Shown: positions 1 through 64,000 of the stretch, one piece after another
How positions within the stretch are numbered: position 1 is the stretch's first letter
Layout of the letters: every line of letters begins with the position of its first letter
From: Arcticibacter eurypsychrophilus
GTDB lineage: Bacteria > Bacteroidota > Bacteroidia > Sphingobacteriales > Sphingobacteriaceae
Length of the DNA: 64,000 nucleotides
Reading direction: 5' to 3'
NCBI RefSeq assembly: GCF_001730525.1
Contig: NZ_MDFN01000021.1
Span: 1 to 64,000, forward strand
Position numbers and translations under genes: made by a program
Notes under the pieces: generated by a model
Databases searched by the model: none
The model's input: the letters and a program-made list of their open reading frames with translations, nothing else
Told to the model about the DNA's origin: nothing

Positions 1-27
1 TTGCTAAAAAACAAACATATTGGTATG

Positions 28-522
28 TTAATACCTTACAAATGCAAGATCAAATTCTCCATTGGTAACATCTACCATGGATTTGGAAGTTTCATCATAA
101 GCCTTAAAATAAAAAGTGCCACTAATGCGTGATTTTATGGTATCTATTTTTAATATTTCTAAAACACCTTCATAGCCACTTTGTGTATAAAAAGACTCGT
201 GTGTTGCGTCTCTATAATAAGATCCGCTAAAATGAGTTTTGCTTTTTAAAGTGTATTTGCCGGGGACTATAAGTATTCCCGGAGTATAAACCCCTATTCC
301 AACTCCTTCACGAGACCGTGAATTTGAAGCCCGTATGAAAATTTCTTGTCCGTTATTTAATAAATGAATTTCCGCTTCCTGGGATTTGAAATCGTCATTA
401 TAAGGTCTCCACGTTTTGCCGTTTAACTTGCACTTAAATCCCGAGTCAGGTTCGTTATTTGATTTCTTACAGGCAAGGTATAGTGTTAAGCAAGCAAAAA
501 GTGCGATATATAATTTGGTCAT
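28..522 (-). CDS. Hypothetical lipoprotein (DUF6252-like)
   Basis: Small predicted lipoprotein of 164 residues. The N-terminus has a hydrophobic segment ending in a lipobox (LYLAC, Cys at about residue 18) followed by lysines and a polar linker, so it is likely lipidated and exported. The mature part opens with an NGKTW-type motif and ends with ISGTFYFKAYD and VTNGEFDLAF. That pattern recalls the Bacteroidota DUF6252-type lipoproteins, which form compact beta-rich domains of unknown function. It is a single-gene unit: the next gene on this strand lies over 400 bases upstream, behind two terminator-like hairpins. The family assignment is by memory of motifs and is tentative; no function can be given. 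Confidence 0.7.
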   Translation of the reverse strand: MTKLYIALFACLTLYLACKKSNNEPDSGFKCKLNGKTWRPYNDDFKSQEAEIHLLNNGQEIFIRASNSRSREGVGIGVYTPGILIVPGKYTLKSKTHFSGSYYRDATHESFYTQSGYEGVLEILKIDTIKSRISGTFYFKAYDETSKSMVDVTNGEFDLAFVRY

Positions 523-657
523 GAATATCTGCGAATAAGAATGATTGAATGTATGTAAAGTTCCTGATACTTTTCAGGTTATGTAAATTAATTTTTTAAT
601 TCTCGGTTATTTTATTAAATGGTAAAATTAAATGATACTTTGTTTTAAAAAACAGAT

Positions 658-701
658 AACCAAACGGTGCTCGACTCGTACAAGTTGAGCACCGTTTGGT
701 T
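658..701 (-). terminator. Long hairpin, possible second terminator
   Basis: Inverted repeat with arms at 658-675 and 684-701 (18 bp with one G-T wobble) and an 8-base loop. Read on the minus strand, a run of six T follows a few bases after the stem, so it can act as a backup terminator for the TPR genes to the right. The stem is unusually long for a simple terminator. Confidence 0.55.
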
Positions 702-829
702 GTATAGCAAAATTAGGCACATAAAAACCCTACAGCGAAGTCGTGGCGTTTTTTGTACTTTTCTTTAATTTACCCCAAATACAAATCAAAAGCCCAAATA
801 GTAGAGAATATAAGATAAGGCACATAAAG

Positions 830-876
830 AAAAGCGGGTGAACAGTTTATGACCTGTTAACCCGCTTTTCTTTTTT
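830..876 (-). terminator. Rho-independent terminator after TPR gene
   Basis: Arms aaaagcgggt(t/g)aacag, at about 830-845 and 854-869, are complementary apart from one mismatch. T-rich tracts lie on both sides, so it could work in either direction. It lies about 80 bases beyond the stop of the leftmost TPR gene and probably ends the hemF-independent gyrA-TPR-TPR transcript. Confidence 0.7.
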
Positions 877-947
877 GAAGACTATTTTAAGTCTACTTTT
901 TCAGTGCCCTCGATACTATCCCAGGCTTTTTTTATGCGTCTGTTTTA

Positions 948-2117
948 CTATAGTGCTTTAATCTTGGCATCCATTTCGTCAACCTTAACCTTATTATTTT
1001 TAATAGAATAATAAGTCTTTAAGTTTTTTAAAGCCAATTCTGATTTAGGGTTTAATTCAACAGCTTTAGTTAAATAAGGTAAAGCACGATCAAATTCAGC
1101 TTGTGCTTTTTTCATCGTTAAAGTATACTCCGTTTGTTTACTTGTTGCGAGTTTATTAGCCTTGTTGAAAATAACAATACCATTATTCATAATTAAACCA
1201 CCGATATTAATGTAAGCATCACTATAAGAAGGGTCAAGTTCTATTGCTTTTTTGTAAGCTTCTTCCGCTTTTACATTGTCTTCTAAAGAATTATAAGCAA
1301 TACCTAAATAGAAAGGATACAACTTATTTGTTGGTTCTTTAGTTTGTTGAGCAGTGATCTTTTCAATCACTTCCTTTTGTTTCCCAGTCATTAAGCTGAA
1401 TTCAATTTCTCTGGTTGCTAAATCAGAACTCTTAGGAAACTTTGCAGCACCCTCTCCGGCAATACGGATAGCAGATGCGGTATCCTTAACTGCTGCATAT
1501 AATACAGACAAATTAGAATATACATTTTCCAAAGAAGAATAGTTAGTAGGTAATAATTCAGTAAAACGCTTAATTGCATTCGGATAATCTTTTCCATTCA
1601 TAGCAGAAATACCTGCTGCATAGTTTAGTAAAGTATCTCCTGGCGCATAATCCAATCCTTTTGCGAATTCAGTATAAGCGCCTTCAAAATTGCTTTTGTC
1701 TAAAAAACGCTTTCCTGCGTTAAATTGATTGATGTAAAGCAAATTATTTACTTTAGCGATGTTATCCTTATTTTTTCCTTCTTTATCAAGTTCTTTGGCT
1801 TTTGCAAGTGCAGATACGGCCTCTCCTGCTAATGTTGCAGATTTAGCAGTGGTATCACTTGTAGCAAGGTCTGCATAAATTAATGCCTTATAAGTCCAGG
1901 CTGTAGGATCACTAGCGGTTTTTTCATGAAGTACTGCTTTATCTACAGCTTCTTTTGCAGTAATGATTTTCGGACCCGCTAATGCAGGACTTGCAGACTT
2001 TAATGCAGAATAGCTATCATAATCAGTTTTTGCAGTATTTACTGCTGATTTTTGTGCGAATGCAGATACTGTGATACCAGATACAGCAATTGCCAGTAAA
2101 AGAGATTTGGTTTTCAT
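948..2117 (-). CDS. Exported tetratricopeptide repeat protein
   Basis: Secreted or periplasmic TPR protein of about 389 residues. The chosen ATG at 2117 starts MKTKSLLLAIAVSG with a signal peptide ending near AFAQ; a TTG three codons earlier also exists but overlaps the upstream stop. Repeats of the form A-x3-Y-x-KAIELDPSYSDAYINIG are visible from about residue 130 to the C-terminus, consistent with several TPR units forming a protein-binding solenoid. It follows the other TPR gene by only 5 bases and is the last gene of an apparent gyrA-TPR-TPR operon. Partner and role are unknown. The two TPR proteins share the same plan and may be paralogs. Confidence 0.8.
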   Translation of the reverse strand: MKTKSLLLAIAVSGITVSAFAQKSAVNTAKTDYDSYSALKSASPALAGPKIITAKEAVDKAVLHEKTASDPTAWTYKALIYADLATSDTTAKSATLAGEAVSALAKAKELDKEGKNKDNIAKVNNLLYINQFNAGKRFLDKSNFEGAYTEFAKGLDYAPGDTLLNYAAGISAMNGKDYPNAIKRFTELLPTNYSSLENVYSNLSVLYAAVKDTASAIRIAGEGAAKFPKSSDLATREIEFSLMTGKQKEVIEKITAQQTKEPTNKLYPFYLGIAYNSLEDNVKAEEAYKKAIELDPSYSDAYINIGGLIMNNGIVIFNKANKLATSKQTEYTLTMKKAQAEFDRALPYLTKAVELNPKSELALKNLKTYYSIKNNKVKVDEMDAKIKAL

Positions 2118-2122
2118 ATATT

Positions 2123-3241
2123 TCAATTTGTAAGAATAAATTGTTTTAATTTCTCGTTCACTCTTTCAAGCTCTACCATATCCCCGGTATTATTGTATAG
2201 AACAGCAAGAGATCTAAGAACATTTACTGAATTAGGATTAATTTCTCCTGCCAAGTTTAGGTATTTGCTTGCCAGACTGAGAAAAGAATCTTTTTTGTTG
2301 TTTGGTCTGATGTAAGAATTTAGATAGAACAGCCCAAGTGCATAATTACCTTCATAGTTATTAGGTTCTAACAATATTACTTTTTTGTAATACTCCTCTG
2401 CTTTTTCTTTTTTACCAATGGTTTCATAAGAAAAACCAGCCAGATAATTTAAGTGCAGATTTTCTGGATCAAGTCTTAAAGCATCCCCAATAATATTTTC
2501 AACCATATTATAAGCGCCATTATCTACATAAATGTTGATTTCTTTGAAAAGTAGATCCTTATTTCCTGAAAATAAGCTTCTGCCCTCTTCAACAACCTCT
2601 AATGAACGGTTGCTGTTCTTGAAATCATAAAGATTAGATAAAGCTAGGTAATAATCAGGTAATGAACGCTTTCTGTCTCTTATAAGCTGCTCATAGTAAT
2701 AGATAGCTTTATTATTATATCCGAGCTTTTCACTTAAAATAGCCAGATTATGTTTAACAAAATAGTTCTGATTATCAGCAGAATCTACAGATTGATAAGC
2801 ATTATAAGCATCTGTATAGTTTTCATTTGCTGAAGCCTTATTGGCAATCACTAACCATGCTTTTATTAATTGAATCCTGACAAAGTCAAGTTCAGGTTTA
2901 TGATCATCATTTAACTTAGGACTTCTTAATTGACTTAGTGAGAATAAAGTTTCATTTATAGGATCCTTTACGTATTTTAATTTACGTGTAGAATCCGCGT
3001 AGGCCAAAGAGGAATAAACCAGACTTTTGATCAGGTTATTCTTATAGTTAAATGAATCTTTTTTGGTTTTAAAAATTCCATCTACTGAAGTCTTTGCTTT
3101 TTCAAGAAAAGAAAAGTCAGTTTTTGCTGTATACTTGGCAAAATTATTCATCGCTTCCTTAGTAAGGGTTTGTGCAGGAAGCGAACTTCCTGCACAACAC
3201 AATACCATCATTATTATTATTTGCCTTTTCATTATTGACAT
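2123..3241 (-). CDS. Exported tetratricopeptide repeat protein
   Basis: TPR protein of 372 residues with a signal peptide (MKRQIIIMMVLCCAGSSLPAQ from the second Met). TPR-like helices run through the body, for example AGFSYETIGKKEKAEEYYKKV near residue 270. Its first ATG overlaps the gyrA stop codon by one base (TAATG at 3243-3239), an arrangement that favours translational coupling; an internal ATG at 3232 would also keep the signal peptide. It lies immediately upstream of the second TPR gene, with 5 bases between them. Function unknown; linkage to gyrA suggests shared growth-rate control rather than a shared mechanism. Confidence 0.8.
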   Translation of the reverse strand: MSIMKRQIIIMMVLCCAGSSLPAQTLTKEAMNNFAKYTAKTDFSFLEKAKTSVDGIFKTKKDSFNYKNNLIKSLVYSSLAYADSTRKLKYVKDPINETLFSLSQLRSPKLNDDHKPELDFVRIQLIKAWLVIANKASANENYTDAYNAYQSVDSADNQNYFVKHNLAILSEKLGYNNKAIYYYEQLIRDRKRSLPDYYLALSNLYDFKNSNRSLEVVEEGRSLFSGNKDLLFKEINIYVDNGAYNMVENIIGDALRLDPENLHLNYLAGFSYETIGKKEKAEEYYKKVILLEPNNYEGNYALGLFYLNSYIRPNNKKDSFLSLASKYLNLAGEINPNSVNVLRSLAVLYNNTGDMVELERVNEKLKQFILTN

Positions 3242-5874
3242 TAATCTTCTAACGAATCATCTTCTGAATTCGTATCCTCATCATCTGATGATTCCTCGTC
3301 TTTTACTTCTTCATCCGTTTCTTCATCAAGAGCATCTGCTTCCAGATCCTCTTCAGAACCAGGTTCCATTGGTTCATTCAGCACCTCAGCTTTTTCAGCC
3401 TCTTCCTCATGTTCCACTTTTGCAATTGATGCAATGGCGTCATCACCCTTTAAAGAGATCAGTCGCACACCTTGAGTGGCACGACCCATAACACGCAGAG
3501 CACTTATAGCAATTCTGATTACAATACCCGATTTATTAATAATCATCAAATCATCGGTATCAGTTACGTCTTTTATAGCAATCAGATCTCCTGTTTTTTC
3601 CGTTACATTAAGCGTTTTAACACCCTTTCCGCCACGGTTTGTCACACGGTAATCTTCCAGATTAGTACGTTTACCATATCCTTTTTCAGATACGACCAAC
3701 ACAGTAGCTTCCGGATTATTAATGCTCAGCATACCAATTACTTCGTCCTTATCATGAGCAAGCGTCACACCGCGGACACCAGTTGCAGTACGGCCCATCG
3801 GACGAACAGTAGATTCATTGAAGCGGATTGCTCTTCCAGAACGAAGCGCCATTACAATTTCACTCTTACCGTCTGTTAAGTTTGCTTCAAGAAGCTGATC
3901 GCCTTCATTAATATTGATGGCGTTAATACCATTAGAACGTGGACGGGAATAAGCCATTAAAGAAGTCTTTTTAATCGTTCCCTTAGCGGTACACATAATT
4001 ATAAAGTTATTCTCCAGGTAATCCTGATCTTTCAGGTTTTTAACCTTGATATACGCTTTAATGTTTTCTTCCTTCGGAATATTAATAATGTTCTGAATTG
4101 CCCTACCCTTACTTGTTCGTGAACCTTCAGGTATTTCGTAAACCCGAAGCCAGAAACAACGTCCTGCTTCAGTAAAGAACAACATGTAATTATGGTTTGA
4201 CGCAATAATAATCTGTTCTATGAAATCCTGATCTCTCGAATTAGAGCCTATTGAACCTTTACCACCACGACCCTGTGTGCGGTAATCGGTCAAAGGAGTA
4301 CGTTTAATGTACCCTTCATGCGAAATGGTAATCACTACTTCCTCATCATCAATGAAATCTTCCATCGACATATCTTCTGCAGAATGAATGATTGAAGTTT
4401 TACGTTCATCACCATATTTTTCTTTGATCTCTTGTAATTCATCCTTGATGATCTGCATTCTCAGACCTTCATCATTCAGAATAGATTTCAAATAGTCAAT
4501 GGTCTTCATCAATTCATCAAATTCATCCTTGATCTTACCTCTTTCCAGACCAGTCAAACGACGTAAGGTCATATCCAGAATAGCTCTCGCCTGGATATCA
4601 GATAAACCAAAGGTTTCCATCAAACCAACACGCGCTTCTTCAGGTGTATTCGAGGCACGTATTAAACGAATAACCTCTTCAATATGATCTAGAGCAATTA
4701 ATAGACCTTCTAGAATATGAGCACGCTTTTCTGCTTCTGAAAGTTCAAAGCGAGTACGGCGGATTACCACTTCATGACGGTGATCAACGAAATGTTTGAT
4801 CAGGTCTTTCAGGTTCAGCATCATCGGACGCCCGTTAACAAGCGCAATGTTGTTGATACTGAATGGAGTTTGTAAGGCTGTGAATTTGTACAGGTTATTT
4901 AAAACTACAGATGAATTAGCATCACGTTTGATTTCGTATACAATACGCATCCCGTCACGGTCAGACTCATCCCTGATTTCCGAAATACCTTCCAGTTTCT
5001 TTTCATTGACCAATTCAGCAGTACGCTCAATCATATTGGCCTTATTAATCTGATAAGGAATCTCGTTTACAACGATACGTTCCCGGTCGTGACCATAATT
5101 TTCAATTGAAGCTTTCGCTCTAATCACCACACGGCCTCTACCAGTTTCGTAAGCATCCTTCACTCCTCCATGACCATAAATGATCCCACCAGTAGGAAAA
5201 TCGGGTGCTTTAACATGCTGCATCAGCTCAGATATTTCAATATCCCTGTTATCTATAAAAGCAACAGTTGCATCAATAACTTCTCTGATATTATGAGGAG
5301 CCATATTCGTAGCCATACCTACAGCAATACCAGAAGCACCGTTTATAAGCAGATTAGGTATTTTCGATGGAAGAACCGTAGGCTCTTGCAGCGAATCATC
5401 AAAGTTGTTCTGGTAATCAACGGTATCTTTATTAATATCAGCCAGCATTTCTTCAGCAATCTTCTTCAGTCTTGCTTCAGTATACCGCATTGCTGCAGGA
5501 CTGTCTCCATCAATAGATCCAAAGTTACCCTGCCCATCTACAAGTGGATAACGTAGGCTCCAATCCTGTGCCATACGCACCATGGTTCCATATACCGAGG
5601 AATCACCATGTGGATGGTACTTTCCTAATACATCACCAACAATACGCGCTGATTTTTTATGGGGTTTTCCGCTGGTCACGCCAAGATCTAGCATGCCATA
5701 AAGTACACGACGATGCACTGGCTTTAAGCCATCTCTTACATCGGGAAGCGCACGGGAGACAATAACAGACATTGAGTAATCAATGTAAGCAGCTCTCATT
5801 TCTTCTTCGATGTTTATGGGAATAATGCGATCGTGTGTTGGTTCTAAGTTTTCGTTTTCTGTATCTTCAGCCAT
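3241..5874 (-). CDS. gyrA: DNA gyrase subunit A
   Basis: ATP-dependent negative supercoiling subunit; forms A2B2 with GyrB in the cytoplasm. At 877 residues the length is normal. The N-terminal breakage-reunion domain has the catalytic tyrosine in [10 protein letters not shown] (Tyr131). The C-terminal beta-pinwheel begins with a GyrA-box variant, QGRGGKG (the usual form is QRRGGKG). The tail is very acidic (about residues 815-877, rich in Glu and Asp), as in many gyrases. In the quinolone region [19 protein letters not shown], Ser92 matches E. coli Ser83, but the place of E. coli Asp87 is Gly96. The stop overlaps the next TPR gene by one base. A weak TAnnTTTG-like element (TATCTTCG) sits at 5925-5932. 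Confidence 0.97.
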
Positions 5875-6031
5875 CGTTTGATAGTCGGTTTATGAAATGT
5901 AATATTGTCGTTAAACACGACTTGCGAAGATAAGAAATTATTAGAGAATAAACGTCTAATGGAGACGATTGGCTCCTTTTTAAGCTTGAATTGAAGCAAA
6001 AAGACGGAATTATATCCCCCTTATTTGAAAA

Positions 6032-6928
6032 TTAAATAATCCAGTTAATGTCTTTTTTTAGTAAACTCAAAGTCCGCGCTTCATCTGACCCCGCTTCCGG
6101 TTGTACATTATAAATCCAGTTTGCCTGAGGTGGAAGACTCATCAGTATAGATTCAATCCTTCCGTTAGTCTCCAGACCAAATTTAGTACCTGCATCATAA
6201 ACCAGATTAAATTCAGCATATCTTCCTCTTCGTATATACTGCCAGTTTTTTTGACTTTCTGTATAGAGCTGATCCCGGTGTCTATTCACTATTTCTGTAT
6301 AAATAGGAACAAAAGAACGGCCTATCGCTTTGGAAAATTCAAATATAGATAGCCAATTAATACCTGCTTTATCCGGATTGAGCCGATCATAAAATATTCC
6401 CCCAATCCCCCTGGTTTCATTCCGGTGTTTAATAAAAAAATAATTATCTGCCCAAGTTTTAAATTCAGCATAAAAGGTTTTATTAAACCGGTCACAAACC
6501 GCTTTAATATTTTGATGGAAGTATTGTGCATCCTCTTCGTACACATAATGTGGAGTCAGGTCTATTCCACCTCCAAACCATCTAAGCGATTCATTCATTT
6601 CAAAATACCTGATATTCATATGAATGATAGGCACAAAAGGATGACTTGGATGAATAACAATCGATATGCCTGTGGCGAAAAAATCTACAGAACTAACCTT
6701 AAAAGCAGTTTTTATCGCTTCCGGTAATTTCCCATACACAGATGAGAAGTTCACTCCTCCCTTTTCTATAATCTTTCCCTCCTGCATAATACGGGTCCTT
6801 CCTCCTCCTCCTCCATCACGTTCCCATATTTCTTCCTGAAATTTACCTGAAGTATCAAGTAGTTCTAGTCCCTCACATATTTCATCCTGAATAATTTGAT
6901 ACTGCGCAGAAATTTCTTCTTTAGTCAT
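6032..6928 (-). CDS. hemF: Oxygen-dependent coproporphyrinogen III oxidase
   Basis: Converts coproporphyrinogen III to protoporphyrinogen IX by two O2-dependent oxidative decarboxylations in haem synthesis; a soluble homodimer. The 298 residues fit the family. Signature stretches are visible: GGGGGRTRI near residue 40, WFGGGIDLTP near 117, the conserved RRGRYAEFNLVYDAGT near 232, and ESILMSLPP near 258. The gene is upstream of gyrA on the same strand with a 157-base gap, so it probably has its own transcript. The presence of the aerobic enzyme fits an aerobic or microaerobic lifestyle. Confidence 0.96.
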   Translation of the reverse strand: MTKEEISAQYQIIQDEICEGLELLDTSGKFQEEIWERDGGGGGRTRIMQEGKIIEKGGVNFSSVYGKLPEAIKTAFKVSSVDFFATGISIVIHPSHPFVPIIHMNIRYFEMNESLRWFGGGIDLTPHYVYEEDAQYFHQNIKAVCDRFNKTFYAEFKTWADNYFFIKHRNETRGIGGIFYDRLNPDKAGINWLSIFEFSKAIGRSFVPIYTEIVNRHRDQLYTESQKNWQYIRRGRYAEFNLVYDAGTKFGLETNGRIESILMSLPPQANWIYNVQPEAGSDEARTLSLLKKDINWII

Positions 6929-7256
6929 AGTTGTTGAAAGGATTAACTATTCGTTGTAACAGTAAAAATAGGTCATTTGCTTATTAAAACAGCTAATGAA
7001 TTTTGGCTTGTTAATGGTGATACCAAGTTCCGCTTTATAAATGGGTTATAGTTGATATTTGTTTCAAAATTATTGATCAGGTTCTCTGAACTGTATTTTA
7101 AATCAATCCCCTTTTGCAGCATAGCTTAAAGTTTATCGGGCTCCTACAAGATAAAGCTGACTTAATAACCTTTTTCAAATTCTAAGTAAAATATAAAAGG
7201 CTGCTTCATAATTGAAACAGCCTTTTTAAATAACTAATAATCAATTATTTATATTT
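6929..7256. other. Intergenic region
   Basis: About 330 bases with no supported gene. The only clear element is the terminator hairpin at 7195-7226 for the DUF2911 gene to the right. The hemF promoter must lie near 6930-7000, but I could not pick a good match. Confidence 0.5.
7195..7226 (-). terminator. Terminator of DUF2911 gene
   Basis: Arms aaaaggctgcttc and gaaacagcctttt pair with one mismatch around a 6-base loop, and are followed on the minus strand by a T-rich stretch. Confidence 0.75.
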
Positions 7257-7778
7257 CTATTTAATAGAAATAGGCACTTCAATATTTTCCCATTGTAGTA
7301 CTACTCCTTTTTTATTGATTACATAAGTTAATCTTTCCTTCAAAGCGGATGCTTTTTTAGGAGATACTGTAACTCGTAGTGCATCCTGACTTTCCTCGTA
7401 CTTGTATGCACCCCATTGATCAGCAGTTTTGTTGAAAATAATAGTCCAGTTTCCTTCTGTCGGAATAGCAAAAAATGAATATCTACCAGCTGGAAGTGAT
7501 TTTCCTTCTACTTTGATATCCTTATCTGTTGAAAAAGTAGTGGCTTTATTAGCACCTGCACGCCAAACTTTACCATAAGCTTCAAGGCCTCCCCATATTT
7601 TCCTTCCTTTAACTGATGGGCTACCATATTTAATTTCAATCATTGCGTTTCCGACTTTACCACTTACACTATCAGCCGGACTAGCTACAGGTTTTTCCTG
7701 AGCTTGAATCAATGTACTGGAAAACAATAAAGCACAAACTACAAAAGAGAATGCTTTTAATACAAAAGGTTTTTTCAT
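7257..7778 (-). CDS. Exported DUF2911 protein
   Basis: Secreted protein of about 173 residues in the DUF2911 family, common in Bacteroidota and of unknown activity. The ATG at 7778 starts MKKPFVLKAF and gives a clean signal peptide ending near IQAQ; the upstream in-frame TTG at 7811 was rejected. Family hallmarks are GRKIWGGLEAYGKVWRAGAN, then ATTFSTDKDI, LPAGRYSFFAIP and WTIIFNK. These are the conserved blocks of a compact beta-sandwich domain. It is monocistronic, with its own terminator and a possible promoter at 7808-7838. Confidence 0.88.
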   Translation of the reverse strand: MKKPFVLKAFSFVVCALLFSSTLIQAQEKPVASPADSVSGKVGNAMIEIKYGSPSVKGRKIWGGLEAYGKVWRAGANKATTFSTDKDIKVEGKSLPAGRYSFFAIPTEGNWTIIFNKTADQWGAYKYEESQDALRVTVSPKKASALKERLTYVINKKGVVLQWENIEVPISIK

Positions 7779-7807
7779 TATGATACTTTTAAGTTTGATA
7801 ATAATAC

Positions 7808-7838
7808 GCAAGATAGGAGATTTTTTTCTTTAAGCAAA
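7808..7838 (-). promoter_or_regulatory. Possible Bacteroidota promoter of DUF2911 gene
   Basis: On the minus strand TTTG (7835-7838) is followed after exactly 19 bases by TATCTTGC (7808-7815). This differs at two positions from TAnnTTTG, so it is only a candidate. Confidence 0.4.
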
Positions 7839-7878
7839 GTTGCTTTATTTTTCATAAAGTTTTCAGATATTAGTTGAA

Positions 7879-8337
7879 ATGCTTATATCAGAAAATACGC
7901 TAAAATGGGTTATGCGTTTTTATCCACCACTTTTATTTCAGCGCATATGGGTTAGGCACTTTGATACTGATTTCCTTGGTGTTGACGTTAAAATATTTAA
8001 AAGCGTATTCAATTTAAATTATAACAGATCAATATTTGGAGGAACGATTTATGCCGCTGCCGATCCTTTTTATGCCGTGTTATACTATCAGGCCATGAGA
8101 CGTAAGGGGTATAATGTTGTCGTCTGGCAAAAGGCAGCAGAGATCTTTTATCTTAAACCGGGTATGTCAAACCTGTATTTTAGCATTACGATTACCAAAG
8201 AAGAAATTAATACACTTAGTAAAAAACTTGATGAAACAGGCAAGGCAGAACAATATTGTACATTGGAAATAAAGGATATCAGGGGTGAAATTTGTGCCCG
8301 TGTTATCAGTCTCGTTTATATTCGGAAACTGGATTAA
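7879..8337 (+). CDS. DUF4442 hotdog-fold protein
   Basis: Cytoplasmic protein of 152 residues resembling DUF4442, a family related to hotdog-fold thioesterases. Visible features are the N-terminal RFYPPLL segment, a central FGGTIYAAADPFYAVLYYQAM block that matches the family core helix, and VVVWQKAAEIFYLKPG. The substrate is unknown; an acyl-CoA or related thioester is a guess from the fold. It is followed after 26 bases by the AlbA_2-domain gene on the same strand, so the two may be co-transcribed. Confidence 0.75.
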   Translation: MLISENTLKWVMRFYPPLLFQRIWVRHFDTDFLGVDVKIFKSVFNLNYNRSIFGGTIYAAADPFYAVLYYQAMRRKGYNVVVWQKAAEIFYLKPGMSNLYFSITITKEEINTLSKKLDETGKAEQYCTLEIKDIRGEICARVISLVYIRKLD

Positions 8338-8363
8338 AACAACAGACAACTAAAATTGCTACT

Positions 8364-9005
8364 ATGAGCGGATTAAGACCATATGACATCAAACAAATGA
8401 TCTTTGAGGGCGAAGGAATGCATGTTGATTTTAAAAAGACCATTACTTCATGTTCCAAAATTGCCCGTACCCTGGTTGCTTTTGCCAATAACAAAGGTGG
8501 AAAACTCTTAATTGGCGTAGCCGACAATGGAACCATCAAAGGTGTCAGCGCCGAAGAAGAAGAAAAATACATGTTAAACCGTGCAGCCACTTTTTATTGC
8601 CGACCACTGATTGATCTTTATTTTGAGGAAGTCTATATCGATAATAAGATTGTGCTTGTAACGGAAATAAAAGAAAGCGATGTTAAACCCCATTATGCTT
8701 TAGGAGACGATCACAAATGGTGGGTATATGTCCGTGTCAAAGACAGAAGCCAATTAGCCAGCAAAATAGTTGTAGATGTGTTAAAGGCCGGTGCTAATGA
8801 TGCTGGAGTATTGATTGAATACTCAGAAAAAGAAAGTCTTTTATTGAAATACCTTGATGTTAACCAAAGAATTTCTGCAAAAGATTCAAGTAAATTACTA
8901 AACCTTCCTAGACGCAGAACTCAACGCCTATTAGTCAATCTTATATTGTCAGGTATTATCAGACTTCATACAAATGAGAAAGAAGAATATTATACTGCTT
9001 GTTGA
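8364..9005 (+). CDS. AlbA_2 (Schlafen-like) domain protein
   Basis: Protein of about 213 residues with an N-terminal AlbA_2 domain, the putative nucleic-acid or ATP-binding module also found in Schlafen-like proteins. It shows the order EGEGMHVDFKKT, then RTLVAFANNKGGKLLIGVADNGTIKGV, then a beta-rich PHYALGD and VYVRVKDRSQLAS. The C-terminal 60 residues look like a winged-helix tail (SSKLLNLPRRRTQRLLVNLILSG). The ATG at 8364 was chosen because the domain begins there; an earlier in-frame start overlaps the previous gene. It is convergent with a response regulator, only 2 bases apart. It may act as a DNA-binding regulator; no ligand is evident. Confidence 0.8.
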   Translation: MSGLRPYDIKQMIFEGEGMHVDFKKTITSCSKIARTLVAFANNKGGKLLIGVADNGTIKGVSAEEEEKYMLNRAATFYCRPLIDLYFEEVYIDNKIVLVTEIKESDVKPHYALGDDHKWWVYVRVKDRSQLASKIVVDVLKAGANDAGVLIEYSEKESLLLKYLDVNQRISAKDSSKLLNLPRRRTQRLLVNLILSGIIRLHTNEKEEYYTAC

Positions 9006-9007
9006 TC

Positions 9008-9376
9008 TTATGCGGCCAATTGATGACTTATTTTCATCAAGAGGTGATCGAGGTCAAATGGCTTCTCTACGAAGTCATCCGGAGCTCCTGGATTATTCAA
9101 AAAAGACTTTAAGTCATGTGTAGCAGATATCATAATTATTGGAATATGCTGAATGGACTTGTTTTGCTTAATTTTCATGCAGATTTCTCTTCCATCTAAA
9201 GTGTCCAACATGACATCCAGAAGTATTAGATCAGGATGTACAACCTCAATTATCTCAAATATATGATGGCCATCGGCAAGTTTTATCACATCATATCCCT
9301 CCCACGATAAAAGCTCTTCCAGAACATCCAGGATCGCTAAATTATCATCCACAGCTAAAATTTTTTTATTCATCAT
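9008..9376 (-). CDS. Stand-alone response regulator receiver
   Basis: Single receiver domain of 122 residues with no output domain. Acidic pocket residues Asp10 and Asp11, the phospho-acceptor Asp54 in LILLDVMLD, Thr86 in ISATHD and Lys105 in VEKPFD are all present, so it should be phosphorylatable. Such CheY- or SpoF-like proteins pass phosphate between kinases and Hpt modules or bind a partner. No kinase is adjacent, but hybrid kinases are encoded at 23.3 and 41.4 kb. Translation can begin at either of two consecutive ATG codons. Confidence 0.9.
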   Translation of the reverse strand: MMNKKILAVDDNLAILDVLEELLSWEGYDVIKLADGHHIFEIIEVVHPDLILLDVMLDTLDGREICMKIKQNKSIQHIPIIMISATHDLKSFLNNPGAPDDFVEKPFDLDHLLMKISHQLAA

Positions 9377-9574
9377 ATCTTATAACTACCAAGATGTATA
9401 CCATTACCATGATTTTTAAAATTAATCCTACTCCTTGATGACAAAAAAATAAAAAATTAGTATAATAATGTATACTAAATAGTTAACCTAAACCAATAAA
9501 ATTATACAATTAACTGTCCTTTTGTTAAGTCACATCATTGTATTAGTGGTAAATACTGTACTAAAAACAGATGT

Positions 9575-10315
9575 TTACACTGGTAAATTATGACTTTCAA
9601 TGGCTTTAGCAAGTTCTACCTCATTAGTTAAGTCTAAACGCAAGGGAGTAATGGATATATAATCGTTCTCCACAGCCCAACGGTCAGTACCTTCTTCTGC
9701 AGGCCCTAAAGGTGAAACTGTAAACCAGTAATGTTTTCTTCCTAAGGGATCGGTACCAGGAATGATTGTTCCATCATATAAACGAACGGACTGTCGGGTA
9801 TACCGCATTCCACGGGGATTCTCCGGGAAATTAACATTATATAAAGCAAGTTTAGGATTCTCCAGCAAAATCTCCAACGTCTTTTCAATAAAAGGTTCTA
9901 AATTTTTGAAGTCCGGTTCCGTTTTTCCTACCGGGGTACTCAGTGCAATCCCCTTAATTCCAAACAGTACAGCTTGTTTTGCAGCAGCCAATGTTCCCGA
10001 ATGCCACATCCCATTTCCTAAATTTGGACCCATGTTAATTCCTGAAAGCACCACATCAGTCTTCGACCATAGATGTCTGCCCAGTGCTACACAATCAGCA
10101 GGTGTTCCATTTACCCGATAAGCCTCAATTCCTTCGAAAGCAATAGGTGATCTTTTATAACTAAGTGGTCTGGAATGAGTAACTGCATGTCCCATAGAGG
10201 ACTGTTCCACATCGGGCGCTACCACCCTTACTTCTCCAAATTTTAAGGCAATGCGAGCTAAAGCGGCAATGCCGGGACTATAAATCCCATCGTCATTCGT
10301 GATTAATATTCTCAT
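9575..10315 (-). CDS. surE: 5'/3'-nucleotidase SurE
   Basis: Metal-dependent nucleoside monophosphatase of the stationary-phase survival family, about 246 residues. The ATG at 10315 starts MRILITNDDGIYSPGI with the metal-binding Asp-Asp pair at residues 8-9. The other metal site motifs are present: EQSSMGHAVT (Ser near 40) and VLSGINMGPNLG (Asn near 92). A TTG ten codons upstream was rejected because SurE proteins begin at this beta strand. It is divergent from the lipid-kinase-like gene, with a short shared upstream region of about 80 bases. Confidence 0.95.
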   Translation of the reverse strand: MRILITNDDGIYSPGIAALARIALKFGEVRVVAPDVEQSSMGHAVTHSRPLSYKRSPIAFEGIEAYRVNGTPADCVALGRHLWSKTDVVLSGINMGPNLGNGMWHSGTLAAAKQAVLFGIKGIALSTPVGKTEPDFKNLEPFIEKTLEILLENPKLALYNVNFPENPRGMRYTRQSVRLYDGTIIPGTDPLGRKHYWFTVSPLGPAEEGTDRWAVENDYISITPLRLDLTNEVELAKAIESHNLPV

Positions 10316-10398
10316 GATGTAAAATTTATTCCTTACTAATGCCAACCAAAAAACAGGAATGATGTTTGAAAAGGAGTATTTTACACGACAAATCAGGC

Positions 10399-11304
10399 AT
10401 GAAATTAGCTAAACTGTTACATAATCCAGGCGCAGGTGATGAAAATCATACCCGGGAAGAACTGATTCAACAGATTAAATCGAAAGGATTTAACACCATC
10501 TACCATTCTTCAAAAGAAAGATATTTTCTTCGGATAATTGAAGATGAAGTGGATTTTATTATTGTGGCAGGCGGCGACGGCACCATTCGTAAAGTCGTAA
10601 AAAAGCTTATGGAACGTAGATTATTAGATAAAAACTATCCAATAGCACTCCTGCCAATTGGTACGGCCAACAATATATCTAAAACCCTAGGCATAACGGC
10701 TTCTCATCATGAAATAATCAAATCATGGATAAATTGGGAAATTAAAAAGATCGATATAGGCAAGATCTATAATTTTGCCGCAGCAAATTTCTTTATTGAA
10801 GGACTTGGTTTCGGGGTTTTCCCACGGTTAATCAAAGAAATGATAAACGTTGAAGAGGTATTGGTAGACACACCGGAGAAAAATCTAAAATATGCCTTAC
10901 GTAAGTTGCAAAAAATTACTTCCACATACGAAGCCAAATATTGCCATATTGTAATTGATGGAGACTCCCATTCCGGAAAATATTTACTTGTTGAAGTGCT
11001 AAATATGACTTCAATAGGTCCTAATTTAGTCTTAGCTCCTGATGCCGATCCTGGAGACGGTTTTTTAGAAGTAGTGTTGATTGCAGAGAGTCAGAAAAAT
11101 GACTTAGATGAATATATTAAGCATAAACTTAATGGAACAGAGGGCAAATTATCCTTTCCCACGATTAAGGCCAAAAGTGTCGTTATGCGTTGGGCTGGAC
11201 ATATGCTCCATGTGGACGACCAGCTAATTATGCTGAAAGAAGATACGATCATTAAGATTGAACTACTCCCTGGAGTTCTTCAATTTTTGGTTCCCAATAA
11301 ATAA
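10399..11304 (+). CDS. Diacylglycerol/sphingosine kinase-like protein
   Basis: Cytoplasmic lipid-kinase-like protein of about 301 residues. The DAGK catalytic fold is visible: KLLHNPGAGDENHTREEL at the start, VAGGDGTIRKVVKKL (nucleotide-binding GGDGT) near residue 60, and LPIGTANNISKTLGI near 88. The second domain ends with the usual WAGHMLHVDDQL element near residue 275. The acceptor may be diacylglycerol or a sphingoid base; Sphingobacteriaceae make sphingolipids, so either is plausible. I chose ATG 10399; a TTG at 10366 would add 11 residues with no family support. It is convergent with pnp. Confidence 0.85.
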   Translation: MKLAKLLHNPGAGDENHTREELIQQIKSKGFNTIYHSSKERYFLRIIEDEVDFIIVAGGDGTIRKVVKKLMERRLLDKNYPIALLPIGTANNISKTLGITASHHEIIKSWINWEIKKIDIGKIYNFAAANFFIEGLGFGVFPRLIKEMINVEEVLVDTPEKNLKYALRKLQKITSTYEAKYCHIVIDGDSHSGKYLLVEVLNMTSIGPNLVLAPDADPGDGFLEVVLIAESQKNDLDEYIKHKLNGTEGKLSFPTIKAKSVVMRWAGHMLHVDDQLIMLKEDTIIKIELLPGVLQFLVPNK

Positions 11305-11316
11305 AGGAATAAAAAA

Positions 11317-11336
11317 AGCCGCTTTGCAGCGGCTTC
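11317..11336. terminator. Bidirectional terminator between lipid kinase and pnp
   Basis: Perfect hairpin aagccgct-ttgc-agcggctt with an A-run before it and a T-rich tract after it. It serves the convergent genes on both strands. Confidence 0.85.
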
Positions 11337-11341
11337 TCTTA

Positions 11342-13501
11342 TTATTGTGGGTTTGCAGAAGCTTCAGGCTTCTTCTCATCACGTGGAGGACGAGGAAGCA
11401 AAGCCTTTCTTGAAAGCTTAAATTTACCTTGTTTATCCACTTCAAGTAGTTTAACACGAACTTCATCACCAACCTGGAAGATACCGTCCATAGACTCGTA
11501 ACGTTTCCAGTCAATTTCAGAAATATGAAGCAAGCCATCTTTACCCGGCATGATTTCAACAAATGCACCAAAAGGCATAATTGATTTCACTTTACCTTCG
11601 TAGATTTCGCCAACCTCAGGTCTTGCTACTATATTACGAACACGTTTAAGTGCCAGTTCGATAGTTTCTTTATCAGGACCGAAAATGCTGATCACTCCTT
11701 GATTGTCTTTTTCTTCAATCGTAATGGTAGTACCAGTTTCACGTTGCATTTCCTGAATGATCTTTCCTCCGGGGCCAATGATCGCACCGATAAATTCCTT
11801 ATCAATCTTCACTACTTCAATACGAGGAGCATGAGGTTTGATTTCGGGATTTGGTTCAGCAAGCGTTTTCTTGATCTCGTTCAGGATATGAAGACGGCCT
11901 TCTTTAGACTGCGCTAAAGCTGCACGTAACACTTCCCATTTCAAACCATTGATTTTTAAGTCCATCTGACAAGCCACGATACCATTAGCAGTACCCGTAA
12001 CCTTGAAATCCATATCACCTAAATGATCTTCATCACCCAGGATATCAGAAAGGATGGCATATTTACCAGTCTTCTCATCTGTGATTAAACCCATTGCAAT
12101 CCCTGAAACAGGCGATTTAAGTTTCACACCAGCATCCATTAGCGCAAGCGTAGCTGCACAAACGGTAGCCATAGATGAAGAACCGTTAGATTCCAGAATA
12201 TCAGAAACCACACGGATGGTATAAGGATTCTCCTCATCAGGAGGCATCACCTTTTTCAATGAACGTTGAGCCAGGTTACCATGACCAATTTCACGACGAC
12301 CAACACCACGGTTAGGTTTTACCTCACCAGTAGAAAATCCGGGGAAGTTATAATGAAGGATGAATTTCTGGTAGCCATTAAAGAAAGCACCATCAATGAT
12401 CTGCTCATCCATTTTAGTACCTAAAGTAACTGAAGTCAAAGATTGAGTTTCACCACGGGTGAAAACAGCAGATCCATGCGCAGCAGGAAGGTAACCAACT
12501 TCACTCCATATAGGGCGAACAGTAGTTACATTACGACCATCCAAACGAATTCCTTCGTCTAATACTAAATTACGTACAGCATCATACTGTACATCATGGA
12601 AGTATTTCTTAGCAAGAGACTTGGTGACATCATCCACTTCAGTACCTAAACTAACGATAAAGGCATCTTGAATTTCGGAGAAGCTATCAGAACGCTCATG
12701 TTTAGAAACGCCAGATTTAGCAACAGCATAGACCTTATCGTAAGTAGCAGCAAAAACCTGTGCCCTTAATTCAAGGTTACTGTTTTCGTGGGAGTATACT
12801 CTTTTTTCAGTTTTACCAACTGCAATGCTCAATTCTTTTTGAACCAACACCTGCACTTTAATAGCCTGATGAGCAAATTCGATAGCCTCAATCATTTCTT
12901 CTTCAGAAATTTCATTAGACTCACCTTCTACCATCGTGATATCATTTTCATTACCAGCAACGATAAATTCCAAAGATGCTTTAGCAAGATCACTCAGGTA
13001 AGGGTTAATCACCAACTTACCATCAATCTTTGCAACACGCACTTCAGAAATCGGACCGTTAAAGGGGATATCAGAAACACAAAGAGCAGCCGAAGCAGCA
13101 AGACCTGCAAGGCAATCCGGCATAATATTCTTATCACCAGAGATCAATGAAATCATCACCTGTGTATCAGCATGATAATCTTCAGGAAACATCGGGCGTA
13201 ATGCACGATCAACAAGACGGGAAATTAAAACTTCATAATCAGACAGACGGGCCTCACGACGTAAGAAACCACCTGGAATACGCCCGGTTGCTGCGTATTT
13301 TTCTTGATAATCAACAGATAAAGGAAGGAAATCAACTCCTTCTTTAGCCGTTTTAGAAGACACTACAGTAGCTAATAGCATGGTATTACCCATTTTAACT
13401 ACTACAGAACCGTCGGCTTGTTTGGCAAGTTTGCCAGTTTCAATTTCGATTATGCGACCATCGCCTAAATCGAATGATTTTTTGATTAGATTGTAACTCA
13501 T
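11342..13501 (-). CDS. pnp: Polyribonucleotide nucleotidyltransferase
   Basis: PNPase, a phosphorolytic 3'-5' exoribonuclease and polymerase active as a cytoplasmic trimer. At 719 residues it has two RNase PH domains; the second is catalytic and includes [14 protein letters not shown] and [35 protein letters not shown]. Then come a KH domain ([16 protein letters not shown], about residues 570-630) and an S1 domain ([20 protein letters not shown], about 635-705), with a short charged tail. It lies downstream of rpsO on the same strand, the usual order, but a hairpin between them suggests partial separation of transcripts. Confidence 0.97.
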
Positions 13502-13583
13502 TTTGTAGCCATTACAATGTACCTTTCCTCTTTGAAGTACATCTTGATGTTTTTTACTTTATTTTAGTGCAAAAATAAAACAA

Positions 13584-13615
13584 AAAAAGCCATTCACGTT
13601 AGCGAATGGCTTTTT
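13584..13615 (-). terminator. Terminator/attenuator between rpsO and pnp
   Basis: Arms aaaaagccattc and gaatggcttttt form a 12-bp stem with an 8-base loop and flanking A/T runs. It lies 16 bases after the rpsO stop and about 80 bases before the pnp start, so it may end rpsO transcripts or be an RNA-processing hairpin, as known between these genes in other bacteria. Confidence 0.75.
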
Positions 13616-13630
13616 AATTTTTGGTGCAGA

Positions 13631-13909
13631 TTATTTAATTATATCTCTTAATGCCAAGGCTTTAATGATAGCACGGTAACGGTTAATGTCTTTCTTAAAT
13701 AAGTAAGCCAATAGACCACGACGCTTGCCTACAAGTTTTTGAAGCGCTAACTGAGTCGAGAAATCTTTTCTGTTCTTCTTCAAATGCCCGGTTAAATGAG
13801 CAATACGAGTAGTAAATAATGCAACCTGACCTTCTGTTGAACCAGTGTCAGTTGCTGACTTTCCATGTGTGGCAAAAATCTCTGCCTTGTTTTCTTTACT
13901 TAAATACAT
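13631..13909 (-). CDS. rpsO: 30S ribosomal protein S15
   Basis: Primary 16S rRNA-binding protein of the small-subunit platform. The 92-residue length and the motifs HGKSATDTGSTEGQVAL, LTGHLKKNRKDFST and LVGKRRGLLAYL match S15 closely. It is followed by pnp. A good TAnnTTTG element lies at 13955-13962, giving a leader of roughly 40 bases. S15 often represses its own translation through its leader; no specific structure was confirmed here. Confidence 0.97.
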   Translation of the reverse strand: MYLSKENKAEIFATHGKSATDTGSTEGQVALFTTRIAHLTGHLKKNRKDFSTQLALQKLVGKRRGLLAYLFKKDINRYRAIIKALALRDIIK

Positions 13910-13954
13910 TACCTGAATAATATTAAAGCGTTACACTTTTTGTTAATTGAGGTG

Positions 13955-13962
13955 CAAAGGTA
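13955..13962 (-). promoter_or_regulatory. Promoter -7 element of rpsO
   Basis: TACCTTTG on the minus strand matches TAnnTTTG exactly. The upstream -33 region reads ATTG at a spacing of about 20, one base off the TTTG consensus. Confidence 0.6.
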
Positions 13963-14067
13963 GATTTAAATCATTGAATAAGCAATAGTTAATTCGTTAT
14001 TATAAAAGACGGATCCAGTTATAATTTGAAATCCAAAAATAATACTACACTTTTGCTTCAACCAGCT

Positions 14068-14490
14068 ATGGAAACAAATCCTACATACAGTAAATTCCAA
14101 ACCGAATTTAAAGTTCGTCCCGACGATATCGACATGTTTCAACATGTGCATAACAGCACTTATTTCGACTATGTACTAGCCGCTCGTTATGAACAGATGC
14201 AGGAATTTTACCACATGTCCATGGAAGAATTCCTATCCCAGGGCCTTGGGTGGGTAGTGAAAACGGCCTATGTGGATTATAAACGGCCACTTGCACTTGG
14301 CGATACCTTTATTGTAGAGACTGGAATAACCGTACTTTCAGAACGAGGATGTAAAGTTGAATTTAAGATTACCAATAAAAAAACGACTAAAATCTGTTGT
14401 GATGGATGGTTTGATTATGTGCTGATTGACACCAAAACCGGGCGAAGTGCAAAAGTAACCGCTGAAATGATCAGCCGTTACTCTATTTAA
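14068..14490 (+). CDS. Acyl-CoA thioesterase, 4HBT hotdog family
   Basis: Hotdog-fold thioesterase of about 140 residues. The family start region RPDDIDMFQHVHNSTYFDYVLAARYEQM contains the active-site Asp and the HN pair typical of YbgC/FadM-like enzymes that hydrolyse acyl-CoA or acyl-ACP. The later blocks VVKTAYVDYKRPLALGD and GWFDYVLIDTKTGRSAKV fit the same fold. The ATG at 14068 was chosen over an in-frame TTG at 14026. The gene is alone, between the rpsO-pnp unit and ddl. A second 4HBT protein is encoded at 17742. The substrate chain length cannot be read from sequence. Confidence 0.87.
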   Translation: METNPTYSKFQTEFKVRPDDIDMFQHVHNSTYFDYVLAARYEQMQEFYHMSMEEFLSQGLGWVVKTAYVDYKRPLALGDTFIVETGITVLSERGCKVEFKITNKKTTKICCDGWFDYVLIDTKTGRSAKVTAEMISRYSI

Positions 14491-14627
14491 TTCTGAAAGC
14501 ATCTTAAAAATCCGGATCTGAAATCTTAAAAATGGCATTTAAACAACCAGGGAATATTCTGCTTTCTATCACCATAATATCTTACATATACCTAAGACGA
14601 AATTTAAGCGCAGCTTTCTTTCATCCC

Positions 14628-14682
14628 GTGCGGAGAAGGTGCGGAGAAGGTGCGAGTTAGGTGGGTATAAAGTGCGTGAAAA
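14628..14682. repeat. Degenerate 11-bp tandem repeat
   Basis: Five consecutive 11-base units: gtgcggagaag twice identical, then gtgcgagttag, gtgggtataaa and gtgcgtgaaaa. Each starts GTGSG-like, with decay to the right. The array lies between the stops of two convergent genes and has higher GC than its surroundings. Confidence 0.65.
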
Positions 14683-14698
14683 ATAATAGCGAGATAGT

Positions 14699-14764
14699 AA
14701 AAAATCAGATAGATTTATAATTCAAATATAGCCACATACTTTCAAAAAATCTTTCTGATTTTTT
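14699..14764 (-). terminator. Possible terminator of ddl
   Basis: Arms aaaaaatcaga (14699-14709) and tctgatttttt (14754-14764) are perfectly complementary. The 44-base loop is long for an intrinsic terminator, hence modest confidence. Confidence 0.4.
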
Positions 14765-14785
14765 AGCGTAGTAATCCCTGTATAA

Positions 14786-15793
14786 TTATACAACCAATTT
14801 CTTTGCACCTTCCAAAGATATTTCAATCAGTTCCGTATAGAAATCCTGAATAGTACTTCCCGAAGCACGTACCTGTTGAGGAATCAAACTCGTTTCCGTT
14901 TGTCCTGGTACTGTGTTCACCTCAATAAAAAAGAACTTACCTGTACCCTCTTCCAAAATATAGTCAATGCGTACAATTCCATTGCAGTTTAATTTACTAT
15001 AAGTTTCAGCCGCAATTAACCCTACCCTTTTAACCTCTTCCTCAGACATTCTTCCGGGAGTAATTTCTTCAGTCATGCCTTTGGTATATTTGGCTTCAAA
15101 ATCAAAAAACTCTTTAGAGCTGATGATTTCTGTGCAAGGCAGCACCTGGATGCCCTCTTTTCCTTTATAAACGCCAACTGTAAATTCGCGTCCAGCTATA
15201 AATTCTTCTACCAATACCTGGGAATCTTCTTTAAAAGCTCTTTCCAGAGCCTCTGGTAATTCACTTGCCAGTTTAACCTTGCTCATGCCAATACTACTGC
15301 CACCACTGTTGGGCTTAATGAAAAGAGGTAGGTTTAACTGCTTTAACAGGTCTTCTGAATGAACCGGAGTATGAGAAAACAATTGAACTGAGCGGGCAAC
15401 ATATAGGTCCTTTACTCCATCCACGATGGCTTTGGTATACCCTTTATTCATGGTAATAGCCGATGTGAGCGCATCACAGGTATTATAAGGAATGCCCAGC
15501 ATGTCAAAATAGCCCTGCAGTTTACCATCTTCACCGGGAGAGCCATGCAAGCCGATAAAAACAGCATCAAAACGGATTACTTTATCCTGAATTGTGATCG
15601 AGAAATCGTTTTTGTCCACAGTATGGATCATGGCGTTCTCGTCCACGTAATACCAGCGTTCGCGGGTAATAACTATGGTGTACACATCAAATTTTTCTCG
15701 GTCAATATTCCTTTCAATAACTTCAGCGCTTTTAAAAGAAATGGCTGATTCGCCGGTAAAACCACCGGTTACCAGGGCTATAGTATTCTTCAT
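14786..15793 (-). CDS. ddl: D-alanine--D-alanine ligase
   Basis: ATP-grasp ligase making D-Ala-D-Ala for peptidoglycan precursors in the cytoplasm. At 335 residues it shows LVTGGFTGESAISFKSA at the N-terminus, FIGLHGSPGEDGKLQGYFDMLGIPY (HGxxGEDG motif), KPNSGGSSIGMSKV in the ATP-grasp loop, and FFIEVNTVPGQTETSLIPQQ at the metal and product site. It is divergent from the PASTA-protein gene in a cell-wall cluster. A perfect TAnnTTTG (TATATTTG) at 15798-15805 on its strand ends only 4 bases before the ATG. Confidence 0.96.
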   Translation of the reverse strand: MKNTIALVTGGFTGESAISFKSAEVIERNIDREKFDVYTIVITRERWYYVDENAMIHTVDKNDFSITIQDKVIRFDAVFIGLHGSPGEDGKLQGYFDMLGIPYNTCDALTSAITMNKGYTKAIVDGVKDLYVARSVQLFSHTPVHSEDLLKQLNLPLFIKPNSGGSSIGMSKVKLASELPEALERAFKEDSQVLVEEFIAGREFTVGVYKGKEGIQVLPCTEIISSKEFFDFEAKYTKGMTEEITPGRMSEEEVKRVGLIAAETYSKLNCNGIVRIDYILEEGTGKFFFIEVNTVPGQTETSLIPQQVRASGSTIQDFYTELIEISLEGAKKLVV

Positions 15794-15861
15794 AGGGCAA
15801 ATATATTTTAAAATCCTCTTTTTTACTTAAGTTTGGGCATCTTTGCCAAAGATTTTGATCC

Positions 15862-16668
15862 ATGAGTAAATTTTTAGCATATCTTAAAACGAGTACATTT
15901 CGTAAAAACCTAATAATTGCGATCGTATCAGTAGCTGTATTCCTGCTGCTCATATTCTTTTGTTTACGGTTTTATACCCGTCACGGGGAAGGAGTTGCCG
16001 TACCAAAACTCAAAGGTTTACCTGTTGAGCAAGCAATAGCATTGCTGGAATCGCAAGGTTTACGCTACCAGATTGATTCGGTGTATCAGATCGATAAGGA
16101 GCCGGGAATGGTGACAGAGCAGGATCCGGATGAGGGAACAAACGTCAAGTTTAACCGTACCATTTATCTGACTATCATTACGCGGAATGCCCCAAATGTA
16201 GGCTTTCCTGATATTTTCGAAAGCAGCTATCTGGAAGCCCGGGCAGTACTAAGCAATTATGGAATAAAAATAGCAGATACCAGTTATACCTCCGATATTA
16301 TGCGTGACCGTGTATTGTCGGTGACGTACCGTGGACAGAATATACTGAAGGGTGATGCCATTCCGAAGGGATCATCGATATCCTTGGTGCTTGGCGATGG
16401 TAAAGGTGCCAGCGAGGTAGATTTGCCAAATGTGGTGGGATTATCACTGCCGGAAGCTATATTTTCCCTCAAAGGATCGTCCCTGACTATGGGTACTGTC
16501 TCTTACGAGGGATCGGTAACCGATACGATTAATGCAAAAGTATTCAAACAATATCCCGCAGTTAGTGATTCCCTATATAAAGTAGCAATTGGTACACCGG
16601 TAGACCTGATCCTTTCCAACGACCTTCCTCCTGTACCATCGGTAGATGTAAAGAAAGTTGCTCCTTAA
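15862..16668 (+). CDS. Membrane-anchored triple-PASTA protein
   Basis: Protein of 268 residues with a short cytoplasmic N-terminus, one transmembrane helix (about 16-36) and three PASTA repeats outside. The repeats begin near VAVPKLKGLPVEQAIALLE (45), VGFPDIFESSYLEARAVL (115) and VDLPNVVGLSLPEAIFSL (190). PASTA modules bind muropeptides or beta-lactams in penicillin-binding proteins and Ser/Thr kinases, but no kinase or transpeptidase domain is present here. The gene is next to ddl and mltG (18-base gap to mltG), which points to a wall-sensing or wall-synthesis scaffold role. The C-terminus is Pro/Val rich. Confidence 0.9.
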   Translation: MSKFLAYLKTSTFRKNLIIAIVSVAVFLLLIFFCLRFYTRHGEGVAVPKLKGLPVEQAIALLESQGLRYQIDSVYQIDKEPGMVTEQDPDEGTNVKFNRTIYLTIITRNAPNVGFPDIFESSYLEARAVLSNYGIKIADTSYTSDIMRDRVLSVTYRGQNILKGDAIPKGSSISLVLGDGKGASEVDLPNVVGLSLPEAIFSLKGSSLTMGTVSYEGSVTDTINAKVFKQYPAVSDSLYKVAIGTPVDLILSNDLPPVPSVDVKKVAP

Positions 16669-16686
16669 GTTAAATCATTCTATACA

Positions 16687-17742
16687 ATGATCGAAGAAAA
16701 AAATAAGAGACTATCTCCTTTAATAAAGTTTTTAATTGCATTTACACTTTTTGTAATTATTGCACTGGGCATCACCGGGCTTAATTATTATCTGCGTTAC
16801 ATGGGTAAAAGTGTAACTGATAATGAAAAGTACCTGTATATTAAAACCGGTTCTACGTTTGATGATGTATATGCTACGATCCGGGAAAAGGATATGGTGA
16901 AAGATTCCATCGTGTTTCTTTGGGTGGCTCAGAATATGGATTATCCATTGGCTGTGAAGCCTGGGAAATATAGGCTAATCAATGGGATGAGTAACCGTGT
17001 TTTAATCAATATGTTAAAGTCGGGCAACCAGGAAGAAGTAAGTCTAAGTTTCCGTGGTTATCGTTTACAACAAGATTTTGCTGCTTATATTGGAACACAG
17101 TTGGAGGCAGACTCGGCATCCCTGCTCAGTTTACTCGATTCTACTGCTTTTGTGAGTAAGTATGGTTTCGATAAAAGTAACGTTTATGCCATGTTCATTC
17201 CGAATACTTACAAGATGTATTGGAATGTTTCGGCAGATAAATTTTTTAAGCGGATGTATAGTGAGTATCAGAAATTCTGGACTCTGGAGCGTTTGAACAA
17301 AGCGAAGGAAGTGGGGCTCACTCCTACCCAGGTGAGTACGCTTGCTGCCATTGTGGATGCTGAAGCGCTGCATGACCAGGAGATGCCTACTATTGCAGGG
17401 CTTTATTTGAACCGTTACCGAAGGGGAATTAAACTGCAGGCAGATCCTACGGTAATTTATGCGAATAATGATTTTACTATTCGTAGGGTGTTGAACCGTC
17501 ATCTTACCAAACAGTCGCCTTATAACACGTATATGTATGCGGGACTACCGCCCGGGCCTATCATGATGCCCAGCATCCATGCGATAGATGCTGTATTGAA
17601 TTACCAGAAGCACAATTTTGTTTATATGTGTGCGAAGGAGGACTTTTCGGGTTACCATAACTTTGCGGTTACGGTAGCTGAACATCAAGCTAATGCACGA
17701 CGCTTTCAGCAGGCATTAGATGCACATAATATTAAGAAATAA
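16687..17742 (+). CDS. mltG: Endolytic murein transglycosylase MltG
   Basis: Inner-membrane lytic transglycosylase that cuts nascent glycan strands and helps set chain length. The 351 residues contain one N-terminal transmembrane helix (about 13-35), a LysM-like region, and the YceG domain. The active-site block LAAIVDAEALHDQEMPTIAG keeps the catalytic Glu (Glu226), followed by LYLNRYRRGIKLQADPTVIYA and the PYNTYMYAGLPPGPI motif. Its stop overlaps the next gene start by one base (TAATG), so translation is probably coupled to the thioesterase. Confidence 0.95.
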   Translation: MIEEKNKRLSPLIKFLIAFTLFVIIALGITGLNYYLRYMGKSVTDNEKYLYIKTGSTFDDVYATIREKDMVKDSIVFLWVAQNMDYPLAVKPGKYRLINGMSNRVLINMLKSGNQEEVSLSFRGYRLQQDFAAYIGTQLEADSASLLSLLDSTAFVSKYGFDKSNVYAMFIPNTYKMYWNVSADKFFKRMYSEYQKFWTLERLNKAKEVGLTPTQVSTLAAIVDAEALHDQEMPTIAGLYLNRYRRGIKLQADPTVIYANNDFTIRRVLNRHLTKQSPYNTYMYAGLPPGPIMMPSIHAIDAVLNYQKHNFVYMCAKEDFSGYHNFAVTVAEHQANARRFQQALDAHNIKK

Positions 17743-18149
17743 TGATCACAAGCGAAACGAAGATACGAGTTAGATATGGAGAAGTGGATCAAATGGGTTA
17801 TATGTACTACGGAAACTATGCGCAATTTTATGAAGTTGCCCGTGTAGATATGTTGCGCACAGTAGGTATGACGTACCGCTATCTAGAAGAGTTGGGAATT
17901 ATGATGCCGGTGTTGGATATGCAGTGTAAATTTTTTAAGCCTGCGCATTATGATGAAGAGCTTACTATTAAAACGACGCTGGCTAAGATGCCCGGAGTAA
18001 GGATTCACTTTAAATATGAATTTTATAATGAATCGGGCGAGTTTATACATGTAGGTGAAACTACGCTTGTGTTTGTGGATATGAAGCGAATGAGGCCTTG
18101 TTTGCCTCCAGAGATTTTTCAGAATAGGCTTAAACCATTTTTTGATTAG
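17742..18149 (+). CDS. YbgC-type acyl-CoA thioesterase
   Basis: Hotdog-fold thioesterase of 135 residues. The active-site helix reads RYGEVDQMGYMYYGNYAQFYEVARVDML, where the Asp of EVDQMG and the downstream YGNY element are the family signature. The C-terminus ends with VDMKRMRPCLPPEI, also typical. The start codon overlaps the mltG stop. In proteobacteria YbgC sits with tol-pal genes of the cell envelope; here it is in a wall cluster, so an envelope link is reasonable, but the substrate is unknown. Confidence 0.88.
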   Translation: MITSETKIRVRYGEVDQMGYMYYGNYAQFYEVARVDMLRTVGMTYRYLEELGIMMPVLDMQCKFFKPAHYDEELTIKTTLAKMPGVRIHFKYEFYNESGEFIHVGETTLVFVDMKRMRPCLPPEIFQNRLKPFFD

Positions 18150-18155
18150 TTTAGT

Positions 18156-19157
18156 ATGCCAGGAGTTCAGTATTATCTGCTAAAAATTAAGCCGTATAGC
18201 CGGTTTATCGAGTGGACGAAAACGGCTGTGTTTCCTGTTTTTAGTCCTCTGCCGGTGTACACCATTGGAAGTTTCTTCTTTCAGGAAATTGGGCGGGATT
18301 CGCTAGTTACGAAAGCATCAGCGTTAGCTTATAATTTCATGCTGGCTATTTTTCCGGGAATCATCTTTCTTTTTACACTGATTCCTTATATTCCTGTTCG
18401 CGGATTCCAGCAGAAGTTACTTGATTTAATCGCAATGCTGCTTCCTTCAAATGCGTTTCTGGCTGTACAGTCTACGTTGCTTGATATTATTAATAAGCAG
18501 AATGGTGGTTTACTGTCTTTTGGATTTGCTGCTGCTTTGTTTTTTTCTACTAATGGGGTGACAAATTTAATGGCTGCTTTTAACAAGTCATCTTTGCAGA
18601 CTGAAACGAGAGGTTGGCTGAGACAACGTATTGTTGCGCTTAATTTAACGTTTGTGATTGTGATTGCCTTGATTATGGGCCTTTCTATTATTACGATTGG
18701 GGAATATATAATTGGAACCATTCAAGACGAGCTTGCCTTTAAAGGAGGCGACTGGTTTTATGTGTATTTAATTGCTGCTGTGCGCTGGTTTATTTTAGCG
18801 GTGGTGTATTTTTTAACGATTAGCATGATTTACCGGTATGGGCCTTCTCATCCTAAAAAGTGGAAATTGTTTAGTCCGGGCGCTTGGTTGGCTACTTTGC
18901 TAACGATTTTGATTTCCTGGGGGTTTACTTATTATATTAATCATTTTAGTAACTACAATAAGCTTTACGGTTCTATCGGAACGTTAATTGTAATTATGAT
19001 CTGGCTGTTTTTAAACTCATTAATTATATTGATTGGATTTGAGTTGAATGCGAGTATTGACCTGTCAAAACGCAGTATTAAGATCATCAGACCGCAGTTT
19101 AACAACTTCCGGGAGGAGCCGACACAGCAAATCAACAAGAAAAACCTTCCTAAGTAA
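18156..19157 (+). CDS. YihY/BrkB-family membrane protein
   Basis: Integral membrane protein of 333 residues with about six transmembrane helices between residues 45 and 300. The family markers are DSLVTKASALAYNFMLAIFPGIIFLF near residue 50 and GSIGTLIVIMIWLFLNSLIILIGFELNA near 270. The YihY/BrkB family was once named ribonuclease BN by mistake; its real function is unsettled. It is 6 bases downstream of the thioesterase gene and ends the ddl-side wall cluster on the plus strand. Confidence 0.88.
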   Translation: MPGVQYYLLKIKPYSRFIEWTKTAVFPVFSPLPVYTIGSFFFQEIGRDSLVTKASALAYNFMLAIFPGIIFLFTLIPYIPVRGFQQKLLDLIAMLLPSNAFLAVQSTLLDIINKQNGGLLSFGFAAALFFSTNGVTNLMAAFNKSSLQTETRGWLRQRIVALNLTFVIVIALIMGLSIITIGEYIIGTIQDELAFKGGDWFYVYLIAAVRWFILAVVYFLTISMIYRYGPSHPKKWKLFSPGAWLATLLTILISWGFTYYINHFSNYNKLYGSIGTLIVIMIWLFLNSLIILIGFELNASIDLSKRSIKIIRPQFNNFREEPTQQINKKNLPK

Positions 19158-19217
19158 AAATTATCGTCTTGAGATACAGACTGGTAATTTATAATTGAAT
19201 TTATTTCGCGTATAAAA

Positions 19218-19248
19218 TTTGGAGAAGAGGGTAAGATTTGTACTTTTG
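19218..19248 (+). promoter_or_regulatory. Consensus promoter of tRNA-Ser
   Basis: TTTG at 19218-19221, exactly 19 bases, then TACTTTTG at 19241-19248. This is a full match to the Bacteroidota TTTG-N19-TAnnTTTG promoter. The predicted start falls at or within a few bases of the mature tRNA 5' end. Confidence 0.85.
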
Positions 19249-19252
19249 TCGC

Positions 19253-19339
19253 GGAGAGTTGGCAGAGTGGTCGATTGCGGCAGTCTTGAAAACTGTTGAC
19301 TTGTTAAAGGGTCCGCGGGTTCGAATCCCCCACTCTCCG
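19253..19339 (+). tRNA. tRNA-Ser (anticodon UGA)
   Basis: Class II tRNA of 87 bases. The acceptor stem ggagagt pairs with actctcc before discriminator G. The anticodon stem gcagt/actgt encloses loop cttgaaa, giving UGA, which reads UCA and UCG. A long variable arm (ttgacttgttaaagggtccg region) and the T-loop ggttcgaatcc are present. CCA is not encoded. Confidence 0.96.
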
Positions 19340-19353
19340 CATAGGGAATAAAG

Positions 19354-19386
19354 CCTGTTAATTGAAAGATTGACAGGTTTTTCTTG
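19354..19386 (+). terminator. Terminator of tRNA-Ser
   Basis: Hairpin cctgttaat / attgacagg (9 bp with one G-T pair, 6-base loop) followed directly by a T-rich tract, 14 bases after the tRNA. Confidence 0.8.
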
Positions 19387-19534
19387 TTTTATGGAACTTT
19401 GAAAATTATTTGGAAAGCAAAGGTTAAATCTTGTTTACTGTGTGAAGATGATATAAATATTCCTTTGGGACAAGTGCTACAAACTTAATTGCCTTCTTCC
19501 AAAATATTGATAGTGTGAATATTCTTTATTTTTT

Positions 19535-19732
19535 TTACTTGGCTCTTCTAAGTTTGTAAAGTACTTCAACAAATTCATTTGTTTCGATCTTACTGCTGAT
19601 GTCTTCTTTCACTTCAATAAGGTAACCTATTATATCTAACTCTATAAAATCGATGGGCTTGTCATTGATTAATTCAGTTACTTCGTGCAACATCGATTTT
19701 CTCATTAATTGTTTCTCCGATGTATAATACAT
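19535..19732 (-). CDS. Small hypothetical protein
   Basis: A 65-residue open frame with an ATG start and no recognisable domain. It is charged and helix-prone (KQLMRKSMLHEVTELI, then EVKEDISSKIETNEFVEVLYKLRRAK). There is no signal peptide or membrane segment. It is isolated between tRNA-Ser and the permease gene. The amino-acid composition looks protein-like, but no homolog is recognised, so it could be spurious. Confidence 0.45.
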   Translation of the reverse strand: MYYTSEKQLMRKSMLHEVTELINDKPIDFIELDIIGYLIEVKEDISSKIETNEFVEVLYKLRRAK

Positions 19733-19984
19733 TTGTATTTTACATATAAATGCCGTGATCTTAATATAATATGCCGCTAATGAAAAGTGGTCGAGCTAAG
19801 CTCGACGCTCAAACGTATCTCGTAAGATAGCCTTAAAAGCCAAATTATTCCGATAATCTAACACCTTTCTAATATTTTAACGTTTAGCTTCAGTGAAAAA
19901 GGTATCTCAATTTCGACAGACAATAAGAATTGAATAATTTCAATTTTCATAGTGATTAAACCTTAACTAATTTTTTGTGGCTAA

Positions 19985-22348
19985 TTAACTTCTTATACTA
20001 TTCATTGGATTCATCATTGCTACCTTAAAAGTATATATACTAATAGTTATGAAAGTAATAAATATTGCAACAATAGCAGAAATTCCAAATATCCAAAGTT
20101 GGATTGAAGTATGGAAGGCAAAGCCTTGCAACCATTTATTCAAAACAATATAGGATATTGGTGATGCAATTAATAAAGCAATTATGATATATAATAAAAA
20201 ATCGCCTGATAACAGTTTAAGCAAAGACGGAACACTCGCTCCTAACAGTTTTCGGATACCAATTTCTCTAAAACGCTGTTCTGCTGTAAACATCACCTGA
20301 CCTAATAGTCCAAAGCAAGAAATGAAAATTGCAAGAAGTGAAAAAGCAGAGGATAGTCTCCCGACCATTTGTTCACTTTCATATAGAATATCATATTCAT
20401 CTTCAGAAAAAGTATAATTAAGTGGAAAATTAGGATTTAACTTTTGGTTGACTTTTCTAAGGCTTTCAAGAGCTTGTTTCGTCATACCAGAATGTGTTCT
20501 AATTATTGCGGTTCCCATACTCTCATACTCGCAGAAACGAACAATTAATGGCTTTATAGGATCATGAAGAGATGCAAAATTAAAATCTTTGATAACTCCT
20601 ATTATCTGCCCCTTCCTCCCCCACAGGTTAATTGAAAGACCGATAGGGCTTTTATAACCTATTTCCTTTAGGGCGGCTTCATTTATAAGAAAGCCAGTTG
20701 AATCTTTCGGAAACTCTTTCGAAAAATCTCTTCCCTCTATTAACTGTAATCTTAAAGTACTCACGAAATTATAACCGGCGCCTATAATTGTAAATTGCGT
20801 TTTATCATTTGGATCTTTATTCGTCCAGTTAATATCGTTTTCCGAATTCTCGACATCTGTCAGTGCTTCACTCGCATGTGTAATAGATTGTATTCCAGGA
20901 AGCGTTAACGTGTTATTTTTGAACAAATCGTATTTAGCCTTTAAGTCTCCAGTTAAAGGTTGATAAATTAGATTATTACGGTCATATCCTAAACTCTTTG
21001 ATTGAATGAAGTTAATTTGCCGTGCAATTACAATTGTTCCGATTATAAGGAATAATGACAAAGCAAACTGAAAGACAACAAGACATTTACGAAACAAGGT
21101 TGCGCCACGACCCATTCTAACCCCCCCACTTAGCACTTTAACTGCACTAAAAGAAGACAAAAATAATGCAGGATATGCTCCAGATAATAAGCCAGTTACA
21201 AATGCAATGGCAATTAATAGTATCCAAAAAGAAAAATGACCAAACGGTAATTCAAGCTGTTTTTGAGTAACCTCCTTAAACACCGGTAAAAATAACACAA
21301 ACAATCCTAACGAAACTGTAACACTTACCAATGTAGTTAGCATTGACTCGCCAAGAAACTGTTTAATTAAAACTGCCTTTGTTGCACCTAAGATCTTTCT
21401 CACCCCCACTTCCTTAGATCTTTTAATTGAGCGAGCGGTCATCAAATTCATGAAATTGATACACGCAATAACGAGTATGAAGACCGCTATTAAAATAAAA
21501 ACTTTTACATATGCAATTCTTCCTCCCGTTATCTTTCCATTTGAGAAACCTCCATACAGATAAACCTTAGAATAAGGTTGCAAAGCCAATTCTATCTTAT
21601 AAGTTTTTGACTCTTTAATATATTTATTTAGAAAGTGCGTGATTTTTTTTTCGACTAAACTATGATCCGCATTTTCTCGTAGCATCAAATAAGTTTGTGG
21701 ACCTTGTATATTCCATTCCTTTAACCATGGATGTTCATTTAATTCTTGATTCCAACTGGTTAAATATTCAAATTTCTTAGATGTATTACTCGGTAAATCT
21801 TCGAATACAGCTTTTACGAAAAAGTTCTTTTTATTGTCATAACGCAGACTTTTGTTCATCGCCGCCCGGGGACTACCAAAAAACTGATTTGCCATTTTAT
21901 GTGATATAGCAATGCCAGAAAGTGAACTTAAAGCATCTTTAGAGCTACCCTCCAAAAACTTGTTACTAAACATTTTAAAATACTCTTCTCCTGCGTACCC
22001 ACCATTTAATGTTATTATTTTTTCACTAAATTGGAAGGTGTGCCACTTATCGTAGGCCACCGTAGTAGCATATTGAACTTCTGGTATCGTATTCCTGATT
22101 TCTGAGGCCAAAAGACCTGAAGTTCCATAATTTCCTTCAATTTTGCCCTGAGAGTACACCTTTTCATAAACTACCATCAATCGATCATTACTTTCATGCC
22201 AAGTATCTGTACTCAATTCACTTTGTACCCATAGAAAGATAAGTAAGCTACACGCAAGTCCTACTGATAGACCTACAATATTGATTAAAGTTTGAACCTT
22301 GTCTTTCAGCATGTTACGATACGCTGTCTTAAGATAATTTACTATCAT
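19985..22348 (-). CDS. FtsX/MacB-type ABC transporter permease
   Basis: Inner-membrane protein of 787 residues. It has two MacB-like periplasmic domains and two FtsX permease blocks, about eight transmembrane helices in all. The start KTAYRNMLKDKVQTLINIVGLSVGLACSLLIFLW is the typical Bacteroidota form. The first FtsX block contains NLMTARSIKRSKEVGVRKILGATK near residue 305. The second has MFTAEQRFREIGIRKLLGAS near 690. Such proteins couple cytoplasmic ATP hydrolysis to periplasmic mechanics (peptide, antibiotic or lipoprotein handling). No ATPase gene is adjacent, as is common for this group, so the partner and substrate are unknown. Confidence 0.9.
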   Translation of the reverse strand: MIVNYLKTAYRNMLKDKVQTLINIVGLSVGLACSLLIFLWVQSELSTDTWHESNDRLMVVYEKVYSQGKIEGNYGTSGLLASEIRNTIPEVQYATTVAYDKWHTFQFSEKIITLNGGYAGEEYFKMFSNKFLEGSSKDALSSLSGIAISHKMANQFFGSPRAAMNKSLRYDNKKNFFVKAVFEDLPSNTSKKFEYLTSWNQELNEHPWLKEWNIQGPQTYLMLRENADHSLVEKKITHFLNKYIKESKTYKIELALQPYSKVYLYGGFSNGKITGGRIAYVKVFILIAVFILVIACINFMNLMTARSIKRSKEVGVRKILGATKAVLIKQFLGESMLTTLVSVTVSLGLFVLFLPVFKEVTQKQLELPFGHFSFWILLIAIAFVTGLLSGAYPALFLSSFSAVKVLSGGVRMGRGATLFRKCLVVFQFALSLFLIIGTIVIARQINFIQSKSLGYDRNNLIYQPLTGDLKAKYDLFKNNTLTLPGIQSITHASEALTDVENSENDINWTNKDPNDKTQFTIIGAGYNFVSTLRLQLIEGRDFSKEFPKDSTGFLINEAALKEIGYKSPIGLSINLWGRKGQIIGVIKDFNFASLHDPIKPLIVRFCEYESMGTAIIRTHSGMTKQALESLRKVNQKLNPNFPLNYTFSEDEYDILYESEQMVGRLSSAFSLLAIFISCFGLLGQVMFTAEQRFREIGIRKLLGASVPSLLKLLSGDFLLYIIIALLIASPISYIVLNKWLQGFAFHTSIQLWIFGISAIVAIFITFITISIYTFKVAMMNPMNSIRS

Positions 22349-22648
22349 AGGTTAAGGTTAGTATTTCTATGTTATATATTAAATGTAGTTGAAAATGATC
22401 GACAGTTTAGGTTACAAGTTTATATGGTCAATATAAACATATTTGCTAGCATATTAATTTATTTTTAAAAAAAATAGGTATTTGGTTTTAGTCTCAGAGA
22501 AATCGCTTTAACGGTGCTTTCTTTGTCAGCCTGAGTCGCCTTTATTTAATTTCCAGAAATAAAATAAAGGAGTTGTATTTTTATGTTTTAAATCAATAGC
22601 GTCCTAAATGCAAAAAGAGAAAGGAAAAGTTTTAACACAAAGTTACCT
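22349..22648. other. Intergenic, AT-rich upstream of permease
   Basis: Exactly 300 bases with no supported gene. It contains the permease upstream region and the left edge of the transposase remnant, which begins somewhere near 22600-22650. No clear terminal inverted repeat or target duplication was found. Confidence 0.4.
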
Positions 22649-22897
22649 TTGTGGTGCAAAAAACAATCCTCCTTTCTCGATGATAAACATAACATTATTT
22701 CACGGATTATATCAAAGTTGGACCGTTCAAAGTTCAACAAGCTTTCTTTAGCCAAAGGAACAGACAAGCACAATAAAGGGTATAACAGCTGGACGCATTT
22801 GGTGTCGATGCTTTTCTGCCAATTTGTGAATAGTCAATCGGTACGAGATATTAGTAACGGACTTCGCTCAGCTACGGGCAACTTAAATCATATCATC
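22649..22897 (+). pseudogene. IS4-family transposase N-terminal fragment (DUF4372)
   Basis: About 80 codons resembling the DUF4372 N-terminal domain of Bacteroidota IS4-type transposases: IISRIISKLDRSKFNKL, then GYNSWTHLVSMLFCQFVNSQSVRDISNGLRSATGNLNH. Homology stops abruptly at about 22895, where the sequence becomes a reverse transcriptase fragment on the other strand. The DDE catalytic domain is absent, so the element is dead. The start near 22649 is a TTG and is not certain. Confidence 0.75.
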
Positions 22898-23260
22898 GTT
22901 CTTGAGTATAAAACCGAACCGCTTTCACCATTAATTCATGATCAATATTATCATAGAACCCCTTGATATCCATATAAATCACCCATGCAGCTTTAAAACA
23001 CCTCTGCGTGGCAGTATTGATTGCCTGATGAGCATTCTTGTCCCTTCGGTACCCGTAACTATCCGAGTGAAATAAATGGTCTATCTTAGGTCCCATAAAA
23101 TGTTTGACCACTTGTTGTGCAACTCGATCGGCTACAGTAGGAATCTCTAAACTTCTAGAACCTCCTGATTTCTTGGGTATTTTCACCTCCTTTACTGGAG
23201 ATGGAAAATAACTTCCCGAACTCATGCGGTTCCATAATTTATACAAATTCTTTTGCAAGT
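22898..23260 (-). pseudogene. Group II intron reverse transcriptase fragment
   Basis: An internal piece of about 120 residues of a group II intron RT/maturase, read on the minus strand. It spans [52 protein letters not shown] and VIYMDIKGFYDNIDHELM. These are the fingers and first palm motifs. The N-terminus, the YADD catalytic motif, maturase domain and intron RNA are missing on both sides, so it is a remnant. Both ends are sharp: the transposase fragment on the left and the kinase reading frame on the right. Confidence 0.8.
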
Positions 23261-24840
23261 TCCAGCAGCAGGAACAAGCGGCAAGGGAAGAGGCAGAAAA
23301 GGCCAATCAAGCCAAAAGTATTTTTCTTGCTACGATGAGCCATGAGATTCGCACGCCTATGAATGGTGTGTTGGGTATGGCTTCGCTGCTTCATGAAACG
23401 TCTTTGAACACAGAACAGGCTGAATATGTTGAAACAATAAGAAACAGCGGTGAAACGCTTATGAATGTGATTAATGATGTGCTGGATTTTTCTAAGATTG
23501 AATCTGGTAAACTGGATCTTGACCCGCATGAATTTAATTTACGGCATTGCATTGAAGAAGTAATGGATCTTTTTGCAGGTAAAGCAGCGCTGAATGGGAT
23601 TGACCTGGTATACCAAATTGGTAGCGATATTCCTCTAAACTTACTGGCCGATAGTATGAGATTGAAACAGGTTTTGATTAACCTGATCGGTAATGCAGTT
23701 AAGTTTACGCATAAGGGTGAAATATTTCTTGATGTAAGCTCGAACAGAAGAGGCTTGGATGAAGAATTAATTGAACTGGTATTCCAGGTAAAAGACACAG
23801 GCATTGGGATACCACAGGAGAAGTTAACTGACTTGTTTAATGCATTTACTCAAGTTGATTCGTCCACTACTCGAAAATATGGTGGTAGTGGGCTTGGCCT
23901 GGCTATAAGTTTAAGACAGGTTGAACTGATGGGGGGAGAAATATCCGTTAAGAGCAAGATCAATGAGGGTACTTCTTTTTATTTTGGTATTCAGGTTCAG
24001 ATCAGTCATCAGCAGATGTTCCATCATACACGGTGTTTCATGACAGCAAAAGAGGGCAAACGCATTCTTGTAGTGGATGATAACCAAACTAACAGGAAGA
24101 TTCTACAAATGCAGTTGGAGCAATGGCACCTGGTTCCGGTGATGGCCTCTTCTGCTGCTGAGGCACTCCTGTTGTTAGATCAAAAAGGCTTCGATCTGGT
24201 GTTGACTGATATGCAGATGCCGGAAATGGATGGTGTTCAGCTTGCAGAGCTGATCAGGGCAAAGAATGCTTTGTTACCTATTATTCTCCTCAGTTCTATC
24301 GGCGATGAAACACGTAATAAATATCCTCATCTTTTTAATTTTGTACTCACTAAACCAGTGAAGCAGCAGCAGTTGTGTAGTGTTATACAGATGGGACTGG
24401 AGCAGCAATTTCATGTCTTGGAAACACAAATTTATAAAGCATCTTTGATGAATGCTGAATTTGCATCCAATAATCCATTACGCATCCTGGTAGCTGAAGA
24501 TAACCTAATCAATCAAAAGCTGATCGTAAGGATATTAAATAAATTAGGATATGAACCGGTTGTTGCGCAAAATGGAATGGAAGTTCTTGCTTTGTTACTC
24601 ATTCACACATTTGATTTGATCTTGATGGATGTACAAATGCCAGAATTGGACGGTCTGGAAACTACAAGATCTATTCGGAGCACCGATATGATTCAGCCGG
24701 TGATTATAGCAATGACTGCTAATGCGATGCTTGAGGACAAAGAAATGTGTTTATTGGCGGGAATGGATGATTACTTATCAAAACCCCTTCATATTGAGAG
24801 TTTATTATCGGTACTGTCAGGGATTTCAGAAAAGCTATAA
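23224..24840 (+). CDS. Hybrid histidine kinase, sensor-less (5' truncated)
   Basis: 538-residue open frame with a complete kinase core but no sensor. The first 12 codons come from the antisense of the RT fragment; real homology begins near 23260 with a coiled linker ([15 protein letters not shown]). HisKA follows with the phospho-His in [10 protein letters not shown] (His40). The ATPase domain has [20 protein letters not shown] and [10 protein letters not shown]. Two receiver domains follow: [12 protein letters not shown] with [11 protein letters not shown], and [12 protein letters not shown] with [11 protein letters not shown] and SKPLH. No Hpt domain is seen. The intact parent probably had PAS or membrane sensor domains. 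It may be silent, or expressed as an unregulated cytosolic protein. Confidence 0.85.
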
Positions 24841-24893
24841 ACAGGTATTTCGCTAATTAAAAGCATCATGGTTGGTGTTGCCTTTTTATTGCT

Positions 24894-25604
24894 TTAATCC
24901 TTTTGAAAGACCAGGAAGTGCTGTATGGGCATAAACTGACCATTTTGAACGATGTGGTATCCGTTTGCTTCCAATTCTTTGCGGACTTGCTTTACGCTCA
25001 TCTTGTTTTCTGTTTTTATTGCTACTGACGGATCTTCCTGTTTATACTCGATTAGAAGTAGCTTGCCGTTTGGTTTTAGAGCTTGTTTGATCGATTGAAG
25101 GAATTCATGTGGATAGAGGAGCTCATGGTATACATCAACCAGGATAGCCAGATCAATAGTGCCAGCTGGAAGATTAGGAGACTTCTCCCCTCCTTTAACT
25201 ACTGCGACATTAGTAAACATAAACTCTGTAGCTTTCTTTTTTAAGTATGAAAGGGCATCATTCTGAATTTCTACCGCATATACTTTTCCTTCTCTTACTT
25301 TAGGTGCGATATGAAAAGTGTAGAATCCTGAACCTGCACCTATATCAGCTACTACACTGTTTTTTGCTACAGGTAATTTTGAGATTGCCAGGTTTGTGTT
25401 TTCTTCTATTGAACGGCTATTGCGTTCCAACCATGCTAAGCCTTCAAAGCTCATGATCTGAGCTATTTCCCGTCCCATATAAACTTTACCTGTACCATTT
25501 TCGGATGGGTCTTTAAAGCTATAGGTGCCTGTTGCTTTCTGAGCGAAAGTGCTGATGCTTAGCACCATTAGGCATAAAACGGATATAATTTTTGATTGTA
25601 TCAT
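24894..25604 (-). CDS. Exported SAM-dependent methyltransferase
   Basis: 236-residue protein with a signal peptide (cleavage near STFAQ at residue 22) followed by a class I methyltransferase fold. Motif I is VVADIGAGSGFYTFHIAP near residue 85. Then come VYAVEIQND (acidic residue for ribose) and LAILVDVYHELLYPHEFL (motif with HE). A periplasmic methyltransferase is odd because SAM is cytoplasmic, but such signal-peptide-bearing family members recur in Bacteroidota. Substrate unknown. It is convergent with the truncated kinase. Confidence 0.82.
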   Translation of the reverse strand: MIQSKIISVLCLMVLSISTFAQKATGTYSFKDPSENGTGKVYMGREIAQIMSFEGLAWLERNSRSIEENTNLAISKLPVAKNSVVADIGAGSGFYTFHIAPKVREGKVYAVEIQNDALSYLKKKATEFMFTNVAVVKGGEKSPNLPAGTIDLAILVDVYHELLYPHEFLQSIKQALKPNGKLLLIEYKQEDPSVAIKTENKMSVKQVRKELEANGYHIVQNGQFMPIQHFLVFQKD

Positions 25605-25867
25605 AGGCTTTTTACTATAAGACCAATGATGAAAATATGTTTTAAATTATTAGAGAGTAACTTTTTTGGCTTTTAAACGTCTTAATTGGAGATTTACTTT
25701 TTAAGTTTTGAAAATTTATGAAAGATAATTATGGGTCCTTTTTTAAAATATAAAATACATATCACCAGGAAAAACTGCTGCTTATTAAGACTCTTTTTTT
25801 AATACTTCCTTCCTTTTGCCTTAGGATATGATGAAAGGCCATTTTCTATAACACAATTTATCTATTC

Positions 25868-28198
25868 ATGATACAAAAGACTTATATCTTTTTAATCTTC
25901 ATTTTTTGCTTAATCTCCCCAATCTTTGCACAACAAAGATTTACAGTAAGCGGAACTATAAGAGATGCTGAAACGGGCGAAACACTGATTGGGGCTACGG
26001 TACGGATACAGGGAAATTCGCAGTCGCCTAGTACATCAAGTAATGCGTATGGGTTTTACTCCTTGTCAGGAAATAGTGGAGAATACATGGTTAGGGTGAC
26101 TTATACGGGTTACCAGACTTTTAGCCAAAAAATCGTGTTGAATTCATCTCTTAAACTTAATATTGAACTTAAAACTAATAAAGCGGTGTTGGATGAAGTG
26201 GTCATCTCTTCGCGCAGCCGTAAGGATGAGAATGTACGCAGTCCGCAAATGGGATTAGATAAACTTGATATGAAGGCACTGGATAATGTACCTGTATTAT
26301 TTGGTGAGAAGGATATACTGAAAACTATTCAGTTGCTGCCTGGAGTAAAGTCTGGTGGAGAAGGAAATACAGGCTTTTTTGTGAGGGGTGGTGCTGCCGA
26401 TCAGAACTTAATCTTACTGGATGAGGCAACGGTGTATAACTCATCTCATCTGCTAAGCTTTTTTTCTACCTTTAATTCAGATGCCATCAAGGATGTAAGT
26501 CTCTATAAAGGAGGAATGCCTGCACAATATGGCGGTCGTTTATCTTCTGTATTGGATGTAAAGATGCAGGATGGCAACAACAAGGAGTTTGGTGTTCAAG
26601 GCGGAATTGGACTGATTGCATCACGTTTAAAGTTGGAAGGGCCTATCGTAAAAGATAAAGGTTCATTTATGATCAGTGCCCGTCGTACTTATATTGATGT
26701 GTTGCTTAAGGCATCCAAGGATTCTGCCTTAAACACCACTACACTCAATTTTTATGATATTAATGCCAAAGCGAATTATAAATTTAATGATAGGAACACC
26801 GTATACCTATCGGGTTATTTTGGAAAGGATAATATTGGTATTCGTGATCTGTTTGCAAATGACTGGGGAAACACAACAGCTACTGTTCGCCTGAACCATG
26901 TGTTTAACAACAGGTTGTTTTCGAATACCTCATTCATTTATAACAAATATAATTATACGATTGAACTGCTGGATGAAGATAACAATGCTCGGGTGTCTTC
27001 GTTGATCAGGGATTATAATTTTAAAGAAGACCTGCAGTATTTTAGTAATAAACACATCATCCGCTTCGGCATGCAGGCCACGCATCATCGTATTGCACCA
27101 TCAGATATATCGACTTCGGGTAATTCTAGTTTTAATCCAAGTTCAGTGGAAAATCGTTATGGTCTTGAGCTTGCGGCATATGTGTCAGATGAGTGGAAGG
27201 TTAGTGATCATTTTAATTTATTATATGGTGTTCGGTTAAGCTCCTTTTCTTTATTAGGCCCCGGAACGATAAACACCTACGCTGCAAATGGGGATATTGA
27301 ATCCTCTACAACTTATAAAAAAGGGGATTTTGTTAAAACCTTTATTTATCTGGAACCTCGATTCTCGGCAAGCTATAGCATAAATGAAGAAAATTCTTTC
27401 AAAGCGTCCTATAACAGGAATACTCAAAATATCCATATTCTGACTAATGCCAACACGAGCTCTCCAACAGATCAATATGTAATGAGCAGCAATAATATTA
27501 GTCCTGAATTGGCAGATCAGGTTGCTGCAGGTTACTTTAAAAATTCGAGTGATAACTCATTTGAATTTTCAGCTGAAGTGTATTATAAATGGCTTCAAAA
27601 CCAGATTGATTATAAGGACGGTGCTGAATTGACAGCCAATGCTAATGTAGAGTCTGAATTGGTTTACGGCAAGGGTAGAGCATACGGTTTAGAATTATAC
27701 GCCAAGAAAACGAAGGGGAAACTGACCGGATGGATCAGCTATACGCTAGCAAAAACTGAGCGTAGATTTGATGAAATTAATAAAGGCAACTATTTTCCTG
27801 CTAAACAGGATCGTACACATGACCTATCCCTGGTGGGAATGTATGATTTGAGCAGTCGTTGGTCCCTTTCGGCTAATTACATATACAGTACCGGTAATGC
27901 GGTGACTTTCCCATCGGGAAAATATAACGTTGGAGGACTGACTACTTATTATTATACGGAGCGTAATGCTAACCGGATGCCTTTTACGAGCAGACTGGAT
28001 ATTAGTGCTACCTTGAAGGGAAAAGAAACAAAGAAGTTTAGTTCAAGTTGGAATTTTGGGGTATACAATGCGTTAAACCGCAAAAATCCTTATGCAATAC
28101 AATTTCGGGATAAGGAGAATGATCCTACCAGAACCGAGGCTGTACAAGTATCTCTGTTTGGTATCATACCTTCAGTTACCTGGAACTTTAAATTTTAA
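25868..28198 (+). CDS. TonB-dependent receptor with CarboxypepD-like domain
   Basis: Outer-membrane active-transport receptor of 776 residues. A signal peptide ends near FAQQ (residue 22). An N-terminal carboxypeptidase-regulatory-like beta-sandwich follows (VSGTIRDAETGETLIGATVRI, residues 25-110). The plug contains LLPGVKSGGEGNTGFFVRGGAADQN and ALYNSS-type elements near 155-235, and the rest is the beta barrel ending in the typical aromatic C-terminus (VTWNFKF). It is 3 bases upstream of a DUF4249 lipoprotein gene. This pairing is common in Bacteroidota and implies an uptake system of unknown substrate. Confidence 0.93.
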   Translation: MIQKTYIFLIFIFCLISPIFAQQRFTVSGTIRDAETGETLIGATVRIQGNSQSPSTSSNAYGFYSLSGNSGEYMVRVTYTGYQTFSQKIVLNSSLKLNIELKTNKAVLDEVVISSRSRKDENVRSPQMGLDKLDMKALDNVPVLFGEKDILKTIQLLPGVKSGGEGNTGFFVRGGAADQNLILLDEATVYNSSHLLSFFSTFNSDAIKDVSLYKGGMPAQYGGRLSSVLDVKMQDGNNKEFGVQGGIGLIASRLKLEGPIVKDKGSFMISARRTYIDVLLKASKDSALNTTTLNFYDINAKANYKFNDRNTVYLSGYFGKDNIGIRDLFANDWGNTTATVRLNHVFNNRLFSNTSFIYNKYNYTIELLDEDNNARVSSLIRDYNFKEDLQYFSNKHIIRFGMQATHHRIAPSDISTSGNSSFNPSSVENRYGLELAAYVSDEWKVSDHFNLLYGVRLSSFSLLGPGTINTYAANGDIESSTTYKKGDFVKTFIYLEPRFSASYSINEENSFKASYNRNTQNIHILTNANTSSPTDQYVMSSNNISPELADQVAAGYFKNSSDNSFEFSAEVYYKWLQNQIDYKDGAELTANANVESELVYGKGRAYGLELYAKKTKGKLTGWISYTLAKTERRFDEINKGNYFPAKQDRTHDLSLVGMYDLSSRWSLSANYIYSTGNAVTFPSGKYNVGGLTTYYYTERNANRMPFTSRLDISATLKGKETKKFSSSWNFGVYNALNRKNPYAIQFRDKENDPTRTEAVQVSLFGIIPSVTWNFKF

Positions 28199-28201
28199 TT
28201 C

Positions 28202-29011
28202 ATGAGAAAACAGAGCATATATCAAATTTTATTTCTTGCAGCTACAATCAGTTTGTCTTCTTGTGAGAAAGTAATCGATGTTAAACTTGATTCTTCGGCC
28301 AATCAGGTGGTTATTGAAGGAAATATTACTGACCAGCAGGGACCCCAAACTATTAAGATTAGTCAATCTGTTCCCTATACAGACAGCAATGTTTATCCAG
28401 CTGTGACAGGTGCAGTGGTAACGGTTACAGATGATGCAGGTGGGTCTTGGTTGTTTAGCGAAGCACAACCAGGTAATTATTCCTTAGCGTCATTTAGAGG
28501 CGTGCCGGGACGCACCTATACGCTTCATGTAAATGCGAACAATGTTACTTACACGGCCATGTCTACTATGCCTAAATCCGTAGCCCTTGATTCGCTCAGT
28601 GTGGATGTTATTTCATTTGGCGGGAATGAAAATAAACAGGTACAAGTGCATTTTAAAGATCCGGGAAACCAGATCAATCAGTACCTGTATTTCATGAAAA
28701 TTAATGGAGTACAGGCCAAGAGTATTTTCGTTGAAAATGATCGCTTTACAAACGGAAATGATATCTCAAGCGTGCTATTTTACTTTAGTGAAAATGATGA
28801 TGAAGATTTAAAGTCTGGTGATCAGGTTGAAGTTGAAATGCAAAGTATTGACAAAAGTATATTTACGTACTGGTTTACCCTGAGTCAGCAGACACAAAAT
28901 GGTCCTGGCGGTGGTGTAACTCCTGGAAATCCGCCTTCTAATATTAACAATAACGCATTAGGGTATTTCAGTGCTCATACAACGGAGAGAAAGACTTTAA
29001 CGATTGAATAA
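28202..29011 (+). CDS. DUF4249 lipoprotein, receptor partner
   Basis: 269-residue lipoprotein. The lipobox LSSC (Cys about residue 21) follows a hydrophobic segment. The mature start EKVIDVKLDSSANQVVIEGN and the following ITDQQGPQTIKISQ block are characteristic of DUF4249. The domain has Ig-like beta-strand character (VTVTDDAGGSW, YTLHVN). It is encoded right after the TonB receptor and probably sits on the cell surface or periplasmic face as its lid or ligand-binding partner, by analogy with SusCD-like pairs. That role is inference; the ligand is unknown. Confidence 0.88.
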   Translation: MRKQSIYQILFLAATISLSSCEKVIDVKLDSSANQVVIEGNITDQQGPQTIKISQSVPYTDSNVYPAVTGAVVTVTDDAGGSWLFSEAQPGNYSLASFRGVPGRTYTLHVNANNVTYTAMSTMPKSVALDSLSVDVISFGGNENKQVQVHFKDPGNQINQYLYFMKINGVQAKSIFVENDRFTNGNDISSVLFYFSENDDEDLKSGDQVEVEMQSIDKSIFTYWFTLSQQTQNGPGGGVTPGNPPSNINNNALGYFSAHTTERKTLTIE

Positions 29012-29177
29012 AATATTGATACCTCCACTCCTAACGATAATAGGATTTTTAGATTGCATTGCAATGATTAATGTTTCAGGATTTGCAATACCTTTACTGA
29101 TAGTTGGTGGTTATACGGGATTATCACATGAATATATTTCGTAGAACCGCATAGCTTTAGAGATAACAAATTATCAC

Positions 29178-29690
29178 ATGTCGCAATATTTGGAAGTTTG
29201 GCAAAGAGGTCCGTTGCCTGATATTAATCCCCTCTTACAGCCTATAGCACATGCGCTACTTCAGGCAAGAGAAGAAATTAACGTATATATGAATGATTTT
29301 CCTGTCGAACTGCTTTGGTCTTGTCCAGCTGGAATGGCATCTGTTGGCTTCCATTTACAGCATTTAAGTGGTGTGCTCGACCGGGTATTTACTTATGCTA
29401 AAGGGGAAGGTCTTTCAGAATCTCAATTTTCTCAGCTACATGAAGAAGGTAAAAATTCGGTTCATGGTTATGTAGTTAAAGAGTTGGTTAACAGATTTGA
29501 AAAGCAGGTATACCAAGCTTTAGAGCAACTAAAGGATACAGCCGAAAATACCTTAACTGAGTATCGTGGAATAGGTCGTGCCGGCCTACCTTCTACCGTA
29601 ATAGGCTTATTAGTTCATGGTGCAGAACATTCCATGCGTCATGTTGGTCAACTCATGGTTACCGCTGCTGTGCTGAAAAATGGCAATTAA
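29178..29690 (+). CDS. DinB-family protein
   Basis: 170-residue four-helix-bundle protein of the DinB/YfiT superfamily, which usually carries a three-His metal site. His residues consistent with it are in VGFHLQHLSGVLDR (about 57 and 60) and GAEHSMRHVGQL (about 152-156). Family members include metal-dependent thiol transferases and many uncharacterised proteins. The neighbours give no metabolic clue. The N-terminal INPLLQPIAHALLQAREEI helix fits the fold. Confidence 0.82.
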   Translation: MSQYLEVWQRGPLPDINPLLQPIAHALLQAREEINVYMNDFPVELLWSCPAGMASVGFHLQHLSGVLDRVFTYAKGEGLSESQFSQLHEEGKNSVHGYVVKELVNRFEKQVYQALEQLKDTAENTLTEYRGIGRAGLPSTVIGLLVHGAEHSMRHVGQLMVTAAVLKNGN

Positions 29691-29761
29691 ATAATAAATA
29701 GTATACTTTACTAATTTACCTGATGATCAAGACAGGATTCTTTGATCGTGGGGATTTATAT

Positions 29762-30883
29762 ATGCGAAAAAGATTAATAAAAATAATGGCGATTCTATTT
29801 ACTACTGTGTTTCTGATAGCTTTTGCTGTCCTAATTTTTATGCGCCAACCTCAATTTGGTAAAAGTCCTTCAGGAAAACGTCTTGAACTTATGATGCAAT
29901 CTCCAAACTACAGGGATGGGGCATTCCAAAACATTCATGATACTCCTCAACTTACTGAAGGTTATAGCATGACTAAAATATTATATCAGTTTCTATTTAA
30001 GAAAACAGAGCGATTGCGCTCACTGGATTCCTTGCCATCTGTGAAAACTAATTTGCTGAATCTTACCCACGATAAAGATGTATTGGTCTGGTTTGGTCAT
30101 TCTTCGTATTTTATGCAGATTGCGAATAAACGGTTTCTGGTTGACCCGGTTTTTAGTGGAAGCATCTCACCTATACCGGGTAGTGGTAAAGCATTTAAGG
30201 GAGCAGATATTTATACGGTAGATGACCTGCCTGAAATTGACTACCTGTTTATCTCTCACGATCATTATGACCATATGGATTATGAAACTATAATCAAGTT
30301 AAGGTCTAAAGTAAAAAAAGTGATCTGTGGACTTGGTGTTGGAGCCCATTTTGAGCATTGGGGCTATTCAGCAGAAAATATAATTGAAAAGGACTGGGAT
30401 CAACAGATTGATTTAGGTGATGGTTTTGTAGTCAACACAGCGTTCGGGCGTCATTTTTCAGGAAGAACATTTAAACGCAACGGTACTTTATGGATGTCTT
30501 ATATTTTGAAAACACCTGACCTGAAAATATTCATAGGTGGAGATAGCGGGTATGATACACATTTTGCAGAAATCGGAAAGAAATATGGTCCCTTTGATCT
30601 GGCAATTTTAGAAAATGGGCAATATGGAGATGGTTGGAAATATATCCACATGACATCACGAGAAGTGCTTCAAGCGGGAAAAGATTTGAATGCCAAACGA
30701 GTTTTCCCTGTTCATTCCTCTAAATTTGTATTAGCTAATCATCCTTGGGACGAACCGCTAAAGGAAATAACCAAGCTTGCTCAATTGGAAGGCACTCCCC
30801 TGATTACACCGATGATAGGTGAAGTCGTATGTTTAATGGATGATAAACAGATATTTACTCAATGGTGGAAGGGGGTGAACTAG
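29762..30883 (+). CDS. Membrane-anchored metallo-beta-lactamase-fold hydrolase
   Basis: About 373 residues. An N-terminal transmembrane helix (about 8-28) is followed by a metallo-hydrolase domain of the NAPE-PLD/UlaG-like group. The zinc motif is ISHDHYDHMDY near residue 162, preceded by VWFGHSSYFMQIANKRFLVDPVFSG. Further metal or active-site positions are FGRHFSGRTF, IGGDSGYDTHF and VFPVHSSKF. The conserved entry QPQFGKSPSGKRLE and SPNYRDGAFQN is typical for Bacteroidota members. The ATG at 29762 directly precedes the helix; an ATG at 29723 is also possible. Likely a phosphodiesterase or lactonase; the lipid substrate is only a guess. Confidence 0.85.
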   Translation: MRKRLIKIMAILFTTVFLIAFAVLIFMRQPQFGKSPSGKRLELMMQSPNYRDGAFQNIHDTPQLTEGYSMTKILYQFLFKKTERLRSLDSLPSVKTNLLNLTHDKDVLVWFGHSSYFMQIANKRFLVDPVFSGSISPIPGSGKAFKGADIYTVDDLPEIDYLFISHDHYDHMDYETIIKLRSKVKKVICGLGVGAHFEHWGYSAENIIEKDWDQQIDLGDGFVVNTAFGRHFSGRTFKRNGTLWMSYILKTPDLKIFIGGDSGYDTHFAEIGKKYGPFDLAILENGQYGDGWKYIHMTSREVLQAGKDLNAKRVFPVHSSKFVLANHPWDEPLKEITKLAQLEGTPLITPMIGEVVCLMDDKQIFTQWWKGVN

Positions 30884-30886
30884 TGC

Positions 30887-30917
30887 TGTGTGCATGTTTT
30901 ATAAAATCGTATCTTTG
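30887..30917 (+). promoter_or_regulatory. Promoter of the hydrogenase-related operon
   Basis: TGTG at 30887-30890, exactly 19 bases, then TATCTTTG at 30910-30917. The -7 element is a perfect TAnnTTTG and the -33 element has one mismatch. Transcription would start near 30922-30925, about 70 bases before the first gene. Confidence 0.7.
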
Positions 30918-30993
30918 ACTCGTAGAATATTTTAAATCTTAATCTAAGTATTTTACAATATACTTTTTCCAAAGTGCATTTTATTTACAATAA

Positions 30994-32991
30994 ATGGATT
31001 CATTCTATTTAGTTTTTGGAACGATTATCCCGTCTTTGATAAGCCTGATTGCCATTCCATTATTACCCGAGAAAAACAAATCAACAGGAGCGTTTATCCT
31101 GGTTTTTTTAATAGCACTGATTTCTTCCATACCCGCCATACAGGTATTGTGCTTTCATCGCATTGTTGAAGCGGAACTTTTTTTTAATTATCCGATAGGG
31201 ACTGTAGTCATGCGGATTGATCCTCTTTCTGCCTGGTTTATGCTGATAATCAATCTAACTTGTCTTTTCGGGTCGTTTTATGGGATCGGTTATATGAGTA
31301 GCTACAAGGGTCAAAAAAACAATCTAACGCTTCATTGGATCATGTACGTGATTTTGCACACGGCTTTACTTTGGGTTTGTATGGTTCAAAATGGCCTGGC
31401 CTTTTTAGTGGTTTGGGAAATAATGTCTATTTCCTGCCTGCTATTAGTCATTTTTGAACATCAAAAGTCGGAAACGCTTAGGGCTGGCTTGATCTATCTG
31501 GTACAAATGCATATGGGGGTTGCCCTGATGTCTGTTGGATTTATATGGGTTTATATCGCAGAAGGCTCATTTGACTTTGCTGCAATAGGTGCTTATTTTA
31601 GTCATAACAGCCCTATTTGGTTATTTCTGATTTTCTTTGTTGGCTTTGGCTTTAAAGCAGGATTTTTACCCCTGCATACCTGGCTGCCTCATGCGCATCC
31701 TGCCTCTCCTTCCCATGTTTCGGGTACCATGTCTGGAGTAATTGTGAAAATGGGTATTTACGGCATACTCAGGATAATCACTTATCTTGATTCCGAATGG
31801 TTGCGAATAGGCATAGCTATTCTGATTCTCTCCCTGCTTACCTCTTTTTATGGAATCTTAAATGCTGCAGTACATCGTGATTATAAGAAAATGCTTGCTT
31901 TTTGCACTATTGAAAATATAGGAATCATTGGGATGGGCATTGGACTGGGATTAATAGGTAAAGGCACTGGCAATGATTATTTATTTTATCTTGGCTTCAG
32001 TGCTGCATTATTGCATACCTTAAACCATTCGCTCTACAAAGCTCTTTTGTTTTTTACTGCAGGAAATATCTATCAGCAAACGCATACCCGCAATATGGAA
32101 CATTTGGGTGGCTTAATAAAAGTAATGCCGGTAACTGCCATCGCATTTTTATGTGGTTCCTTAGCGATTGGAGGATTGCCTCCTTTTAATGGTTTCGTCT
32201 CCGAATTTCTTATTTATACCGGTTTACTGGATGGGTTGAAATCTCAGAACGTGGAATTGAATGTACTGATGATTTTAAGCATTGCCGTTCTAGCTATTGT
32301 GGGTGGCGTTTCTATGCTGACTTTTACAAAATCTTTTGGAACTATTTTTCTGGGATCTCCAAGGATGAAATTTGAACATCCTCCTAAGGAGGTGTCTGTT
32401 ATTATGCAAATCCCACTTTGGATTATGATCGGAATTATGCTGCTGATTGGAATTTTCCCCAATTATATATTAACGGTTATCCAGCCGGTCGTACAGGTTT
32501 TTAATCCAGCATATCTTCCTTCTCCTGCCCTGGCTGTGTTAGATCCTACCTTAACGATGGTTGGCCGGATATCTTTCTTGTTGATTGCCATGGTTGCCTT
32601 GCTGTATTTTATTCGTTCACGCCGGACAAAAGCCAGTGAAGCTACGTATGGACCTACCTGGGGTTGTGCCTATATCGTACCTAACCCGCGCATGCAATAC
32701 ACCGGAAAGTCATTTACAAAAACACTTGCAAAAATGTTTTCTGTTTTTACAGCTGAAAAAAAGGAATATAGAGAACTGCAGGATACGGATGTTTTTCCTA
32801 CTGAAACGCGCTATATATCGCATTATAATGAGTTTTTTGAGACGCGTATTATTGATCCGTTGGATAAACGTCTGCTTCGATTGATGAATTATTTCTCTTT
32901 TATCCATAATGGAAGAACCCAGATGTATATACTGTATGGACTCCTGTTTATCCTGGTATTCATTGCAGCCACGTTTTTGAATTTAATATAG
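30994..32991 (+). CDS. HyfB/NuoL-like proton-translocating subunit
   Basis: Antiporter-like membrane subunit of 665 residues with about 16 transmembrane helices, related to HyfB/HycC and NuoL/M. The ion-path residues are kept: Glu142 in VVWEIMSISCLL, Lys221 in GFGFKAGFLPLHTWLP, the HAHPASPSHVSGTMSG loop, and Lys252 in GVIVKMGIYG. A further Lys is in NHSLYKALLFF. The C-terminal part contains a soluble loop (GPTWGCAYIVPNPRMQY) typical of HyfB-like proteins. It is the first gene of a six-gene operon. It probably moves H+ or Na+ in response to the hydrophilic arm encoded by the last two genes. Confidence 0.92.
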   Translation: MDSFYLVFGTIIPSLISLIAIPLLPEKNKSTGAFILVFLIALISSIPAIQVLCFHRIVEAELFFNYPIGTVVMRIDPLSAWFMLIINLTCLFGSFYGIGYMSSYKGQKNNLTLHWIMYVILHTALLWVCMVQNGLAFLVVWEIMSISCLLLVIFEHQKSETLRAGLIYLVQMHMGVALMSVGFIWVYIAEGSFDFAAIGAYFSHNSPIWLFLIFFVGFGFKAGFLPLHTWLPHAHPASPSHVSGTMSGVIVKMGIYGILRIITYLDSEWLRIGIAILILSLLTSFYGILNAAVHRDYKKMLAFCTIENIGIIGMGIGLGLIGKGTGNDYLFYLGFSAALLHTLNHSLYKALLFFTAGNIYQQTHTRNMEHLGGLIKVMPVTAIAFLCGSLAIGGLPPFNGFVSEFLIYTGLLDGLKSQNVELNVLMILSIAVLAIVGGVSMLTFTKSFGTIFLGSPRMKFEHPPKEVSVIMQIPLWIMIGIMLLIGIFPNYILTVIQPVVQVFNPAYLPSPALAVLDPTLTMVGRISFLLIAMVALLYFIRSRRTKASEATYGPTWGCAYIVPNPRMQYTGKSFTKTLAKMFSVFTAEKKEYRELQDTDVFPTETRYISHYNEFFETRIIDPLDKRLLRLMNYFSFIHNGRTQMYILYGLLFILVFIAATFLNLI

Positions 32992-33001
32992 TTTTACAGG
33001 T

Positions 33002-33922
33002 ATGACCATGGGAATACTTATTTTTTTATTAATTTTAATGGTAAGCTGCTTTTTTGGCGGGATTGTCATCCGTACCAAAAGTGTTTTTGCCGGTCGTAAA
33101 GGTCCAGGCATCTTTCAACCACTTAAGGATGAATGGCGATTATTTCGTAAAGGTTCTATTTATAGTAATACCAGCAGTTTCATCTTTCAAATTGCCCCAA
33201 CGATTTATTTTGTTTCCATACTTTTAGCGATAACGATGATCCCTCTAGGTAATCATGCGGGACTTATTTCTTTTAAAGGAGATTTTGTCTTTTTTGCTTA
33301 TCTGCTGACGATTGGAAAATTCTTTAATATTATATCTGCTTTAGATACTGGAAATAGTTTAGAAGGTATGGGCGCCAGTAGGGAAGCTTTGTATTCCATG
33401 TTAGCTGAACCTGCATTCTTTATCCTGATGGCTTCATTTGCCTTGTTGACCGGCCATACTTCCTTTCAGGGGATTTTCGGCTCCTTGCATTTCTATACCT
33501 ACATTTCTTATGCCGTGGGTTTCCTTGCAGCGTTTGTCTTTGTGATCATTGCATTAATTGAAAATAGCCGTATGCCGGTTGATGACCCTAAAACTCATCT
33601 GGAACTGACAATGGTACATGAGGTGATGATTCTGGATAACAGTGGTTTTGATTTAGGACTTCTGCTGCATGCTTCTAATTTGAAGTTTGCCATGTATGGC
33701 GCCATCATCTCAAACTTTTTTCTAACTCCAGGATCAGAGTTATACTACACCATTCCCATTTTTATATTAACTCAGGTTTTATTTGCGGTACTTGTTGGTT
33801 TTATTGAATCGTTTATGGCTAGGTTTAGAATGAACCATAATCCTCAATATATTTTTACACTTACCTCAGTTACCTTACTTATTTTTCTGGGAGTAATGCT
33901 CATGCTTGGGAGAATTGTTTAA
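33002..33922 (+). CDS. HyfC/NuoH-like membrane subunit
   Basis: 306-residue membrane protein of the NuoH/HycD family, which joins the membrane arm to the hydrophilic arm. The family motif GRKGPGIFQPLKDEWRLFRKG is near residue 30. The acidic interface loop reads ALIENSRMPVDDPKTHLELTMVHEVMILD near 180-215, with its Glu and Asp residues kept. About eight helices are predicted by eye. It starts 10 bases after the HyfB-like gene. The conserved loop argues that a NuoB/NuoD-type module still docks here even though that module has lost its usual cofactors. Confidence 0.92.
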   Translation: MTMGILIFLLILMVSCFFGGIVIRTKSVFAGRKGPGIFQPLKDEWRLFRKGSIYSNTSSFIFQIAPTIYFVSILLAITMIPLGNHAGLISFKGDFVFFAYLLTIGKFFNIISALDTGNSLEGMGASREALYSMLAEPAFFILMASFALLTGHTSFQGIFGSLHFYTYISYAVGFLAAFVFVIIALIENSRMPVDDPKTHLELTMVHEVMILDNSGFDLGLLLHASNLKFAMYGAIISNFFLTPGSELYYTIPIFILTQVLFAVLVGFIESFMARFRMNHNPQYIFTLTSVTLLIFLGVMLMLGRIV

Positions 33923-33935
33923 AGAATAGAAGAAA

Positions 33936-34565
33936 ATGACTAATATTATTTTAATCGCATTTATCATTACCTTGGTTCAACTGGGCTTGTCAAAGAGATT
34001 GAGTACCTACATCCGGGTATTAAGTATTCAGGGCATTCTTTTATTTGGTGTCGCCTTTATTGAACTGATTGAAATCAATGTTATTAACCTGTTATTTGTA
34101 TTGCTTGAAACCGTTGTGTTTAAAACCCTCATGATCCCTTATTTTTTAAGTTACATCATTAAAAAAAATAAGATTACGCACGAGGCTGAGCCTTTTCTGC
34201 CCGACTTTATGTCGGTCGTCATTATCACGAGCATCATTATCGGATCATTTCTTTTAGCAAATACCATAGGCGATCCGCATGTTAGGAAGATCTTCTTCGT
34301 CACTGCTCTATCTGCATTGTTTACCGGGTTGTACTTCATTATCTCCCGTAAAAAGATTATTACCCATGTAATGGGTTTTCTTATCATTGAAAATGGGGTA
34401 TTTGTTTTATCCCTGGCTGTTGGTGCTGAAATGCCATTCCTGGTGAACATTGGAATATTGCTCGATATTTTTGTGAGTGTGCTATTGTTAGGGGTTTTCG
34501 TAAATAAAATTGGTGACATGATTGGAGAGCAGGATGTGGACCAGTTAAGTAGTTTAAAAGATTAA
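33936..34565 (+). CDS. HyfE-like membrane subunit
   Basis: 209-residue integral membrane protein with six or seven hydrophobic helices and short loops, matching HyfE, the hydrogenase-4 subunit whose C-terminal half is related to NuoK. The segment VMGFLIIENGVFVLSLAVGAEMPFLVNIGILLDIFVSVLLLGV keeps a buried Glu in IENG and a second in GAEMP, the pair that forms part of the proton path in NuoK. It lies 13 bases after the HyfC-like gene and 7 before the HyfF-like gene. Confidence 0.88.
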   Translation: MTNIILIAFIITLVQLGLSKRLSTYIRVLSIQGILLFGVAFIELIEINVINLLFVLLETVVFKTLMIPYFLSYIIKKNKITHEAEPFLPDFMSVVIITSIIIGSFLLANTIGDPHVRKIFFVTALSALFTGLYFIISRKKIITHVMGFLIIENGVFVLSLAVGAEMPFLVNIGILLDIFVSVLLLGVFVNKIGDMIGEQDVDQLSSLKD

Positions 34566-34572
34566 AGGGACA

Positions 34573-36000
34573 ATGATTGGAATCTATCTTATTGGTGCAG
34601 TATTCATTAGTTTGGCTTTGTTCTTTAACAAAAATAAGACGCTTCATTATTCCTTGGTTAGTTTGTATTTTCTTTTACAATGCACATTAACCATTTATGA
34701 ATATGTTCATCTGAATGCGGTACAACTGGAGTACTTTACGCCGGATGCGTTGGGAATCATCTTCCTGGTTACGTTAAGTTTGATCTGCGGACCTGCTTTA
34801 TGGCATAGTTATGTCTATTTTGAAACCGGAAAAGATATCCCCCGCGAGCGGAGTATTTACTTTGCAGCCATGGTTCTTTTGCTTACTGCATTAAGTGCCG
34901 CCTATTTGTCTAATCATATTGCCATTACCTGGATTTTTGTTGAACTTACTACATTAAGCTCTTCCGCGCTGATCTATCACCGAAGAAACCTGCATACCAT
35001 AGAGGGGACATGGAAATATTTATTTGTTTGTACTATCAGTATTACGTTGGTTTTTATTGGAATCCTTTTCCTTACACTAGCTATTCAGCAAGATGGAATT
35101 AAAGATTTGAATTATAAGGTGTTATTAAGTCAGGCTCCAACCCTTAATGTTTTTTGGCTTAAGTTATCTTTCCTTTTCGTCTTTACCGGATTTACATCAA
35201 AAGCAAGTCTGGTGCCTATGTATACCGCAGGAATCGATGCAAAAGATAAGGCACCTTCACCTGCTGGCGCATTGTTTAGTAGTGTACTCATGAATATGGG
35301 ATTTGTAGGAATCTTTCGTTTATATGAAATTATCAGTCACACTTCTATTTTACCCTGGACCAACCAAATTCTCCTCATTTCAGGGGTATTATCTGTTTTT
35401 GTAGCAACTGTTTACATGTTGAAGGTGAAGAATTTTAAACGGATGTTTGCTTATTCCAGCGTAGAGCATATGGGGCTGATTATGTTGGGACTGGCTGCTG
35501 GTGGCATCGGTTATTATGCAGCGATTCTACATCTGATATTACACTCCTTTACCAAATCTGCTATGTTTTTCCAAATAGGTCAGGTCTACCGGATTTATAA
35601 AAGTAAAAGCGTTTACGATGCCGGTGACTACTTTAGATACAATCCTACGGGATCTATGATCTTGTTATTAGGCTTTTTTGTGGTCACAGCCATGCCGCCT
35701 TCAGGGATGTTTGTAAGCGAATTTCTAATCTTTACTGCTCTGTTTCAGGCGAACCATTTTTGGTTACTGGCTATTATATTGTTACTGCTTACCATGATTA
35801 TCTGGTCGCTGGGAAAAACTATTTTCAGGATGATTTTCATTAAACCTATTGGATTTAATGATACTGATGTTAAAAAAATCCCAGCAATAGAATCACTAAG
35901 TCAACTTGTTTTTCTTGGGTTTGTCATTTATATTGGGGTTAATACTCCTACTGTATTGATCAATCTTATTCATGTGGCTATTCAGAATTTACCAAAATAA
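34573..36000 (+). CDS. HyfF/NuoN-like antiporter subunit
   Basis: 475-residue antiporter-like subunit with about 13-14 helices, related to HyfF and NuoM/N. Glu124 in WIFVELTTLSSSALIYH and Lys210 in GFTSKASLVPMYTAGIDAKDKAPSPAGAL are the usual ion-path residues. In SSVLMNMGFVGIFRLYE the next helix lacks a lysine, as HyfF-type proteins often do. His and Lys residues in HSFTKSAMFFQIGQ fit the distal channel. Its stop is followed after a single base by the start of the large-subunit gene, so translation is tightly linked. Confidence 0.91.
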   Translation: MIGIYLIGAVFISLALFFNKNKTLHYSLVSLYFLLQCTLTIYEYVHLNAVQLEYFTPDALGIIFLVTLSLICGPALWHSYVYFETGKDIPRERSIYFAAMVLLLTALSAAYLSNHIAITWIFVELTTLSSSALIYHRRNLHTIEGTWKYLFVCTISITLVFIGILFLTLAIQQDGIKDLNYKVLLSQAPTLNVFWLKLSFLFVFTGFTSKASLVPMYTAGIDAKDKAPSPAGALFSSVLMNMGFVGIFRLYEIISHTSILPWTNQILLISGVLSVFVATVYMLKVKNFKRMFAYSSVEHMGLIMLGLAAGGIGYYAAILHLILHSFTKSAMFFQIGQVYRIYKSKSVYDAGDYFRYNPTGSMILLLGFFVVTAMPPSGMFVSEFLIFTALFQANHFWLLAIILLLLTMIIWSLGKTIFRMIFIKPIGFNDTDVKKIPAIESLSQLVFLGFVIYIGVNTPTVLINLIHVAIQNLPK

Positions 36001-36001
36001 C

Positions 36002-37507
36002 ATGGAAAATTTTATCACTTTAAAAAACAATCAAACCATTCCCCTGCAGGATATTCCAGTATTGGCATACCCTGAATTTCTGGAATTAAATATTTCATTT
36101 GTTAAGGAAGACGCTAATCATTGTGTGAATTATTATGGATTTCCTGTATTAGACACGATTAAATTAATATGCTGCATTGCTGATGATGTAAAACAAAAGA
36201 TTTATGTATCCTCTTCGGTAATTAAAAAAGATAGACAGGAACCAATAACATCTTTTACTGCACGAAAACTTTGTTTTCATCTATTTGAACGTGAGCTTCA
36301 TGAAAATTTTGCAATCCCCTATTACGATCATCCCTGGTTAAAACCTGTCAGATACCCTATTGACCGGCCTAATCAAGAAAATACAATAGCCAATTATCCC
36401 TTTTACCAAATCCATAGTGAAGAATTGCACGAAGTCGGTGTGGGGCCAATACATGCTGGGATCATTGAACCGGGACACTTTCGTTTTATTTGCAATGGAG
36501 AGCAGATTCTTCATCTTGAAATTCAGCTTGGGTATCAGCATCGTGGTATTGAAAACCTTTTTATAAGCAGTAAAAAAATACTGCAGCGTAATATATTAGC
36601 TGAATCGATAGCTGGTGATAATGTGGTTGGACATACCACTGCTTTTGTACAGCTCTGGGAAAGTCTTATTGGCTTTCGTCCCGATAATAAGTTGGTTTAT
36701 GAAAGAACACTGGCCTTGGAACTGGAACGTTTAGCGATGCATACAGGCGATCTAAGCGCTGTTTGTACCGATATCGCTTATCAGTTAGGCGGTGCTGTTT
36801 TTGGTCGCTTACGTACCCCTATTATTAACTTCATGCAGCATTGGTGTGGAAATCGTTTATCTAAAGGTTTAATTCGTGTTGGAGAAAGTAATTTTCCCTT
36901 TACGATGGCCCTGGCGAATGAATTAACACAGGTTTTAGATGCTTATGAACCTGATTTTATGGAGATGTATAAAGAAATGAAAAGTCTTCCTACTGTGCTT
37001 GCACGTTTAGAAAAAACCGGTGTAATTACTCAAAAACAAGCGCATAGAGTTGGATTGGTAGGTATGGCTGCAAGGGCTTCCGGACTCTCTCGTGATTTGC
37101 GTAGCTCTCATCCCTTTGGTTTATATCCGGGAGTATTGCACGAGCCGGTAATTAAGAACCATGGCGATGTATCATCCCGCATTCAAATCCGTAAAGAAGA
37201 AATTATACAATCTATTATATATATTCGGGAGTGGTTGAAAAACATTCCTGAACAAGAAAAGCAACCCACGGTATTGCCAATGCCTACAGCAAATACCTTT
37301 ACTATTTCATTGGTTGAAGGCTGGCGTGGTGAAATCTGTCATTGTGCTGTTACGGATCTTAATGGTGACATTTTGCATTATAAGATTAAAGACCCCTCAT
37401 TTCATAACTGGCTTGCGATAGCGTTATCCGTAAGGAATAATGAAATCTCTGATTTTCCGATTTGTAATAAAAGCTTTAATTTAAGTTACAGCGGACATGA
37501 TTTATAA
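36002..37507 (+). CDS. Hydrogenase large-subunit-like protein without NiFe ligands
   Basis: 501-residue NuoC-NuoD/HyfG-like fusion. Residues 1-120 form the NuoC-like part ending in LFERELHENFAIPYYDHPWLKPVRYP-type sequence; the rest is the NuoD-like domain (IQLGYQHRGIENL near 175). In [NiFe] enzymes the first motif is CGxC; here ESIAGDNVVGH has Ala204 and Asn207 instead. The second motif DPCxxC reads DPSFHN, with Ser466 and Asn469. All four metal-binding cysteines are therefore gone, and the protein cannot hold a normal [NiFe] site. It may be a structural or quinone-site homolog, as NuoD is. The ATG at 36002 was chosen; the frame extends further into the previous gene. Confidence 0.9.
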   Translation: MENFITLKNNQTIPLQDIPVLAYPEFLELNISFVKEDANHCVNYYGFPVLDTIKLICCIADDVKQKIYVSSSVIKKDRQEPITSFTARKLCFHLFERELHENFAIPYYDHPWLKPVRYPIDRPNQENTIANYPFYQIHSEELHEVGVGPIHAGIIEPGHFRFICNGEQILHLEIQLGYQHRGIENLFISSKKILQRNILAESIAGDNVVGHTTAFVQLWESLIGFRPDNKLVYERTLALELERLAMHTGDLSAVCTDIAYQLGGAVFGRLRTPIINFMQHWCGNRLSKGLIRVGESNFPFTMALANELTQVLDAYEPDFMEMYKEMKSLPTVLARLEKTGVITQKQAHRVGLVGMAARASGLSRDLRSSHPFGLYPGVLHEPVIKNHGDVSSRIQIRKEEIIQSIIYIREWLKNIPEQEKQPTVLPMPTANTFTISLVEGWRGEICHCAVTDLNGDILHYKIKDPSFHNWLAIALSVRNNEISDFPICNKSFNLSYSGHDL

Positions 37508-37543
37508 TATGATGCAGCGGAATCAAATTTAATTGAACTGATT

Positions 37544-38293
37544 ATGATTGATCATTTAAAAATATTACTCCATCAGGGTAAACAATATATTCCGGATGTA
37601 ACCAAGGCGATCATCTCGGATACATTTCGTGGGCGTCCGGTCATTTCTAATCTGCAGGTCGATGAGCAGCAATTGATAGATCTGTGTCCTACGGGAGCTA
37701 TTAGCAATATGCCATTCAGTATAGATTTAGGAAAATGTATTTTTTGTGGGCAGTGCGCATTTGCCTGTCCCGAGAAAATCAAGTTCAGTAATGATTATAA
37801 AATGGCTACTAATGATCGGAATGGGCTTATCATAAAAGAAGGTGAAGATCAACCCATACTAATTCATGCGGATTTAATCCGTAAGGAAATTTCTACTTAT
37901 TTTAAAGGGTCCTTAAAATTAAGGCAGGTATGTGCAGGGGGCGATAATAGTTGCGAACTGGAGTTAAATGCAGCATCAAATGTGAATTTTGATATGAGTC
38001 GCTTTGGTATTGAGTTTGTAGCATCACCCAGACATGCGGATGGAATTGTGATTACTGGTCCGGTAACTAAAAATATGGCTGCTTCTCTTAAGCTATGTTA
38101 TGAGGCAATACCTGAGCCTAAAATTATTATTTTGGCCGGAACGGATGCAATAAGCGGTGGTATGTTTACTTATAGTGACGCTATTAACCGAAGTTTTTTA
38201 GACCTCTATCCTATTGATTTATACATTCCCGGTAATCCGGTTCATCCGCTTTCCTTTATCAATGGCTTGTTAGAACTCATCAGAAAACGATAG
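37544..38293 (+). CDS. Ferredoxin-NuoB-like fusion with degenerate N2 site
   Basis: 249 residues. The N-terminal part carries a ferredoxin-like motif, CIFCGQCAFACP (Cys65, 68, 71, 75), plus Cys48 in LCPTGAIS. By the usual pairing, Cys65/68/71 with Cys48 would bind one [4Fe-4S] cluster, and the second cluster is lost. The C-terminal part (about 120-245) is NuoB/HycG-like: RQVCAGGDNSCELELNA, then ADGIVITGPVTKNMA, LCYEAIPEPKIIILAGT and YIPGNPVHP. Expected cysteines are replaced by Asp134, Asp201 and Asn231; only Cys137 remains, with an extra Cys130. It lies 36 bases after the large-subunit gene and ends the operon, convergent with tenA. Confidence 0.9.
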   Translation: MIDHLKILLHQGKQYIPDVTKAIISDTFRGRPVISNLQVDEQQLIDLCPTGAISNMPFSIDLGKCIFCGQCAFACPEKIKFSNDYKMATNDRNGLIIKEGEDQPILIHADLIRKEISTYFKGSLKLRQVCAGGDNSCELELNAASNVNFDMSRFGIEFVASPRHADGIVITGPVTKNMAASLKLCYEAIPEPKIIILAGTDAISGGMFTYSDAINRSFLDLYPIDLYIPGNPVHPLSFINGLLELIRKR

Positions 38294-38308
38294 AACCTTC
38301 TCTTTCTT

Positions 38309-38959
38309 TTATTTCCATTTTTCTAGTAAATATGCACTATCCCAAAAGTTATATTCCAACTTGCAGGCGGTCAAAAAAACTTCAGTCATAGTTTCTTGTT
38401 GCTCAACAGTACTGCTCGCCGCTGCTGTATCACAAATTAAAATTGCCTTTTCAACCAGTAAACCGAATTCATCGCCTGCATAGGTATCAATCCAGTTTTG
38501 GTATTGGTTGTCGTTTTTGGTTTGATTTGAAAGGATATAATCACCTATTTTTTTATACACCCAAAAGCAAGGCAGTACAGCAGCAATCCCTACCGAAGAC
38601 TGCGACATATAAACGGTACTCTGCAAAAAGTGTACATAATGATGGCAGGTAGGCGACATACTAATCTGCCCCTTTACCTCATATTGTTTAAAGTAGGAAT
38701 CATGCAAAGATCTTTCCACCGCAATAGCTCCTTCAGCAAAGCGAATAAAATCAAGCATGGTGTTTACATCCTCTGCTTTTGCGGCAATTATGGATAAGGC
38801 TCTTGCAAAGTACTCCAGGTAACGGGAATCCTGTTCAATATAAAATTTAAACTTTTTAGGATCCAGTGTACCGTTCTGTAGCTCTTCAATAAAAGGCATA
38901 GCGATGATTTTTTCATATATAGGGTTTGCCCTTTCCCAGGCTTTTTCAGACCAGTTCAT
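38309..38959 (-). CDS. tenA: Thiaminase II / aminopyrimidine aminohydrolase
   Basis: 216-residue all-helical TenA. It hydrolyses aminomethyl-pyrimidine breakdown products to HMP for thiamine salvage, in the cytoplasm. Family features are FKFYIEQDSRYLEYFARAL near residue 37, the active-site Cys region in ILICDTAAASS near 170, and a conserved Tyr and Glu near the C-terminus (KLEYNFWDSAYLLEKW). The Cys of ETMTEVFLTACKLEYNFW is near 200. It is the last gene of the thiamine salvage operon, and its start overlaps the thiD end by 14 bases. Confidence 0.92.
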   Translation of the reverse strand: MNWSEKAWERANPIYEKIIAMPFIEELQNGTLDPKKFKFYIEQDSRYLEYFARALSIIAAKAEDVNTMLDFIRFAEGAIAVERSLHDSYFKQYEVKGQISMSPTCHHYVHFLQSTVYMSQSSVGIAAVLPCFWVYKKIGDYILSNQTKNDNQYQNWIDTYAGDEFGLLVEKAILICDTAAASSTVEQQETMTEVFLTACKLEYNFWDSAYLLEKWK

Positions 38960-39782
38960 GTAGTGTTAGTTTATATGGATTATAAAAATGGTTTAATGGG
39001 CCATGTCCCTTGCCTGTAATTACGTCCTTACCGTGCAAAATGGCGTTATGTACATAATCCTGAGCCAGCGTAATGGCATCCGTTAGCGCAATGCCTTCAG
39101 CCAAATAGCAAGCGATGGCTGATGATAGTGTACATCCAGAACCATGTGTGTTATTAGAATCTATTTTATCCGACATGTAAACTCCTATCTCGACATTAGG
39201 TCTGAATAACATGGAACTAAGCTGAGCTGATTGCAGGTGTCCGCCTTTCAATAACAAGGCATTACACCCCATTCTCATAATTTCAGAACCGGCCTCATAC
39301 ATCTGTTCAAGGGTTTCAATGCGTAAAGCAGTTAGTAAGGAGGCTTCGTCCAGATTTGGGGTAATCAAAGTAGCAAGAGGAAATAGCTTTTTAATGATCG
39401 ACTGAATGGTATCTTCTTCAATTAGCCTGTCGCCACTGCTGGCTACCATAACAGGGTCAAATACGACAGGGATTCCAGGGTATTGTTGTAAGATCTCCGC
39501 AATTACATCTACGAGTGCTGTCGTATGTACCATACCTATTTTTATGGCATCCGGTAATATATCTTCCATGACGGCTTGTATTTGAGATTGCACAAATGCA
39601 GGAGGAATAGCATGGATTGCCCTGACACCACAGGTGTTTTGTGCGGTTAAGGCGGTTAGAGCCGACATGCCATAGCAGCCTAAAGCGGAAAAGGTTTTTA
39701 GATCAGCCTGAATGCCTGCACCTCCCCCGCTATCCGAACCTGCAATGGTTAATACGGTGGTGTATTTATACTTTTTAGTCAT
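38946..39782 (-). CDS. thiD: HMP / HMP-phosphate kinase
   Basis: 278-residue ribokinase-family enzyme that phosphorylates HMP twice to HMP-PP. It shows VLTIAGSDSGGGAGIQADLKTFSALGCYG at the start, GMVHTTALVDVI, VFDPVMVASSGDRLI, and the anion hole with catalytic Asp replaced in the usual ThiD manner by Cys within NTHGSGCTLSSAIA near residue 215. Its start overlaps the thiE stop by 4 bases (ATGA). In the operon it supplies the pyrimidine half for ThiE. Confidence 0.95.
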   Translation of the reverse strand: MTKKYKYTTVLTIAGSDSGGGAGIQADLKTFSALGCYGMSALTALTAQNTCGVRAIHAIPPAFVQSQIQAVMEDILPDAIKIGMVHTTALVDVIAEILQQYPGIPVVFDPVMVASSGDRLIEEDTIQSIIKKLFPLATLITPNLDEASLLTALRIETLEQMYEAGSEIMRMGCNALLLKGGHLQSAQLSSMLFRPNVEIGVYMSDKIDSNNTHGSGCTLSSAIACYLAEGIALTDAITLAQDYVHNAILHGKDVITGKGHGPLNHFYNPYKLTLHELV

Positions 39783-40414
39783 ATTGCTTTTTCAATTTGA
39801 TTTCTTATTTCTGCTGCGGCTTGCTCCGGATTTTCTGCTCCGCAAATGGCTGATACTACCGCAAGGCAATCTGCACCTGCACGCATCACATCATAAGCAT
39901 TTTTTGCATGTATATTTCCAATAGCAACCAAAGGTTTGTTAGTAAGGCTTCTGATCTTCGAGATGCCATGCAGTCCCCATGCTGTCACAGTATCAGTCTT
40001 AGTTTGGGTATTGAACACAGGGCTGATGCCCAAGTAATCTGTATATTGGATTTGCGAATTGAACAATTGTTCCTCATACTCGATCGAGTACCCCAATAGG
40101 AAACCATCGTGCCATTGCTTTTTTATTTCAGCAGGCAGCATATCTGAATTTCCAACATGGATACCGGAAGCACAGCAGGAAAGTGCAACAGCCAAATTGT
40201 CATTAACAATCAAAGGAACCCCATACTGATCGAGCATTTCTTTTAAACGCGAGGTGACGGATTGAAATGCAGCAAAGTCCTTGTGTTTTTCCCTAATCTG
40301 AACTAAATCAACCCCACCTTTAACAGCCATTTCAGTTACTGATACCAAATCTCTTCCCCTGCATGCATCCTCAGACACAACCAGGTACAATCGGCTTGAA
40401 AAACGATCAATCAT
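39779..40414 (-). CDS. thiE: Thiamine-phosphate synthase
   Basis: 211-residue TIM-barrel enzyme that joins HMP-PP and thiazole phosphate. Motifs are GGVDLVQIREKH near residue 35, VPLIVNDNLAVALSCCASGIHVGNSDM near 75, YLGISPVFNTQTKTDT near 125, and KPLVAIGNIHAKNAYDVMRAGADCLAVVSAI near 165. The ATG at 40414 is used because the longer frame begins with a TTG. It overlaps the thiM stop by 8 bases and the thiD start by 4, so the operon is tightly coupled. Confidence 0.95.
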   Translation of the reverse strand: MIDRFSSRLYLVVSEDACRGRDLVSVTEMAVKGGVDLVQIREKHKDFAAFQSVTSRLKEMLDQYGVPLIVNDNLAVALSCCASGIHVGNSDMLPAEIKKQWHDGFLLGYSIEYEEQLFNSQIQYTDYLGISPVFNTQTKTDTVTAWGLHGISKIRSLTNKPLVAIGNIHAKNAYDVMRAGADCLAVVSAICGAENPEQAAAEIRNQIEKAI

Positions 40415-41213
40415 TTTGAACTTCAATTTTGAGGTAGTTATGAAACTCCTGCTCTGTTATGTTGTATAATTTATCCAATAAGTTCATCTGTAAGCTACCG
40501 GGACCATTGGAGTTTTTCTGTGCAATTTCTCCTGCAATACTCAGTAAACACATGGCCGAAGCTGTGGCATGAAAAGGATCGCTGGGATCATTGCCTATGA
40601 AAGCAGCAATTAGCGCAGTGGCTGTGCAGCCTAATCCTGTCACCTGTTGCATCATAGGATGCCCGTTTTGTATGAATACTTTTTGTTTTCCTGAAATGAT
40701 TACATCAACAGCCCCTGATACGCAGATAATACTACCCGTGCTGCTATTCAGCCACTGTGCCGCTTCAATTGCTTCCTCACTTTGATAGACACTATCAACA
40801 CCTTTTGTCTGAAGCCGACTGACTTTGGCAATGGCCATAATTTCTGAGGCATTGCCTCTTATCACAGTTGGTTTATAGTTGATGAGACTGGTTACAGTTT
40901 GGTCTCTTAATAGCGTTGCACCGGCACCTACAGGGTCAAGGATCCATGGTTTATGAAGTTCAATTGCTTTTTTAGCAGCAAGATCCATGCTCTTGCACCA
41001 ATATTCATCCAGTGTTCCGATGTTAATAACCACTGCATTTGAAATAGTCACCATCTCCTCTATCTCAGGATGCGCATGTGCCATGATTGGAGAGGCACCA
41101 ATAGCAAGCAAAGCGTTAGCGGTATTGTTCATCACCACATAATTGGTGATATTATGTACTAAAGGAGCATTTTTTCTGACACATAGGATGGATTCCCAAA
41201 GCGATTTTTCCAT
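40407..41213 (-). CDS. thiM: Hydroxyethylthiazole kinase
   Basis: 268-residue ribokinase-like enzyme that phosphorylates the thiazole alcohol for salvage. It begins with the family sequence APLVHNITNYVVMNNTANALLAIGASPIMAH, followed by NIGTLDEYW, WILDPVGAGATLLR, IRGNASEI, and the catalytic QQVTGLGCTATALIAAF near residue 190. It is the first gene after the TPP riboswitch, so the operon is turned off by thiamine pyrophosphate. No thiC, thiG or thiH is in the window, consistent with a salvage-only unit here. Confidence 0.95.
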   Translation of the reverse strand: MEKSLWESILCVRKNAPLVHNITNYVVMNNTANALLAIGASPIMAHAHPEIEEMVTISNAVVINIGTLDEYWCKSMDLAAKKAIELHKPWILDPVGAGATLLRDQTVTSLINYKPTVIRGNASEIMAIAKVSRLQTKGVDSVYQSEEAIEAAQWLNSSTGSIICVSGAVDVIISGKQKVFIQNGHPMMQQVTGLGCTATALIAAFIGNDPSDPFHATASAMCLLSIAGEIAQKNSNGPGSLQMNLLDKLYNITEQEFHNYLKIEVQND

Positions 41214-41283
41214 ATTTTAAATTAATTTAATAAAATAGGGCTAAAGAGTCTCTGGAGCAGAGCTGTATTAAGTGTATTGCTAC

Positions 41284-41356
41284 GCTTTTCCCTTCGACGG
41301 TATAAACCGCATCAGGTTCAAAGGGACTATCTCAATTCTATATCAGAATACCCCTA
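41284..41356 (-). promoter_or_regulatory. TPP riboswitch (thi box)
   Basis: On the minus strand the conserved aptamer is present: a GGGGTATTCTGAT 5' stem, TTGAGATAGTCCC, then GAACCTGATGCGGT, ATACCGTCGAAGGGAA. The core elements (TGAGA; ACCTGATxxGGT; ATACC..CGxAGGGA) match the THI element. The aptamer ends about 70 bases before the thiM start, leaving room for an expression platform with a small hairpin near 41250-41265 (ctctggagcagag). Confidence 0.92.
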
Positions 41357-41433
41357 AAGCCGTTATAAAGATAATAATTTAGAAATTAAGTTGGTTTTAT
41401 AAACAAGAAATAATATCAACCTGGCTAGCATAC

Positions 41434-44400
41434 CTATTTATTGTGATAGAATTGATTAACCAGTTTTAAAACTATTTTAATCTCATTCTGCGCTTTGGTT
41501 ACCAGTATCTGTAAATCAGGCAAGGAAAAGGTATCCAAATACTCAAACTCATTTCCTATTTTCGAGAGTGCATTTAATCCAGTTGATGCTGCCGTTCCAT
41601 AAAGTTTATGCCCTGCTTCATTAATGCCTTGTAGATCTTTTGTATTTATACATTTCTCCAACACTTGTATTGAAACGATCAGTTCTTCCTTAACCAGGGA
41701 AAGTACTTCTTTTAAAATCTCTTCATCGTCGCCAACATAGCTAATGAGTTTATTGATGTTAAAATGTAAAGCTTCATCAATGTCTTCTTCTAGCTTAGGC
41801 TCATTACCTTTCTGATGGTTTTTTTTTAACCACTTATTAAATACAGCAATAAGCATCTCTTCCACAATGGGCTTTACAACAAAATCGTCCATGCCAACCG
41901 CCAGACATTTCTCCTTTTCTCCTTTAACATTTCCTGCAGTTAAAGCAATAATTGGTGTATACATCTCATTTTTGATTAGTCTGATTGCTTTTGTTGCTTC
42001 ATAACCATTCATTTCAGGCATTTGTACATCCATTAGAATCAGATCCGGGGTATTTCGCTTAAAAATATTCAAGGCTTCTACTCCATTCTTAGCCTCAGTA
42101 ATAATAGCATTTGGCGCAAATTTATGAATGATAGTTCGTGCGAGAAGCATATTTACCATATTGTCCTCCGCAATTAAAACATTGAAATAGTTTTCTGATA
42201 TCTCAGTTAACTGTTCCTCAACAGGAGTTATTTCGATTTCTTTTTTATGGAGACGTGACAATGCATTATATATGTCCTGCATTTTGACCGGCTTTACCAG
42301 GCGGTGACTAATTTGTAACTCTTCACAAGCTTTAATAATCTTCCCATCATCTGATGAACTATGCAAAAGGATCACTGATTGCTCAGTAGGAGAAGTATAA
42401 AAACTTTCACGAATTTTTTTGATGGTTTCCAATCCATCCATAAATGGCATATGATAATCCATTAAAATTACATCATACTGAATCCCTTTTGACAAAAGTT
42501 GCAAGGCTTCAAATCCATTCTTGACTTCAGTCGTGCGGATGTTCTTCAATAATAACATTTGACTGATGATCAAACGGTTATTGTCATTGTCATCAACAAC
42601 CAATACTTGTTTTATCCGGTCGATGTTTCCCCAGTTTATGGCATCACCTTGTTCAGATTTAAAACTGACATCAAAATAAAATATACTCCCCTTCCCTGGC
42701 GAGCTTTTTAATTGAAGTCTACTATTCATTAAACCTAATAATTTGTTGGATATAGTTAACCCAAGTCCTGTACCTCCATATTTTTTTGTAGTAGATCCAT
42801 CCTCTTGAGAAAATGCTTCGAATATTTTATTTTGCTTTTCAGGTTGAATACCAATACCTGTATCCCGTACTTCAAACCTTATCATGGTCTGATTTGCCTG
42901 TGTGGATAAGGGTTCTATTTTCAATTCAATTTCACCTTTTTCAGTAAACTTGGAAGCATTACCTAAAAGATTAATCAGGATCTGCTTTAACCGCATGGTG
43001 TCGGCATAAATAAAACGAGGCAAATCAGGTGAAATATTAAGCAACATTTCTAAACCTTTTTTTTGCACCTGATAAGAAATAATATCAGTAGCCTGACAGC
43101 TCATTTCATATAAGTCGCATTTTTCAACATCCAGTTCCAGTTTACCGGCCTCTATTTTAGAGAAATCCAGAATGTCATTGATGATACTTAATAAGCCATT
43201 TGCAGATTGATTCACAATAGACAAATATTGCTGTTGGGTTTCATTCAACTTAGTCTTCAGCACTAAGTCAGTAAAACCGATCACTCCATTTAGAGGAGTT
43301 CGGATTTCATGGCTCATGTTAGCCAAAAATTCAGACTTGGCTACACTTGCTTGCTCTGCCAATAGCTTGGCAACTTTAAGTTCTTCCCTTTGCCTGATGA
43401 TTGATGTTATATTTTGGGTAAATATCATCATGCCACCAATTTGGCCATCATATTGATACCATGGCCTCATTTCCCAGGTGATATATTGATTTTCCGCTGA
43501 GCCAACAAGCGAAATGGTATCTTCTTCCTTTTTTTCTATTGCCCCATTTAATACACGTTTATGTCTTTCTCTTCTTTCATCAGTCATATCCACCACTAAG
43601 TCATAATGAGAGGTGCCAATAATATTTTGGCCAACCGCATTTGCATCTTCCAGCCAACGGTTACTTACTGCGATATAGCACATATTATTGTCCAACATGG
43701 CTACCGCAGCGGGTGCATGTTCCACAAATGCGGATAACCTCAACCTTTCAGTCATTAAATCAAGCTCAATAAGTTTGCTATTATTAATATCCTGAAAAGT
43801 GCCATAAATTCTTTTGCAGGTATCCTTTTCCATTTCGGCATTACCCAAAGCTCTGACCCATAATTCCTTCCCCTGCACAGTAATGATCTGAAGTTCAAGA
43901 TCCCATGATTTTCCCTCTTTTATAGCTTCATTTACAGCTTTTGTTATTTTATCCCTGCTCTTTCCTTCCTTATAGAAATTGATACCACTAACCAGATCAG
44001 GCACATAACTGGGGTCAGCACCGTGTATTTCCCGCGTTACTGAGGTCCATGATATCTTTTGACTTGGAAAACTCAGGTCCCAGCCGCCTACACGAGCCAC
44101 TTTATTGGTTTGTTCCAGCATTTCCTTAGTAAGCCGTAAATCCTCTTCGAGGTAATGTCTTTCGGTGATATCGACTGCATTGCCAATAACGTAACTCTCT
44201 CCATCAAGGTTTTCTTCCAGTATGTTATTGTACATCCAAATCCTAATGGAGCTGTCTTTATGCTGAGTAACCATTTGTCCCTTCGAGCTCCCTTCTTTTT
44301 CTATTTCAGCTAGATAGTTTTGCAGAAATGCATGACGTGATAGGGGGATAATATCAAATAAACTTCTTTTTAAGATCTCCTCCTGTGTATAACCTAATAT

Positions 44401-45363
44401 GGTAGCTCCTGCACTATTAACGGATAAAAAGTTACCTTTCAGGTCATGTGTACACATAAAACCCTGAGAGTTTTCAAAAAAGGAAGTCGCCTTTTTTTCA
44501 CTCTGAACCAGCGCTAACTCTTTCGATCTTTCTAAAGTTATGTCGCGTGCAATTGCAAATAGATTGCCGGTTAAAGGCTCCGGACTCACTGTCCATTGCA
44601 AAATTTTATAATCGTTTTCTGTGGTTATAAAACGATGAGTAAAATCGATGGTCTGATGTCCATTTGTTAATCTTTGTATTTCTTGTTGCGTATTTTCACG
44701 ATCATCATGATGTATAAGATCAAAAAAAGAGGAGTCTAATAATAGATTGGCATTCCAACCCAATACTTTTTCAAATGCAGGATTAACTTTCTTAAAAAAA
44801 CCGTCCTTGCCTGTAATACAAATTAAATCGTTAGAAAGCTGGAACAGGCTTTGGAAATTTTTAAGTTCCGCTTTTTGTCGTCTTTCCACAATGAGCGTGA
44901 TGACCCCTTGTGCCAGTAATTGCATCGATCTTTTTTGTGTATCAGTCAGTTTCCTGGGTTCATCGTCTATAACACATAAGGTACCCAGAGCATAACCATT
45001 CGGGTCGATTAAAGGCTGACCAGCATAAAAACGAATGTTTGGATAGCCAGTAACGAAATCATTTTCTTTGAACCGCTCATCCCTTGTGGCATCTTCGATC
45101 TCAAACAACCCAATATTCATAATCGCATGCTGGCAAAAAGCAAGATCCCTGGGTATTTCAGTAACATCCAGACCTTCCTTTGATTTAAACCATAATCGTT
45201 TTTTATCGATTAATGAAATTAATGAAATCGGTACATCGCAGATTAAAGAGGCCAACTCTGTTACCCTGTCAAATTCTACTTCTTTTAATGAATCAAGAAT
45301 ATCATAATTCCAGAGTGCATTGATTCTTTCTTTTTCATTATGGGGAACTGGGTGTTTTTTCAT
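41434..45363 (-). CDS. GAF-PAS4-hybrid histidine kinase with two receivers and Hpt
   Basis: Cytoplasmic multi-sensor kinase of 1309 residues, no transmembrane segment. Domains in order: GAF (about 20-165), four PAS or PAS-like domains (about 170-285, 290-410, 415-530, 535-670), HisKA with SHEIRTPLNG (near 685), HATPase (ILINLLGNASKFT, RDTGIGIQ, GGTGLGLTIS; to about 900), receiver 1 (VLVVDDNDNNR, MDYHMPFMDG), receiver 2 (VLIAEDNMVN, MDVQMPEMNG), and C-terminal Hpt (AGHKLYGTAAST). It can therefore run a full internal phosphorelay. The ligand is unknown. It is divergent from the Crp/Fnr gene, with 115 bases between them. Confidence 0.92.
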   Translation of the reverse strand: MKKHPVPHNEKERINALWNYDILDSLKEVEFDRVTELASLICDVPISLISLIDKKRLWFKSKEGLDVTEIPRDLAFCQHAIMNIGLFEIEDATRDERFKENDFVTGYPNIRFYAGQPLIDPNGYALGTLCVIDDEPRKLTDTQKRSMQLLAQGVITLIVERRQKAELKNFQSLFQLSNDLICITGKDGFFKKVNPAFEKVLGWNANLLLDSSFFDLIHHDDRENTQQEIQRLTNGHQTIDFTHRFITTENDYKILQWTVSPEPLTGNLFAIARDITLERSKELALVQSEKKATSFFENSQGFMCTHDLKGNFLSVNSAGATILGYTQEEILKRSLFDIIPLSRHAFLQNYLAEIEKEGSSKGQMVTQHKDSSIRIWMYNNILEENLDGESYVIGNAVDITERHYLEEDLRLTKEMLEQTNKVARVGGWDLSFPSQKISWTSVTREIHGADPSYVPDLVSGINFYKEGKSRDKITKAVNEAIKEGKSWDLELQIITVQGKELWVRALGNAEMEKDTCKRIYGTFQDINNSKLIELDLMTERLRLSAFVEHAPAAVAMLDNNMCYIAVSNRWLEDANAVGQNIIGTSHYDLVVDMTDERRERHKRVLNGAIEKKEEDTISLVGSAENQYITWEMRPWYQYDGQIGGMMIFTQNITSIIRQREELKVAKLLAEQASVAKSEFLANMSHEIRTPLNGVIGFTDLVLKTKLNETQQQYLSIVNQSANGLLSIINDILDFSKIEAGKLELDVEKCDLYEMSCQATDIISYQVQKKGLEMLLNISPDLPRFIYADTMRLKQILINLLGNASKFTEKGEIELKIEPLSTQANQTMIRFEVRDTGIGIQPEKQNKIFEAFSQEDGSTTKKYGGTGLGLTISNKLLGLMNSRLQLKSSPGKGSIFYFDVSFKSEQGDAINWGNIDRIKQVLVVDDNDNNRLIISQMLLLKNIRTTEVKNGFEALQLLSKGIQYDVILMDYHMPFMDGLETIKKIRESFYTSPTEQSVILLHSSSDDGKIIKACEELQISHRLVKPVKMQDIYNALSRLHKKEIEITPVEEQLTEISENYFNVLIAEDNMVNMLLARTIIHKFAPNAIITEAKNGVEALNIFKRNTPDLILMDVQMPEMNGYEATKAIRLIKNEMYTPIIALTAGNVKGEKEKCLAVGMDDFVVKPIVEEMLIAVFNKWLKKNHQKGNEPKLEEDIDEALHFNINKLISYVGDDEEILKEVLSLVKEELIVSIQVLEKCINTKDLQGINEAGHKLYGTAASTGLNALSKIGNEFEYLDTFSLPDLQILVTKAQNEIKIVLKLVNQFYHNK

Positions 45364-45436
45364 GAAGGGAGATCATGTTATTTGTACGAATATATTAACA
45401 TTATGGTTTAAAAAACATTCGGAGAACATTTAACTT

Positions 45437-45444
45437 TATATTTG
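45437..45444 (+). promoter_or_regulatory. Promoter -7 element of Crp/Fnr gene
   Basis: TATATTTG matches TAnnTTTG and lies 35 bases before the ATG. The -33 region is weak, which fits an activator-dependent or modest promoter. Confidence 0.5.
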
Positions 45445-45478
45445 CCTTCCTCCTTTGAAGGGGAAATAGCCGTTTTAC

Positions 45479-46108
45479 ATGGAAAAGATAACTAATTTCG
45501 ATTCAGTATTCGAACCCGCCTTAATACAGGAAATACATCAATATGGAGAGTTAAAACACTTCAAAGAGGGCGATGTAGTGATGGATTACGGTAAATATAT
45601 CCGTATGATGCCCATCGTAATCAAAGGGACCCTTAAAGTACTTCGGAAAGATGATACAGGTAAAGAAATACTGTTGTATTACTTATCGAGTAATGAAAGC
45701 TGTTCCATGGCTTATAGTTGTTGTTTAGAGGCTAAAAAAAGTGAAGTGAAGGCAATTGTAGAGGAAGATGCGGATATCATAGCTATTCCTCATGCTAAAC
45801 TGGATGAATGGCTGTGCAAATATCCCAGCTGGAAAAACTACATTATGCGGAGTTTTAATGAGCGTTTTTTAGAATTGCTAAAATCTATTGAGAGTATTGC
45901 TTTCCATAAATTGGATGAGCGTCTTATTGCTTATCTGAAGGAAAAACAACGTCTTTCAGGTTCAAACTTAATTAAAGCTTCTCATTATTTGATTGCCGAT
46001 GAATTGGCGACCTCAAGGGTAGTGGTATCACGCCTGTTAAAGCAATTAGAAAATGATGGGAAAATACTTTTATACCGCAATGAAATTAAACTCCTTCAGG
46101 AGTTTTAA
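45479..46108 (+). CDS. Crp/Fnr-family transcription regulator
   Basis: 209-residue regulator with an N-terminal cyclic-nucleotide-binding-like beta roll (about 10-125) and a C-terminal winged helix (about 145-209). The recognition helix reads IADELATSRVVVSRLLKQLEN. The position of the FNR Glu is Val (RVVVSR), so an exact FNR-type TTGAT half-site is not expected. Cysteines at about residues 78, 84 and 85 (ESCSMAYSCCLEAKK) could sense redox, but no [Fe-S] ligand set is evident. It is divergent from the large hybrid kinase. A TGAC-N4-GTCA palindrome at 60926-60941 is a candidate site for this or another family member. Confidence 0.9.
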   Translation: MEKITNFDSVFEPALIQEIHQYGELKHFKEGDVVMDYGKYIRMMPIVIKGTLKVLRKDDTGKEILLYYLSSNESCSMAYSCCLEAKKSEVKAIVEEDADIIAIPHAKLDEWLCKYPSWKNYIMRSFNERFLELLKSIESIAFHKLDERLIAYLKEKQRLSGSNLIKASHYLIADELATSRVVVSRLLKQLENDGKILLYRNEIKLLQEF

Positions 46109-46194
46109 TTTCATTAAAGCCTCCTTTATCATCCTATCAAGCCTCGTTATTGAAATTTAAAATGGAGTTTTTAAGTTAAAATACATGCTAATCA

Positions 46195-46854
46195 TCATAG
46201 TTTCCTGATGATCAATCTTCTGAAATCGATAGGTGAACCTTCGTATTGCAATAAGATCCTTCCTGAAAGAGAAGAAGATGCTATTCCTTCGTTTACTAAT
46301 TTTCCATTGAGATACTGGGAACATTTCCCTTTATATGATTTTATTACCAGTTGATTCCATTCACCCACTACCCGATCATTTTCGAATAAGCGGGGTATCA
46401 CTATACTTTTACCGGGTAGGTTACGTTGGCCCCTGACTTCTAGCGTTACACTGTCCAATAAAACAAAATCGCCTGTTGCCCCTTCCTTGATCTGATACTG
46501 AATACCTGCTGGCCAAAGTTTATCAGCTCTAACAGGAACCTGATACATCACTCCGCTATTCTTCTTCCCTTTCCCGCGTTGGTACTTTGGTTCCGTGTTC
46601 CATTTATAATCAAGTGTCAGCTCAAAATTGGAGTATGATTGCTTAGACATCAGATACCCGGGTCTTTCACCATTCATCCGGATCATACTATCAGTTACAT
46701 TAAAAATAGTGGAGGCATCCTCATGCTTCTCTCCTTCCACATAGGCATACCAGCCATCAAGTGTTGTGCCATTAAATAGTTTAGATTGTCGTACCGTGTT
46801 GCTGCATGAAGAAGCCAATATTATAATAAAGGCTGAAAAAATTAATTTTTTTAT
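46195..46854 (-). CDS. DUF1080 lipoprotein with unusual start codon
   Basis: Secreted LamG-like DUF1080 domain protein (3-keto-disaccharide hydrolase family): LFNGTTLDGWYAYVEG, then FELTLDYKW, NSGVMYQVPV and GIQYQIKEG. The reading frame upstream of the first TTG (46818) encodes KKLIFSAFIIILASSCSN, a textbook lipoprotein signal with Cys at about residue 17. That signal has no ATG: the frame begins TAA-ATA-AAA-AAA at 46857-46849. The start is therefore ATA (46854), or an ATG lost by mutation. Coordinates given here use the ATA, giving 219 residues. Starting at 46818 would remove most of the signal. Role may be sugar or glycoside metabolism at the cell surface. Confidence 0.7.
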   Translation of the reverse strand: MKKLIFSAFIIILASSCSNTVRQSKLFNGTTLDGWYAYVEGEKHEDASTIFNVTDSMIRMNGERPGYLMSKQSYSNFELTLDYKWNTEPKYQRGKGKKNSGVMYQVPVRADKLWPAGIQYQIKEGATGDFVLLDSVTLEVRGQRNLPGKSIVIPRLFENDRVVGEWNQLVIKSYKGKCSQYLNGKLVNEGIASSSLSGRILLQYEGSPIDFRRLIIRKL

Positions 46855-46932
46855 TTAGGAATTAATATGGACGCAAATTAAGGTTATTTTAACGATTTTC
46901 TTCATTGACTCTTGAACCTATTACCTTTATAT

Positions 46933-48840
46933 ATGGATTATTTTAAGAAGCTATTGTCTCTATTAAAAGTAGAACGTGAGGAAGACCGAATATCTTACAG
47001 CAAATTAACAGAATCCAGTTCAGTTGCCGAACGAAGGACTGCCGGTATCACCTGGTATCCCATTGCAATCAGAGGTACAGAACCTGGTCGGGGCGATTAT
47101 TTAACGGTTGAGATTGAGCGTACCACACATCAGGATCTTGCTCATCAGTTTCGCTTTGGTGCGTCAATCGCTCTTTTCTCCAACCATGATATTAAAAATG
47201 ATCAACTGGAAGGAACTGTTTCTCATCAAAATGGTAATAATCTAAAAATTACACTGTTCGCTGACGAATTACCTGATTGGTGTCGTGATGGAAAACTTGG
47301 CATTGATCTGCTTTTTGATGATAATAGTTATGAAGAAATGAAAAATGCCCTTAAATCAGCTTCCATGCTCATGTGGGAAGCAGAAAAAGGGCCATTAATA
47401 CAGATCTTAACCGGGAGTAAGACTCCTTCCTTTTATAATGAGGCCCCTTATCTCCATCCAACAGGTTTAAATATCTCGCAACAAGAAGCAGTGTTAAAAA
47501 TTACTACAGCCCAGGATTTAGCTATTGTTCATGGGCCACCGGGAACAGGTAAAACTACAACCTTGGTACAGGCTATAAAGGCGATGATCGGATTGGATAA
47601 AAAGCAAATCCTGGTAGTAGCTCCAAGCAATACGGCGGTAGATTTACTCAGTGAAAAACTAACCTCTGAGGGATTAAATGTACTAAGGATAGGTAATCCG
47701 GCAAGAGTATCAGACAAGTTGATGTCTTTGACTTTAGACAGTAAAATGGCGGAGCATACCTTAATGAAGGAGCTGAAGAAGCTTAAAAAGCAGGCAGCTG
47801 AATACAAAAACATGGCTCATAAGTACAAGCGTAACTTTGGTAAAGCCGAATCCGATCAGCGGAAAGCGCTTTTTGACGAGGCTCATAAGATCATGAAAGA
47901 GGTAGGCAAAATGGAGCAGTACATTATTGATGCGCTGGTGTCTTCTGCCCAGGTAATTACGGCTACATTGGTTGGGTCGAATCATTATACTATCCGGGAT
48001 GTAAAGTTTCATACCGTGGTTATTGATGAAGCTGGACAAGCTTTAGAACCTGCCTGCTGGATTCCTATATTAAAAGCACAAAAAGTTATTTTAGCTGGTG
48101 ATCATTTTCAGTTATCTCCCACCATTAAATCCCGGGAAGCTGCCAAAGAAGGCTTGAGTATGACTTTACTTGAAAAAAATGTAGCGTATCATCCAGATGC
48201 GGTGGTGTTATTAGAGGAGCAATACCGGATGAATAATGCCATTATGAATTACTCCTCGCAAGTGTTTTATCAAAATAAATTAAAAGCACATGTTTCCGTA
48301 GCAGATCATTTGTTATTTCAGGGAGACAAACCATTCACTTTTATTGATACTGCAGGCTGTGGTTTTGATGAGAAGCTTCAAGGTACAAGTTCTTCTAATC
48401 CTGAAGAAGCGGCCTTTTTATTTAGACATTTAGAGAAGCTCATTTCTGATTTGAATACGAAGTATACGATGGAGAACTTTCCTACAATTGCCGTTGTTTC
48501 TCCATACAAGGAACAAATCAGGTTACTAAACGAACAGCTGGTTCATTCCCCTGCAATGCAATTGGGTCTTGGTAAAATTTCTGTGAATACGATTGATAGT
48601 TTTCAGGGCCAGGAACGCGATATCGTTTATATCAGTATGACCAGAAGTAACAACGAAGGTGAAATCGGCTTTCTTTCTGATATCCGGCGTATGAATGTTG
48701 CCATGACAAGGGCACGTAAAAAACTCGTTATTATAGGTGACAGTGCTACTTTGGCCCGATTGCCTTTCTACGCTAATCTAATTACTTATGCCGGGCAGAT
48801 CAATGGATATCAGAGTGCATGGGAATTTGTTCAGGATTAA
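46933..48840 (+). CDS. SF1 DNA/RNA helicase, IGHMBP2/UPF1-like
   Basis: 635-residue superfamily 1 helicase. An N-terminal beta-barrel region (to about 170) is followed by Walker A GPPGTGKTTT near residue 200, the DEAG motif II (VVIDEAGQALEP near 365), motif III GDHFQLSPT, motif IV EEQYRMN, motif V TIDSFQGQERDIV and motif VI NVAMTRARKKLVIIGD. It resembles the IGHMBP2/UPF1 group. ATG 46933 follows a TTG at 46912 that was rejected. It is convergent with fabF, 12 bases apart. The nucleic-acid substrate is not evident. Confidence 0.92.
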   Translation: MDYFKKLLSLLKVEREEDRISYSKLTESSSVAERRTAGITWYPIAIRGTEPGRGDYLTVEIERTTHQDLAHQFRFGASIALFSNHDIKNDQLEGTVSHQNGNNLKITLFADELPDWCRDGKLGIDLLFDDNSYEEMKNALKSASMLMWEAEKGPLIQILTGSKTPSFYNEAPYLHPTGLNISQQEAVLKITTAQDLAIVHGPPGTGKTTTLVQAIKAMIGLDKKQILVVAPSNTAVDLLSEKLTSEGLNVLRIGNPARVSDKLMSLTLDSKMAEHTLMKELKKLKKQAAEYKNMAHKYKRNFGKAESDQRKALFDEAHKIMKEVGKMEQYIIDALVSSAQVITATLVGSNHYTIRDVKFHTVVIDEAGQALEPACWIPILKAQKVILAGDHFQLSPTIKSREAAKEGLSMTLLEKNVAYHPDAVVLLEEQYRMNNAIMNYSSQVFYQNKLKAHVSVADHLLFQGDKPFTFIDTAGCGFDEKLQGTSSSNPEEAAFLFRHLEKLISDLNTKYTMENFPTIAVVSPYKEQIRLLNEQLVHSPAMQLGLGKISVNTIDSFQGQERDIVYISMTRSNNEGEIGFLSDIRRMNVAMTRARKKLVIIGDSATLARLPFYANLITYAGQINGYQSAWEFVQD

Positions 48841-48852
48841 ACGATTAATTAT

Positions 48853-50103
48853 TTATGCCATTTTTTTAAAAACTACAATTCCATTATGACCGCCAAAACC
48901 AAATGTATTACTCATGGCTACATCAATATTTTTTTCTAAAGCATGATCTTTAACAATGTGGAAATCAGGAGATATGGCAGGATCAAGCGTGACTAAATTT
49001 ATTGTTGGAGGAATGATTGAATTACGTATACTCAAAACACTTGCAATAGCTTCAATTGCACCGGCCGCACCTAATAAATGACCCGTCATGGATTTAGTAG
49101 CACTAATATGTAAATGGTCTGTTTTACCATTAAAAAGCTTGGTCAGCGCTTTAAATTCACTAATATCACCTACCGGGGTAGAAGTAGCATGTGCATTTAC
49201 GTAATCAACAGATTCGGGAGCAATACCAGAATCTTCTAATGCAAAACGCATGGCCATAAAGGCACCTTCACCTTCAGGATGAGTTGCCGTCATATGAAAA
49301 GCATCTGCGGTCATTGCTGCACCTGCGACTTCTGCATAAATAAATGCATTTCTGGCTTTTGCATGTTCGTATTCCTCTAATATCAATGCTCCTGCACCTT
49401 CTCCCATTAAAAATCCGTCTCTATCAATGTCGAAAGGCCGGCAGGCAGTCTCAGGGTTTTCATTATGCACGGTCATTGCTTTCAAAGCACAAAATCCTCC
49501 AATAGATGCTTCAGTAATGGGTGCTTCGGATCCACCTGTTATAATCACCTTGGCCTTTCCCCAGCGGATATAATTTAATGCATCCATAATGGCTGTGTTG
49601 GAAGTGGAACAGGCAGAAACAGTCGTGTAATTGATGCCCATCAAGCCGTATTTAATCGAAATTAATCCGGCCGCCATATTAGAAATTAGTTTGGGTACAA
49701 AAAAAGGACTAAATCGTGGAACAAAGTTATTTGCTGCATACTCCTTCACCTGCTCTTCAAATGTAAGCATTCCACCCTGACCTGATCCCCATATCACACC
49801 TGTATCATAAGGATTCATGCTGGAAAAATCTAATCCTGATTCTGCAACTGCCTGCTCTACAGCTCCAAGGGCGTATTGAGTAAAAGGATCTGTTCTTTTG
49901 ATTTCGGATTTATCCATATATACAGTTGGATCGAAATTTTTCAGTTCACATGCTATTTGCGTCCTGAAAGCACTTGGATCGAATTTAGTAATGCGTCCAG
50001 CGCCACTTTTACCTTCAATGAGACTATTCCAAAAAGTTTTGACATCATTTCCAAGCGGAGTAATTGCGCCCATTCCTGTTATAACAACTCGTTTTATCTG
50101 CAT
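48853..50103 (-). CDS. fabF: 3-oxoacyl-ACP synthase II
   Basis: Condensing enzyme of type II fatty acid synthesis, extending acyl-ACP with malonyl-ACP in the cytoplasm. The 416 residues have the KAS II start RVVITGMGAITPLGND, the nucleophile Cys165 in TTVSACSTSNTAI, and the two catalytic His in NAHATSTPVGD and KSMTGHLLGAAGAIE. FabF-like sequences also occur in aryl polyene and polyketide clusters, but no acyl carrier protein or ketoreductase is nearby. The desaturase at 57.3 kb is a separate unit. Confidence 0.9.
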   Translation of the reverse strand: MQIKRVVITGMGAITPLGNDVKTFWNSLIEGKSGAGRITKFDPSAFRTQIACELKNFDPTVYMDKSEIKRTDPFTQYALGAVEQAVAESGLDFSSMNPYDTGVIWGSGQGGMLTFEEQVKEYAANNFVPRFSPFFVPKLISNMAAGLISIKYGLMGINYTTVSACSTSNTAIMDALNYIRWGKAKVIITGGSEAPITEASIGGFCALKAMTVHNENPETACRPFDIDRDGFLMGEGAGALILEEYEHAKARNAFIYAEVAGAAMTADAFHMTATHPEGEGAFMAMRFALEDSGIAPESVDYVNAHATSTPVGDISEFKALTKLFNGKTDHLHISATKSMTGHLLGAAGAIEAIASVLSIRNSIIPPTINLVTLDPAISPDFHIVKDHALEKNIDVAMSNTFGFGGHNGIVVFKKMA

Positions 50104-50228
50104 ACCTGTATTTATACCTCTGTGTTCGAAAGAAGGAGCAAATATACATAGACCCTATTAACATTTGCAAGGAATTGGTTAGAATGAATAGGCCCGGATG
50201 GGTTTGTCGTTCCAAATTTAGGTACTGA

Positions 50229-52667
50229 TTAAGGGAGGCTATTCCGGTTCGTACTCGTATCATCATTAGTAATGCCCCTTTGGTTTTTCTTTATACTACT
50301 TTTTAATTTACCAAACTTATAGTTAACCCGCACATTAAATCTTCTGTAAAAGACATCATAATAGTTACTCTGACTGAAATAATTTGAGGCACTGTAAAAG
50401 TCTATTTTTATAAATTTCCTAAAAGGGTTACTGGTTGATATAGAGATAGTAGCTTTTTTTTTCAATAAGCTTTTTGTCCCGCTTAATGAAGTATAAATAA
50501 AATAATTGTCTCTACCCTGAAGCATAACGTATCTGCTATCAAAGCCCAAATCGAATCCCATGCTATATCCTTTACCAAATTTATAGCTTGAGTTTCCAAA
50601 TATATTTCCTTGGAATCCATTGTTAGTATACAATTGGCCATCCGAGCTTCCTGTTAACCAAATATGTAAAAGCATGGCATTTACATTCATGCTTAACTTT
50701 TTTGTTACAGGGTAGTTGGCGTTTACTAAGACACCCAATCCTCTGTTTTTCCCAACGTTCAAGTAGGTAGATGATAAAACGGTATCCGCGTTGATACCAA
50801 TTACATTCTCAACTGTATTATTTGCAAATGAATAGGTTAAGCCAAAGGTTACGGTTCCTTTAGAAAAGTTGCTATAATTCAATTCAAGCGAATGGCTGAT
50901 AACCGGGCTTAAATCCGGATTGCCTGAACTAATGAACTTTGGATTTGATTTATCAACAAATGGATTCAATTGCCATATTCCGGGACGCTGAATTCTTTCT
51001 GTATAACCCGCATTGAAACTGTTTTTTTTATTCATTTTATATTGCAAGGAAATGGAAGGAATAAAGTCGGTATAACTTTGATCGGCATATCTTTCCACGG
51101 AAGTGACATCTGATTTTACTTCCGTACGCTCCAAGCGTAAACCAGCTTTGGCAACCCATTTTTTTAGATTAAATTGATAGGAGTTGTAAATACTATACAC
51201 ATTTTGCTGATAGTTAAATCTGTTGGTTTGAGCCGCATCGGTAATGTATTGACCATTTGTACTTAAACGATCATTTTGAAAGTCACTATAGTTATCCCTT
51301 AATATCGCCTTCACCCCCATTTCAATATTTATCTTTTTCAGGGGATGTACATAGTCCATTTGAATGGTCTGCTCATTAGTTCCCGAATTATTATATTGCC
51401 GGTAATCCGGATGGTTGTAATTGATTTGTTCGGCATACGCTCCCTCTATATTTTGCTTGCCTCCTGATGAATTGTATTTATACGATACAGTTAGCAGGCG
51501 ATCCTTATTTGTTTTAAAGCCAAGTTGATAATTTACTCCCAGATCTGTCGAGTGGTTATCATTATTCGTCTGATTTACTAAACGGAATAACTGATTTAAA
51601 GAATGATCTTCATTTAGCTGTGTAGACAGCTGATTATCGTTTTGATCATTACTGCCTTCCGAATGTTCAATAGTACCTGTTAATAAATTCAGACTGTCTA
51701 TTTCAAAACTTAATTCCGCACTTCCATACGTATTTTTATTGTCTGCTGTTCTTAATCCATCCTGCGTTAAAATCGATGAAACAGGATTACCGGTAGTATT
51801 TGTAGAACCAGTACCTGCAGTTTGCTTCCCTTGAACACTGTTGCCCATGTAGCCGGAAAACCCAAACTTCCCTTGCTTGACTGTACCATTCAGGTTAACT
51901 CCCGGGCCATTTACCGTATTATACCGAACACTCACATTTCCATTATAACCCTGATCAGCCGCTTTTTTAGTTATTATATTTATGATGCCGGATAAACCTT
52001 CAGCATCATATTTAGCTGGAGGAATGGTGATTACTTCAATTTTTACAATGTTACTGGCAGGCATTGATTTAAAAACATCCGATGGATTTTTAGCCACCAT
52101 AGCAGATGTCTTTCCATTAATCAGTATTCTGTAGTTGCCACTTCCCTTTAACTTAATATTATCCATACCGTCTACAGAAATCAGTGGAACCTTTCTTAAC
52201 ATATCAAGCGCATTAAGCGCTTCTTTTTCAGGATCAGAAGCCACATCATAACTTATCCGGTCTACTTCCTGTCGTACTAAGGGTTTTGAAACATTGACCA
52301 TCACTTCGTTTAGTTGACTGGAAGAAGGTGATAAATAAACTAATCCTAAATTTAATAGGGGTGTTTTGGTAGCAGGAATAGTCGCAATAGATATTATTTT
52401 TGTTTTGAAACCTACACAGGATATGGATACGGAAAAGGATTTAATTGGAAGCTGACTGATTAGAAAAGTACCATCCTCTTTTGTTAATACATTTTTTAAA
52501 GGTTTCAGTTTTTTATCTTCAAATAATGAAATTGTGGCATATTTAAGCGGAATATTTTTACTTGAATCAACTACACTTCCTTTAATTGTACCTGCATATT
52601 GTTGAATTTGTGAAAAGGTACTTTGCAATGAAAAGTAACAAATAATTAAAAATAATAGTTTGTTCAT
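50229..52667 (-). CDS. Outer-membrane beta-barrel receptor (TonB-like)
   Basis: 812-residue outer-membrane protein. A signal peptide ends near STFSQ (residue 20). Residues 25-110 are a carboxypeptidase-regulatory-like domain (GTIKGSVVDSSKNIPLKYATISLF). A plug-like region follows (EALNALDMLRKVPLISVDGMDNIKLKGSG, then SAMVAKNPSDVFKSMPASNIVKIEVI and GIINIITKK). The remainder is an OMP_b-brl_3-type barrel with strands ending in VNYKFGKLK, then a polar tail. No TonB box or SusD partner is obvious. Substrate unknown. It lies upstream of fabF with a 126-base gap. Confidence 0.88.
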   Translation of the reverse strand: MNKLLFLIICYFSLQSTFSQIQQYAGTIKGSVVDSSKNIPLKYATISLFEDKKLKPLKNVLTKEDGTFLISQLPIKSFSVSISCVGFKTKIISIATIPATKTPLLNLGLVYLSPSSSQLNEVMVNVSKPLVRQEVDRISYDVASDPEKEALNALDMLRKVPLISVDGMDNIKLKGSGNYRILINGKTSAMVAKNPSDVFKSMPASNIVKIEVITIPPAKYDAEGLSGIINIITKKAADQGYNGNVSVRYNTVNGPGVNLNGTVKQGKFGFSGYMGNSVQGKQTAGTGSTNTTGNPVSSILTQDGLRTADNKNTYGSAELSFEIDSLNLLTGTIEHSEGSNDQNDNQLSTQLNEDHSLNQLFRLVNQTNNDNHSTDLGVNYQLGFKTNKDRLLTVSYKYNSSGGKQNIEGAYAEQINYNHPDYRQYNNSGTNEQTIQMDYVHPLKKINIEMGVKAILRDNYSDFQNDRLSTNGQYITDAAQTNRFNYQQNVYSIYNSYQFNLKKWVAKAGLRLERTEVKSDVTSVERYADQSYTDFIPSISLQYKMNKKNSFNAGYTERIQRPGIWQLNPFVDKSNPKFISSGNPDLSPVISHSLELNYSNFSKGTVTFGLTYSFANNTVENVIGINADTVLSSTYLNVGKNRGLGVLVNANYPVTKKLSMNVNAMLLHIWLTGSSDGQLYTNNGFQGNIFGNSSYKFGKGYSMGFDLGFDSRYVMLQGRDNYFIYTSLSGTKSLLKKKATISISTSNPFRKFIKIDFYSASNYFSQSNYYDVFYRRFNVRVNYKFGKLKSSIKKNQRGITNDDTSTNRNSLP

Positions 52668-52876
52668 AATAGAGCCCAGGTAGTTTACTGCTTGCTTTTC
52701 TAGAAAAAAAGAGGGTGCTCTTATTTTTGAAAAGAAACGTGGGCACTAAAATAATTGTAATTGGTCAATTATTAGGTACTATTTCTGATTTATATCATGT
52801 TAAACCGGGAAACCAATAAATAAGTGCTCATAAAAGTAATTTAAAGGGGTTTTTAAATATAAACTTTAGATAAAAA

Positions 52877-53533
52877 TTATTTTCTATGCTTTAAAACCTT
52901 AGCTTCCATGTAAAAAATTATTTCTTCCGCTATATTCTTACTTTGATCTCCTACTCGCTCCAGCTTACGTATTATAGAATGAACGTTTAAAGCTTGTTCC
53001 ATTTTGGTGGGATATTTACTTATAAATGCGACTATATTATCATTGACGTCTCCATTAATGTCATCAAGGACCTCATCTTTTTTGAAGATACTTCTGGCTA
53101 GTTTGGTGTCTTCTCTTTCAAAGGAAAGAAGTACATCCCGCACGATATTATGCGCACCTTGATACATTTCAAGAAACTCAGTAGATTTTAATAATTCTGC
53201 ATCAAAGGGCTCCTTTTCACTGATGATATATTTGGCAATACTCTCCGCTATATCACCAATCCGCTCCAGGTTATTATTGATTTTTAAAGTCGCCAATACA
53301 AATCTTAAATCAATGGCTACCGGACTATACAGGGCAATTATGTTCTCACAATCCCTGTCAATTTTAAGTTCCATGGAATTGACCCTTTTTTCATTCGCCA
53401 CAACTTCCCTGGAGAAGTCCTTATCAAATGTTTTAAGGGAGTGATATGCTTTTTCCAGTTGGCTAATAACAAGTTCCCACATTTCTGTGGTATCTTTTTT
53501 TAATGACTTAAGTTCGGATTCTAAATGTGTCAT
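52877..53533 (-). CDS. phoU: Phosphate signalling protein PhoU
   Basis: 218-residue helical PhoU that links the Pst transporter to phosphate-responsive kinase signalling and limits phosphate uptake. Two PhoU repeats are visible: MWELVISQLEKAYHSLKTFDKDFSREVVANEKRVNSMELKID (about 15-58) and LKINNNLERIGDIAESIAKYI, echoed by RKLERVGDQSKNIAEEIIFY near the C-terminus, with metal-binding E..D..E patterns. It is the last gene of pstSCAB-phoU, 40 bases after pstB. No phoR/phoB pair is in the window. Confidence 0.95.
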   Translation of the reverse strand: MTHLESELKSLKKDTTEMWELVISQLEKAYHSLKTFDKDFSREVVANEKRVNSMELKIDRDCENIIALYSPVAIDLRFVLATLKINNNLERIGDIAESIAKYIISEKEPFDAELLKSTEFLEMYQGAHNIVRDVLLSFEREDTKLARSIFKKDEVLDDINGDVNDNIVAFISKYPTKMEQALNVHSIIRKLERVGDQSKNIAEEIIFYMEAKVLKHRK

Positions 53534-53573
53534 GATGTAATAGGTTTATATAGATGAGTCCAGGTTTTTTAAA

Positions 53574-54326
53574 TTACCCAAATCTTCCTGTTATATAGTT
53601 TTGTGTTGCATTCTTTGCCGGATTAGTGAAGATCTTATCTGTATTATCATACTCTATTAGTTCACCCAGGTAAAAGAAAGCAGTTTTATCACTGATACGG
53701 GCGGCTTGTTGCATGTTATGGGTCACAATCACGATCGTAAACTTACTTTTCAGCTCATATATCAATTCTTCAATTTTAGCTGTTGAAATAGGATCCAGAG
53801 CAGAAGCTGGCTCATCCATTAATAAAACAGATGGTTGTACTGCAATAGCACGGGCAATACAGAGTCTTTGTTGCTGACCACCAGATAAAGCCATGGCAGA
53901 TTTTTGAAGATTGTCTTTCACTTCATCCCATAAAGCCGCTTGTTTCAATGCATATTCAACCGTTTCTTCTAACACAGATTTAGATTTCTCTCCATTGATC
54001 CTTAATCCAAATGCAACATTTTCAAATATAGATTTAGGAAAAGGATTTGGTTTCTGAAATACCATTCCAATCTGTTTCCGGTAAGCATATACATCAATGA
54101 TATTTTTGTAGATATCTATATCATCAATCATCACTTCACCCTTTATGGTTACATCAGGAATAAGATCATTCATCCTGTTGAAACAACGTAGAAAGGTCGA
54201 TTTGCCACAACCGGATGGACCAATAAAAGCGGTTACTGTATTCGCTGTAATATTTATAGTAACATCTTTTAATGCCTGTTTTTTACCATAATACAAATTA
54301 AGGTCTTTCGCCTTTAATTTATACAT
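53574..54326 (-). CDS. pstB: Phosphate ABC transporter ATPase
   Basis: About 250-residue ATPase that powers PstAC. It begins [21 protein letters not shown] at ATG 54326; an earlier ATG at 54368 overlaps pstA and is less likely. Walker A is GPSGCGKST, the family FNRMNDLIP follows, Q-loop [14 protein letters not shown], signature [14 protein letters not shown], Walker [14 protein letters not shown], and switch His in [13 protein letters not shown]. These are characteristic of PstB. Confidence 0.95.
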
Positions 54327-54343
54327 TCCGTACTGTAGCTTTG

Positions 54344-55204
54344 CTAAGCTGTCGTTTTTCTGTACCATCTATTTCTTAATACTACGGCTATGCCGTTTAA
54401 TAAAAATGTAAATACAAGTAATACAATAATACCTGCAGCTGCGTTATCAATAAAACCCTGTTGTGGCCGGGATGTCCAGTTAAATATTTGTATAGGCAAT
54501 GAAGTGTACTGATCCATAGGCCCTTCAGGAATAAATGGAACATACGCTAAAGCTCCAACCACAATTAAGGGAGCCGTTTCGCCAATTGCTCGCGAAATAG
54601 ATAAAATTACTCCCGTTAAGATTCCCCCAAAAGAGGCTGGCAATACCACTCTCCATATCGTTTGCAATTTAGTAGCCCCCAATCCGAATGCCGCTTCCCT
54701 CATCGTGTCAGGCACTGCTTTAATAGCTTCCCTTGTTGATACGATGATTACTGGCATAATCAATAAAGCTAAGGTCAATGCTCCTGACAAGATGCTGTTT
54801 CCAAAGCCGGCCATCCGCACAAATAACTCTAATCCAAGGATTCCATAAATAACAGAAGGTACTCCTGCTAAATTTGAGATGTTAATTTCAATGAATTTAG
54901 CCAGTCTATTCCGATTGCCATACTCCTGCAGATAAATCCCTGATAGTATGCCTATAGGCAATGCAATAATTAAGGTAATAAATAATAGACTAACCATACC
55001 CGCCAATGCGGTATAGATTCCTGACTGCTCAGGATGCCTGGATGGAAGATTAACAAAAAATGACCAGTTTATTCTGGAAAGACCTTTTATAAGGATATCA
55101 ATGATCAAGATTAAAAGAGTTAGTAGTGCCATACCGGTACAGGTAATGGCAAAGACCTTAAAGACTTTATCTTTCACATTGGCTGAAATTAGTTCTTTAT
55201 TCAT
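54344..55204 (-). CDS. pstA: Phosphate ABC transporter permease PstA
   Basis: 286-residue permease with six transmembrane helices. The EAA loop is [30 protein letters not shown] near residue 190, followed by [15 protein letters not shown], which is typical of PstA. It overlaps pstC by 8 bases at its start. With PstC it forms the channel that takes phosphate from PstS. Confidence 0.94.
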
Positions 55205-56084
55205 AACGTTGCTCGTATTTTTTTCTTATCCAAAAACTGATGTTATTGAGCAAAAAGGTAAACATAAAAAGTGTGATACCTGCTGCAAAAATTGTCCTGT
55301 ATTCCATTGAATCCTGGGGTACATCTCCCATACTGACCTGTACAATATAAGTTGTAATCGTTTCTACCGATTCTAAGGGGTTAAATGTAAGTTTAGGCTC
55401 TTGTCCCGCTGCTATAGCTACAATCATGGTCTCCCCCAATGCTCTGGAAATAGCCAGTATTACCGAAACAATAATTCCGGAGTTGGCAGCAGGAACGAGT
55501 ACACTGAACGCAGTTTGAAAACGGTTTGCACCCAACCCGTATGAGGCCTCTCTTAACGATTTGGGAACTGCCCGCAATGCATCTTCACTTAAGGAAGTAA
55601 TATAAGGGATGATCATCACGCCCATAACAATACCGGGCGACAAAGCATTAAATCCGGATAGACCTGGAATGAACTTTTGAAGCAAAGGGGTTACAAATTG
55701 CAGGGCAAAAAAACCATATATTACAGTAGGGATAGCGGCAAGGATTTCTAAAAGTGGCTTAACGACATAAGTGAACTTTTTCGAAGCATATTCATTCAAG
55801 TAAACGGCAATCGTAATACCCACCGGAACAGCGATAATGACAGCAATTGTCGTGGTTAGCAGAGTACCTGAAAGCAAGGATAAAATACCAAAATGCTTGT
55901 CTTCAAAAAGGGGTGTCCATTGTGTATCGGTAAGAAAGTCGAACAAAGATACCTCCTGAAAGAATTTAAAGGTGTCAATGGATAACACCAGAATGATACC
56001 TAAGGTCGTGATTACGGAAACCAGGCTGCATAACAGCATGACAAGTTCTATTACTTTTTCCGACTTGATTTTTATGCCCGACAT
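55197..56084 (-). CDS. pstC: Phosphate ABC transporter permease PstC
   Basis: 295-residue permease. The start MSGIKIKSEKVIELVMLL at 56084 is 1 base after the pstS stop; a longer frame from TTG at 56144 runs into pstS and is rejected. Six transmembrane helices are visible; the EAA loop is REASYGLGANRFQTAFSVLVPAANSGI, and SRALGETMIVAIAAGQ matches the PstC signature. The hydrophilic segment SLFDFLTDTQWTPLFEDKHFG near residue 45 is the expected periplasmic loop. Confidence 0.94.
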   Translation of the reverse strand: MSGIKIKSEKVIELVMLLCSLVSVITTLGIILVLSIDTFKFFQEVSLFDFLTDTQWTPLFEDKHFGILSLLSGTLLTTTIAVIIAVPVGITIAVYLNEYASKKFTYVVKPLLEILAAIPTVIYGFFALQFVTPLLQKFIPGLSGFNALSPGIVMGVMIIPYITSLSEDALRAVPKSLREASYGLGANRFQTAFSVLVPAANSGIIVSVILAISRALGETMIVAIAAGQEPKLTFNPLESVETITTYIVQVSMGDVPQDSMEYRTIFAAGITLFMFTFLLNNISFWIRKKYEQRYE

Positions 56085-56085
56085 T

Positions 56086-57075
56086 TTATTTTTTATCTGA
56101 TAATAGTTTAAACAGGTTAACGCCAACAGTAGACTTGTTTTCAAACATAGAGCCTGTCGTATGATTCAAGAACCTTTTAAAGGATAGTTGATACACTTCA
56201 GGAGGTAAGGGAACAGAGCCAATTTCTGTAGCTAAGGGAGCTGCATGCGCTAAATAAAATTTAATAAAATCTTTTACAAAAGGTTTAGAAGCGGACTTCA
56301 CATTGACATATATAAATTCAGGCCGGGATAAGGGCTGATAAGTCCCATCTTGAACTGTTTCTTCGCTCGGAAAGATGGCTTTAGCCTCTGGTGTCAATTT
56401 AACCGGCACCAATTTTAGCTTCTTTTTGTTTTCCATATAATAGGCAAGGCCAAAATAACCCATTCCATTCACATCAGACGATACACCCTGTACCAGGACA
56501 TTATCATCTTCACTGGCTGTATAATCTCCTCTCGATGCCTTTGCTTTACCATTTATAGCTTCAGTGAAATAATCATAAGTTCCGGAAGAAGTTCCAGCAC
56601 CATATAACTTCAGCGGTTTATCAGGCCATGAAGCCCGCACCTGTTTCCATGTATTGATTTTACCCTGGCTTTCCGGAGACCACATTGTTTTCAATTCAGC
56701 TACCGTAAAATAATCAACAAAGGTGTTTTTCGGACTTACCACGATAGCCATGCCATCGTAAGAAACAGGTATTTCTATAAATTCAATGCCATTTGTTCTG
56801 CTTATTTCTAATTCGCTTTTACTGATGGGACGAGAGGCATTGCTGATATCCGTTTCACCTCTTAAGAACTTTTTAAATCCTCCACCAGTTCCTGAAATTC
56901 CCACGGTAACCCTAATGTCTGGATCAACTTTTCTAAACTCCTCTGCTACAGCCTCAGTTAATGGATAAACAGTACTTGATCCATCAATATTAATTTTCCC
57001 TTTATATTCTTTAAAACATGAACACAAAAAGAGTGTACCTATTAATAAACAATATTCAAATCTAAACTTGTTCAT
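56086..57075 (-). CDS. pstS: Phosphate-binding lipoprotein PstS
   Basis: 329-residue substrate-binding protein. The start [20 protein letters not shown] at 57075 gives a lipobox with Cys about residue 19; upstream in-frame starts were rejected. Phosphate-binding motifs are [18 protein letters not shown] near residue 30, [25 protein letters not shown] near 62, and [16 protein letters not shown] near 155. It captures periplasmic phosphate. It is first in pstSCAB-phoU. A perfect TAnnTTTG element lies at 57119-57126. Confidence 0.95.
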
Positions 57076-57118
57076 CATTATTATAAGTTTTTCTTGAAGC
57101 AGATGCCCTAGCTGTGTG

Positions 57119-57126
57119 CAAATGTA
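57119..57126 (-). promoter_or_regulatory. Promoter -7 element of pst operon
   Basis: TACATTTG on the minus strand matches TAnnTTTG; the start would be near 57114, with a leader of about 40 bases. No good -33 TTTG was found at the usual spacing, which fits an activated promoter. No Pho box could be identified. Confidence 0.5.
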
Positions 57127-57305
57127 CTTAGAATACATGGAAGGTAGATGCCGAAACAGGTATACAACGCCCATACCATTTTAAATTGAACAGTTAATTA
57201 AAAAAACTTCATTATAATCCGCTTAATATCAGCTGAAGCAAAACACTAAGGATAATAAATTAACCTAAATTTAACATAAACTTCATATTGAGAATAGGTT
57301 CCAAT

Positions 57306-58391
57306 TTATGCTACTGCTTGTTTTCCAAACTTTTTAAGCATAAACAAATGTGAGCGGAGCGCAGAAATAAAGGTTTTGCTTTCAATATAAGGTAGATTGA
57401 ATTCTTTTGCGGTCTGTTTAACGATAGCGGAAATAGGTCCATAATGAATATGGCATACTTTAGGGAATAGATGATGTTCAATCTGCCGGTTCAATCCACC
57501 CAAAAAGAAAGCAGCTACTTTACTATTTGTGGCAAAATTAGCAGTCGTGCGCATCTGATGTTCAGCCCAGGCTTCTTCCATATTGCCGCTAGCATCCGGA
57601 ACAGGGAATAAAGTACCCTCAACCACATGTGCCAGCTGGAAAACCAATCCCATAGTTAAGCCCTCAGCAAGATGAAGTGCTAAAAAGCCAATAACAAATT
57701 GCCACCAGGTCACATCCAGCACAATCAGTGGCAAGATGATAAACATGAAATAATAGGCAGCCTTATAAAAGAAAAGGTTGAAATATTCTATTTTAGGATG
57801 AGTCATTACGTGTTCCCCTATTTTCCCCTGGAAGAACTTCTTATAGTCCTTTCTGAACACCCATGATATGGAAGCCAGGCTGTATAAAGGAAGTGCATAA
57901 TAATGCTGAAACCGTTGGATGCTGTTCACTTCTTCTTCCTCGGAAATACGTATAAGTCCGGGTGCTACCTCTATATCCTCATCGTGTCCCGGTATATTGG
58001 TGTACGTGTGATGCACAATATTATGGGTAATACTCCATACATATGGGTTGGCACCTACAAAATTAAACATAAAGCTAAAAACTTTATTTACCGTTTTATT
58101 GCCTGAAAATGATCCATGGATAGCATCATGGCAGATATTGAATCCTACAAAAGCACAACAAACTCCTAAAAGCACACAAAGTAGAAGCATGACCAGCGGA
58201 CTGAAAATATTTAAGATAATTAGCAAATAGAGTGTGATGTAACCAGTAAGAAAAACAAACGTTTTAAACCACATGGCACTATTTCCATTTCGGCTGATTT
58301 TGTTTTCTTTGAAATAGCTATCAACCCTTTTGCGTACAGTAGAAAGAAATGGAGATTTTGAGTTACTGGAGAACTTTAATTTTTGATTCAT
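57306..58391 (-). CDS. Front-end-type fatty acid desaturase
   Basis: 361-residue membrane di-iron desaturase. The three histidine boxes are HDAIH (88-92), HNIVHH (123-128) and QIEHH (303-307). The Gln in the third box is typical of acyl-lipid front-end (delta-5/6-like) or linoleoyl-CoA desaturases. About four transmembrane helices frame the boxes. No cytochrome b5 domain is present, so electrons would come from a separate donor. The natural product is probably a membrane fatty acid adjusted for fluidity; the exact bond position cannot be inferred. The region upstream holds no other gene. Confidence 0.9.
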   Translation of the reverse strand: MNQKLKFSSNSKSPFLSTVRKRVDSYFKENKISRNGNSAMWFKTFVFLTGYITLYLLIILNIFSPLVMLLLCVLLGVCCAFVGFNICHDAIHGSFSGNKTVNKVFSFMFNFVGANPYVWSITHNIVHHTYTNIPGHDEDIEVAPGLIRISEEEEVNSIQRFQHYYALPLYSLASISWVFRKDYKKFFQGKIGEHVMTHPKIEYFNLFFYKAAYYFMFIILPLIVLDVTWWQFVIGFLALHLAEGLTMGLVFQLAHVVEGTLFPVPDASGNMEEAWAEHQMRTTANFATNSKVAAFFLGGLNRQIEHHLFPKVCHIHYGPISAIVKQTAKEFNLPYIESKTFISALRSHLFMLKKFGKQAVA

Positions 58392-58730
58392 TCGATTTTT
58401 AATGTTTGCTAAATTTTGCTAACAAACCAGATGTTTCAAAAAAAATCAGGTGTCTGCCTTAAATAGATGGAGCGAATATACGTATTGCTTTATACGTACC
58501 AGTTGAGTTAAAATGAATAGCATCTATAATTAGGCTATTTTGAAATTATTAACGCTAAGCCTTTTTAATTATTATGACAAAAATGTAAATTATTTATTAA
58601 ACAAATGCGAATTGTTGTGTAATTAAAATTAAATATAAACACATCTATGTCTGTTGCTTAACATGCCTATACCAGTTAGGAGTCAAGTAGGATAGCTGAT
58701 CGAGCATTGCAGCTTCTTTCATGCTTTAGT

Positions 58731-58807
58731 GTTGCTTGGTTGCTCGTCTAAAGTCGAACGACCAAGCGTGCACCAAGCTTGCATCAACGAGCAAGCAGCG
58801 AAGCAAC
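58731..58807. repeat. Imperfect inverted repeat with short direct repeats
   Basis: Arms gttgcttggttgctcgt (58731-58747) and acgagcaagcagcgaagcaac (58787-58807) pair imperfectly, with an 8-bp perfect core (ttgctcgt/acgagcaa). The loop holds two 11-base near-identical units, accaagcgtgc and accaagcttgc (58761-58782). Function unknown. Confidence 0.5.
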
Positions 58808-58872
58808 AGTCCAGCCATTATACAGCATTCTCCTAAATAGGTCGTTCCTGGTATTTAAATTATAGCAAAAAA

Positions 58873-58908
58873 AATCCCCCTTACCACTATTATGCTGTAA
58901 GGGGGATT
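58873..58908 (-). terminator. Terminator of DUF4914 gene
   Basis: Perfect 12-bp stem aatcccccttac / gtaagggggatt with a 12-base loop, followed on the minus strand by a run of eight T. Confidence 0.88.
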
Positions 58909-58946
58909 AAATTATCTCTATATGGAAACCCATATTTAGCTATTAA

Positions 58947-60854
58947 TTAAGCTATAGGTGTTTCTGTAATTTTACTTTCTAAAGGATATTGAATCAAATC
59001 AATATAGTCTGTAAGTGTACCATCATTTAAACAAGTTTCAATGATCTTTCTTCCTAAAGGATGTAAGTCGGGAACTAAATATTGATTTAAAGTCTCTTTG
59101 AAGAAATCAGTCAAAAGTTTAGCACCTGCATCATAACCTTCAATACCATTATCTTTTTGTAACTCAACCTGTAAAAAATGTTTAGGGATTACCTGACCAT
59201 CGATCTTCAAAGACTCAAGTGCATAACCTAATAGTGGAGATCTAGCAGGAACCATCGGTTCTTTTTTGAAACTTACATTACCTCTTAGTGAAATGTATTC
59301 CCTTGCAATCCATTGTCCCATGAACCCAACTTCGTAAGCACCAATATGTTGATTAGGAATTAGAATATAACGGGTTAATGGAGTGTTCAGGATTTGCTCT
59401 AACAACAAGTTGGCTTGATCAACGCGACGTCCGGTACAAAATGGCCAGTAAGAACCTACGCCCTCACTAATCATACCTTCAGCACTTACGATACTTGGGT
59501 TAGCATGTCCACGTGGAGCAACAAGTCTCCAGATCCAAGCCAAAGCAGGAGGTAAAACGTGGAAGATTCCAATAATACCATAATTAGGATTTTCCCGTGT
59601 ACTAGGAGGACATCTTATTCCAAAGCTACGGATATCCACTTCAACTGGTTCATCAACAGTATTTGGAACAAATTTCCTTGGTAAGATTACTCTTGGATTA
59701 GTACAAGGTTTTCCAGGTGCATCCAGTGTATGTTCCCAAATTAAACAGGTAGCATCAGGTTTTCCATCTATGTTAAAAAACACCAATGGTTCCTTAGGAT
59801 GTATGGTTGCACGCTCTATGGCAGGGTCAGTACCATATTGGGTAATGTGATTGATCCGTAAGAACCAGCCATGTTCAGCATCTTTTATTACGAGCTTCTT
59901 TCCGTTTTGAAAACTTGGAAGAGCAATTGCCATATCATCAGTAACAGGTTGTAGTTCGGATGAGTCTTTAATGTCCAGGTAATATTTCTCGTTACTTTTA
60001 ATGTTAGTACCCAGTAGTACTCTGCCATCTTGTTCTCTTTGTATGGCACCTGTCATTTCACTTTTCCCGCTTCCACTAGCACCTTCGTGCATGATCGTGA
60101 ATACGTTTTCATAGGGTGTGGTGATTTTTACAGCAGAGGCATGAAGTGTTGTCCATCCCTCCTCTTCGCCTATATCAAGCAATACGGCATAGATGCCTTT
60201 TTTAGCACTTGGTCCGGGATATAGATTGTATGCAAACATTTCATGCATTTTATCTAACCTGTTATGAACAACTACTTGTTTTCCATTAAAGTGCGTATGT
60301 CTAAATGGTGGTGCAAGATAAATAACTGCACGTGGAGTGAAATCCTGAGGTATTTTACTTCTTGGTATAAATCCCTGTAAATCTGCTAAACCTGCAGCAA
60401 AGAAACCTGCATTAGCCGGAGCAACAAGTAAAGATGGATAGCCTGTTTCATCGCCGCCTGACATAAAAGGAACAATGATTAGTTCGTCCTGTTCTTCGAG
60501 CCAATCGAAAGTCGCCTTACGTAAATCTGTGAACTCAGTGCCGTATTTATCTATAAATTTGGGTTTATCAGTGGGTCTGTGGTCCGCAATTACCATGCAA
60601 TCAGGATCTCTTCTTCGCAGGTATGGATCAGCATAATTAACTGATATTCCATTTTTGCAACGAATTACTGTAGCTTCCACAACTCGACCAATGCCAGGAG
60701 TATTGTATGCAACTTCAAAAGTATTTCCTTCAATTCTTCCTAGAGATAAATCACTAAGGTCCTCTCTGCTTTCTGCAAGGATAACTTCTTTGTTTTCCAC
60801 AATCCGCTCGAGCTCTGGGGGTAGAATAAACTTTTTAAATAAGGATTTTTCCAT
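58947..60854 (-). CDS. DUF4914 protein, HprK/PEPCK-like P-loop
   Basis: 635-residue cytoplasmic protein of the DUF4914 family, function unknown. A P-loop of the HprK/PEPCK type is visible: EGASGSGKSEMTGAI near residue 265, preceded by TTLHASAVKI as in HprK-like kinases. Other conserved stretches are ADPYLRRRDPDCMVIADHRP, FMSGGDETGYPSLLVAP, GFIPRSKIPQDF, SVGSYWPF-like EGVGSYWPFCTGRR and FMGQWIAREYISLRGN. The fold suggests phosphoryl transfer using a nucleotide. ATG 60854 was chosen over a GTG at 60866. It is divergent from the SpmAB-like gene and has a distinctive operator/promoter at 60897-60941. Confidence 0.85.
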   Translation of the reverse strand: MEKSLFKKFILPPELERIVENKEVILAESREDLSDLSLGRIEGNTFEVAYNTPGIGRVVEATVIRCKNGISVNYADPYLRRRDPDCMVIADHRPTDKPKFIDKYGTEFTDLRKATFDWLEEQDELIIVPFMSGGDETGYPSLLVAPANAGFFAAGLADLQGFIPRSKIPQDFTPRAVIYLAPPFRHTHFNGKQVVVHNRLDKMHEMFAYNLYPGPSAKKGIYAVLLDIGEEEGWTTLHASAVKITTPYENVFTIMHEGASGSGKSEMTGAIQREQDGRVLLGTNIKSNEKYYLDIKDSSELQPVTDDMAIALPSFQNGKKLVIKDAEHGWFLRINHITQYGTDPAIERATIHPKEPLVFFNIDGKPDATCLIWEHTLDAPGKPCTNPRVILPRKFVPNTVDEPVEVDIRSFGIRCPPSTRENPNYGIIGIFHVLPPALAWIWRLVAPRGHANPSIVSAEGMISEGVGSYWPFCTGRRVDQANLLLEQILNTPLTRYILIPNQHIGAYEVGFMGQWIAREYISLRGNVSFKKEPMVPARSPLLGYALESLKIDGQVIPKHFLQVELQKDNGIEGYDAGAKLLTDFFKETLNQYLVPDLHPLGRKIIETCLNDGTLTDYIDLIQYPLESKITETPIA

Positions 60855-61202
60855 ATGCTTTATCACAGGTTACTTAAACCACCATGATATATAATACAAG
60901 TGTAACTATACTTTGCTGTTTAGCAAATGACGCAGGTCATTATTTAATGTAATATCAATGAGAAACTGCATTATTTTTAATAAATATTGCAATAGACCTA
61001 GCTCTTATATTACAAACATTTTAAATATTTGCTCTGTTAAGAAATAGGAATCTATTGTTCGTGGGGACTTTTTATTTAAAATTTATTTGATAATTGAATT
61101 TCTTTTAATTTGTAGGCTTTTAAGTAAAAGCATGACAATATTTAATGGAATGATTGGAAATTTAGTAGATTTAACCGTTTAAAGCGTGAATTTTTATTTT
61201 AT
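60855..61202. other. Divergent regulatory region
   Basis: 348 bases separating DUF4914 from the SpmAB-like gene. It contains the palindrome/promoter listed separately; the part nearest the SpmAB-like gene is AT-rich with no clear consensus promoter. Confidence 0.55.
60897..60941 (-). promoter_or_regulatory. DUF4914 promoter with TGAC-N4-GTCA operator
   Basis: On the minus strand a perfect 16-base inverted repeat AATGAC-CTGC-GTCATT (60926-60941) runs into TTTG (60924-60927), followed after exactly 19 bases by TACACTTG (60897-60904), one mismatch from TAnnTTTG. The palindrome is centred about 41 bases before the expected start, the class II position for Crp/Fnr-type activators. The regulator is not known. 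Confidence 0.65.
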
Positions 61203-62435
61203 ATGGCTCTCAATTACGTTTGGATTGCTTTTTTTATAATATCTTTTATTGTTGCACTGATTAAAATGATATTCTTTGGGGATACGACAGTTTTTACTCT
61301 CGTAATGAATGGAATGTTTGATAGTGCAAAAACAGGTGCTGAGATTTCGATAGGACTTATTGGGATCATGTCTTTTTGGCTTGGAATTCTTAAAATTGGT
61401 GAACGAGCAGGCATGATCAGCAAGTTTGCCAAAGCAGCAAGTCCTTTTTTTAGTAAGTTATTTCCGGGAATTCCCAAAGGTCACCCTGCTTCAGGATCGG
61501 TAATAATGAATTTTTCAGCAAACATGCTGGGATTGGATAATGCGGCTACACCGATGGGACTAAAGGCAATGAAAGAGCTTCAGGAGCTTAACCCCGATAA
61601 GGATACTGCAAGTGATGCTCAAATCATGTTTCTAGTGTTGAATACAGCAGGATTAACTATTATACCCACTTCAGTCATTGCACTAAGGATGGCAAATGGT
61701 GCGGCTAATCCGGCGGACATATTTATTCCCTCTCTTATAGGTACGTTTATTTCATTTGTTTCAGGAATGATTGCAGTGGCTATATATCAAAAAATAAACC
61801 TTTTTAAGCTTCCTATTTTAACTTTTATCGGCGGGTTTATTGCCTTAATGGCGGGATTATACTTTTGGCTTGGAGGCATGCCTCCAGCATTAATTCAAAC
61901 GTATACGAGCCTGTTAGGAGGCATTGTCATCTTTTCTATTATCGCTTTATTTATAGGATATGGAGCGATTAAAAAGATTAATGTATATGAATCTTTTATT
62001 GATGGTGCGAAAGAGGGATTTACAACATCGGTGATGATCATTCCTTTTTTAATTGCTATTCTGGTTGCTATCAGTGCGTTCAGGTCTACAGGGTGTATGG
62101 ATTATCTGGTCAACAGTATTGGTACTGTTGTAGCAGCTTGTGGTTTGGATACTGCTTTTGTTCCTGCCCTTCCTGTAGGAATCATGAAATCATTGAGTGG
62201 CAGTGGTGCCCGTGGTCTTATGGTAGATGTGATGACTACATATGGTCCGGATTCATTTCAAGGACGCCTGGCTAGTATTATTCAGGGCTCTACTGAAACT
62301 ACTTTTTATGTTCTTGCCGTATACTTTGGATCTGTGGACATTAAAAGGCCCAGATATGCGCTTGCATGTGGATTGATTGCCGATTTAGTAGGACTTATAG
62401 CCGCTATAATAATCGGCTATATATTTTTTAAATAG
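61203..62435 (+). CDS. Nucleoside recognition (SpmA/SpmB-like) membrane protein
   Basis: 410-residue membrane protein with two Gate/nucleoside-recognition domains, equivalent to Bacillus SpmA and SpmB fused in one chain. First half: GLIGIMSFWLGILKIGERAGM and NMLGLDNAATPMGLKAMKELQ. Second half: FIDGAKEGFTTSVMIIPFLIAILVAISAFR and GIMKSLSGSGARGLMVDVM, GSTETTFYVLAVYFGSVDIK. About ten helices. In non-sporulating bacteria such proteins are putative transporters of unknown substrate. mgsA follows after 27 bases on the same strand. Confidence 0.88.
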   Translation: MALNYVWIAFFIISFIVALIKMIFFGDTTVFTLVMNGMFDSAKTGAEISIGLIGIMSFWLGILKIGERAGMISKFAKAASPFFSKLFPGIPKGHPASGSVIMNFSANMLGLDNAATPMGLKAMKELQELNPDKDTASDAQIMFLVLNTAGLTIIPTSVIALRMANGAANPADIFIPSLIGTFISFVSGMIAVAIYQKINLFKLPILTFIGGFIALMAGLYFWLGGMPPALIQTYTSLLGGIVIFSIIALFIGYGAIKKINVYESFIDGAKEGFTTSVMIIPFLIAILVAISAFRSTGCMDYLVNSIGTVVAACGLDTAFVPALPVGIMKSLSGSGARGLMVDVMTTYGPDSFQGRLASIIQGSTETTFYVLAVYFGSVDIKRPRYALACGLIADLVGLIAAIIIGYIFFK

Positions 62436-62462
62436 ACCTTACTCATATAAATAGATTAAATT

Positions 62463-62852
62463 ATGTCTCAAAAAACGATTGCTCTTATTGCTCATGATGG
62501 TAAAAAGGATGAAATGGTAGCTTTTGTTACAGCATATCATGATATTTTAAAACCAATGAACCTGTTTGCTACTGGAACTACGGGATCAAGAATTCAGGCA
62601 ACTGGATTAGATGTGACCCGAAAATTAAGCGGTCCGGCTGGTGGTGATGCTCAGATTGCAGCTATGGCTGCGGAAGGGAAATTGCATGCTATTATTTTTT
62701 TCAGAGACCCTTTAGGTATGCATCCACATGAGCCTGATATTCAAATGTTATTACGGGTTTGTGATGTACATAACGTTCCTTTGGCTACAAATCCGGCTTC
62801 AGCCCGATACCTTCTTCTTGGGATTATTGAAGAGAAAGAAAGCACACTTTAA
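62463..62852 (+). CDS. mgsA: Methylglyoxal synthase
   Basis: 129-residue enzyme that converts dihydroxyacetone phosphate to methylglyoxal and phosphate, a glycolytic bypass used under sugar-phosphate stress. Phosphate-binding and catalytic positions are [13 protein letters not shown] (Asp12), [22 protein letters not shown] with catalytic Asp62, [15 protein letters not shown] with Asp82 and His89, and [11 protein letters not shown]. The sequence fits the family closely. It likely forms a hexamer. It sits behind the SpmAB-like gene. Confidence 0.95.
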
Positions 62853-62873
62853 GGTGTGTATTAAATACTTAAA

Positions 62874-64000
62874 ATGAAAAAACTAGTTATAATGAGTTTT
62901 ATTTTGGCATCTAATGCTACTATTGCTCAAGAGCGAATGACTCCTGAATTGTTGTGGAGTTTAGGAAGGGTATCTGGTGAATTGGTATCAGATAACGGTG
63001 AAAGTGTCATTTATGGGGTAACTCATTTTGATATGGAGGAAAATAAAAGCAATAAAAAATTATATCGTATTCCTTTTTCTGGTGGACCTGCTGTTGAATT
63101 AAATACAGAAGATGGTGCCAAAAGTGTGATCGCTGTAGATGATGTATCTGGAAAAATAACGTATTTGGATAAAGGGCAAATTTGGGTGATGAACAGTGAT
63201 GGTAGCTCAAAATCTCAGCTTACCAATTCTGAATCAGAGTTGAACAACCTCAGGATCTCTCCGGATGGCAAACATATCTTATTTTCAAAAGAAGTTTTGA
63301 TTTCTAAAGTCCACAGTCCTGACCGTTATCCTGAACTGAAAAAGTCGAACGCTTACGTTTTTGACGATTTAAATTACAGGCACTGGGATACTTGGGAAGA
63401 TGGTAAGTACCAGCATATTTTCGTTGCTGACTATGCTGACGGTAAAATAGGTACTCCTCTTGATATTATGCCAAATGAGCCTTATGATTGTCCTCAAATG
63501 CCTTTTGGTGGATCTGAAGATGCAATATGGAGTCCGGATAGCAAGTCGATTGTTTATGTATCGAAAAAGAAAGCGGGTAAGGAATATGCGGTAAGTACGA
63601 ATACTGATTTATATGTTTATTCTATTTCGGCTGGTAATACTGTGAATTTGACCCCGAATTTAAAGGGATATGATACTAGTCCGGAATTTAATAAAGATGG
63701 TTCCAGGATAAGCTGGCTGAGTATGTCGGAAGATGGGAATGAATCGGATAAAAATGATCTTCTTGTTTATGATTTCAAAAGTAAAAGCACTGTTAATCTG
63801 ACCAAGGATTGGGACGGTACGGTTGCTTCTTTCAAATGGGATTTAAAGGGAACAAAAATCTATTTTTTAGCCGCGATAAAGGGCACAGAACAGTTATTTG
63901 AAATAAGTCAGGTTACTGCAGCCTCGGCAAAGTCGTTAAAACAAGTAACGAAGGGGCAATTTGATATCACTTCAATCATCGGTCAATCTGCTAATCAGTT
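62874..64000 (+). CDS. S9-family peptidase, N-terminal part (runs off window)
   Basis: Open frame from ATG 62874 to the window end with no stop, so the 3' part is missing. A signal peptide (ending near TIAQ, residue 19) is followed by WD40-like beta-propeller repeats of the DPP/acylaminoacyl-peptidase type: LRISPDGKHILFSKE, AIWSPDSKSIVYVSKK, SPEFNKDGSRISWLSM and SFKWDLKGTKIYFLAA. The catalytic alpha/beta-hydrolase domain must lie beyond 64000. It is probably a periplasmic oligopeptidase. It starts 21 bases after mgsA. Confidence 0.85.
   Translation, partial: MKKLVIMSFILASNATIAQERMTPELLWSLGRVSGELVSDNGESVIYGVTHFDMEENKSNKKLYRIPFSGGPAVELNTEDGAKSVIAVDDVSGKITYLDKGQIWVMNSDGSSKSQLTNSESELNNLRISPDGKHILFSKEVLISKVHSPDRYPELKKSNAYVFDDLNYRHWDTWEDGKYQHIFVADYADGKIGTPLDIMPNEPYDCPQMPFGGSEDAIWSPDSKSIVYVSKKKAGKEYAVSTNTDLYVYSISAGNTVNLTPNLKGYDTSPEFNKDGSRISWLSMSEDGNESDKNDLLVYDFKSKSTVNLTKDWDGTVASFKWDLKGTKIYFLAAIKGTEQLFEISQVTAASAKSLKQVTKGQFDITSIIGQSANQ

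Follow-up and report, generated by a model that had tools for sequence, protein, structure and literature searches.

Gene content and organization of the operon

Six ORFs on the forward strand, separated by gaps of 10, 13, 7, 1 and 36 bases, form an operon at positions 30994–38293 of the window (the whole 64,000-nucleotide stretch of Arcticibacter eurypsychrophilus DNA analyzed). Searches with Pfam and NCBIfam profiles identified the products, in order, as HyfB-like, NuoH/HyfC-like, HyfE-like, HyfF-like, 49-kDa/NuoD-like and Fer4 plus NuoB-like. The membrane subunits are a HyfB-like antiporter-type protein (P0001, 665 aa; 30994–32991, + strand), a HyfC/HycD/NuoH-like membrane anchor (P0002, 306 aa; 33002–33922, + strand), a HyfE-like protein (P0003, 209 aa; 33936–34565, + strand) and a HyfF-like antiporter-type protein (P0004, 475 aa; 34573–36000, + strand), all assigned by profile matches. 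The soluble arm consists of the large subunit EhrL (P0005, 501 aa; 36002–37507, + strand), with an N-terminal HycE-N-like domain and a NuoD/HycE-like domain, and the small subunit EhrS (P0006, 249 aa; 37544–38293, + strand), in which a ferredoxin domain is fused to a NuoB/HycG-like domain. The gaps between the ORFs match exactly those given in the initial annotation, which had described a six-gene operon, and the profile searches agree with its division into four membrane and two soluble-arm subunits. A promoter scan yielded nothing above the shuffled background.

A structure model of the fused large and small subunits packed as a single body (pTM 0.91). The best structural match of EhrL was HycE (Z 42.1, 2.7 Å over 479 residues), and the NuoB domain of EhrS matched HycG (Z 14.8, 2.0 Å).

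The membrane arm and the large subunit

The predicted proton-translocating membrane arm looks intact, as had been proposed in the initial annotation, with conservation of the channel residues. These comprise E142, K221, H228, H235, K252, H341, H345 and K349 in the HyfB-like P0001, which is paralogue B1 of a HyfB1/HyfB2 pair duplicated in much of the clade described below. E128, E136, E187, D194, D195, E201 and E207 of the HyfC-like P0002 are invariant across this clade; E58, K63, E152 and D177 of the HyfE-like P0003 and E124, K210, R249, K289, E298 and K328 of the HyfF-like P0004 are likewise invariant. The arm-coupling loops, the EhrL cavity motifs and the channel residues are retained under purifying selection. 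The operon encodes no Mrp-type Na+ module (MrpB, C, E, F or G type), and Mrp-like Na+/H+ exchange is therefore not indicated.

When EhrL is aligned with HycE of E. coli and Mbh of P. furiosus, its four [NiFe] cysteine positions are occupied by Ala204, Asn207, Ser495 and Gly498. None of the four cysteines is present, in agreement with the initial annotation, which had reported no [NiFe] ligands, and the two CxxC motifs characteristic of the large subunit of group 4 [NiFe] hydrogenases are absent. The cavity motifs of EhrL are the same across the 56 Ehr (energy-converting or Ech hydrogenase-related) large subunits compared, and the loop equivalent to the NuoD quinone-site Tyr loop reads ESIAGD in all Ehr. 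A hydrogenase elsewhere in the genome was rejected as a candidate, because the [NiFe] large-subunit profile PF00374 had no match anywhere in it.

Cluster sites of the small subunit

When EhrS is aligned with MbhJ and NuoB, ligands 1 to 4 of cluster N2 correspond to its Asp134, Cys137, Asp201 and Asn231, three of the four cysteines having been replaced, in accordance with the initial annotation, which had reported the lack of most of N2. Asp134 (37943–37945, + strand) is Asp in all 45 sequences of the clade and Cys in N2-bearing relatives. Asp201 (38144–38146, + strand) is Asp in 44 sequences and Glu in one, and Asn231 (38234–38236, + strand) is Asn in 42, Ser in two and Asp in one. Ligand 2, Cys137 (37952–37954, + strand), is retained in 31/45 rows; the other 14 have N, T, A, Q, V, S or G at this position and no cysteines at all at the N2 site. 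The position thus drifts freely, with A, V, G, T and Q among its residues, which indicates that the site requires no cysteine. Glu138 is invariant.

The ferredoxin domain has also lost its N6a-type cluster, and the sole remaining cluster is of the N6b type, a [4Fe-4S] cluster with ligands Cys48, Cys65, Cys68 and Cys71 (37685–37756, + strand) kept in 45/45 rows. The designations N6a and N6b are those we take to apply by correspondence with NuoI. EhrS thus lacks the four-cysteine proximal [4Fe-4S] site typical of group 4 [NiFe] hydrogenases, the four-cysteine cluster N2 of complex I (as compared with the NuoB/NuoD rows of its own genome, L002 and L003) and the three-cysteine catalytic proximal cluster of MBS, the equivalents of MbsJ C93 and C123 being Asp201 and Asn231. 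The phrase “both catalytic metal sites” in the initial annotation is correct as to the loss of both, but slightly loosely worded, since N2 serves electron transfer, the exception being MBS, whose proximal cluster is catalytic (PMC7684303).

The initial annotation had named shifted but intact cysteine ligands as one result that would overturn it. No cysteines in a nearby register were found in alignments to MbhJ, NuoB and N2-bearing Ehr, and such a shift is ruled out by these alignments. That to MbhJ is gap-free around the ligand positions, and identity to N2-bearing Ehr is about 50–58%.

Phylogeny, distribution and selection

The same N2 replacement was found in 45 related small subunits from 44 genomes, mostly of Bacteroidota, and in 15 of the 16 Ehr-positive genomes of a class-wide sample. 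All four N2 cysteines are present in 18 Ehr rows outside this N2-less clade, which are also mostly from Bacteroidota. Distribution is patchy, with the N2-less form present in 3/201 genomes of the host family. In a tree that left out published Ehr references such as GSU0739-45, the rows without [NiFe] ligands split from NuoD and the single true [NiFe] row with strong support (100/99). Multiple origins of the N2 loss were considered and set aside, because a single N2-less clade was not rejected against the best tree (p-AU 0.208), despite the placement in the latter of one long-branched N2-bearing row (L005) inside the N2-less group. The dN/dS values for the large and small subunits were 0.04–0.17, indicating purifying selection on both.

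Judged from its sequence, the operon encodes a complex of the Ehr type, as had been proposed initially, belonging to an N2-less sub-clade that has been maintained. The loss of the N6a-type cluster and the clade-wide sharing of the N2 loss are two points that go beyond the initial annotation.

Genomic context

Clustering of the flanking ORFs revealed no recurrent partner gene beside the operon, and neither did Pfam profiles run against 76 flanking proteins, any one Pfam family being common to at most three of them. A dedicated redox partner gene was accordingly rejected. Neither such a gene nor a hydrogenase lies nearby, in line with the initial annotation, which had seen no hydrogenase maturation genes, formate dehydrogenase or quinone module. 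Single cases among the flanks were an NhaA gene adjoining the L021 operon and, next to one other operon, a K+ transporter gene. The thiamine genes that follow downstream (tenA, thiD, thiE and thiM) were likewise rejected as linked to the operon, the same order being found only in the same-genus neighbor. The genome contains two further NuoB/NuoD loci, one with NuoF, and the Ehr complex need not, therefore, be a respiratory entry point.

Proposed function and alternative explanations

That the replacements are conserved, selection is purifying and the channel residues are intact favors a working complex that would not be driven by H2. The ion pump suggested in the initial annotation is favored to this extent, but plain ferredoxin input, one of the drives suggested with it, is disfavored, because the surviving cluster has lost its neighbors on both sides, N6a and N2. 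The drive may be a signal, either conformational or from a ligand, or the direct reduction of something at the former N2 site.

We tentatively propose, with somewhat less than even confidence, that the proton-translocating arm is gated by the binding of a ligand or metal in a converted Asp/Asp/Asn pocket, the lone cluster acting as a sensor or having a structural role. The soluble arm would no longer be an electron wire, and the former N2 site would have become a putative polar pocket, including Glu138, binding a ligand, a proton or a divalent metal. Occupancy of this pocket, probably sensed jointly with whether the lone [4Fe-4S] cluster is oxidized or reduced, would move the conserved three-loop junction, which would in turn gate proton passage through the HyfB/HyfF/HyfC arm. 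The complex might then serve as a gated proton-translocating or proton-exchange device for pH or proton-motive-force homeostasis, beside an ordinary complex I. The identical N2-site replacements in the 45 rows and the conservation of channel and E-channel residues argue for gating, as do the matching pattern in the class-wide sample, the N6b ligands kept where N6a was lost, the low dN/dS, the lack of a recurrent partner gene, the compact model of the two soluble-arm subunits with its matches to HycE and HycG, and the presence of other NuoB/NuoD loci in the genome. The strict conservation of the lone cluster may, on the other hand, mean that it carries electrons, and we know of no precedent for ligand-only gating in the complex I superfamily. 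It is more doubtful that electron transfer through the soluble arm has been abandoned, with the proximal site as a putative Asp/Asp/Asn plus Glu138 switch gating or driving proton translocation.

The main rival, which we consider rather unlikely, is a shortened oxidoreductase, in which ferredoxin or another low-potential donor would reduce the N6b-type cluster directly, and this cluster would reduce a substrate or a mononuclear metal at Asp134/Asp201/Asn231/Glu138, turnover pumping protons as in MBH/MBS. The invariant N6b ligands and intact membrane channels are consistent with this scheme, the N2 position should be within tunneling range of the neighboring cluster, given that relay distances in formate hydrogenlyase are <14 Å (PMC9474812), and MBS, without an intact [NiFe] site, performs chemistry at the proximal position (PMC7684303). 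However, the operon has no recurrent neighbor that could supply a donor or acceptor, and the loss of N6a takes away the usual preceding cluster. Nor do we know of a superfamily enzyme whose proximal site is free of cysteine.

It is improbable that an N2-like Fe-S cluster still forms on Asp, Asn and other unusual ligands, making the complex an ordinary Ehr: some other proteins are known to bind a [4Fe-4S] cluster through a single Asp ligand, and Cys137 is kept in most rows, but the 14 cysteine-free rows argue against such a cluster. Neutral decay of a dispensable complex heading for loss would fit the patchy distribution and the description of the G. sulfurreducens Ehr as nonfunctional in a 2026 paper (PMC13194489). 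It is nevertheless very improbable, and is already contradicted by the conservation pattern: the specific Asp/Asp/Asn replacements, low dN/dS, operons intact in many lineages and invariant channel residues. An annotation or alignment artifact, for which no evidence emerged, has a negligible probability, given the gap-free ligand-region alignments to MbhJ and to N2-bearing Ehr.

It has long been asked how complex I-type machines use redox chemistry at one end to drive distant proton pumping. In the N2-less complex, natural selection has done away with the [NiFe] site, N2 and a further cluster, yet spared the coupling loops and channel residues, and this complex may offer a natural experiment on whether pumps of its type can do without an electron wire. 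Whatever its function, comparison of N2-less with N2-bearing Ehr can tell electron-transfer residues from coupling residues. If the converted pocket does act as a switch in place of electron transfer, then long-range coupling in the complex I superfamily can run without redox chemistry. The conservation of N2-less Ehr also speaks against writing off Ehr as dead hydrogenases.

Comparison with known systems

Ehr complexes (ehrABCDLS) have the same kinds of subunits and the same loss of [NiFe] cysteines, and have been described as lacking [NiFe]-binding residues and as being of unknown function (PMC6349859, PMC10284858, PMC6728331, PMC7894505, PMC6688271). Named occurrences include G. sulfurreducens, Methylacidiphilum, comammox Nitrospira and the hyc genes of M. 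tuberculosis. Unlike the other Ehr rows compared, the N2-less clade has fixed Asp/Asp/Asn replacements, with three N2 cysteines lost, and no N6a-type cluster. The Ehr class and its [NiFe] loss were already known, but the N2-less, N6a-less sub-clade with fixed replacements is apparently new to the literature, in a comparison that did not extend to Coppi 2005 and Marreiros 2013.

E. coli formate hydrogenlyase and hydrogenase-4 (Hyc, Hyf) provided the best structural matches, HycE and HycG, and the membrane subunits of the operon have the HyfB, HyfE and HyfF profiles among their top matches. The operon complex differs from these systems in lacking the [NiFe] site, proximal cluster G1, HycB and formate dehydrogenase, and its HycF-like domain has one cluster rather than two.

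The membrane-bound sulfane sulfur reductase of P. furiosus (MBS) is similar in its incomplete [NiFe] site and three-loop junction, and its duplicated large antiporter subunit (MbsH/MbsH') parallels HyfB1/HyfB2 in much of the N2-less clade. However, catalysis in MBS takes place at a retained proximal cluster bound by three cysteines (PMC7684303), whereas these cysteines correspond to Asp201, Asn231 and the optional Cys137 in EhrS, and the operon complex has no Mrp Na+ module. With respect to respiratory complex I (Nuo), the operon lacks the NADH module, N2 and N6a, and has ESIAGD at the quinone-Tyr loop of NuoD, but shares homologues of NuoB, NuoD, NuoH, NuoL/M/N and NuoK, together with the central charged axis.

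Loss and retention of metal sites

The six genes of the operon (window 30994-38293, plus strand) and their gaps of 10, 13, 7, 1 and 36 bases, as listed in the initial annotation, were all reproduced exactly. Profile searches identified the products as HyfB-like, NuoH/HyfC-like, HyfE-like, HyfF-like, NuoD 49-kDa-like (the large subunit, EhrL) and Fer4+NuoB-like (the small subunit, EhrS). The reported loss of the [NiFe] ligands and of most of N2 was borne out by alignment. In EhrL, aligned with E. coli HycE (1.2e-33) and P. furiosus Mbh alpha (1.5e-29), the four [NiFe] cysteine positions are occupied by Ala204, Asn207, Ser495 and Gly498, and in EhrS, for which the alignment with MbhJ is gap-free in the ligand region, the N2 ligand positions (hereafter ligands 1 to 4) are Asp134, Cys137, Asp201 and Asn231. 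The ferredoxin domain of EhrS lacks the first cysteine motif and retains Cys48, Cys65, Cys68 and Cys71, which we take, from the NuoI ligand pattern, to be the ligands of an N6b-type cluster, adjoining N2. With the N6a motif and the N2 ligands gone and the N6b ligands kept, the soluble arm has a single cluster, with its neighbours on either side missing.

Only two short peptide patterns were used to search 84,980 species genomes; 47 related loci were obtained. The N2-less small-subunit set, drawn from these loci, the window and the Bacteroidota loci of the phylum sample, comprised 45 rows, corresponding to 44 genomes because L004 and L047 are the same contig. Ligand 1 was Asp in all 45 rows, ligand 3 was Asp in 44 and Glu in one, and ligand 4 was Asn in 42, Ser in two and Asp in one; ligand 2 varied (31 Cys, 5 Asn, 2 Thr, 2 Ala, 2 Gln, and one each of Val, Ser and Gly). 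Glu138 and the four N6b ligands were kept in 45/45. Ligands 2, 3 and 4 were also Cys in all 19 N2-bearing rows (18 Ehr and the true [NiFe] hydrogenase L020), sorted by the presence of Cys at ligand 1. A second sample, overlapping partially with the first set, consisted of 395 genomes of the class chosen irrespective of N2; EhrS was present in 16, with the Asp/Asp/Asn form in 15 and N2 kept in one (L091). Phylum-wide, 17 of 395 genomes had Ehr, which was N2-less in two of them, and the N2-less form was rare in the window's family (3/201). The [NiFe], N2 and N6a sites have been lost, the ligands of one cluster are retained and Asp/Asp/Asn is fixed. The core observation of the initial annotation is confirmed, and is stronger than claimed, because the whole clade has the same loss.

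In two divergent N2-less members, L061 and L062, PGSL replaces PGNP and ligand 2 is Gln; ligand 3 of L062 is Glu. In both, ligands 1, 3 and 4 are still acidic or polar residues only.

Origin of the N2-less clade

In a large-subunit tree of 58 sequences, the N2-less rows grouped together (support 92/94), and a single N2-bearing row on a long branch, L005, fell inside the group; constraint of the N2-less rows to a single clade was not rejected (p-AU 0.208). A single origin of N2 loss is therefore the simplest reading, although not proven. Four Ehr relatives (L006-L008 and L067) lack the N6a-type motif and retain N2. These are possible evolutionary intermediates, and their existence makes stepwise loss, with N6a lost before N2, plausible.

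Selection and predicted structure

The nearest named relative at the locus is Arcticibacter svalbardensis (L021), of the same genus (EhrS identity 92%). Pairwise dN/dS values for the L and S subunits ranged from 0.04 to 0.17; for the window compared with A. svalbardensis they were 0.10-0.11. N2-less and N2-bearing Ehr have in common, with small variations, the EhrL motifs GPxHAGxIxPGHFRF, in the beta1-beta2 loop region, ESIAGDxxxGH and, at the C-terminus, NKSFxLSYxGHDL. Charged residues in the antiporter-type subunits and the HyfC E-channel were 85-100% conserved, mostly 100%; the comparison included just three N2-bearing rows for all but one of the four membrane subunits. The membrane arm and loops are conserved.

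As EhrL and EhrS lie in the same frame, separated by a single TAA, they were predicted as one chain, from an alignment including natural read-through sequences of relatives (mean pLDDT 88.3, pTM 0.91). The EhrL model matched HycE (Z 42.1, 2.7 A over 479 residues) and a model of EhrS alone (pLDDT 92.6) matched HycG (Z 14.8, 2.0 A over 137 residues). From these matches, the fold surrounding the lost cluster is predicted to be retained; the model contains no cofactors and is silent on bound species.

Possible function of the former N2 site

Ehr complexes lack [NiFe]-binding residues and have no known function (PMC6349859, PMC10284858, PMC6728331, PMC7304191); formate-linked redox chemistry (PMC6349859, PMC7894505) and pH homeostasis (PMC6688271) have been proposed as roles. 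One recent paper called Ehr nonfunctional (PMC13194489), a label that the selection data do not support for the N2-less clade. No description of an N2-less member was found in the literature searched, the original Ehr papers lying outside that search. In MBS, the catalytic site is a proximal cluster held by three cysteines (PMC7684303).

Ligand 2 varies freely and the site can do without cysteines altogether, which suggests that the former N2 site was remodelled to bind something other than a cluster. We tentatively suggest that something may occupy a putative Asp/Asp/Asn pocket at this site, that its occupancy could gate the proton arm and that the lone cluster might serve as a sensor or structural part. 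Direct reduction, by the lone cluster, of something held in the putative pocket also fits the data, and the pocket would lie within tunnelling range, given FHL relay distances of <14 A (PMC9474812); we rate it slightly below gating because the arm lacks the preceding cluster and no donor gene is present. The reading of the initial annotation, an ion pump driven by something other than H2, finds partial support: the metal-site loss and conserved membrane arm stand, with gating and direct reduction as the two candidate mechanisms.

Genomic surroundings

Genes for a DinB-like protein and a metallo-beta-lactamase-fold protein lie upstream of the operon. Directly downstream, tail to tail with it, is a compact thiamine salvage/synthesis cluster, tenA-thiD-thiE-thiM (window 38309-41213, minus strand). 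None of the window's upstream or downstream neighbours recurs in distant relatives, and no Pfam family was matched by more than three of 76 flanking proteins of relatives. Judged from gene content, the complex is self-contained. The operon of A. svalbardensis is separated from tenA by a gene for an NhaA-type Na+/H+ antiporter (L021:1769-2989, minus strand) that the window lacks at the corresponding place; this one case fits an ion-homeostasis context.

No [NiFe] hydrogenase was found in the host genome (G000; Bacteroidota, 4.69 Mb), which has two further NuoB/NuoD (complex I) loci (G000:C6, about 96274-99574; G000:C55, about 53656-59095), one with NuoF; NuoF was not found at the other.

Duplication of the large antiporter subunit

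The window and its sister L026 have B1 only of the large antiporter subunit. At the place expected for B2 in L026, between hyfB and hyfC (L026:4207-4461, plus strand), is an 84-aa fragment, assigned to the HyfB group by clustering; it is apparently a remnant of B2, which is wholly gone from the window. Within the N2-less clade, this subunit is duplicated in 12 loci (L024, L028, L030, L031, L034, L037-L040, L042, L043 and L053), so that the operon there has seven genes, three of them for antiporter-type subunits; the tandem hyfB1-hyfB2 recalls the MbsH/MbsH' pair of MBS.
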